Shown: positions 1 through 32,502 of the stretch, in pieces
Layout: each line of letters begins with the position of its first letter
How positions within the stretch are numbered: the first letter of the stretch is position 1
From: Phycisphaeraceae bacterium
GTDB taxonomy: Bacteria; Planctomycetota; Phycisphaerae; Phycisphaerales; Phycisphaeraceae
Assembly (NCBI GenBank): GCA_029260635.1
Contig: JAJDCW010000127.1
Coordinates: 1 to 32,502 of the forward strand
Direction of reading: 5' to 3'
Length of the DNA: 32,502 nt
Notes under the pieces: model-generated
Databases searched by the model: none
Told to the model about the DNA's origin: nothing
The model's input: only the letters and a program-made list of their open reading frames with translations
Translations under genes and position numbers: made by a program

Positions 1-514
1 GGGCCACGGCGAACGTCTCCGCGTCCTTGTCCGCATCGACCGCGAGCAGGGTGTCGTGGATGTCAAAATCGTCGCAGCGTACGGCGATCGTGTGCCCGGC
101 CTCCTTGGCTTTGGGCGAGAAGCGGACCTTGAAATCAAACGCGCCGGGTGATTCATCCTTGACTTCAATGCCGATGAGTTTGGCGAGCGATTCACTTGCC
201 GACAGCGTGGACGCGGCCTGGTGGAGTGTGACCAATCCGCCGCCGGCCTGGACGAATTTGACCAGACCTTGGGCGTGGGCTTCGGGCAGCGGGTCGCACT
301 GCCCGGTGATGGCGAGGACGGCCTTGAAGTCACTATCGAGGAGGTTCGCTAACGCCGGTGCGCCGTTGCTGGTGATGCTGACGACGCTGACGGTGAATCG
401 GCCGGTGGCTTCGAGCTGCTCGACCCAGCGGGTGAGTGCGTCTTTTTCGGGGCGGTTCGCCCCCGGGCCGGTGAGCAGGAGGACGGGGTACGGCGTGCGT
501 GCGGGCTCGGGCAT
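1..514 (-). CDS. ThuA-like domain protein (3' end outside window)
   Basis: This frame is not in the ORF track because it runs off the left edge; I translated it by hand. It begins MPEPARTPYPVLLLTGPG and stays open for 171 codons to base 1. The pattern of a core strand, a segment LAITGQCDPLPEAHAQGL, then FVQAGGGLVTLHQA resembles the ThuA (trehalose-utilisation type) glutamine-amidotransferase-like fold, where a Gly-rich turn followed by LH is typical. The start at 514 is supported by a GGAG six bases upstream. ThuA-like proteins in planctomycetes are often linked to sugar metabolism, but their reaction is mostly unknown, and I see no catalytic residue that would settle it. The overlapping plus-strand ORF at 27-578 is a shadow. 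The family call is moderate; the reading frame itself is convincing. Confidence 0.6.
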   Translation of the reverse strand, partial: MPEPARTPYPVLLLTGPGANRPEKDALTRWVEQLEATGRFTVSVVSITSNGAPALANLLDSDFKAVLAITGQCDPLPEAHAQGLVKFVQAGGGLVTLHQAASTLSASESLAKLIGIEVKDESPGAFDFKVRFSPKAKEAGHTIAVRCDDFDIHDTLLAVDADKDAETFAVA

Positions 515-886
515 CGGGGACTCCGGGGGATCCAGGTCAATCTTTGAACAACTTCCAATAGCTTCCCATCATAGATAGATGCGCGGGCCAGTGACAGGCC
601 CTTCGGGACTGATCCGATTAGCGTGAAAGCCCGTGAGTCAAGGCGAGGGCTTGATTTATGACCTATTTGCGCCAAAACAGACACAATCTACTTGGCGCAG
701 GTGTACCCGGGGCGTTATAGTTATCGGAGCATCGTGATTTATTTGATATCACGTCTCGTTTCATGTTTTCAGGCCGTTTTTGGCCATGTTTTTCAGGCAG
801 TACCCAAGACACGCATAACTACAGGCGAATTTGATCGGCAAAGGGGCGGATCGGAGGAAGCTCTCGCACTTGTAGCTAGTGAGCAT

Positions 887-912
887 GGGGGTGAGTTGAG
901 GGGCTCACCCCC
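887..912. repeat. Perfect 9-bp inverted repeat (hairpin)
   Basis: GGGGGTGAG (887-895) and CTCACCCCC (904-912) pair perfectly around an 8-base spacer TTGAGGGG. No T-run follows on either strand, so it is not a standard intrinsic terminator. It may be a REP-like intergenic hairpin or a transcript-end structure. Confidence 0.6.
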
Positions 913-948
913 GGTCTGCTTGGATCGCCCCCACCAAGGGCGAGGGGA

Positions 949-965
949 GGCTCTATAGCAGAGCC
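949..965. repeat. Small inverted repeat (6-bp stem)
   Basis: GGCTCT (949-954) and AGAGCC (960-965) flank a 5-base loop ATAGC. It lies 36 bases after the larger hairpin at 887-912. Function is not evident. Confidence 0.4.
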
Positions 966-997
966 GGAATCGTCGGGATCACTTGGAGGAACCTTCC

Positions 998-1028
998 GGG
1001 GGTTCGAGGGGAGCCCGGGGTTCAGGGG
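998..1028 (+). other. Canonical G-quadruplex motif upstream of pabB
   Basis: Four runs of at least four G occur at 998-1002, 1008-1011, 1017-1020 and 1025-1028, separated by loops of 5, 5 and 4 bases. This fits the G4 N1-7 definition. It lies 85 bases before the pabB start and is followed by more G-runs up to about 1096, so the pabB 5' leader would be unusually G-rich. Confidence 0.55.
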
Positions 1029-1112
1029 TTGCGAGGTTCGGGTATTTCGAGGGGCTGAGATTCCGGGGGCCGGGTTTCCGGGGGGGGACGCGGGGCGAGC
1101 ATCCGTCCTATC

Positions 1113-2507
1113 ATGCGGCTGATGAATTGCGAAAGCTCACTATTAACCTGGCGGTTCAGTCCGCTTGAGGCGCTTGGCCGTTGGCCCAGCGACCGGGGCG
1201 TGCTGATGCTGCACTCCGGGCGGGACGATTCGCGGTGGTCGCGCTACACCATCCTGACCTCGGCCACGGGGGCGTACTGTTACACCGCAGGGCAAGGCGG
1301 ATCGGGTCGCGGGGCCTGGCTGGGAGACACGCAGGACTGCCCGGGGGATGACACCGCTTGGTCGTCAAGCCCGTTGCGTGATCTGGAGCGCGTGTTCGCC
1401 GATCGGGATGCGCTGTGGGTGGGGTATCTGAGTTACGACCTTGGGCGTTACATCGAGAAACTTCCGAGCCAGGCCGTGGATGACCGGGGCTGGCCGATCG
1501 TGCAGATGCACCGCTGCCCGGGCTGGCTGGTACATGACAACCAGTCAGGGCAGTGGCGTGCCTGCGGGACGTGGCGAGGCGGCGTGGATACCGGGATGCC
1601 GGACCTGTCGGCCGAGCCGTTGATGCAGCCCGTGTTCCGTGCGGATGAACCGGTGCCGTGTGTGACGCGGGCGGAGCACGAGTCGGCGGTCGCACGTGCG
1701 ATCGAGTACATCGCGGCGGGTGACGTGTTTCAGGTCAACATGACGCAGCGATTCACCGCTTCATGCGAGGGCGACCCGCGTACGCTTTATATCGCGTTAG
1801 CAAAACAATCTCCGGCCTGGTACGGGGCGTATCTTGAATTGATGTCGGACACGAGCCACTCACAACAGGGTGAGCCAGATCGAACGATCGCCTGCACATC
1901 GCCGGAACTGTTTTTCAGCCTGGATGAAGATGGCCGTGTCGTGACTCGCCCGATCAAGGGGACGCGCCCCGCCGACATCGACCCGAGCGTGCTATTAAAT
2001 AGCGCCAAAGACACCGCCGAGCTGACGATGATCGTGGACTTGCTGCGGAACGACCTGGGCCGGGTGTGTGCGTATGGCTCGGTCAAGGTGCCCCAGCCGC
2101 GCGTAATCGAGAGCCACCCCACCGTCCACCACACCACCGCCACCGTCACCGGCACGCTGCACCCCCGAAAGACCCTGATGGACCTGGTCAAGGCCGTCAT
2201 GCCCGGCGGGTCGATCACCGGGGCGCCGAAAGTCCGTGCGATGCAGATCATCGACGAGTTGGAACCCGTAAGGCGTGGGCCTTACACCGGAGCGGTCGGC
2301 TACGTCCACGACGGGACCGCCTGCTTCAACATCGCGATACGCACCTTGTTGTGCGAGATGACCGACGGCGTCGGGCGTGTGGACTACTCGGTCGGCGGCG
2401 GGATCGTCGCGGACTCGACCCCCGCCGGGGAGTATCAGGAATCGCTGGATAAGGCCGTCGCCATGCGGGCCGCGCTGGCGGCGAGCGGGAAACCGCAACC
2501 GGTCTGA
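1113..2507 (+). CDS. pabB: Aminodeoxychorismate synthase component I (PabB)
   Basis: PabB converts chorismate plus ammonia from a PabA-type amidotransferase to 4-amino-4-deoxychorismate for folate synthesis. The 464-residue protein has the chorismate-binding domain of the TrpE/PabB/MenF family: ITxR-type central region, TSPELFF, PIKGTRP (about residue 280), IVDLLRNDLGR, and PGGSITGAPK (about 364) followed by RRGPYTGAVGY. The lysine in PIKGT is the PabB marker (TrpE has PIAGT), so I prefer PabB over anthranilate synthase. No glutamine amidotransferase is fused or adjacent. Two ATGs, 1113 and 1122, compete for the start; neither has a Shine-Dalgarno. Length fits the family. It is followed 66 bases later by an unrelated membrane protein. 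Confidence 0.88.
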   Translation: MRLMNCESSLLTWRFSPLEALGRWPSDRGVLMLHSGRDDSRWSRYTILTSATGAYCYTAGQGGSGRGAWLGDTQDCPGDDTAWSSSPLRDLERVFADRDALWVGYLSYDLGRYIEKLPSQAVDDRGWPIVQMHRCPGWLVHDNQSGQWRACGTWRGGVDTGMPDLSAEPLMQPVFRADEPVPCVTRAEHESAVARAIEYIAAGDVFQVNMTQRFTASCEGDPRTLYIALAKQSPAWYGAYLELMSDTSHSQQGEPDRTIACTSPELFFSLDEDGRVVTRPIKGTRPADIDPSVLLNSAKDTAELTMIVDLLRNDLGRVCAYGSVKVPQPRVIESHPTVHHTTATVTGTLHPRKTLMDLVKAVMPGGSITGAPKVRAMQIIDELEPVRRGPYTGAVGYVHDGTACFNIAIRTLLCEMTDGVGRVDYSVGGGIVADSTPAGEYQESLDKAVAMRAALAASGKPQPV

Positions 2508-2573
2508 TCCCCGCTCAGACAGATACCACTTCCGGGCAACCCGCCCGGCAGGTTCCCGGTTATCCTGTGTGGC

Positions 2574-3386
2574 ATGACAACACTCCTCACGATCGCGGGC
2601 CTGGTCATTGTTTCTCTGCTTGTCGGCGCGGGCGTCCTGCACCTGCTGCCCAGGCTCGGCGCACCGGGAAAAGCACTGTCGCGCTGGTTCTGCCACGGCA
2701 TCGGGCTTGACCTGATGATCACATACTTCACGGTCGCGCCGATGATCGTCGGGTTCGCCGTCGGCTGTTGGTTCGGGCTGCTCGCCGCGATCGCCGGACA
2801 GGTGATCGGGCTATTGATCTGGACCCGGCTGCACGAATTTGCCAACCCCGAGGCGCGCAAAGGCCCGAGGATCGTGCACACGCTGAACCGCTCGGTCGGC
2901 CGGTGGCGAAACCACACCGCGGTCTGGATCACCGCCCTGGCCGTGCCGTTGTTCTGGCTGGTACGCATCGCCGAGTGGGTCGTCTACCCGCCGCTGACCT
3001 GGATCGTGAAGCTGCCGCCCTACAAGAGCGCTGACTGGGTCAACGTCTCCCGTCAGAAGTTCGACGGCCTGGTCGGCCACGACCTGATCTGGTGCCTCTA
3101 CTGCGACTGGATGACCGGCGTCTGGTCCCTGGGCACCGAGATGCTCCGCAACGTCGAGAGCTACTGGTGCCCGATCCGCTTCTACAGCGACAAGAAGTGC
3201 GAGAACTGCAAGATCGACTTCCCCGACATCGACAACGGCTGGGTCCCCGCGGACGGGAACATGGGGGATGTCGTGAAGGTCATCGAAGAAAAACAGGCCG
3301 GGGGGGATCACTCGTGGTTTGGGCACCCCAGGCGGGTGACGGTGGAGGGGGAGCCGCAGAAGGAAGATAGCGAAACTTCTGAGTAA
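2574..3386 (+). CDS. Membrane protein with Trp/Cys-rich C-terminal domain, unknown function
   Basis: I do not recognise a named family. The 270-residue protein has a hydrophobic N-terminal segment (about 3-27), two more membrane segments (about 48-82), a basic linker, and another hydrophobic stretch around 115-135 (WITALAVPLFWLVRIAEWVV). The C-terminal half is soluble-looking and carries a dense set of aromatic and cysteine residues: WCLYCDWMTGVW, then YWCPIRFYSDKKCENC. Six cysteines spaced CxxC ... C ... CxxC suggest a zinc or Fe-S site, but the pattern is not one I can name. The acidic tail (EGEPQKEDSETSE) is likely disordered. Start: the only ATG near the open end, with no clear Shine-Dalgarno. 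The real-gene call is strong, the function unknown. Confidence 0.7.
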   Translation: MTTLLTIAGLVIVSLLVGAGVLHLLPRLGAPGKALSRWFCHGIGLDLMITYFTVAPMIVGFAVGCWFGLLAAIAGQVIGLLIWTRLHEFANPEARKGPRIVHTLNRSVGRWRNHTAVWITALAVPLFWLVRIAEWVVYPPLTWIVKLPPYKSADWVNVSRQKFDGLVGHDLIWCLYCDWMTGVWSLGTEMLRNVESYWCPIRFYSDKKCENCKIDFPDIDNGWVPADGNMGDVVKVIEEKQAGGDHSWFGHPRRVTVEGEPQKEDSETSE

Positions 3387-3414
3387 GGGAATACATCCCT
3401 AACGAGGATTAGAT

Positions 3415-3918
3415 ATGAATGTGGAGCGGAAGAAACGTGGATGGATCTACCGAACCGCGCTAGTTTTTGTGACGCTCTCAGCGGTCGCACTCAACGCATT
3501 ATTATTAGTATCGATAGTTTGGAAATGCTCGGTTTATTATAGAGATACTGACGATTCATCGGGCGTACTAATCGATTTATATGACGGTTGCATAGGCATC
3601 TCCTACATTAATATTGATCCAGCAATGCAGATGGAAGGCATGGATATTCATCGTAGAAGTGAACCATTGCCCTTGGGTGATATTTTCTGTGGGGTTGATT
3701 ACTTTTACCTTGCAGATTATTTCCCGTATCTACAACTACCGCTCTGGCTACCAATAGTATTACTGTATATATGGCCCTTGATTGAAGTAATCCGCTGGAA
3801 TCCTTATAGACGAGCCCGAGGCCACTGCCCCGCCTGCGACTACGACATGAGGGGCTCCCCGTCCGGCGTGTGCCCGGAGTGTGGGGCCGATTCATCGCCG
3901 TCCGACACAGACCGCTAA
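3415..3918 (+). CDS. Two-TM membrane protein with C-terminal zinc ribbon
   Basis: The 167-residue protein has a transmembrane helix at about 13-34, an extracytoplasmic loop of about 70 residues, a second helix at about 106-124, and a C-terminal CPACDYDMRG...CPECG zinc ribbon. This CPxCxYDxRG/CPECG ribbon after a membrane helix is a recurrent planctomycete architecture of unknown role. The first 370 bases are clearly AT-richer than the flanking genes and use codons such as ATA, TTA and AGA, while the ribbon-coding end returns to high GC. Such contrast can mean recent acquisition or a fast-evolving loop. It lies 28 bases after the preceding membrane protein gene and 18 bases before the next zinc-ribbon gene, so the three may be co-transcribed. 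Confidence 0.7.
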   Translation: MNVERKKRGWIYRTALVFVTLSAVALNALLLVSIVWKCSVYYRDTDDSSGVLIDLYDGCIGISYINIDPAMQMEGMDIHRRSEPLPLGDIFCGVDYFYLADYFPYLQLPLWLPIVLLYIWPLIEVIRWNPYRRARGHCPACDYDMRGSPSGVCPECGADSSPSDTDR

Positions 3919-3936
3919 AGCAGAGTGATACAACGC

Positions 3937-4119
3937 ATGGACGAAACCGCCGAATACCTCTGCCCGCACTGCGGCGAGTCGATCCAGATCGTCGTGGATG
4001 CCAGCGCGGGGGCGGAGCAGGATTACGTCGAGGACTGCCCGGTGTGCTGCAACCCCAACACGCTAAAGGTGAGCTTCGACCGCGAGGGGAACGCGGACGT
4101 GTGGGTGGGTGATCGGTGA
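3937..4119 (+). CDS. CPXCG-motif cysteine-rich small protein
   Basis: A 60-residue protein with CPHCGE near the N-terminus and a second CPVCC motif about 30 residues later, ending in a short beta-like tail. This matches the small CPXCG-motif cysteine-rich family (Cys_rich_CPXG), probably a single zinc-binding unit. The track starts at the GTG at 3925 (MIQRMDE...), but the ATG at 3937 gives the family-typical MDETAEYLCPHC start, so I use it. Role is unknown. The first zinc pair is CPHC and the second CPVC. Confidence 0.75.
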   Translation: MDETAEYLCPHCGESIQIVVDASAGAEQDYVEDCPVCCNPNTLKVSFDREGNADVWVGDR

Positions 4120-4144
4120 CGTCGAGCTATACGCGAGAGGCCGC

Positions 4145-5290
4145 TTACTCTGTTGGAACTGATGCGGCCGACGTTGTCTCTGTATGCTGCTGCACGTCCT
4201 GTACGTTAGTGAATGCGTGGAAGTACTTGGTGTAGGCCCCGTGTAGCCGGACTGCTACGGGGTTGGGGGACTGTTGGCCCATCGCGTTGAGATAATCCGA
4301 GGCGATCGTCTGGTCGGCAAAGCGGGTCGCGATCGACAGGGAGCGGACCAACGCGCCCAGTGAGAAGGGTTTGCCTGGGGCTTGCCCGTCGCTGTTATTC
4401 TTCATCTGCTGGGTTTCGACCACGGTCCAGTAGGACTTGTCGAACTCGTGGGCGAGGTCGCGTGCCCAGCGTTGGGCCATGGCTGTGTGGTCGAGTGTGG
4501 AGAGGCGTGAGCCCAGCCCGTCGATGACCATCCATGTGTCCACGCCTGATAGCTGTTGGACCCATGGGCGCCAGAACAGCTTAAGGTCTTGCGCTGAGGT
4601 GTAGAGGTACCCGCCCTTGCCGTTTGGTCGTTGGTAGAGGCCGATGGGCATGACGATATCCAGACCGGGATTCGCGGACTTAACCGCGTTGACCACGTCG
4701 GCGGTGGCTGTGAGCAAGCAGTCGGGGTCGCATCGGTTGGCGATCAGCACCGAAGGGTCCGGCGTGTTGGGGACGTAATACCCGGCAAAGGAGCGGTAGC
4801 CGGCGTATCGCTCGATAAACTCTTGACGATACTGGATAGCGCGGGGCGAGGACCATTGATCAATATTGGCCTCGTAATCCTGTTCGATAGGCTGCTTGAA
4901 AGGCAGCCCGCCCAGATAGACGCGCATATCGTGCTGGACGGCTGCACGGAAGATGGCACTGAAAGGTTTGCGGTCTTTGAACGCCGGGTGCGTGGGGAAA
5001 ACACTGCTGCTGATATAAGCAACGTAGTCTTCCTGGCCATCATCCCGGGCGGGGTCGGCTATATACCGGATGATCAGGACCCGCATGCCCAGATCGTGCA
5101 TGTCCTTGACCTGGGCTTCCAGGTCCTCATCTGTATATCGCGCAAGCGTATCCGGACTCAATTCCCAGACAGCACCATTAAGAACTGGAGGCTGATCCGC
5201 TTTTTCGGCTGTGGCAGCCTCGTTAGCAAGCGCCGGGCTGAAGAAAAAGGTCATCAGTACGGCTACTAAGAGCACGCGAAGTGTATCCAC
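4145..5290 (-). CDS. Secreted DUF4434-like (TIM-barrel, glycosidase-like) protein
   Basis: The track ORF (4145-5485) reads through a tRNA gene: its residues VAQRIEHRSSEPTVGGSNPPARV are translated tRNA-Arg. The true start is the GTG at 5290, preceded by AGGAG seven bases upstream. This gives a 381-residue protein with a signal peptide (VDTLRVLLVAVLMTFFFSPALA, cleavage before NEA). The mature part begins NGAVWELSPDTLARYTDEDLEAQVKDMHDLGM, which resembles the DUF4434 family of putative sugar-processing TIM barrels (an aromatic and Trp followed by a helix and a 'dmk..Gm' step). Later segments such as YYVPNTPD and IVMPIGLYQRPNG fit a barrel with substrate-facing aromatics. The enzyme activity is not established. 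It is the gene nearest downstream of tRNA-Arg on the same strand. Confidence 0.6.
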   Translation of the reverse strand: MDTLRVLLVAVLMTFFFSPALANEAATAEKADQPPVLNGAVWELSPDTLARYTDEDLEAQVKDMHDLGMRVLIIRYIADPARDDGQEDYVAYISSSVFPTHPAFKDRKPFSAIFRAAVQHDMRVYLGGLPFKQPIEQDYEANIDQWSSPRAIQYRQEFIERYAGYRSFAGYYVPNTPDPSVLIANRCDPDCLLTATADVVNAVKSANPGLDIVMPIGLYQRPNGKGGYLYTSAQDLKLFWRPWVQQLSGVDTWMVIDGLGSRLSTLDHTAMAQRWARDLAHEFDKSYWTVVETQQMKNNSDGQAPGKPFSLGALVRSLSIATRFADQTIASDYLNAMGQQSPNPVAVRLHGAYTKYFHAFTNVQDVQQHTETTSAASVPTE

Positions 5291-5343
5291 AATTGAGCTC
5301 CTATCTCGGCGATTCTCATCGCCCGGTGCCCAACCCTGCTTAA

Positions 5344-5416
5344 CGCGGGCGGGAGGATTCGAACCTCCAACCGTCGGTTCCGAAGACCGGTGCTCTATCC
5401 GTTGAGCTACGCCCGC
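5344..5416 (-). tRNA. tRNA-Arg (anticodon TCG)
   Basis: The reverse complement folds as a full cloverleaf of 73 bases. The acceptor stem GCGGGCG/CGCCCGC is perfect, the D arm is GCTC...GAGC, the anticodon loop CTTCGGA gives anticodon TCG, the variable loop is five bases, and the T arm is GGAGG TTCGAAT CCTCC. Base 27-43 is a C-A mismatch at the end of the anticodon stem. The discriminator is G and the CCA end is not encoded. Anticodon TCG reads CGA (arginine). Boundaries were counted by hand. Confidence 0.93.
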
Positions 5417-5480
5417 TGCGGCGGCTGACCGCCAGGGGCGTATGTTAGCAAAGTCCGAGGACCTGTGGTTGGGTGTGTTG

Positions 5481-5496
5481 GGCATTAATTAATGCC
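5481..5496. repeat. Perfect 16-bp palindrome
   Basis: GGCATTAATTAATGCC is a perfect palindrome between tRNA-Arg and tkt, both minus strand. It can be an operator or, as RNA, a short hairpin; there is no adjacent T-run. Confidence 0.4.
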
Positions 5497-5554
5497 ACGA
5501 CCCATTGGCCGTGGAGTTTCAATAAAAAGTTTGCTGGTTACGAATAGTCATGAG

Positions 5555-7642
5555 TCATGCGCCAGCCTTGCTTAGCTGGCCAACCTGTCGGCGGGCGGCG
5601 TCGGTGACGGCGTCGGTGGTGATCCCAAAGTGGGTCAGCAGGTCTTCGATCGGGGCGGAGGCGCCGAAGGACCGCATACCGACGACGTGCCCGGTCATGC
5701 CGACGTAGCGTTCCCAGCCGAAGATCGAGCCGAGTTCCACCGCAACGCGGGCGGTGACCTGTGGCGGGAGGACCTGGTCGCGGTAAGCCTGGTCCTGCTT
5801 CTCGAATAGCTCCCAGCTTGGCATGCTCACGACACGGGCCTCGATGCCCTCTGACTTGAGTTGGCGGTAGGCCTCGACACACAGGTGAAGCTCGCTGCCG
5901 GTGCCGATGAGGATGACGTCGGGATCGCCCACGTCCGCGTCGGTCAGGATGTACGCGCCCTTGGCCAGGCCCGACGCGGCGGCGAATTCGCTGCGGTCCA
6001 GCGTCGGCAGGTTCTGGCGGGACAGGATCAGGTTCGAGGGCTCTTCCTTGAGTTGCGCGATGACCTTCCAGGACTCGACGACTTCGTTGGCATCCGCCGG
6101 ACGGATGTTGATGATGCCGGGCATCGCACGCAAAGAAGCGAGGTGCTCGATGGGCTGGTGGGTCGGGCCGTCTTCGCCGACGCCGATGGAGTCGTGGGTG
6201 AAGACGTGGACGACGGGCAACTCCATGATGGACGACAGGCGGATCGCCGGTCGTGCGTAGTCGCTGAAGATGAAGAAGCCGGCGGCGTAGGGGCGGATGC
6301 CGCAGAGGGCCAGGCCGTTGCAGATCGAAGCCATGGCGTGTTCGCGGACACCGAAGTGGAAGTTCCGGCCGCCGGGCTGGCCGGGGCCGAAGACGCCGGC
6401 GTCGTCGAAGGTGAGCGTGGTCTTGGTCGAGGGTGCGAGGTCGGCTGCGCCGCCAATCAGCCAGGGGAGGTTCTTGGCTAAGGCGTTGAGCACCTTGCCA
6501 CCGGAAGCACGGCTGGCCATGCCCTTGGCGTCGGCCTCGAAGACGGGCAGGTCCTTGTCCCAGCCGTCGGGCAGCTCGTTGGCCTGCATCGCCTCGAGTT
6601 GGGTGGCCAGTTCGGTGTGCTCCTGCTTGTACTTGGCAAACTGGGCCTTCCACGCGTCGCTTGCGGCCCTGCCGCGTGCGCCGATACCCTGCTGGTAGTA
6701 TTCGAGAACCTCATCGGGGACGAGGAAGGTCTCATCGGCGGGCCAGCCGTAACCCTGCTTGGTGAGCTTGATCTCTTCATCACCCAGCGGCGCGCCGTGC
6801 GCCTCGGCCGTGTCCTGGAGATTAGGCGCACCGAAGGCGATGTGGCTCACGACGATGATGAGCGTCGGGCGGTTCTTCTCAGCCTTGAATGCCTTGATGG
6901 CTTTGTCGATCGCGCCCAGGTCGTTGGCGTCGTCGACCTTCAGGACGTTCCAGCCCAGTGCGGTGAATCGCCCGCCGACGTCTTCGGTGAAGGCCAGGTC
7001 GGTCGAGCCCTCGATGGTGATGCGGTTGCTGTCGTAGATCCAGCAGAGGTTCGAGAGCTTGTGGAAGGCGGCGAGGCTGGCGGCCTCGTTGGAGATGCCC
7101 TCCATCATGCACCCGTCGCCGCAGACGGCGTAGGTGTTGTAGTTGAACAGCTCGAAGCCTGGCATGTTGAAGTGCCCGCCGAGCCAGCGCTGACCCATCG
7201 CAACGCCGACACTGTTGGCGAGTCCCTGGCCCAGTGGGCCGGTGGTGGTTTCAACGCCGCTGGTCCAGCGATACTCGGGGTGGCCCGGGCAGAGGCTTTC
7301 CAGTTGGCGGAAGTTCTTAATCTGATCGAGACTGACGGCGGGCTCACCCAGCGGCTTGCCGTGGTGGTCGGTCTTCTGCACGCCGGTGACGTGGAGGGTG
7401 GAGTACAGCAGCATCGAGGCGTGGCCTGCAGACAGGATGAACCGGTCGCGGTTGGCCCACGATGGGTCGGCCGGGTCGTAGTCCATGTGCTCGTTCCAGA
7501 GCCGGGACGCCAGCGGGGCCAGCGCCATGGCCGTCCCGGGGTGCCCTGAGTTGGCGGCCTGGACGGCGTCCATGCTAAGGGTGCGGATGGTGTTGATCGC
7601 TTTCTGCTGGATCTGGTCGCTCGGTGCGGTGAACTTGGACAT
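5555..7642 (-). CDS. tkt: Transketolase
   Basis: Transketolase moves two-carbon ketol units between sugar phosphates in the pentose phosphate pathway, using thiamine diphosphate. The 695-residue length is standard. Visible motifs in order: NSGHPGTAM (active-site His), SAGHASMLLY, GPLGQGLANSVG, GDGCMMEGISNEA...YDSN (ThDP/metal site), HIAFGAP, then the pyrimidine domain with FGVREHAM, DSIGVGEDGPTHQPIE, and a C-terminal domain with VSMPSWELFE. All expected active-site segments are present. It starts MSKFTAPSDQIQQ at 7642. It is transcribed alone as far as can be seen, with 137 bases to tRNA-Arg downstream and about 330 bases upstream. The large overlapping track ORF 5538-6653 is an out-of-frame shadow. 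Confidence 0.97.
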   Translation of the reverse strand: MSKFTAPSDQIQQKAINTIRTLSMDAVQAANSGHPGTAMALAPLASRLWNEHMDYDPADPSWANRDRFILSAGHASMLLYSTLHVTGVQKTDHHGKPLGEPAVSLDQIKNFRQLESLCPGHPEYRWTSGVETTTGPLGQGLANSVGVAMGQRWLGGHFNMPGFELFNYNTYAVCGDGCMMEGISNEAASLAAFHKLSNLCWIYDSNRITIEGSTDLAFTEDVGGRFTALGWNVLKVDDANDLGAIDKAIKAFKAEKNRPTLIIVVSHIAFGAPNLQDTAEAHGAPLGDEEIKLTKQGYGWPADETFLVPDEVLEYYQQGIGARGRAASDAWKAQFAKYKQEHTELATQLEAMQANELPDGWDKDLPVFEADAKGMASRASGGKVLNALAKNLPWLIGGAADLAPSTKTTLTFDDAGVFGPGQPGGRNFHFGVREHAMASICNGLALCGIRPYAAGFFIFSDYARPAIRLSSIMELPVVHVFTHDSIGVGEDGPTHQPIEHLASLRAMPGIINIRPADANEVVESWKVIAQLKEEPSNLILSRQNLPTLDRSEFAAASGLAKGAYILTDADVGDPDVILIGTGSELHLCVEAYRQLKSEGIEARVVSMPSWELFEKQDQAYRDQVLPPQVTARVAVELGSIFGWERYVGMTGHVVGMRSFGASAPIEDLLTHFGITTDAVTDAARRQVGQLSKAGA

Positions 7643-7971
7643 AGGACTTGCCTCGGGTACTGGGTTTCGTGTCGGGCGACCGGCTACTGGCCGGCCAGGG
7701 GTATTCCGCGGGATTCTCTATCTATCGTCGGTATATAGCAGGTTTAGGTAAACCAGGAAGTGTGGAATGATAGCGTTATTGACCAGTTTAGGGGTAGCCG
7801 GATCGATGCGAAGGGCAGGAGAATAGGGGCACTATCGGACCAGAGAAAGAAGATTGTCCTTGCCGGTCTGTAACCACCTGTTAATGTTATAGTTCGAAAA
7901 GAGCGATCCGAGGGGCTCTCCAAGTTCCGCTTTGAACAGCCGCTTTGCAATCGAGATGAAGGCGTGCGGGA
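7643..7971. other. Intergenic region upstream of tkt
   Basis: About 330 bases between the aminotransferase stop and the tkt start. It contains a 14-bp palindrome GGTTTAGGTAAACC at 7741-7754, about 100 bases upstream of tkt, which could be an operator, and a weak terminator (listed separately). The track ORF at 7744-7950 minus has no recognisable content and is not called. Confidence 0.5.
7897..7919 (-). terminator. Weak candidate intrinsic terminator after the aminotransferase operon
   Basis: On the minus strand AGAGC and GCTCT form a 5-bp stem around a 10-base loop, followed by TTTT. It lies about 50 bases after the aminotransferase stop. The stem is short, so this is only a candidate. Confidence 0.3.
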
Positions 7972-9279
7972 TCAGTTATTGCCTACCGACGTGATCAGGC
8001 TGTGATGCCGGTCGATGAAGCCGGTGAGTGCTTGCCTGGCCCGGTCGAGGTGTAAGTCGTTCATGGGTAGCGACAGGAACAGGTCGCCGCGGCTACAGAT
8101 CAGGACGCCGTCCAGCAGCAGTTCCATGTGAAGCAAGGCATTCAAGGCGTGGGCGTCGGCGCTTCGCACGACCATGCGCTCGAGCGGCTTGGGAGAGAAG
8201 TGGATCGCAAACATCGAGCCTAAGCCGTTGCAGACCATCGTGACCGATTTCTCTATAAACAGCGCATTGAGTGATTGGCGGTAGGCTTCGGTGTATTCAA
8301 AGAACTCATTGGCGCGTTGCGGCGTGAAGACTTTACCCATCGCGGCGATGCCGGCGGACATGGAGCAGACGTTGTTGTTGAACGTGCCGGCGTGCTTCCA
8401 GCTGCCTTCTTTCTTGGGGTTGAAGCAGGCCATCAGTTCCGCGCTGCCGCCGAACGCACCGGTCGGCATGCCGCCGGCGATGATCTTGCCCAGGGTGGTC
8501 AGATCGGGTTGGATGCCGATCCTGCCTTGGACGCCGGCGGGGCCGAGGCGGGCGGTTTTGACTTCGTCAAAGATGAGGACCGCGCCGATCTCGCGCGTGG
8601 TGTCACGGAGCATCTGCATGAAGGCGGACGAGCCGGGGATGCTGCCGCCGGCCCCGAGGATCGGTTCGACGATGACGGCGGCGAGATGATCACCGTGTTG
8701 CTTGATCAGATCAGCAGTGCCTTCGATGTCGTTGTATTCGGCGAGAACAAAGTCGTAGGGCGCGTTGAATCGGGACAGGCCTGTGGGGAACTTGAGGACG
8801 CCGCCGTGGTACGCGCCGTTGAAGACCAGGACCTTGTCTCGGCCGGTCGCAAGCCGAGCGGTGGTGATCGCCATCAGCCCCGCCTCGGTGCCCGAGTTGC
8901 AGAAACGCAGCTGATCGATGGAAGGGAAGCGTTCGCAGAGGAGGCGTGCCAGTTCGCGTTCGTAGTTTGTTGACCCGCCGATCGCGATGCCGTGGTCCAG
9001 ACCCTTGTGGATGGCGGATTTGATATCGGGGTCGGAGTGCCCGAACAACCCAGCGGAAAACTCGCCGACGAAGTCGGCGTACCGGTGGCCATCCAGATCG
9101 GTCAGTTCCGCTCCTTCACCACCAACCATGGTCAGGGGAAACGGCTCGTGGTAGAGGACGTTGCGTGTGTTGCCGCCGGGCATGTATTGCTCGGCCTGCT
9201 TGTCCGCCTCCCGGCTGTTGGGGTTGGCGGCGGCGTAGCGTTGCCGGGCGTCGTCGAGGGCCTGGTATAAAGCGTCCAT
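7972..9279 (-). CDS. Class III aminotransferase, beta-amino-acid type
   Basis: A 435-residue fold-type I PLP enzyme related to glutamate-1-semialdehyde aminomutase. The N-terminal motif YMPGGNTRNVLYHEPFPL and the following DGHRYADFVGEFSAGLFGHS resemble bacterial beta-phenylalanine aminotransferases more than HemL. NSGTEAGLMA, GAYHGG, LIFDEVKTARLGP and TLGKIIAGGMPTGAFGG (PLP lysine about K265) complete the fold. The expected reaction is transamination of a beta-amino acid to a 3-oxo acid. The start is set at MDALYQ (9279); the longer track ORF would run into the thiolase gene. The gap to the thiolase stop is 7 bases, so the two are in one operon. The genes upstream (3-oxoacid CoA-transferase and thiolase) would consume exactly such a 3-oxo product. 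A HemL role is unlikely but not excluded by sequence alone. Confidence 0.8.
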   Translation of the reverse strand: MDALYQALDDARQRYAAANPNSREADKQAEQYMPGGNTRNVLYHEPFPLTMVGGEGAELTDLDGHRYADFVGEFSAGLFGHSDPDIKSAIHKGLDHGIAIGGSTNYERELARLLCERFPSIDQLRFCNSGTEAGLMAITTARLATGRDKVLVFNGAYHGGVLKFPTGLSRFNAPYDFVLAEYNDIEGTADLIKQHGDHLAAVIVEPILGAGGSIPGSSAFMQMLRDTTREIGAVLIFDEVKTARLGPAGVQGRIGIQPDLTTLGKIIAGGMPTGAFGGSAELMACFNPKKEGSWKHAGTFNNNVCSMSAGIAAMGKVFTPQRANEFFEYTEAYRQSLNALFIEKSVTMVCNGLGSMFAIHFSPKPLERMVVRSADAHALNALLHMELLLDGVLICSRGDLFLSLPMNDLHLDRARQALTGFIDRHHSLITSVGNN

Positions 9280-9286
9280 GGCGGTG

Positions 9287-10489
9287 CTACTCGACTTTCT
9301 CGATAGCCATCGCGATCCCCTGGCCGACGCCGATACACATGGTGCACAGCGCACGCTTGCCCTCGCCTCGGCGCAGCTGGTCCATCGCGGTGATGGCCAA
9401 ACGTGCCCCACTCATCCCAAGCGGGTGGCCCAACGCGATCGCGCCGCCACGTTTATTCATGCGGGGGTCGTCGTCCGGCAACCCCAACTCGCGGGTGCAC
9501 GTCAACGCCTGCACCGCGAAGGCTTCGTTTAGCTCAATGATGTCGAAGTCGTCGAGCGTCATATTGAGCCGGGCAAGCAGCTTGTTCGTGGCCGGCACGG
9601 GGCCGATGCCCATGACGCGCGGGGGCACGCCTGCGACGGCCATGCCGACGACGCGTGCGACAGGTGTCAGGCCGTGGCGTTTTGCGCCGGCCTCGGAAGC
9701 GATCAGCAGCGCGGCGGCACCGTCGTTGATGCCCGAAGCGTTGCCGGCGGTCACGGTCCCGCCGGGGATCAGCGGCTTGAGTGTGGCGAGTTTTTCCAGC
9801 ACAGTTTCGCGCGGCTGCTCGTCCTTATCGACGATGATCGGATCTTTCTTCCGCTGCGGCACGGTAACAGGACAGATCTCACCGGCGAGTCGGCCGTCGG
9901 CCTGAGCGGCGGCGGCTTTGGACTGACTCCAGAACGCGAATTGGTCCTGGTCCTCACGGCTGACGTTGAATTCTTCATAAAGGTTCTCCGCCGTCTCGGT
10001 CATCGTCTCGGTGCCGTACTGATCATCCAGCTTGGGGTTCTTGAACCGCCAGCCCATGGTCGTGTCTTCCAGGACCTGCTGCCGGCCGAAGGCGTGCTCG
10101 GGCTTGCCCATGACGAAAGGTGCACGCGACATACTCTCAACACCGCCTGCGATCATCAGGTTGCCCTCGCCGATGCGTATCGCAGCGGCGCAGTTGCCGA
10201 TCGCGTTAAGCCCTGAGGCGCAGAGCCGGTTGACCGTGCTGGCGGGGACTTCCGGGGGCAGGCCCGCCAGCAGGCTGCTCATGCGCGCGACGTTGCGGTT
10301 GTCTTCGCCCGCCTGATTTGCGCAGCCCAGCACGACGTCGTCCAATTCCGCCCAGTCTAGCTTGGGATAACGATCCATCAGCGCGCGGATCGGGATGGCC
10401 GCCAAGTCGTCCGCGCGGACGGACGAGAGGCTGCCGCCGTATCGTCCGACGGGTGTTCGCAGGCCGTCACATATATAGACTTCGGTCAT
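9287..10489 (-). CDS. pcaF: Thiolase, 3-oxoadipyl-CoA thiolase type
   Basis: Cleaves a 3-oxoacyl-CoA with CoA to acetyl-CoA and a shortened acyl-CoA. The 400-residue protein has the nucleophile Cys90 in NRLCASGLNAIG, GGVESMSRAPFVMGK, GNASGINDGAAAL, NEAFA, GHPLGMSGAR and the C-terminal CTMCIGVGQGIAM. From memory, segments such as CDGLRTPVGRYGG, VRADDLAAIP and LGCANQAGEDNRNVARM match PcaF/PaaJ (3-oxoadipyl-CoA thiolase) more closely than ordinary acetyl-CoA acetyltransferases. I start at MTEVYICDG (10489), which gives the usual family length; the track's start at 10510 adds seven residues. It sits between the CoA-transferase genes and the aminotransferase in one operon. Substrate (3-oxoadipyl-CoA) is inferred from similarity and the PcaIJ-like neighbours. 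Confidence 0.85.
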   Translation of the reverse strand: MTEVYICDGLRTPVGRYGGSLSSVRADDLAAIPIRALMDRYPKLDWAELDDVVLGCANQAGEDNRNVARMSSLLAGLPPEVPASTVNRLCASGLNAIGNCAAAIRIGEGNLMIAGGVESMSRAPFVMGKPEHAFGRQQVLEDTTMGWRFKNPKLDDQYGTETMTETAENLYEEFNVSREDQDQFAFWSQSKAAAAQADGRLAGEICPVTVPQRKKDPIIVDKDEQPRETVLEKLATLKPLIPGGTVTAGNASGINDGAAALLIASEAGAKRHGLTPVARVVGMAVAGVPPRVMGIGPVPATNKLLARLNMTLDDFDIIELNEAFAVQALTCTRELGLPDDDPRMNKRGGAIALGHPLGMSGARLAITAMDQLRRGEGKRALCTMCIGVGQGIAMAIEKVE

Positions 10490-10519
10490 GGGTAGTATCT
10501 CTTGATTCATTCGGCTCGA

Positions 10520-11185
10520 TCATGCACCGTCGGTTGGGGGAATGTCCGGGGGCAGGACCTGGGCACCGGTCTTGTTCTTTACATCGTCAAACGACACGCC
10601 GGGCGCTAACTCGATTAATCGAAAACCTTCCGGGGTGATGTCGATCACCGCCAGGTCGGTGTAGACCCGCGACACGACACCAACCCCGGTCAAGGGGTAG
10701 GTGCAGCGTTCCACCAGTTTAGGTTCGCCGGTCTTGGTGATGTGCTGCGTGACAACGAAGATCTGCTTGACGCCCTGGACCAGGTCCATCGCGCCGCCCA
10801 CAGCGGGGATGGCTCCGGGCTCACCGGTGGACCAGTTGGCGATATCGCCGTTGGCCGCGACCTGCATGGTGCCCAGCACGCAGACGTCCAGGTGGCCGCC
10901 GCGGATCATGCTGAAGCTGTCGGCGTGGTGGAAGTAGGCCGCACCCGGCACGGCGGTGACGTATTTCTTCCCCGCATTCATCAGGTCCAGGTCACGCTCG
11001 TTTTCACTTGGTGGCGGGCCCATACCCAGCAGGCCGTTCTCCGTGTGATAGATAAACTCACGCCCCTCGGGGACGAATTTCGCGACCAGCTCGGGGATGC
11101 CGATCCCGAGGTTGACGTACGAGCCGTTGGGGATGTCCTGCGCGGTGCGGGCCGCGATCTGTTCTCTTGTCCATCCGGTGGTCAT
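10520..11185 (-). CDS. pcaJ: 3-oxoacid CoA-transferase subunit B (PcaJ type)
   Basis: The beta subunit of a family I CoA-transferase that moves CoA from succinyl-CoA to a 3-oxo acid. The 221-residue protein contains YVNLGIGIPELVA, the catalytic-glutamate motif HTENGLLGMGP (Glu49), HHADSFSMIRGGHLD, ANWSTGE, AVGGAMDL and TPEGFRLIE. These fit PcaJ (3-oxoadipate) and related ScoB/AtoA proteins. The ATG at 11185 overlaps the stop of the A subunit gene (ATGA, four bases), the usual arrangement for the two subunits. The longer track start (11350) would lie inside the A gene and is rejected. Confidence 0.88.
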   Translation of the reverse strand: MTTGWTREQIAARTAQDIPNGSYVNLGIGIPELVAKFVPEGREFIYHTENGLLGMGPPPSENERDLDLMNAGKKYVTAVPGAAYFHHADSFSMIRGGHLDVCVLGTMQVAANGDIANWSTGEPGAIPAVGGAMDLVQGVKQIFVVTQHITKTGEPKLVERCTYPLTGVGVVSRVYTDLAVIDITPEGFRLIELAPGVSFDDVKNKTGAQVLPPDIPPTDGA

Positions 11186-11892
11186 GGGTAACACCGCCCT
11201 TCCGCGATCAGGGTGTCTTCGTGTACCGGTTCGGGGACGTGGATAACACGGTTGACAAAGATACCTGGGGTGACGACGTGTTCGGGGTCGATGCCACCGC
11301 GATCGACCAGCCGACCTACCTGCACGATCGTGGTGGTGGCGGCCATGCACATCAGCGGGCTGAAATTACGGGCCGTCTTGTTGTAGGTCAGGTTGCCTAA
11401 CGGGTCGGCGGTGTCGCACTTGACCAGAGCGTATTCAGCCTTGAGCCAGCGTTCTAAGACGAACGTGCGCCCATCGAATTCACGTTGCTCCTTGCCCTCC
11501 GCCAAGACGGTTCCGACGGTGGTCGGGGTGTAGAACGCGGGGATGCCGGCCCCGGCGGCGCGGATGCGTTCGGCGAGCGTGCCCTGGGGGACCAGGTCTA
11601 ATTCGATCTTACCTGCCTTGTAATACTCCGGGAAGACTTTGGACTGGCTGGAACGCGGGAACGAGCAGATCATCTTGCGGACCTGCCCGTTGCCGATGAG
11701 CGCAGCCAGGCCGACTTCGCCGTTGCCCGTGTTGTTGTTAATGACGGTCAGGTTTTTCGCACCGTGGTCAATCAGCGCATGGATCAACTCGATCGGGCTG
11801 CCCGACGCGCCGAAACCGCCGAGCATCACCGTCGCACCGTCCGGGATGTCTGCCACCGCCTGCGCAACGGATGGGCACACCTTATTAATCAC
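11182..11892 (-). CDS. pcaI: 3-oxoacid CoA-transferase subunit A (PcaI type)
   Basis: The alpha subunit, 236 residues, begins MINKVCPSVAQAVADIPDGATVMLGGFGASGSP and carries the glycine-rich CoA-binding loop GGFG, NNTGNGEVGLAAL, CSFPRSS, VPQGTLAERIRAAGAGIPAF, LAEGKE and TPGIFVNRVIHV. The MINK start and the last motif are typical of PcaI-like proteins. It overlaps the B subunit by four bases and follows the RpiR gene by only 21 bases, so regulator and enzymes appear co-transcribed. Substrate is inferred: the pair could also act on acetoacetate or another 3-oxo acid. Confidence 0.88.
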   Translation of the reverse strand: MINKVCPSVAQAVADIPDGATVMLGGFGASGSPIELIHALIDHGAKNLTVINNNTGNGEVGLAALIGNGQVRKMICSFPRSSQSKVFPEYYKAGKIELDLVPQGTLAERIRAAGAGIPAFYTPTTVGTVLAEGKEQREFDGRTFVLERWLKAEYALVKCDTADPLGNLTYNKTARNFSPLMCMAATTTIVQVGRLVDRGGIDPEHVVTPGIFVNRVIHVPEPVHEDTLIAEGRCYP

Positions 11893-11913
11893 CTGCGGTC
11901 ACTCCGTTGGCTG

Positions 11914-12750
11914 TTATTGAAAAAACGTCTCGGTCGATTCCCATAATGACTCTATTCGGTCGATCCGCTCGGTGGCCTTGTCTTTAAGCTCACGCGCGAT
12001 CTTCGAGACCAACAGCTCGGCGATCGCCACCACGGGGACGGAGCTGTCGAACGGGCCGACGGCGGGCACGGCGATCTCGCACCAGGCATCGGCAAGCTCG
12101 ACGAGCGGCGACAAAGGGCCGTCGGTTATGGCGACGACATCGACGCCGGCCTCAGACAGCAGGCGGGTCGCATTCACAACGAAACGGCGGTAGCGGTAGA
12201 AATCGAAGACAACGGCGGTATCGTCTGGCCCGGCGTTGCTCAGTTCATTACCGATGGAGCGGTCGTCCAGCAGGTGGACATCGGGGCGGATCATCGACAA
12301 CCCGCTGTGGAAGGCGATAGCACCAGCACGCGAGGTCTCGCCGGAAAGGACCCAGACGTGGTTGGCCTCCACGACCGGATTCACCAGCCGGTTAATGTCC
12401 TGCCCCTGAACGACCTCGAAGACGGAATCGATGGCTTTATTGATGGCCTGACGGGCCGACGTATCTGTTTTTTCACCTCCCCGGATGCGCTCGCTCGGCC
12501 GGACGAGTTGGCGGGAAACCTCAGTTTGTACCTGGCTTTGCAGCTCGGTGTAGCCTTGAAAACCCAGCTTGTGGGCGAACCTCACGACAGAGGGCCGGCT
12601 GGTCCCGACGCGGTCGGCCAAGTCGGAAACCGTCCCGAACGCCAGCAACGTAGGCTCGGCCAGGACGGCTTCGGCGATCCGTCGGTCGGTTGGCGTCAGC
12701 TCGGCACCGGCGGAGGCCACTAACTCAGTCAGTGTGGAGGGCGATTTCAT
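11914..12750 (-). CDS. RpiR/MurR-family transcriptional regulator
   Basis: A 278-residue regulator with an N-terminal helix-turn-helix (ADRVGTSRPSVVRFAHKLGFQGY, about residues 45-68), a linker, and a SIS (sugar isomerase) domain from about 105 on (VWVLSGETSRAGAIAFHSG, DDTAVVFDFYRYRRFV, VVAITDGPLSPL). SIS domains of this family usually bind a phosphorylated sugar, though members also control amino-acid and other catabolic genes. It is the first gene of the aminotransferase operon. Its promoter is overlapped by two copies of an operator-like sequence (12754-12799), which fits autorepression. No Shine-Dalgarno precedes the ATG at 12750, consistent with a very short leader. Confidence 0.85.
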   Translation of the reverse strand: MKSPSTLTELVASAGAELTPTDRRIAEAVLAEPTLLAFGTVSDLADRVGTSRPSVVRFAHKLGFQGYTELQSQVQTEVSRQLVRPSERIRGGEKTDTSARQAINKAIDSVFEVVQGQDINRLVNPVVEANHVWVLSGETSRAGAIAFHSGLSMIRPDVHLLDDRSIGNELSNAGPDDTAVVFDFYRYRRFVVNATRLLSEAGVDVVAITDGPLSPLVELADAWCEIAVPAVGPFDSSVPVVAIAELLVSKIARELKDKATERIDRIESLWESTETFFQ

Positions 12751-12753
12751 GGC

Positions 12754-12769
12754 TGTACAGTATGTTACA
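12754..12769. promoter_or_regulatory. Operator-like site 1 (over the -10 of the rpiR operon)
   Basis: TGTACAGTATGTTACA is 14/16 identical to site 2 thirty bases away and has an imperfect inverted-repeat form (TGTA...TACA ends). It covers the minus-strand -10 TAACAT of the regulator promoter. Binding by the adjacent RpiR regulator is inferred. Confidence 0.6.
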
Positions 12770-12790
12770 CTATTGATTTGTATTGTTCAA
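12762..12790 (-). promoter_or_regulatory. Promoter of the rpiR-pcaI-pcaJ-thiolase-aminotransferase operon
   Basis: On the minus strand TTGAAC (12790-12785) and TAACAT (12767-12762) are separated by exactly 17 bases, a good sigma-70-type pair. Transcription would start only a few bases before the regulator ATG at 12750, giving a leaderless or almost leaderless mRNA. Confidence 0.5.
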
Positions 12791-12799
12791 TATGTTACA
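12784..12799. promoter_or_regulatory. Operator-like site 2 (over the -35 of the rpiR operon)
   Basis: TGTTCAATATGTTACA matches site 1 at 14 of 16 positions in the same orientation. The 30-base period puts both sites on about the same face of the helix. It covers the -35 of the minus-strand promoter and lies 56 bases upstream of the divergent aminomutase gene, so both directions could be controlled. Confidence 0.6.
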
Positions 12800-12854
12800 G
12801 TCTTATTTGTATGGGAAGTTATGTCGAAATAATCAGGTAGAAACGAGGTGCGAC

Positions 12855-14321
12855 ATGGTCAGCTCAGACGGTTACGAAATGACGGCTCGCCAGCGGGCTT
12901 TTCTGGACTCCATCGAGAACGCCCGATACGAACGGGAGATCATCAACGGCCTGAAGCCGTTCTTCAGCAATCACGTCCCGGATGATATGAAGGGCTTCTA
13001 CTCCGCGCAGGAACTTGAAGTCCTCAAGTCCCTCAGCGGCACCGACCGAGACGTCGAAGCCCGCATGCCCGTGAAGGTGACACGGCATTACTTCGACCTG
13101 GCACGGCAGAGCGCATCGCTACAGACTCTGGTTAAAGCCAACCCCGACGAGACGCTGAACCTGGTGGGGTCGGAAGACCCCGGCCATCAGATGGACTTCT
13201 CGCCGGTCGAGGGGCTGCTCCATAAGTACGAGATGGGGCTGCTGTACACCATCTCCACATGCTCATCACACTGCCGGTTCTGCTACCGCGAGGAATTGAT
13301 CGCACGCAAAGATATCGAGCGTCAGGACGGGACGGTTGCCAAGAAGGGTCTGGCCAAGATCAAGGACGTGGTCGCCTACATCAAGTCACACAACAAGAAG
13401 GTAGAAGACAACGGCGGGCTACATCCGACGACCGGGCGGGAGAAACTGCGCGAGATCCTGATGTCCGGCGGCGACGCGATGATGCTCTCCAATAAGAACA
13501 TCGGCGAGTGGCTTTCGTCGCTGGCCGAGGCGGGCGTCGAGGCGATCCGTATGGGCACCAAGGAGATGGCCTTCTACCCCAAGCGGTTTGATGCGACCTT
13601 CCTGTCGATGCTCGACAACTTCCACAAGACCTACCCCGACGTCAGCCTTCGGCTGATGGTCCACTTCAACCACCCCGACGAGTTCCTCCAGAAAGCTCCG
13701 GATGGCGAATACCTGACCAACCCCAACGGCTCGCTGATGTGGCACGAAGACACGCAACGGGCGATGGAGGGCGTCGTTCAGCGTGGCTGGATGCATGTCG
13801 AGAATCAGGCACCGATCATCAAGGGCATCAACGACAACGCCGAGGCACTCCGCATCCTCCAGCGGTCGCTGTACCACAAGGGCATCAACAACCACTACTA
13901 CTTCTGCGGCCGGGATATCGTCGCCTATAAGGCTTTTAACGTGCCGATCGAGACGGCTTGGAACCTGCTGAACGAGTCACAGAAGGGTTTGTCCGGCGTT
14001 GAGGCCCATGCCCGGCTGTCCATCACCCACTACAAGGGCAAGACGGAGGTTGCGGCGGTCACCAGCAAGCCGATCCCCGGCGTGAAGCACGCGGAGAACG
14101 GCGTGCTGATCTTCAAGAACCTGCGCAACGCATTGGACGCCCCGGACCGCGGCAAGACCTGCATCGTGGGACGCAACCCCGAGGCGATCTGGTTCAACGA
14201 CTACGAGGACCGGATCATCTGCGACGAGGTCGGTCTGTTCGACTACAAGCGGGTCGACAACAAACTCCTTAAATGCGACGGGCACTCCCTGAACGTTGTG
14301 CAGCCTACGGGATGCCCTTAA
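12855..14321 (+). CDS. KamA-family radical-SAM aminomutase (substrate unknown)
   Basis: A 488-residue radical SAM protein. The cluster motif CSSHCRFC (Cys136, Cys140, Cys143, CxxxCxxC) follows YTISTCSS, and LMSGGDAMML, RMGTKE and VHFNHPDEF fit the lysine 2,3-aminomutase (KamA/EpmB) barrel. These enzymes use SAM and PLP to move an amino group from C2 to C3. The region ITHYKGKTEVAAV probably holds the PLP lysine. As I recall them, lysine 2,3-aminomutases have a loop VVDAPGGGGK whose Asp recognises lysine; here the sequence goes straight from KGLSGVEAHARLSI to the PLP segment, so the loop appears absent and lysine is an unlikely substrate. The start at 12855 has GAGG six bases upstream; the track start at 12783 lies in the operator region. 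Divergent from the beta-aminotransferase operon. Confidence 0.82.
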   Translation: MVSSDGYEMTARQRAFLDSIENARYEREIINGLKPFFSNHVPDDMKGFYSAQELEVLKSLSGTDRDVEARMPVKVTRHYFDLARQSASLQTLVKANPDETLNLVGSEDPGHQMDFSPVEGLLHKYEMGLLYTISTCSSHCRFCYREELIARKDIERQDGTVAKKGLAKIKDVVAYIKSHNKKVEDNGGLHPTTGREKLREILMSGGDAMMLSNKNIGEWLSSLAEAGVEAIRMGTKEMAFYPKRFDATFLSMLDNFHKTYPDVSLRLMVHFNHPDEFLQKAPDGEYLTNPNGSLMWHEDTQRAMEGVVQRGWMHVENQAPIIKGINDNAEALRILQRSLYHKGINNHYYFCGRDIVAYKAFNVPIETAWNLLNESQKGLSGVEAHARLSITHYKGKTEVAAVTSKPIPGVKHAENGVLIFKNLRNALDAPDRGKTCIVGRNPEAIWFNDYEDRIICDEVGLFDYKRVDNKLLKCDGHSLNVVQPTGCP

Positions 14322-14374
14322 GCTGACGCCGTCGGCCTAACACAGTCGCCTCAATCATAACCGGAGACCGGATC

Positions 14375-16060
14375 ATGCGTGTCCGCTTTGGCGTCCTGGC
14401 TGTTTTGTCATTTCTGTTGATAGCCCCCCCCTGCTCGGTTGCGGAAAGCACCCGATCCGATCGGATGGTCGGGTTTCATATCGATATGAACATGGCCCAG
14501 TACCGGGCGGACTACCTCAAGCGTTGGCTGACGGAGTTGGCGGGCCGGGGCTTCAACACGATCATCTGGGAACTGGAGGATGGCGTTGAATGGCAGACCG
14601 TCCCGGAGGCGCGTCAGCCCGACGCGTTGACCAAGGCACAGTTCCGGGACGTTCTGGACCATGCACGAGAACTTGGGCTTGAAAACATCCCACTATTGCA
14701 GACGCTGGGACACGCTGAGTATGTCCTGGTCCATGAGCGTTACGCGCATCTTAAGGCCAACCCCGAGGACATCCGGCAGTACGACCCGCTTCACCCGGAG
14801 GTGCTGCCGCTGCTAAAGGCGTGGATCGAAGAGTATCTGGACCTGTTCGGCGAGGTCCGTTATTTCCACATCGGCGCGGATGAGGCCCGGCAGCTTGAGT
14901 TCGTCGCGCAAAGTGACCGAAACGTTGAGGGGCTGAGTGTTTCGCAGATATTCATGCGGCATGTCAATGCGGTGTCACAGCCACTGCTAAACAGGGGGAT
15001 CACGCCGATCATCTGGGCCGACATGGTGCTGCACCACCACGAGGCGATCGATGAGTTGTCGCGAGACATCATGCTCTTCGACTGGATGTACGACATCTGG
15101 CGGGGCAATGGGAAGGTGTATCTCTGGGGCGAAAACCGTGGGCTGCGGACGAAGGCGGAACTGACGCCGGGGAACCTGGAACTCTTTGGCAAGTACTTTT
15201 TCCCCGAGGGTGACGGCCCGGATATACAGCCCGAGACTTTCTACTCGGCAGACTTCATGGCCGACAAGGGCTTCGCAGTGGTGACATGTCCGGCTTCCAG
15301 CAGTTACGGCGACAACGTCTTTACGCCCCGACACGAAAGGCACCTGCGTAACACCTGGGACTCGACCGAAAAAGGACTGACGGGGTCGCGCTTAAGAGGC
15401 GCGGTGCTGACCAGTTGGTCCGTCCACCTGCACCCGTGGGAATTGCAGCACGCGCATATCGCAGCAACGGGCTACTTGTCAACGCATCACGGCTCCACGA
15501 TGGATGAATTCCGTTCCTGGTATGTGAATGATACTTTTGGACTTGCTGACGCACGGTTCTGGGAGGCGGCCGAGCTTCTGTCTGAACCGTGCCTTTTCAC
15601 TTACACAAGCTCGCTGGGTTATGGCAAGGCCTGCCTGCCCGTTCCGAAGGACCATGTCGCCGTCACCATCCAAAAGATAAAAGACGAGGGTCGACTCGAT
15701 GCCGAGATTGTGAAGGCCCGACAGCGAATCAATGATTACAACCGTGGCCTGACCTTGTTCAGAGCATTAAGTAAAGAAGTCTCCCGTAATCAAGAACTCA
15801 TAACGACCTGGGAACTGGCTGCAAGCATGTTGATAAACCGTGCCCGCGCGACAGAACTGGTCTTACTTAGTATGCAAAATGACGACAAAGATGCTACGAA
15901 CACCGAAACTGCGGCGGATATCCTCGCCGAGATGCGTACGCTGCGTGATGATTACCAGGCTCTTTACACGCCGATGATCCGTCCCGCGCGTCGTGCACAG
16001 ATGATCGGTTACATGTTCGATGGCATCGAAACAGAGTTGGCCCGCCTCGCCGATCAGTAG
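14375..16060 (+). CDS. Secreted GH20-type glycoside hydrolase
   Basis: A 561-residue protein with a signal peptide (MRVRFGVLAVLSFLLIAPPCSVA, cut before ES). It contains a GH20-like (beta-N-acetylhexosaminidase family) TIM barrel: FHIDMNMAQYRADYLKRWL, RGFNTIIWELEDG, LLQTLGHAEYVL, and the hallmark Asp-Glu catalytic pair FHIGADEA (Asp169-Glu170). Later IIWADMVLHHH and SWSVHLHPWELQ fit the barrel. The last ~180 residues are helical and do not match a carbohydrate-binding domain I know. The usual N-terminal GH20b domain is absent. The ATG at 14375 has GGAG eight bases upstream. It follows the aminomutase by 53 bases, possibly co-transcribed; a functional link is not evident. Substrate is unproven. 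Confidence 0.75.
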   Translation: MRVRFGVLAVLSFLLIAPPCSVAESTRSDRMVGFHIDMNMAQYRADYLKRWLTELAGRGFNTIIWELEDGVEWQTVPEARQPDALTKAQFRDVLDHARELGLENIPLLQTLGHAEYVLVHERYAHLKANPEDIRQYDPLHPEVLPLLKAWIEEYLDLFGEVRYFHIGADEARQLEFVAQSDRNVEGLSVSQIFMRHVNAVSQPLLNRGITPIIWADMVLHHHEAIDELSRDIMLFDWMYDIWRGNGKVYLWGENRGLRTKAELTPGNLELFGKYFFPEGDGPDIQPETFYSADFMADKGFAVVTCPASSSYGDNVFTPRHERHLRNTWDSTEKGLTGSRLRGAVLTSWSVHLHPWELQHAHIAATGYLSTHHGSTMDEFRSWYVNDTFGLADARFWEAAELLSEPCLFTYTSSLGYGKACLPVPKDHVAVTIQKIKDEGRLDAEIVKARQRINDYNRGLTLFRALSKEVSRNQELITTWELAASMLINRARATELVLLSMQNDDKDATNTETAADILAEMRTLRDDYQALYTPMIRPARRAQMIGYMFDGIETELARLADQ

Positions 16061-16070
16061 CGTGCGGTGC

Positions 16071-16691
16071 TCAGGTGAGGTTACGATAATCCTGCGGCGT
16101 GTTGATGTTACGCACGACCGCTGATGAAGCGATTTCAACGGCAACGACAGCCTGTGAGTGCTGGTTAGGGAGTTCGCGAAGTCCGGTATCGCATGCGCCG
16201 GACATGATGAACGGGATGTAAGAAGCGGGGAAGATCATAGGGTGGCCGGTCTTGCCGTTGTGGGCGGCGATGATGATTTTATTGGGGGTATCCAGGAAGG
16301 CTTTGCAGCACTGTTGGATGTCCCCGGTACGTAGGCCGGGCTGGTCGCCGGGGCAGATGAGGATACCGGTATGGGGATCAAGTTCATATCGTTTTTGTAA
16401 GTCTGTAATGCCCAGCCTCACCGAGTCGATCATCTCGGCGTCCGGTTCATCGTTGAGTACGACGCCGACACCTGAAATAGATAAGTCTAGTGTCGAAGCG
16501 ACAAGGCTGTTGGTAACGACGATGGTTGAAGTAACCTGCTCACACGCGACGATCGGCTCGATCACCGCCTGCAACATCGGCTGGCCGTCTACATCTAGCA
16601 GTTGCTTCGGCTGACCCATGCGCGAGGATCGACCGGCGGCGGGGACGACGGCAAACAGACTCCCCTGCGTGTTGATCGGCTGGGAGGTCAT
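16071..16691 (-). CDS. mocA: MobA-like NTP transferase (MocA/YgfJ type)
   Basis: A 206-residue nucleotidyltransferase with VVPAAGRSSRMGQPKQLL (nucleotide-binding loop), a DxVRLGI helix, LICPGDQPGL (metal-binding Asp) and KTGHPMIFPASY. This is the molybdenum cofactor cytidylyltransferase-like family (MocA, YgfJ) that supplies the MCD form of the cofactor to xanthine-dehydrogenase-type enzymes. It starts 27 bases after the stop of the xdhD-like gene, so the two form an operon and the partner is evident. It converges on the GH20 gene with a 10-base gap. Whether it transfers CMP or another nucleotide cannot be read from sequence. Confidence 0.8.
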   Translation of the reverse strand: MTSQPINTQGSLFAVVPAAGRSSRMGQPKQLLDVDGQPMLQAVIEPIVACEQVTSTIVVTNSLVASTLDLSISGVGVVLNDEPDAEMIDSVRLGITDLQKRYELDPHTGILICPGDQPGLRTGDIQQCCKAFLDTPNKIIIAAHNGKTGHPMIFPASYIPFIMSGACDTGLRELPNQHSQAVVAVEIASSAVVRNINTPQDYRNLT

Positions 16692-16718
16692 AGGCCCTGC
16701 CCGGTAAGGTTGATCGGG

Positions 16719-19382
16719 TTATTTGCGTTTTGGTTTAGCGATCGCTTTGCCCGCCGGTGAATCGGTCATCGGTAGCTGTCGGCGGATCACGTGGTCGAAC
16801 TGGTACATCGCGCCTGCGATGGCGGGCGCGGTCGGGACCAGGCCGATCTCGCCAACACCGCGTGCACCGTGGGGGCACTCGGGGTCGGGCTCTTCGATGA
16901 ATATCAGCTCCATCTCAGGCATCTGATGGGCACGCAGCACGCCGCAGTCGTTGATCTTCTCGGCCTTGATGATAGAGCCTTCGACCTCGAAATCTTCTGA
17001 AAGCGCGTAGCCAATGCCCATGTGTAAAGAGCCGTACATCTGACCCTGGAGTTGAACGGGGTTGATGACCTTGCCAACGTCGTGGCAGGCGATCATCTTC
17101 TCCAATGCACCTTCGTCGTCGAGGATTGCGACCTGGGTGGCGAAGCCGTACGTGATGTGCGTCTTCGGCCCGCCGGGCTTATCCATATCCTTGCCGAGCT
17201 TGCTGGTGTAGTCGCAGATCCACTCGCCTTGGAATACCTGGCCGACCAGATCAGATAGCTGCTTGCCCTGATCGAGCGCGGCCTTGAGTCCTTTAGCCGC
17301 CTCGGCGATCGCGTTGCCAGCCAGGACAGTGGCGCGGCTGGCGGTCGTCTGGCCGCAGTCGAGCATCAGCGTGGTGTCGGTCTGACACTCGAAGAGTTCC
17401 GGGGGCAGGCCGGTCGCCTCGTGGGCGAACTGGATGCAGAGGGTGAACATCCCCTGGCCCATCTCAGTGAACCCGGTGCGGATGCGGATGGTGTTTTCAT
17501 CTTCGATGGAGAACGCGGCGCGCCCGATGTCCGGCATGCCGTTGCCGATGCCGACGTTCTTGATGCCGCAGGCGATGCCTGCGTATTTCGCGTTTTTATA
17601 CTGATCCTTGACCGCTTCGAGCGTACGACGCAGCCCAAAAGGTTTATCGAGGACTTGGCCGGTCGCGAAGGCCTCACCTGGCTCGAGGATGTTACGGTCG
17701 CGGATGTCGTAGCCATCGATCCCGCACTTCTCGGCGAGGCGGTCCAGCAAACCCTCAATCGCAAACGCGGCCTGGTTCGCGCCGAAACCACGCATGGCAC
17801 CGCAGGGCGGGTTGTTGGTGTAGACGGCCAACGAACTCATATCGATGTTGGGCACGCGGTACGGGCCGGTACAGTGACCGCCCGCGCGTTCGAGCACCTT
17901 GGCACCGACGGAGGCGTACGCGCCCTTGTCGCCGATGATGTTGGCTTTGACCGCCATGATGTGGCCCTCGGCGTCGCAGCCGATCTTGTAGGTCAGCGTG
18001 ATCGGGTGCCGCTTCACGTGGATGCGGAAGCTCTCGGGCCGGGTGAGCGTCATCTTCACCGGCTTGCCTGAGAGGAAGGCCAGCAGCGAGGTCTGCCCCT
18101 GGATGGACATGTCTTCCTTGCCGCCGAACGCCCCACCGTTGCTAACGAGTTCCACCTCGACACGCTCTTCGCTAAGCCCCAGCATCGACGAGATCTGACG
18201 GCGGTCATCGAAGACACCTTGACCTTGGGTATAAACTTTCAGCCCAGGGCCCGCATCGGTCTCTGTCGGTAAGGCAATACAGGCCTCGGGTTCGAGGAAC
18301 AGGTGCTCGATGTGCTGGGTGTGATAGGTGTCTTCCAGGACGTGGGCGCACTTAGCAAACGCGGCCTCGGCATCGCCCTTGACTAGCTTCGATTCACTCA
18401 GCAGGTTTGTTCCGCGCTCGGGGTGGACCAGCGGCGCATCGGACGCGAGTGCCTTGACCGGGTCGGTGACAGGCTCCTTGACGTTATATTCGACCTCGAT
18501 CAATTCGGCGGCCTTGCGGGCCAGGCGCTGGTCGTCCGCGACGACTGCGGCGATGACGTCGCCGGTGCATCGCGTGTCCTGCCCGATCGCCACAAAGGTC
18601 GGCCAGTCCTTGACGATCAGCCCGACATAGATCTCGCCGGGGACGTCCTTGGCCGTGACGACCTTGTGGACGCCTTCGAGTTCCAACGCTTTGCTCGCGT
18701 CGATCTTCACAACCGTCGCGCGGGGGTGGTCCGCCAGGCGCAGCGCGCCGTAGAGCATGCCCGGGACGGTCATGTCGTCCACGTACTTGCGGTCGCCGAG
18801 CACGGCGTCGTGGCCGGTGTAACGCTTAAGACTGGTCCCGACCTTGCCGGAGCCGTCTGCAGCGGACGTCTCAGGCAAAGCCTCGCCCGCGCGGACCTTG
18901 CTATACAGCTCGATGCTGTCGATGACCTGCTTGTACCCGGTGCATCGGCAGAGGTGCGGACGACAGGCCTTGGTGATCTCGTCACGGCTTGGCGTCGGAT
19001 TACTGTTGCACAGCCCGACGCCCCGCATGGCGAAACCGGGGATGCAGAAGCCGCACTGGACGCCGCCACATTGCACGAAGCTCTCGGAGATCTGATTGCG
19101 GTGCTCCTCGTCCAGCCCTTCGAGAGTTGTGATGGATTTGCCCTCGACCCGGCTTGGCTTCATGGTGCAGGAGAGCATCGGTTTGCCGTCCACCAGGACC
19201 GTGCAGCAGCCGCACTGGGCCTGGGGCTGGCAGCCGTTCTTAGGCGACGTGATCCCCAAACCGTCCCGCAGGACATCCAGCAGGGTCAGCCCATCGTCGG
19301 CGAGATCGACGGACACCGGCTTGCCGTTGACGGTGCAACTTAAAGTCTGAGTGGTAGTAGACATAGAGGATAATGTACTCAT
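16719..19382 (-). CDS. xdhD: XdhD-like molybdenum hydroxylase (2Fe-2S plus Mo domains fused)
   Basis: An 887-residue single-chain molybdenum hydroxylase. The N-terminal part has a plant-type [2Fe-2S] site (GCQPQAQCGCCTVLVDGK, about 50-68) and a second one (CGGVQCGFC and CRPHLCRCTGY). The Mo domain starts at about residue 195 (RYTGHDAVLGDRKYVDD) and contains GGAFGGKED, GAMRGFGANQAAFA, TGFTEMGQGMFT and GARGVGEIGLVP with the catalytic glutamate. No FAD domain is fused or encoded nearby, matching the XdhD arrangement linked to the E. coli yge-ygf cluster. Expected substrate is a purine such as hypoxanthine, xanthine or a related heterocycle; this is inferred. I start at the ATG 19382 (GGAGG nine bases upstream); the track start at 19517 lies in the intergenic region. 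Divergent from ygeY, and followed by mocA. Confidence 0.85.
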   Translation of the reverse strand: MSTLSSMSTTTQTLSCTVNGKPVSVDLADDGLTLLDVLRDGLGITSPKNGCQPQAQCGCCTVLVDGKPMLSCTMKPSRVEGKSITTLEGLDEEHRNQISESFVQCGGVQCGFCIPGFAMRGVGLCNSNPTPSRDEITKACRPHLCRCTGYKQVIDSIELYSKVRAGEALPETSAADGSGKVGTSLKRYTGHDAVLGDRKYVDDMTVPGMLYGALRLADHPRATVVKIDASKALELEGVHKVVTAKDVPGEIYVGLIVKDWPTFVAIGQDTRCTGDVIAAVVADDQRLARKAAELIEVEYNVKEPVTDPVKALASDAPLVHPERGTNLLSESKLVKGDAEAAFAKCAHVLEDTYHTQHIEHLFLEPEACIALPTETDAGPGLKVYTQGQGVFDDRRQISSMLGLSEERVEVELVSNGGAFGGKEDMSIQGQTSLLAFLSGKPVKMTLTRPESFRIHVKRHPITLTYKIGCDAEGHIMAVKANIIGDKGAYASVGAKVLERAGGHCTGPYRVPNIDMSSLAVYTNNPPCGAMRGFGANQAAFAIEGLLDRLAEKCGIDGYDIRDRNILEPGEAFATGQVLDKPFGLRRTLEAVKDQYKNAKYAGIACGIKNVGIGNGMPDIGRAAFSIEDENTIRIRTGFTEMGQGMFTLCIQFAHEATGLPPELFECQTDTTLMLDCGQTTASRATVLAGNAIAEAAKGLKAALDQGKQLSDLVGQVFQGEWICDYTSKLGKDMDKPGGPKTHITYGFATQVAILDDEGALEKMIACHDVGKVINPVQLQGQMYGSLHMGIGYALSEDFEVEGSIIKAEKINDCGVLRAHQMPEMELIFIEEPDPECPHGARGVGEIGLVPTAPAIAGAMYQFDHVIRRQLPMTDSPAGKAIAKPKRK

Positions 19383-19542
19383 AACGTTTGGCCTCCGCGC
19401 GGCTTCTAAGCCCGCGATCCCGGTTTTCGTGTTTAACCGGTGGCCAACTCGTGCCCGGCTTCGCCGGACTATCCTTCCACCAATCGTCATTGTCGCCGGT
19501 ATAGCGTAAATCACCAAGAGAAAAGTACGAGAATATTTCGCT

Positions 19543-19570
19543 TTGTGACATCGGGCTTGTCGTGTATAAA
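19543..19570 (+). promoter_or_regulatory. Candidate promoter of ygeY (near-leaderless)
   Basis: TTGTGA (19543-19548) and TATAAA (19565-19570) with a 16-base spacer. The start site would fall near 19577, a few bases before the ATG at 19580, so the mRNA would be leaderless or nearly so. This argues against the track's GTG start at 19562. Confidence 0.45.
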
Positions 19571-19579
19571 GACATATCT

Positions 19580-20839
19580 ATGCCAAAAACCTCCCCGTTC
19601 GTTTCCCAAGCCGAAAAATATAAACCCAAAATGATCCGCTTTTTGCGGGACATGATCGCTATCCCCTCGGAATCCGCCGAGGAGGGCAAGGTTATCGCCC
19701 GCATCAAGCAGGAACTCAAGGCCACCGGGGCCTACGACAAGATCTGGACCGACAAGATGGGCAACCTCTTCGGGCAGATCGGCAAGCCCGGCAAGGGCAA
19801 GAAGCTGATCGCCATCGATGCCCACGTCGACACCGTCGGCGTCGGGGACCGCTCGGAGTGGAAGCACGACCCCTACCAGGGCAAGGTCGCGGATGGCAAG
19901 GTCTGGGGCCGGGGCGCCGGCGACCAGGAAGGCGCGATCCCAGCGATGGTCTACGCTGGCAAGATCATGCGTGACCTGAAGCTGAACCTCTCCGAGTACT
20001 ACGTCCTGCTGACCTTCACCGTGATGGAGGAAGACTGTGACGGGCTCTGCTGGCAGTACATCGTCAACGAGGGCAAGATCAAGCCCGACGCCGTGGTCGT
20101 GACCGACTCGACCAACTGCTGGATCCTCCGTGGCCACCGCGGGCGGATGGAGATCGGCGTGACCGCCAAGGGCAAGAGCTGCCACGGCTCGATGCCCGAG
20201 AAAGGCGACAACGCGATCTACAAGATCGCCAAGGTCACCAACGAGATCGAAAAACTCAACAAGCGGCTCAAGGCTGACAAGTTCCTGGGCAAGGGGACGA
20301 TCACCGTCAGCTACGTCGACTGCAAGACCCCCAGCATGTGTGCCGTGCCCGGCGAAGCGTTTATCCACCTTGACCGCCGCCTGACAGTGGGCGACACAAA
20401 AACCTCGGCCGTGAAGGAAGTCAAAGACGCGGTCAAGCGGGCCGGGGTGAAAGCCAAGGTCGAGGTGCTGCGCTACGCACGCCCCAGCTACACCGGCTTA
20501 ACATACGAAACCGAAAAGTACTTCCCCACCTGGTGCGAAGACGAGGACGACTTGCAGATCCAGGCCGCGATCAAGAACCACCGTGATGTGCTGGGTGCCG
20601 CCCCGACGCTGCACCGCTGGACGTTCAGCACCAACGGCGTCTCCATCGCCGGGATGTATGGCATCCCCTGCGTCGGGTTCGGGCCGGCTCCCGAAAACGT
20701 CGCCCACACCGTCAACGACTCCGTCCCGATCGACCACCTGGTCAAGTGCGCCGCGTTCTACGCCGGCTTCGGCCAGTCCTACTGCGATCTGGCACACAAA
20801 CGACCCAACGACACCAATATGAACGTCAAGCGAAGATAA
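19580..20839 (+). CDS. ygeY: YgeY-type M20 family hydrolase
   Basis: A 419-residue M20 metallopeptidase-like enzyme. From memory it aligns closely with E. coli YgeY: MIRFLRDMIAIPSESAEEGK, IAIDAHVDTVGVGD (metal His/Asp), GRGAGDQEGAIPAMVYAGKI, EEDCDGLCWQYI, HRGRMEIGVTAKGKSCHGS, WTFSTNGVSIAGMYGIP and GFGPAPE. The YgeY family is linked to anaerobic purine/urate breakdown, where it is thought to act on an open-ring amide or ureido intermediate; the exact reaction is not established here. The GTG at 19562 would add six residues but lies before the likely transcription start; ATG 19580 gives MPKTSPFVSQAEKYKPKM. It is the first gene of a ygeY-ygeW-arcC string, with 58 bases to ygeW. Confidence 0.9.
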   Translation: MPKTSPFVSQAEKYKPKMIRFLRDMIAIPSESAEEGKVIARIKQELKATGAYDKIWTDKMGNLFGQIGKPGKGKKLIAIDAHVDTVGVGDRSEWKHDPYQGKVADGKVWGRGAGDQEGAIPAMVYAGKIMRDLKLNLSEYYVLLTFTVMEEDCDGLCWQYIVNEGKIKPDAVVVTDSTNCWILRGHRGRMEIGVTAKGKSCHGSMPEKGDNAIYKIAKVTNEIEKLNKRLKADKFLGKGTITVSYVDCKTPSMCAVPGEAFIHLDRRLTVGDTKTSAVKEVKDAVKRAGVKAKVEVLRYARPSYTGLTYETEKYFPTWCEDEDDLQIQAAIKNHRDVLGAAPTLHRWTFSTNGVSIAGMYGIPCVGFGPAPENVAHTVNDSVPIDHLVKCAAFYAGFGQSYCDLAHKRPNDTNMNVKRR

Positions 20840-20897
20840 TAATTCGGCGAGGCTGCATCAGCGGCCGTGCCTGTATCAATGAAAGGTAAAGCTTCAG

Positions 20898-21935
20898 ATG
20901 ACCGTGAGCCTCAAAGGAAAGAACTACATCGAGACCCAGGACCTGAGCCTGGACGAATTGAACCTGCTGCTGGAGACCTCGGACGAGCTGAAAGCCAAGT
21001 TCCACCGGGGCGAGCCGACCGTGGTCCTGAATAACCAGACGGCTTACCTGCTGTTCTTCGATAAATCGACAAGGACGCGTAACGCTTTCGAGGCCGGGAT
21101 GACTCAGCTAGGCGGGCATGCCCACTTCCTGGACGCCGACGTCACTCAGATCAGCCACGGCGAGACCCCCGCCGACACCGGCAAGATCCTCGCGGCGATG
21201 GGCCACGGCATCTGCGTCCGTCACGACCTGGTCCTGGACGAGGGCAACAAGTACATGCGCGAGATGGCCGCGGCTTGCAACGTCCCGATCATCAACATGC
21301 AATGCGATGTCGACCACCCGACGCAGACGCTGGCCGACATCATGACCATCCGAGAACACTTCGGGAAAGACAATGTCGCGGGCCTGAAGATCGCGGTCAC
21401 ATGGGCGTTCGCCCCCAGCTACGCCAAGCCGTTGAGTGTCCCGCAGGGTTTGATCACGCTGATGACCCGGTTCGGGATGCACGTCTCGCTGGCCCACCCC
21501 GAGGGCTATAACCTGATCGAGCGCACCGTCGAGTCCGCCAGGTCCAACGCCAAGGCATCCGGCGGATCGTTCGAGATCGTGGACGATATGGACGCCGCCT
21601 TCGCCGATGCGGATATCGTGTACCCCAAGAGCTGGGGCGTCTACGACCTGATGCTCGAGCGTCAGAACGCGACCACCAAGGCAGAGATCGACGCCAACCA
21701 GCTGGCTTGTCTGGAGATGAACCACAAGCACAAGGACTGGATCTGCGACGAGCGTCGGATGAAGCTCGCCAAGGACTCGGCCGTCTACATGCACTGCCGC
21801 CCCGCCGACCGGGATGCGGAAGTCACCGACGCCGTGATCGACGGCCCGCAGTCGATCGTCTTCCAGGAGGCCGAGAACCGCCTGCACACCGCCAAAGCCA
21901 TCATGTCCTGCACGATGCGCGAACGGCCGTTCTAA
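20898..21935 (+). CDS. ygeW: YgeW-type knotted carbamoyltransferase
   Basis: A 345-residue aspartate/ornithine carbamoyltransferase-family protein. It has the carbamoyl-phosphate motif STRTR (about 57-61), GGHAHFLDAD, the DVDHPTQTLADIMTIREHF segment, TWAFAPSYAKPLSVPQGL and MHCRPADRD (about 298-305). The combination with an unusual central insertion matches YgeW, an orphan transcarbamylase of the yge cluster, rather than OTC or ATC. In that pathway YgeW is believed to phosphorolyse or form a carbamoylated amino acid such as one related to 2,3-diaminopropionate, yielding carbamoyl phosphate for a carbamate kinase. Substrate is inferred. It is followed by a carbamate kinase after a terminator-like hairpin. 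Confidence 0.9.
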   Translation: MTVSLKGKNYIETQDLSLDELNLLLETSDELKAKFHRGEPTVVLNNQTAYLLFFDKSTRTRNAFEAGMTQLGGHAHFLDADVTQISHGETPADTGKILAAMGHGICVRHDLVLDEGNKYMREMAAACNVPIINMQCDVDHPTQTLADIMTIREHFGKDNVAGLKIAVTWAFAPSYAKPLSVPQGLITLMTRFGMHVSLAHPEGYNLIERTVESARSNAKASGGSFEIVDDMDAAFADADIVYPKSWGVYDLMLERQNATTKAEIDANQLACLEMNHKHKDWICDERRMKLAKDSAVYMHCRPADRDAEVTDAVIDGPQSIVFQEAENRLHTAKAIMSCTMRERPF

Positions 21936-21952
21936 GAATCGAAACACATACC

Positions 21953-21985
21953 AACCGCAGGGGCCACAAGCCTTTGCGGTTTTTT
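21953..21985 (+). terminator. Intrinsic terminator or attenuator between ygeW and arcC
   Basis: AACCGCA and TGCGGTT close a stem that continues inward with G-T and G-C pairs to about 12 bp around a 5-base loop, followed by a T-run (21980-21985). It lies 17 bases after the ygeW stop and 15 bases before the arcC start, so it would reduce arcC relative to ygeW. Confidence 0.65.
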
Positions 21986-22000
21986 ACTGGGTGAATCGTT

Positions 22001-22960
22001 ATGGGAAAGGCCGGACCAACCGTCATCGCTCTGGGGGGCAACGCGATCAGCGTGCCCGGGGAGCAGGGGAACATCCCCCAGCAGTTCGCGCACATGTCCG
22101 ATACCGCGCGGTACCTGACGGACGCCATCGCGGGTGGCCGGCACGTCGTCCTGACCCACGGCAACGGCCCGCAGGTCGGCAACGTCCTGCGCCGCGTCGA
22201 GCTGGCGTCGTCGGAGATGTACCCCCTGCCGTTGGAGGTCTGTGTGGCCGACACGCAGGCGGGGATGGGCTACATGATCGGGCAGTGCATGATCAATGCG
22301 CTTAAGAAACGCGGGATCGAGACCGATGTCACGACGCTGGTGACCAACGTCCTGATCGACCAGGACGACGCCGCATTCAAACGACCGACCAAGCCGATCG
22401 GCTCGCAGATGTCCAAAGCCCAGGCCGAGGCCCACCGGGACAACGATGGCTGGTCGATCACGGAAGTCGCGGAAGGCATCTACCGGCGGATCGTCCCGTC
22501 GCCGATCCCTCAGGAAATCATCGAGCTGAACACCATCCAACGGCTCGTCGAGGATGGCGAGCTGGTCATCTGCTGCGGCGGAGGCGGCGTGCCGGTGGTC
22601 CGCGATGAACTCGGGATGCTGCGAGGGGCGGCCGCGGTGATCGACAAGGACCGCACCTCCGCCCTGCTCGCCAAGGAACTGAACGCCGAGGCGTTGGTGA
22701 TCCTCACCGCCGTGGAACGCGTCTGCCTGAACTTCGGCAAGCCGGATCAGAAGACCCTGGACACCCTGACCGTCACCGAGGCGAAGACCTACCTGAAAGA
22801 CGGCCACTTCGCCGAGGGCTCGATGAAGCCGAAGGTCGAGGCCGCGGTGGATTTCGTGGAAGGGTCAACCAGCCCCGACGTCGTAGCAATCATTGCGGAG
22901 TTGAGCCGATTGAGTGATGCGCTTGAGGGGAAGAGTGGGACGCGGATAACGCGAAGTTGA
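22001..22960 (+). CDS. arcC: Carbamate kinase
   Basis: A 319-residue amino-acid-kinase-fold protein. It shows IALGGNAI, VLTHGNGPQVGN, the PTKPIGSQMSKAQAEA loop, VPSPIP-type RRIVPSPIPQEI, CCGGGGVPV, IDKDRTSALLA and a C-terminal GSMKPKVEA. These are typical of carbamate kinases (ArcC/YqeA). It makes ATP from ADP and carbamoyl phosphate, releasing ammonia and CO2. Paired with the upstream transcarbamylase this is the energy-conserving end of a carbamoyl-phosphate-generating pathway. Length fits the family. Confidence 0.93.
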   Translation: MGKAGPTVIALGGNAISVPGEQGNIPQQFAHMSDTARYLTDAIAGGRHVVLTHGNGPQVGNVLRRVELASSEMYPLPLEVCVADTQAGMGYMIGQCMINALKKRGIETDVTTLVTNVLIDQDDAAFKRPTKPIGSQMSKAQAEAHRDNDGWSITEVAEGIYRRIVPSPIPQEIIELNTIQRLVEDGELVICCGGGGVPVVRDELGMLRGAAAVIDKDRTSALLAKELNAEALVILTAVERVCLNFGKPDQKTLDTLTVTEAKTYLKDGHFAEGSMKPKVEAAVDFVEGSTSPDVVAIIAELSRLSDALEGKSGTRITRS

Positions 22961-22991
22961 AATAGGCGGCAAGAATAAAACCGCATCGTTT

Positions 22992-23213
22992 CTACGGAAT
23001 CAACTTATAATCTGCTCGCATTCGGCCAATAATATAATTAAGGTTCTTGTAATCACCTTCATTTACAAGATCAATAATTGATCTGCCGCCGACGAGGGGC
23101 AACTTCATAGTTACCCACTTTTCGGGTTCTGGCAATGCTCTCTCGCCTATCTCCAAGATACGAGTTCGATAAGGATCAGGGATATCAGCAAGTGTTTTAG
23201 CTATATCAGCCAC
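22992..23213 (-). CDS. Small AT-rich protein resembling an Xre/MbcA/ParS toxin-binding domain
   Basis: A 73-residue ORF starting at GTG 23213, with an in-frame stop about 27 bases upstream, so it cannot be longer. The second half, KWVTMKLPLVGGRSIIDL followed by VNEGDYKNLNYIIGRM, resembles the toxin-binding (DUF2384) domain of RES-Xre type antitoxins, where a Trp-x-x-x-hydrophobic-Pro and GG-x-S/T-hydrophobic-x-x-L pattern is usual. Full antitoxins are about twice as long with an N-terminal helical domain; no RES-type toxin is next to it. The DNA is clearly AT-richer than the flanking genes. It could be a solo domain, a remnant, or chance. It lies downstream of ssnA on the same strand with 27 bases between. 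Confidence 0.45.
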   Translation of the reverse strand: MADIAKTLADIPDPYRTRILEIGERALPEPEKWVTMKLPLVGGRSIIDLVNEGDYKNLNYIIGRMRADYKLIP

Positions 23214-23240
23214 AGTTACATCATTTCGGTACCGTGATCA

Positions 23241-24560
23241 TTACTCGCACGGAATCTCACCCATCCGCTCATGCAGCGCACGGGAAACCTCCACGCTCTT
23301 CCCCCGGACTTCGGCTTCGTCGCAACTCACCACTTCCCCGCCTCGTAGTTTCCAGTCGCCGCCGATCATGACGTCGGAGACAAACTCGGGGCCCATGGCG
23401 TAGATGAGGTGGCCGGCGAGGTTGTCGGCGCTCAGCGGGGTCGCCGGGGTGTACTTCGTCAGCACGAGGTCGGCTTCGGCGCCGGGTTCCAGGACGCCGA
23501 GTTTGACGCCCAGGGCCTTTGAGGCGTAGCGGGCGGATTCGCCGATCATGGCGAGCGGTCGGCCGAACGGCAGCGGGATGTCGCCATCATGGCTCTTGAA
23601 CTGTGCGGTGCGGGCCTCGCGCCACATGTCGGCCCCGATGCCGTCGGTCCCGAGCATCGGGGGTCGGTCGAACCGGGCGACCGGAGCGTAGCCGACGGCG
23701 TTGTTCATGTTCGAGTTAGTGTTGTGGGCCATCGTGATGGTGTCACGCTCGTTGATCGCCTGGATATCGGCGTCGCTTAGGTGCGTGCCGTGGGCGAAGA
23801 TGGTGTCTGGATGATCCAGCAGGCCGTGCTCCTTGAAACGGTCGAACAGGGTCTGCCCGTAGCCTGCCTGGGTCATCGCTTCATCGCAGCCATCCTCGGC
23901 GACGTGGATGTGTATACCGACCTGTAATTCCTTGGCGAACGAGACGCAGGCCGCCAGGGACTTTTCGTTGAGGGTGAAGCTGGCGTGTGCGCCGACCATC
24001 CCGGCGAACCGGCCGTTGTTGCGTTTCTTGCAGAGGACGACGAAGCGTTCGTTCTCATCAAGGCCACGCAGGGCCTCGTTCTTATGATTGCGGTCGGTGG
24101 CTTCGTAGCAGAGGACGCCCCGGCAGCCGGCTTGGGCGATCCCGCCTTCCAGATCAGACAGGCTGCCCTCAATCGCGTTGGGCGAGGCGTGGTGGTCAAT
24201 CAGCGTCGTTGTGCCGCAACGCAGCGCGGCCAGCGCGCCGACGACCCCGCTGGTACGGATGCTCTCCACATCATGAGCGAGGTCCAGCCGCCACCAGACA
24301 TACTTAAGAATCTCAAAAAAGTTGGTCGGCGTCTTGGGCGGCGCGGGCATCCCCGCGGCGAGGGCGGAGTACAAGTGAGTGTGCCCGTTGACCAGGCCTG
24401 GCATAAGGACCGCCCCGCCGCAATCGATCATCTCGTCGCCCTGCTCGGGGGTGATGTCTCCCACCGCGACGATCTTGCCATCCACCACGTGGAGGTTGCC
24501 CTGCTGGACCATCGGCGGGTCGAGCTGGACGAGGGTCGCGTTGGTGAAGCAGGTGCCCAT
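23241..24560 (-). CDS. ssnA: SsnA-type amidohydrolase
   Basis: A 439-residue amidohydrolase of the chlorohydrolase/ATZ-TRZ type. Metal ligands are visible in order: NGHTHLYSAL (HxH), HIHVAEDG, FAHGTHL and LGTDGIGADM. SsnA is part of the E. coli yge-ygf cluster and is implicated in purine-derived compound breakdown, likely deaminating or opening a ring; the precise substrate is unknown. It follows the PLP enzyme gene on the same strand with a 60-base gap that contains a perfect 7-bp inverted repeat (24608-24625). No Shine-Dalgarno precedes the ATG at 24560. Confidence 0.88.
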   Translation of the reverse strand: MGTCFTNATLVQLDPPMVQQGNLHVVDGKIVAVGDITPEQGDEMIDCGGAVLMPGLVNGHTHLYSALAAGMPAPPKTPTNFFEILKYVWWRLDLAHDVESIRTSGVVGALAALRCGTTTLIDHHASPNAIEGSLSDLEGGIAQAGCRGVLCYEATDRNHKNEALRGLDENERFVVLCKKRNNGRFAGMVGAHASFTLNEKSLAACVSFAKELQVGIHIHVAEDGCDEAMTQAGYGQTLFDRFKEHGLLDHPDTIFAHGTHLSDADIQAINERDTITMAHNTNSNMNNAVGYAPVARFDRPPMLGTDGIGADMWREARTAQFKSHDGDIPLPFGRPLAMIGESARYASKALGVKLGVLEPGAEADLVLTKYTPATPLSADNLAGHLIYAMGPEFVSDVMIGGDWKLRGGEVVSCDEAEVRGKSVEVSRALHERMGEIPCE

Positions 24561-24607
24561 GGTTGTTGGTCAATTGTGCCCACGTTCAGTAAACGAGGGC
24601 GTCTTTA

Positions 24608-24625
24608 TGTGATAGTTATATCACA
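24608..24625. promoter_or_regulatory. Perfect 7-bp inverted repeat upstream of ssnA
   Basis: TGTGATA-GTTA-TATCACA, overlapping the PLP gene stop and 48 bases upstream of ssnA. The ends TGTGA/TCACA resemble CRP-type half-sites, but the spacer is 8 rather than the usual 6. It can be an operator or an RNA hairpin; no T-run follows on the minus strand. Confidence 0.45.
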
Positions 24626-26072
24626 GAAGATCGAGGACGCCGGTCTGCTGGTTGAATCCTTCGATCAGGGTATCCCATTCATCGACCTGGGCGAAGGTCT
24701 TCGTCCAGAAGTCCGGGTCCCAGAGCTCGTTGAGTTCTTCGATGGTTCGGCCCTGCTGCTCAACCCAGGTGAAGTACTTGAAGTTGTGAAGGGCCTTGCG
24801 GTCTGCGTAGTTCAGCTCACGCACGTGGTCGGTGACGATCCCGTCCAGGTAGCGGGCGCGGTCGGCGATGGCCTGGTCACGGGTGTAGGCCCCGCGTTCT
24901 TCGGTGAGCTCGGCGAGCCGGCTGCCGTAGAGTTCCGACGAGTCGGTCAGGCAGGTGAAGATGACATCCTTGCCGTTCATGTCGTAGTGCTGCGCGGTCT
25001 TGATCGCGGCGGCCAGGTTGCAGATGCAGGAGATGCCCAGCAAGGGCAGCTGGTCAACGAGTTCACCGGGCAGCGTGGATTTCAGGTATTCCTGGCCCGC
25101 GGGCTCGTTGAACAGACGTAACAGCGACATGCATTGCTCATCATCGATCGCTGAGATCATGTCGGTGTTTCGGACGTTGTGGACCCATGGGACGTGCTTG
25201 TCGCCGATGCCCTCGATGCGGTGCCCGCCGAAGCCGAACTGGTAGAGCGTCGGGCATTGCAGGGCTTCGGTGGCGACAACGCGCACCCCCGGATGCAAGG
25301 TTCGTAAATAATCCCCGGCGGCGATGGTTCCCGCGCTGCCGGTGGCTGAAACGTAACCTGCCAGGCGTTTATCGTCGCCGAGTGTCTCGAAAACCTCCTG
25401 GATGATGGAGCCGGTGACGTGGTAATGCCAGGTCGGGTTCCCGAATTCTTCGAACTGGTTGAAGATCACGCACTCGGGGCGGGTATTGCGGATCTCCCAG
25501 CACTTGTCGTAGATCTCTTTGACGTTGGACTCGCAGCCGGGGGTCGCGATGACCTCCGAGCAGATGCCGTTGAGCCAGTCGAAGCGTTCCTTACTCATTT
25601 CTTCGGGGAGGATGGCGACCGCGTCACAGCCCAGCAGCGCCGAGTCGAACGCGCCACCACGGCAGTAGTTGCCGGTGCTGGGCCAGACCGCCTTGTTCTG
25701 GGTGGTGTCGAATTCACCGGTGACGAGGCGCGGGGCCAGGCAGCCGTAGGCCGCGCCGACCTTGTGTGCGCCGGTTGGGAAGTACTTGCCGACGATCCCG
25801 ATGATGGTGGCGTCCACGCCTGTCATCTCCGGCGGGAAGACGACGTAGTTGCCATTGTTGTAGAGGCCGCCCTTCTCGGTCGGTTCGTTCTTCCAGCTGA
25901 TGCGGAACAGGTTTATGGGGTCGACATCCCATAGCCCGACCTGCTTAAGCCGGTCCTTGACCTTATCGGGGACAAGCCCGGGATCGCGCATCTGCGCGAA
26001 GGTCGGCAGCAGGACCTTGCGATCGCGGCACTGGTTTACGGTTCGATCTAATACGTCCTGATTCACCTTCAT
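24621..26072 (-). CDS. Fold-type II PLP enzyme (TrpB/cystathionine-synthase-like, no standard name)
   Basis: A 483-residue PLP enzyme. The motif TGAHKVGAAYG is the PLP lysine (compare GAHK in tryptophan synthase beta), PSTGNYCRGGA is the phosphate/substrate loop, SATGSAGTIAAGDYL follows, and there is a long C-terminal extension (about 110 residues) not seen in small cysteine synthases. It is not a normal YgeX: the diaminopropionate ammonia-lyase motifs I know are missing. It starts at the ATG 26072 (GGAGCAAATTG upstream); the upstream gene's stop overlaps by one base (TGATG). It lies in the yge-like cluster, between ssnA and a threonine-synthase-like gene, where ygeX would be expected. It may eliminate or lyse an amino acid of the pathway; this is inferred. 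Confidence 0.75.
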   Translation of the reverse strand: MKVNQDVLDRTVNQCRDRKVLLPTFAQMRDPGLVPDKVKDRLKQVGLWDVDPINLFRISWKNEPTEKGGLYNNGNYVVFPPEMTGVDATIIGIVGKYFPTGAHKVGAAYGCLAPRLVTGEFDTTQNKAVWPSTGNYCRGGAFDSALLGCDAVAILPEEMSKERFDWLNGICSEVIATPGCESNVKEIYDKCWEIRNTRPECVIFNQFEEFGNPTWHYHVTGSIIQEVFETLGDDKRLAGYVSATGSAGTIAAGDYLRTLHPGVRVVATEALQCPTLYQFGFGGHRIEGIGDKHVPWVHNVRNTDMISAIDDEQCMSLLRLFNEPAGQEYLKSTLPGELVDQLPLLGISCICNLAAAIKTAQHYDMNGKDVIFTCLTDSSELYGSRLAELTEERGAYTRDQAIADRARYLDGIVTDHVRELNYADRKALHNFKYFTWVEQQGRTIEELNELWDPDFWTKTFAQVDEWDTLIEGFNQQTGVLDLL

Positions 26073-27373
26073 CAATTTGCTCCGTCCAATACACCCCGGA
26101 CACCCCGGACACCCCGGACACCCCGGATACCCCGGGGTTCTAATGCGTTTGCGAGGCTGTCCATATCGGGTTTGATGCTGATCGGTTTGCCGCCTGCCTG
26201 GATGGCGGCTTTGGTGTCCTTCAATCCGCTGCCGGTGACCATGCTCAGGACCCGGTCGTTGGCCGAGATCACGTCGACTTCCCGGGCGGCCATGACCCCC
26301 GCCAAAGCTGCGGCGGCCGCGGGTTCTGCATAGATGCCGTGCCGCCCGCCGAGCTTCATCGCGTCGAGTATCTGGTGGTCGTCCACACAGACCAGCACGC
26401 CGTCGGCTTCCTTCAGTGCGTTGACCGCCTTGCGCCAGTTGCGGGGGACCGGGACGTTGATGCTGTCGGCGATGGTCCCGCCGTCCTGGAGTTTGTCCGG
26501 TAGTTTGCCGTGCTCAAGGACGTACCCGATCGGAGCGACGCCGTCGGCCTGCACGCCCAGCAGGCGAGGCAGGCGGTCGATCTGGCCTAGCTGGTGCATC
26601 TGCTTTAAGCCCTTCCAGATGCCAGCCACCGTGCAGCCATCCCCGACGCTGACCGCGACCCAGTCGGGCACCCCGCCGAAGCTGTGGGACTGTTCTGCGA
26701 TCTCCAACCCGCCGGTTTTCTTACCCTCGACCAGTACGGGGTTGATTGCGCAGTTGCGGTTGTACCAGCCGAACTTCGTGCAGGCCGCCGAGCAGAGGTT
26801 GTAGGCCTCGTCGTAGCTGCCTTGCACGGCGACGACATGGGCTCCGTAGACCAGCAGTTGGGCGAGTTTGGGCTGCGGCGCGGTTCGGGGGACAAAGATG
26901 ACGCAGGGCATGCCCGCCAGTGCGGCGTGGCCTGCGAGGCTGGTCGCGGCGTTGCCGGTCGAGGCGCAGGCGATGGTGCTGGCTTTGCACTGCAAAGCAT
27001 GGGCGACGCCCACCGAGCTTGCGCGGTCTTTGAAGCTGGCGGTGGGATTCCGGCCGTCGTCTTTGAAAAGCAGCTGCTTGAGGCCCAGCTCACCGGCGAG
27101 CCGTTGCGTGTCGATCACCGGGGTCCAGCCGACCTGCCAGTCTTCGCGGATACTCGATTCGGCCAGCGGCAGCAGCTCGCGGTATCGCCAATGGTTCAAC
27201 GCTCGGCCGTGCAGGGGGTTTTCCTGCCAGGCGTGACGGACGGCATCAAGGTCAAAGTTGATGTCCACAATACCCTCATCGGGGCCGCAGTCTTCACACG
27301 CAATCCAGGGCTTGTCCGCCCCGTAGGTTCGGCCGCAAGCCACGCATGTCAGGCCTGTGATAAATCTGCTCAT
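26072..27373 (-). CDS. Threonine-synthase-like fold-type II PLP enzyme with N-terminal zinc ribbon
   Basis: A 433-residue PLP enzyme. It starts with a zinc ribbon (CVACGRTYG...CEDCG), then the PLP lysine motif NPTASFKDRASSV, a phosphate loop STGNAATSLAGHAAL, VGDGCTVAGIWKG and SGLKD near the end. This resembles threonine synthase and related archaeal-type enzymes. It overlaps the next PLP gene by one base and both are on the minus strand, so the two are translationally coupled. The C-terminus carries a (RGV)n repeat encoded by an in-frame 9-bp minisatellite (26092-26138). A normal role in threonine synthesis is possible, but the location in the cluster suggests a catabolic partner function (inferred). 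Divergent from ygfK across about 160 bases. Confidence 0.75.
   Translation of the reverse strand: MSRFITGLTCVACGRTYGADKPWIACEDCGPDEGIVDINFDLDAVRHAWQENPLHGRALNHWRYRELLPLAESSIREDWQVGWTPVIDTQRLAGELGLKQLLFKDDGRNPTASFKDRASSVGVAHALQCKASTIACASTGNAATSLAGHAALAGMPCVIFVPRTAPQPKLAQLLVYGAHVVAVQGSYDEAYNLCSAACTKFGWYNRNCAINPVLVEGKKTGGLEIAEQSHSFGGVPDWVAVSVGDGCTVAGIWKGLKQMHQLGQIDRLPRLLGVQADGVAPIGYVLEHGKLPDKLQDGGTIADSINVPVPRNWRKAVNALKEADGVLVCVDDHQILDAMKLGGRHGIYAEPAAAAALAGVMAAREVDVISANDRVLSMVTGSGLKDTKAAIQAGGKPISIKPDMDSLANALEPRGIRGVRGVRGVRGVLDGAN
26092..26138. repeat. In-frame 9-bp tandem repeat in the threonine-synthase-like gene
   Basis: Unit CACCCCGGA repeats four times plus a partial copy (26092-26127 exact, then a diverged TACCCCGGG). 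Read on the coding strand it encodes Arg-Gly-Val units near the C-terminus, so changes in copy number keep the frame. Confidence 0.8.
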
Positions 27374-27532
27374 CAGAGAATAATCCCAAAAGGTCTATTG
27401 TACCGCGCGGGGCTGAATGCACCTAACATAAACAATCCACAAAGATTATGGTTGGTCATATCCACCCCGTCGATTACGCTAAAGGGCTGGCACCGCGCCC
27501 TGTGACCTTGTGAAAACCCGTCGAAGCATCCC

Positions 27533-29560
27533 ATGGTAGACCTTTACTGCTCCCCTTTCGTGGACCTGATCGACCGCATGCGTCTGGAATACCAGACCCG
27601 GTCGAGCATGTTCGACCTGCCCGCCAAGAAGTGGTTCCACCCCTCGGCAGACCCGGATGCGCCGGACCTTTCAACCACGTTCCACGGCCGACCCGCGGGC
27701 AACCCCGTTGGCCCGGCCGCCGGGCCGCAGACGCAGATGGCTCAAAATCTGGTCCTGGCGTACCTGGCGGGGTCGCGGATCTTCGAGCTGAAGACCGTGC
27801 AGATCAACGACCGGCTTGAGATACCCCGGCCCTGTATCGACGCGACGAACATCGGCTACAACGTCGAGTGGTCCCAGGAACTCTTGCTGCACGAATCTCT
27901 GGATCAGTACGTCCAGGGGTGGATGCTTTTGCACATGCTCCGGCAGAGCCCGGAGACGTTTGGCAATCCGTTTAGCGATTCACCCATCGCTGGCCCAGCG
28001 GGCGATTTCCTGTTCGATATGTCCGTCGGGTACGACCTCAAGGGCATCCAATCGGACACAGTCCGACGGTTCCTTAGCGGGATGCTGGACGCCTCCAAAG
28101 ACATCGAAGCACTCAAGGCCCTGCTGCCCGACCGGTTAATGCACCTGCGCGATCTGGATTACCCGTCAGCCCTGAGCAGCAGCATCACGCTCTCGACATT
28201 CCACGGTTGCCCGGCCGACGAGATCGAACGCATATGCGAATTCCTGCTCACCGAAATCGGCGTCGACGTCATCGTGAAGATGAACCCCCCGATGCTCGGC
28301 GCCGAGCGGCTGGAGTACCTGCTGCACGACGTGATGGGGTATCACGAAGTCACGGTCAACCCCGAGGCCTACACCAGCGGGCTCTTGTTCGATGAATCGA
28401 TCGAGATATGCAGGCGGCTGGACACACTGGCGAAAGCCAACGGACGTTCGTTTGGGGCGAAGTTCTCAAACACGCTGGAAGTGGTCAATCACAAGGATTT
28501 TTTCACCCCGGATAACAAGGTGATGTACCTGTCCGGGCCGCCGCTGCATGTCATCACGCTGACGCTGGCGGCCGAGTTCCGCAAAGTCATGGGTCACGCC
28601 ATGCCGATCACCTTTTCCGCGGGTGTGGACCGCAAGAACTTCCCGAACATGGTGGCCTGCGGCTTCAAACCGATCACGACCTGTACCGACCTCTTAAAAC
28701 CCGGCGGCTACGGCCGACTGCCCGGCTACCTCGGCGACCTGACCGCAGGGATGACCAAACTCGGCGCGAAGACGATCGATGAGTTCATCCTCAAAGCAAA
28801 CAGTCACGGAGACGAAGCGGGTGGCGACCCGGTTCTGGCGGGCTTCCTGAACATGGCGGACATCGTCAAGGAAACCCAGGCCGACCCACGCTACACCCAG
28901 GCGAAGAACCAGATGGTGCCCAAGCGGATCAACTCGCACCTGGTGGTCTTCGATTGCGTAACCTGCAACAAGTGCATCCCGGTCTGCCCGAACGACGCAA
29001 ACTTCTTGTACGAAACACCGAAGGTTGACCTGTTGTATCGGGATATCGCGGTGCAACCGGACGGGACCATTAAAGAGGTGGGTGAAGAGAAGGAATTCAA
29101 GGTCGAACGCACCGAGCAGATCGCGAACTTCGCGGACTATTGCAACCACTGCGGCAACTGCGACACGTTCTGCCCGGAGTACGATGGGCCTTACATCAAG
29201 AAGCCGAGTTTCTTTGGCAGCCTCAAGGCGTTTGAGGACGGGGCTCCGCACGACGGGTTTTATGTGGATGCCCAGGGCGAGAGGTATGCGTTACTGGGCC
29301 GAATGGATGGCGTGGCGTGCAGGCTTGACAGCCTGGACGAGGCGGGCAAGTCGTACGAGTATGACGATGGCGTCGTGACGCTGATTATTGAGGATGGACG
29401 CCCGACCGAACTGGCTGGATTGTGCTCCGGTCAGCCGCACCCCCCGCACATTGTCGATCTTGGACGATTCCATACGCTCGCCGTACTCCTAAACAGTATC
29501 ACCAGCTCCTCTCGGGTCCATCAGGTCAACGCCCCACTGGTCGCTTCCGGAGCGCCCTAG
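27533..29560 (+). CDS. ygfK: Short YgfK-like iron-sulfur protein (no FAD/NAD(P)H module)
   Basis: A 675-residue protein. The first ~450 residues are the YgfK N-terminal module: NPVGPAAGPQTQMAQN, ELKTVQINDRLEIPRPCID, ATNIGYNVEWSQEL, TLSTFHGCPADEIERIC, GAKFSNTLEV, TDLLKPGGYGRL. This is a dihydroorotate-dehydrogenase-like TIM barrel. Two ferredoxin-type [4Fe-4S] sets follow, C475/C478/C481/C485 and C537/C540/C543/C547. E. coli YgfK, about 1030 residues as I recall, has in between a flavin and pyridine-nucleotide domain related to glutamate synthase small subunit; here that module is missing, so electrons must come from another partner. The label 'selenate reductase' for this family is weakly grounded. 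Start ATG 27533, no Shine-Dalgarno. Divergent from the PLP genes. Confidence 0.82.
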   Translation: MVDLYCSPFVDLIDRMRLEYQTRSSMFDLPAKKWFHPSADPDAPDLSTTFHGRPAGNPVGPAAGPQTQMAQNLVLAYLAGSRIFELKTVQINDRLEIPRPCIDATNIGYNVEWSQELLLHESLDQYVQGWMLLHMLRQSPETFGNPFSDSPIAGPAGDFLFDMSVGYDLKGIQSDTVRRFLSGMLDASKDIEALKALLPDRLMHLRDLDYPSALSSSITLSTFHGCPADEIERICEFLLTEIGVDVIVKMNPPMLGAERLEYLLHDVMGYHEVTVNPEAYTSGLLFDESIEICRRLDTLAKANGRSFGAKFSNTLEVVNHKDFFTPDNKVMYLSGPPLHVITLTLAAEFRKVMGHAMPITFSAGVDRKNFPNMVACGFKPITTCTDLLKPGGYGRLPGYLGDLTAGMTKLGAKTIDEFILKANSHGDEAGGDPVLAGFLNMADIVKETQADPRYTQAKNQMVPKRINSHLVVFDCVTCNKCIPVCPNDANFLYETPKVDLLYRDIAVQPDGTIKEVGEEKEFKVERTEQIANFADYCNHCGNCDTFCPEYDGPYIKKPSFFGSLKAFEDGAPHDGFYVDAQGERYALLGRMDGVACRLDSLDEAGKSYEYDDGVVTLIIEDGRPTELAGLCSGQPHPPHIVDLGRFHTLAVLLNSITSSSRVHQVNAPLVASGAP

Positions 29561-29667
29561 CCTTCTCTATGGCTAAAATGCGTAATTGCAACCAATTATA
29601 GTAGTTATGTGTATATTGACTCAGTTGCCTGGAATCGCAAGCCTTGTATGGCCGACCAGTCTGTGCA

Positions 29668-29752
29668 ACGAAAGTCCAGTTATTTTAAGATTACCCCGCT
29701 TTTCCACTTGTCACAGCCCCTATAACTGTTTAATCTGGACCTGTTCTTTCGT
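29668..29752 (+). repeat. Long-range imperfect inverted repeat
   Basis: ACGAAAGTCCAG (29668-29679) pairs with CTGGAC (29735-29740) plus TTTCGT (29747-29752), with a 6-base bulge on the right arm and a loop of about 55 bases. Twelve base pairs in all. Function is not evident. Confidence 0.45.
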
Positions 29753-29902
29753 GGCGTATCCGATGGGATACGGGCGAGCGATGCTGGAGAAAGACGGGTA
29801 AATCTGGAGCGTTCTGCGAAAGGCCCGTGAAGTTCACCCCCAGTGGTAACTTAGGAAAGGAGAGGGAGAAAGAAAGACCGATAATAATCTTAGATTTTTA
29901 AC

Positions 29903-30040
29903 GTGAAGCTATTGCATTTCACGGCTAATCGGCTATCCTTGTTCTGTCGAAGAGAACATAGGTAGCTGTTGTTTTGCTGCCGCAAAATAGTGTATAGGAG
30001 AGGAGAAAGTGTGGACCCAGGTCCGTACTTTCTCTTTTTT
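29903..30040 (+). ncRNA. Candidate structured RNA ending in an intrinsic terminator
   Basis: Successive hairpins on the plus strand: GTGAA/TTCAC (29903-29922, 10-base loop); a long stem 29932-29966 (GCTA, CCT and TGTTCT arms, one bulged T on each side, loop GTCGAAG); TTTTGC-TGCC-GCAAAA (29972-29987); then a strong terminator. The ensemble ends 56 bases before the PEP-CTERM start. It is either a small RNA or a 5' leader with a terminator switch. I could not match it to a known riboswitch. Boundaries are approximate. Confidence 0.5.
30003..30040 (+). terminator. Strong intrinsic terminator upstream of the PEP-CTERM gene
   Basis: GAGAAAGT and ACTTTCTC form an 8-bp outer stem, GGACC and GGTCC an inner stem (tight 2- to 4-base loop), with a 2x2 internal mismatch, followed by TTTTTT (30035-30040). 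The position, 56 bases before the next start codon, is compatible with control by early termination. Confidence 0.8.
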
Positions 30041-30095
30041 GTGCGCCATCTAGCGGACCTCGGCAACAGCCTTTTCTTATACAGGAGAGATGAGG

Positions 30096-30785
30096 ATGTT
30101 TTACCGAAGTGCCGCAGGTTGTTTGATTGCCGGGGTCATCGCTTTCACAGTCAGCGGGGCTCAAGCCGCCCCGATCAACTACGGTGATTTCACCTTAGAT
30201 AGTGGGATCGCGCTGGACATCACAGAAACCTCTGTGACCGATCCAACGCCCCTGTTCGGTGTGCCGACCGTTTACGGCAATTCAATTACGTTTTCCACCG
30301 GCCTTTTCGCGGCGGCACAGGCCGGCACGGGGGCGGATATTACTTCCGGAAAGCTTACGTTTATTATCCAGGCCGACCCGGGTCTGTTCATTGAATCCAT
30401 TAGCCTAGAAGAGATCGGCGACTTCCTCATGTTGGGAAGCACCGCCGAGGTCACCGCGGGAGGGACACTTGTGGCTACGGTTCTTAACCCCCTGATTGGG
30501 GGGTTCGTCAGCGATCCGATCGATATCGATCCGGATATGCCGCAGGCGGGGACAGGCTCGGGAATCTGGTCTGGTATCGCCGGCGTGGTGCTGACCCAGC
30601 TGGACGCGACCCGTGTACGGATCGACCTGGATAACAACCTGATCGCCTCGGCGGAAGCCCCGGCGGATGCGGCCCTGATCGATAAGAAAGCCCTGACTAT
30701 TCAGATAGAGTTCAGTGAGATCCCTGAACCCGCGAGCCTGGCCCTGATGGGGATCGGCCTGCTGGCGATCGGCCGTCGGCACTGA
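30096..30785 (+). CDS. Secreted PEP-CTERM protein
   Basis: A 229-residue protein with a signal peptide (MFYRSAAGCLIAGVIAFTVSGAQA, cut before AP) and a C-terminal IPEPASLALMGIGLLAIGRRH, which is a PEP-CTERM sorting signal: PEP box, hydrophobic helix, Arg-rich end. Such proteins are processed by exosortase and usually sent to the cell surface. The middle is low-complexity, beta-rich and repeat-free; I recognise no enzymatic domain. I prefer ATG 30096 over 30090 because AGGAG lies 8 bases upstream of 30096 but only 2 from 30090. It is preceded by a terminator-bearing leader and followed by a strong terminator, so it is a single-gene unit. Confidence 0.85.
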   Translation: MFYRSAAGCLIAGVIAFTVSGAQAAPINYGDFTLDSGIALDITETSVTDPTPLFGVPTVYGNSITFSTGLFAAAQAGTGADITSGKLTFIIQADPGLFIESISLEEIGDFLMLGSTAEVTAGGTLVATVLNPLIGGFVSDPIDIDPDMPQAGTGSGIWSGIAGVVLTQLDATRVRIDLDNNLIASAEAPADAALIDKKALTIQIEFSEIPEPASLALMGIGLLAIGRRH

Positions 30786-30815
30786 GCCAGATAAAACCGA
30801 CTTCTATTATCCTCT

Positions 30816-30844
30816 AAGCCCCGCCTGATACGGCGGGGCTTTTT
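30816..30844 (+). terminator. Intrinsic terminator after the PEP-CTERM gene
   Basis: AAGCCCCGCC and GGCGGGGCTT form a 10-bp GC-rich stem around a 6-base loop (TGATAC), continuing into TTTT. It lies 30 bases after the stop codon. Confidence 0.9.
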
Positions 30845-30995
30845 GTATCGGTCCCAGCCACAACCCGCTCAACCGGCTTCGGCCCGAGTAGGCACGGGGG
30901 CGGCACGCCGTTAAACTGCGCCCTGCCCGCGGCGTCCTGTGGGGCACCCAGGCCGCCGTTGATGTCGTACCGACCTGTTTTACCGATGTTGCATT

Positions 30996-32502
30996 ATGGA
31001 TATAACTGGGAAGATACAGACCGACGCAGACAGCTTCCGGGCAAGCACCGAGGAGGGCTGGTCGGTACAAAACGCGCAGACGCTTTACGGGCTGGACCGC
31101 TGGGGGCGGGATTACTTTTCTATTAATGACGCCGGCCATCTTTCGGTCCACCCGACGCACGATCCCGGTGTGCAGATCGACCTGAAGGACCTGGTCGAGC
31201 AGCTCAAGCAACGCGACGTGCAGCCGCCGGTCCTGATCCGGTTTACCGATATCCTGCGCCATCGTATTACCGAGATGGCGCAGGTCTTTCAGACCGCCAT
31301 CCGCGAGATGGATTTCAAGGGCGGCTACCGCTGCGTCTACCCGATCAAGGTTAACCAGCAGCGGCACGTCGTCGAGGAGACTCTGGCGTTCGGCAAGGAG
31401 CACGGCTTCGGCCTGGAGGCGGGCAGCAAGCCCGAGCTACTCGCGGTCATGGCGATGGTTGAGGACGAGACCACCCCCATCATCTGTAACGGCTTCAAGG
31501 ACGACCAGTTCATCGAGGCGGTGATTCTGGCAACCAAGCTGGGCAAGAACATCATCCCAGTGGTTGAGAAGTTCAGCGAGTTGAAGCTGATCGTCCATCA
31601 CGCCAAGGAACACGGCGTGCGTCCGCAGATCGGCGTGCGCGTCAAACTCGCCACCAAGGGCTCGGGCCGATGGGAGCAGTCAGGCGGGGTCCACTCCAAG
31701 TTCGGGCTGTTCATCAACGAGGTGCTCGATGCAACCGCGTACCTCAAAGAACACGACATGCTTGACTGCCTGAACCTGCTGCACTTCCATCTGGGCAGTC
31801 AGATCACCACGATCGCGCCGATCAAACGGGCGATCACCGAGATGGTCCGTATCTACTGCGAGCTTCACAAGTCCGGGGCCGGGCTGAAATACATCGACGT
31901 CGGCGGCGGGCTGGGCGTGGACTACGACGGCAGCAAGACCGATGTCAGCTCGAGCATTAACTACTCGCTGCAGGAATACGCCAACGACGTGGTGTATCAC
32001 ATCAAGGAACTCTGCGACGACTCAGACGTGCCGCACCCCACGATCATCAGCGAATCGGGCCGGGCGATGGTCGCGTACCACAGCATGTTGATCTTCAACG
32101 TGCTGGGCTCGTCCGGTTTTGACGGGTTTGAACCGCCGACCGAGATGCCCCGCGACGAAGTCGACGAGCTGCCACACCCGATCCGGTCGCTGTACGACGC
32201 CTACTTCGACCTGGATGAGAAGACTTTTGCGCAGTCGTACCACGACGCTCAGGTTGCGCGTGATGAAGCCATGAACGTGTTCAACCTGGGGTACTGCTCT
32301 CTGGATCTACGGGCGCTTGCCGAACGGCTCTACTACGCGGTCTGCTTCAAGGCGTTGAGTTACATCCGCGAAATACCCGACCCGCCGCAGGATTTTAAGG
32401 ACTTGGAATCCCTGCTCTGCCGGACCTATTTCTGCAACTTTTCAATCTTCCAGTCGATGCCCGACAGCTGGGCGATCGACCAGCTGTTCCCGATCATGCC
32501 GA
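30996..32502 (+). CDS. speA: Biosynthetic arginine decarboxylase SpeA (3' end outside window)
   Basis: Open to the right edge for 502 codons and therefore missing from the ORF track. SpeA decarboxylates arginine to agmatine, the first step of polyamine synthesis. The sequence has the N-terminal SpeA features (WSVQNAQTLYGLDRWGRDYFSIN), the alanine-racemase-fold PLP lysine in VYPIKVNQQ (about Lys118), GLEAGSKPEL, ICNGFKD, LHFHLGSQI, YIDVGGGLGVDYDG and IISESGRAMVAYHS. The full protein is usually about 630-660 residues, so roughly a quarter is missing. The ATG at 30996 has no Shine-Dalgarno but gives the expected N-terminus. It is separated from the PEP-CTERM gene by a terminator and about 150 bases without a recognisable gene. 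Confidence 0.93.
   Translation, partial: MDITGKIQTDADSFRASTEEGWSVQNAQTLYGLDRWGRDYFSINDAGHLSVHPTHDPGVQIDLKDLVEQLKQRDVQPPVLIRFTDILRHRITEMAQVFQTAIREMDFKGGYRCVYPIKVNQQRHVVEETLAFGKEHGFGLEAGSKPELLAVMAMVEDETTPIICNGFKDDQFIEAVILATKLGKNIIPVVEKFSELKLIVHHAKEHGVRPQIGVRVKLATKGSGRWEQSGGVHSKFGLFINEVLDATAYLKEHDMLDCLNLLHFHLGSQITTIAPIKRAITEMVRIYCELHKSGAGLKYIDVGGGLGVDYDGSKTDVSSSINYSLQEYANDVVYHIKELCDDSDVPHPTIISESGRAMVAYHSMLIFNVLGSSGFDGFEPPTEMPRDEVDELPHPIRSLYDAYFDLDEKTFAQSYHDAQVARDEAMNVFNLGYCSLDLRALAERLYYAVCFKALSYIREIPDPPQDFKDLESLLCRTYFCNFSIFQSMPDSWAIDQLFPIMP

Follow-up and report, generated by a model that had tools for sequence, protein, structure and literature searches.

The reductive uric-acid pathway was established in 2025 through work on E. 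coli and a pair of clostridia. In E. coli, XdhD converts uric acid to 2,8-dioxopurine, followed by reduction by YgfK and opening by SsnA and HyuA; YgeW and YgeY then remove two carbamoyl groups, and YgeX converts 2,3-diaminopropionate to pyruvate (Li et al., PMC12507026). The genes involved are xdhD-ygfM, ygfK, ssnA, hyuA, ygeW, yqeA, ygeY, and ygeX (PMC12507026), a cluster originally reported as a set for a selenium-dependent molybdenum hydroxylase (PMC2276186). Percudani lists two questions as open in the field, namely the sequence in which the ureido groups are removed and the stereochemistry (PMC12990295). In their neighborhood survey, Li et al. gave all PF00291 proteins near SsnA the color of YgeX (PMC12507026).

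The window analyzed here (the whole stretch of 32,502 nucleotides) is one complete contig (G000:C127); the draft genome to which it belongs measures 3.9 Mb and is approximately 92% complete. As in E. coli, it holds homologues of XDH, YgfK, SsnA, YgeW, YgeY, and carbamate kinase together, all within 16.7 to 29.6 kb, and so has the gene content of a reductive uric-acid cluster (SsnA with XDH, YgfK, YgeW, and YgeY). On the minus strand are a MocA/YgfJ-like molybdenum cofactor cytidylyltransferase (16071 to 16691, by profile match), a fused Mo/Fe-S protein of the selenium-dependent xanthine dehydrogenase (XDH) family (open reading frame 16719 to 19517, with the start probably about 60 codons inside; TIGR03311, 941 bits, above the cut-off), and an SsnA-like aminohydrolase (23241 to 24560; TIGR03314, 375.9 bits; 40% identity to E. 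coli SsnA). The plus strand carries a YgeY M20 hydrolase (19562 to 20839; 49% identity to E. coli YgeY and above its curated cut-off), a YgeW-type carbamoyltransferase of a short subfamily (20898 to 21935; 345 residues, 43% identity to E. coli YgeW), a carbamate kinase of the YqeA/ArcC type (22001 to 22960, by profile match), and a YgfK-like reductase (27533 to 29560; 675 residues), identified by profile match and by comparison with E. coli YgfK. The neighbors named in the original prediction are thus confirmed. The locus differs from the E. coli cluster in several respects: no ygeX was found in the source genome, YgfK is shorter, aligning to the N-terminal ~400 residues and an Fe-S region of the E. 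coli protein with most of the C-terminal half missing, and two other PLP enzymes are present. HyuA hydantoinase was not found within the window, although several related loci in other genomes do carry it.

These two enzymes, which we call PLP1 and PLP2, are encoded on the minus strand upstream of, and on the same strand as, ssnA. PLP2 (26072 to 27373) has 433 residues and PLP1 (24621 to 26072) has 483 residues counted from an ATG, which we took as the start in place of the mechanically assigned TTG at 26075. The PLP2 stop and the PLP1 start share one base in a TGATG overlap, read directly from the sequence (26072 to 26074, minus strand; ...gcaaatTGATGaag...), and the two genes are likely to be translationally coupled. 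Both proteins pass the cut-off of the PALP profile (PF00291) with more than 35 bits, have complete active-site motifs with an invariant PLP lysine (TGAHK in PLP1, SFKDR in PLP2), and contain the glycine-rich phosphate loop, placing them in fold type II as originally predicted. Because both pass PF00291, the survey of Li et al. could not separate PLP1, PLP2, and YgeX.

PLP2 is a paralogue of threonine synthase (ThrC). It scores 237 bits against PALP and falls below the PRK08197 threonine-synthase cut-off (276.4 versus 303 bits) and far below that of the curated YgeX model NF006058 (48.3 versus 276 bits). It still lies above one curated threonine-synthase cut-off (TIGR00260, 186.5 versus 167.1 bits), which counts against its being a lyase. 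The zinc ribbon initially noted at its N terminus (CxxC...CxxC) is real, with C10, C13, C26, and C29 invariant in 24 of 24 PLP2 proteins from several phyla. The closest solved relatives are ThrC structures (PDB 2zsj, 6cgq, 2d1f, and 1uim), which share the SFKDR lysine and the STGN loop; PLP2 nevertheless forms a single clade (SH-aLRT 96) that excludes the five ThrC sequences compared. Where ThrC has NSVNPxRxEGQKT and VGNAGN, the window protein reads AINPxLxEGKKT and VGDGCT. The SVNPxRxEGQKT segment, kept in three solved ThrC proteins, is replaced in all PLP2 proteins: in every phylum sampled, EGKK and STGNA stand in place of EGQK and STGNT, and Leu or Thr replaces the Arg, with the Pro also altered in the copies from loci L063 and L085. 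The lost Ser and Arg are residues that we take to bind the substrate phosphate in ThrC.

The nine PALP hits of the draft source genome comprise PLP1, PLP2, a threonine ammonia-lyase, another threonine dehydratase, a cysteine synthase, a relative of D-cysteine desulfhydrase/CuyA, a partial TrpB, and threonine-synthase-like proteins on contigs C263 and C98. None is YgeX-like, bearing out the expectation that ygeX is missing and leading us to reject a hidden copy elsewhere among the assembled contigs. The C98 protein, which is ended by the contig edge, retains the canonical NPFRLEGQK motif, which the C263 protein lacks. With a canonical ThrC on C98 and the motif lost in PLP2, we rejected PLP2 as the threonine synthase of the organism. 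That it might be the only one, or that a true ygeX might lie elsewhere, had been named as points that would speak against the original prediction; neither was borne out in the draft genome.

PLP2 and YgeX have the same fold type and are distantly similar, with a match at 98.5% probability in a profile comparison. They differ in that PLP2 carries the zinc ribbon and lacks the DGNHG loop with Asp120, which is present in 10 of 10 YgeX proteins compared; PLP2 has STGNA and PLP1 STGNY at this position. YgeX and PLP2 replace one another beside PLP1 (loci L142, L144, and L121). Locus L142 reads YgfK-PLP1-YgeX, with YgeX at the exact spot of PLP2 in the YgfK-PLP1-PLP2 order of its relatives, and L144 reads carbamate kinase-YgeW-YgeY-YgeX-PLP1. 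YgeX occurs in 9 of the 48 PLP1 genomes from outside the class of the source organism, six of them without PLP2 and three with both. Another 22 PLP1 genomes have no PLP2 close to PLP1; 19 of them encode it elsewhere, and G301, G312, and G321 have neither PLP2 nor YgeX. The three genomes with both and the three with neither count against the substitution. The six genomes with YgeX and without PLP2, one of them with YgeX in the exact position of PLP2, suggest that PLP2 is a functional substitute for YgeX. The genomic evidence thus gives good support to PLP2 as a probable 2,3-diaminopropionate ammonia-lyase.

We searched the same 298 genomes of the class Phycisphaerae four times, for PLP1, PLP2, SsnA, and YgeX. 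PLP1 is found in 30 genomes (E ≤ 1e-100, with the next matches at about 1e-20), and PLP2 in the identical 30 (at least 315 bits and at least 44% identity, with the next matches at 229 bits and 39%); for both, a genome was counted at ≥44% identity and >310 bits. This pairing is far beyond chance. SsnA occurs in 27 genomes (E ≤ 1e-75), all among the 30, and in G118 the gene is divided between the ends of two contigs, bringing the number to 28; none of the genomes outside the 30 has it. SsnA is lacking from two of the PLP1 genomes, G216 and G127, both of which are incomplete (87 and 86%, respectively). YgeX is found in 2 of the 298, neither of which is among the 30. The co-occurrence corresponds to a Fisher p of about 1e-37, which is uncorrected for the relatedness of the genomes and serves as a description. 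The 30 genomes are spread over seven families, several of which mostly lack PLP1, PLP2, and SsnA. The association also persists without physical linkage: the three genes are on separate contigs in G022 (C1, C7, and C10), G148 (C27, C9, and C16), G188, and G245.

The same association is seen well outside this class. A survey of eighty PLP1 loci from other genomes showed repeated operons with uric-acid genes in several other phyla, supporting the proposal that the pair belongs to the ygeW/ygeY/ssnA/ygfK pathway. Bacteroidales have YgfK-PLP1-PLP2-XDH-SsnA, frequently accompanied by HyuA and an Lrp-type regulator and with PLP1 and PLP2 adjacent on the same strand; Gammaproteobacteria have YgfK-SsnA-XDH-PLP1-YgeY-YgeW-carbamate kinase-PLP2, KSB1 has XDH-PLP2-PLP1-YgeY-YgeW, and Elusimicrobia have PLP1-YgeY-YgeW-carbamate kinase-PLP2. 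An SsnA-family match (E ≤ 1e-40) is found in 75 of 78 PLP1 genomes, even where PLP1 stands alone; the weakest of these, in the genome of L101, is a contig-end fragment. Since YgeW, YgeY, HyuA, SsnA, YgfK, and XDH each adjoin PLP1 somewhere, we rejected the idea that PLP1 replaces any of them. Other settings of PLP1 in Elusimicrobia, and a D-aminoacyl-tRNA-deacylase-like gene beside it in six Phycisphaerae loci, were likewise rejected as functional hints, because these are housekeeping genes and the checked genomes carry SsnA elsewhere.

The E. coli cluster contains nothing equivalent to PLP1, and a literature search found no earlier description of this protein. Its nearest relatives, at 87 and 85% identity, are from Planctomycetota/Phycisphaeraceae metagenome-assembled genomes. 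The protein scores 61 bits against PALP, and its sequence and predicted fold (pLDDT 83) are nearest to cysteine synthase (CysK) and cystathionine beta-synthase (CBS), at approximately 20 to 25% identity (at most about 26%). It shares with this family a GSAGT loop and EGIG and TDS..LY motifs around a CBS/CysK-like core with the lysine motif FPTGAHKVGA. However, it is far under the family cut-offs (97.7 versus 351 bits for CysK, 72.2 versus 510 for CBS, and 90.1 versus 344 for CysKM) and has an extra N-terminal segment and a C-terminal extension. The latter, already remarked on as long in the initial reading, comprises about 100 residues that are kept throughout the family and to which no solved chain aligns. 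PLP1 has no match to the YgeX model NF006058 at E ≤ 0.001, and a profile comparison with PLP2 gave 3% and added no relation between the two.

We examined a second class, represented by 142 genomes centered on the Aminicenantes genome G330. PLP1 is present in 23 of the 24 genomes with SsnA, 20 of which also have YgeX; it is thus found in 20 of 20 genomes carrying both SsnA and YgeX. In 9 of 9 YgeX proteins examined from PLP1 genomes, Asp120 (DGNHG) and the PLP lysine are kept. Since PLP1 accompanies YgeX here and in the six genomes described above, we rejected the idea that it is needed only alongside PLP2. Its presence with a genuine YgeX indicates that PLP1 does not supply one part of the YgeX reaction, and it is not an obvious racemase for that enzyme either. 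Relatives of Aminicenantes in this class that lack SsnA encode a PLP1 subfamily with 51 to 58% identity, indicating that the family is not exclusive to the uric-acid pathway. At six of these loci PLP1 lies directly behind an arginine:glycine-amidinotransferase-like gene (E of 3e-82 to the solved enzyme), most of them with an Lrp-type regulator, and at one it lies behind an ornithine carbamoyltransferase. A PLP1 of the same subfamily is part of a HyuA-PLP1-SsnA-XDH-YgeX operon at L207. What these settings seem to share is a link to diamino acids and to carbamoyl or amidino derivatives of these. The other genes of the cluster already cover all known steps of the pathway, leaving no gap that points to the PLP1 reaction.

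We propose that PLP1 and PLP2 encode the amino-acid end of a pathway that would run from uric acid through 2,8-dioxopurine, ureidomethyl-hydantoin, 2,3-diureidopropionate, and 2,3-diaminopropionate to pyruvate. PLP2 would catalyze alpha,beta-elimination of 2,3-diaminopropionate to aminoacrylate, yielding pyruvate and two ammonia. PLP1 would be a constant, separate member of the pathway outside its E. coli and clostridial version. Taken as a whole, with PLP2 substituting for YgeX and PLP1 as an added enzyme, and with both reactions inferred, we give this explanation a probability of roughly 0.55. Membership of PLP1 in the pathway is well supported and its chemistry weakly so; our tentative best guess is C-N chemistry at the beta-carbon (elimination or replacement of the aminoacrylate type) on 2,3-diaminopropionate or on albizziin, in which it carries one carbamoyl group. 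The assignment of PLP2 is firmer.

PLP1 could instead be a racemase that converts D- to L-2,3-diaminopropionate (or albizziin) for an L-specific PLP2, a step for which YgeX, taking both isomers, would have no need. PLP2 has STGNA where YgeX has DGNHG, whose Asp120 is presumably the base for D-isomers, so that PLP2 is probably L-specific, and every one of the 30 genomes of the class that have PLP2 also encodes PLP1. The known pathway also seems to be D-configured in its intermediates (PMC12507026, PMC12990295). Yet a racemase would be redundant in the second class, where PLP1 is kept in every genome with SsnA and YgeX. The nine YgeX proteins examined from PLP1 genomes retain Asp120 and the lysine, and the CBS/CysK-type core of PLP1 is also not serine-racemase-like. 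We therefore consider a racemase unlikely. The pairing of PLP1 with a genuine YgeX, in six genomes that lack PLP2 and in 20 of 20 genomes of the second class with SsnA and YgeX, disfavors the earlier suggestion that PLP1 and PLP2, perhaps as a heteromer, split the single YgeX reaction into two parts. The TGATG overlap, the same-strand adjacency in Bacteroidales, and the identical distribution in the class would fit such a division, but the two genes are unlinked in several genomes and each protein has a full set of active-site motifs, making it very improbable. The other earlier suggestion, action on a different intermediate, may still hold, now for PLP1.

Two further readings would take one or both enzymes out of the final steps, and we regard each as highly improbable. 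Were PLP2 a true threonine synthase or a threonine/serine dehydratase and PLP1 an ordinary enzyme of amino-acid metabolism, their place in the cluster would be accidental. PLP2 does pass TIGR00260, and PLP1 is sometimes found in unrelated surroundings. Set against this are the exact co-occurrence with SsnA in two classes, unlinked copies included, the canonical ThrC and two threonine dehydratases of the source genome, and the loss of the threonine-synthase motif in every PLP2. PLP1 might otherwise serve the Se- and Mo-dependent XDH, for example by delivering selenium, and not the C3 end of the pathway. CysK-like enzymes handle selenide, XDH is present in 35 of the 80 PLP1 loci, and the cluster was originally viewed as a set for a selenium-dependent hydroxylase. 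However, PLP1 often immediately adjoins YgeW or YgeY at loci that have no XDH close by (e.g., L042, L057, L083, and L094), and selenium insertion is already assigned to yqeB and yqeC (PMC2276186).

Our reading of PLP2 as a YgeX substitute and PLP1 as an added enzyme indicates that the pathway ends differently in Phycisphaerae, Bacteroidota, Elusimicrobiota, Aminicenantes, and some Gammaproteobacteria, where a threonine-synthase paralogue often stands in for YgeX and PLP1 is always or nearly always added. Coloring PF00291 proteins as YgeX, as in the published survey, merges three different enzymes. PLP1 may found a new enzyme family, although we hold this at somewhat less than even odds; it would carry out a new reaction on 2,3-diaminopropionate or its ureido derivatives, a step of anaerobic purine catabolism absent from the published pathway. 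Most lineages other than enterobacteria and clostridia would need this step no matter which lyase ends the pathway, and the family would have a second use beside the amidinotransferase. Both enzymes sit at the very end of the pathway to which the open questions on stereochemistry and on the sequence of ureido removal apply (PMC12990295). What is new is a variant of a known pathway with an uncharacterized enzyme family at its core.

Several Phycisphaerae carry a GC-rich palindromic repeat, GAGCCGCGGGCTTCAGCCCGCGCGG, as in-frame insertions in one loop (around residue 234) of PLP1, the uncharacterised fold-type II PLP enzyme. Among the loci compared across genomes, PLP1 genes with this insertion lie at L060:850-2349, L065:9126-10673, L067:8885-10465, and L068:8928-10457, and the repeat is found again at other places in the set of loci compared. 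Additional in-frame segments also occur in PLP2, the threonine-synthase paralogue, at L065 and L068. The window PLP2 has a short tandem repeat, RGIRGVRGVRGVRGV, at its end (26085-26125), which was not found in the other aligned PLP2 proteins.

The source genome encodes a third threonine-synthase-like protein (L007:1207-2541, contig C263) that lacks the canonical NPxRxEGQK motif. Many genomes of the class that have no PLP1 encode relatives of it, which are 33-36% identical to PLP2. A PLP1 subfamily shares operons with an arginine:glycine-amidinotransferase-like gene (L193:8875-12315, L197, L198, L202, L204, and L206) in genomes without SsnA; the genes nearby include one for a D-aminoacylase-like amidohydrolase, others that resemble peptidase genes, and one for a regulator of the Lrp type.

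Elsewhere, the window encodes 3-oxoadipate-type CoA-transferase subunits, a PcaF thiolase, and an RpiR-type regulator (9287-12750), with an aminotransferase beyond them (7972-9411). A protein weakly similar to KamA-family radical SAM aminomutases (12783-14321), which has no Pfam matches, adjoins a GH20-like protein (14375-16060). A predicted tRNA-Arg (tcg; 5344-5416, minus strand) lies within the 5' part of a DUF4434 open reading frame (4145-5485), and either the tRNA call or the start of the frame may be erroneous.

Five loci (L113, L116, L125, L054, and L060) each contain two YgeW-type carbamoyltransferase genes, as if phosphorolysis were to remove both ureido groups. The window YgeW falls in a subfamily whose members are shorter than the E. 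coli protein.

YgfK is short, at 650-730 aa in the window (27533-29560) and other Phycisphaerae, compared with 1,032 aa in E. coli and approximately 1,090 aa in Bacteroidales. Most of the C-terminal half of the E. coli protein is missing, suggesting that the short Phycisphaerae YgfK uses a different electron donor.
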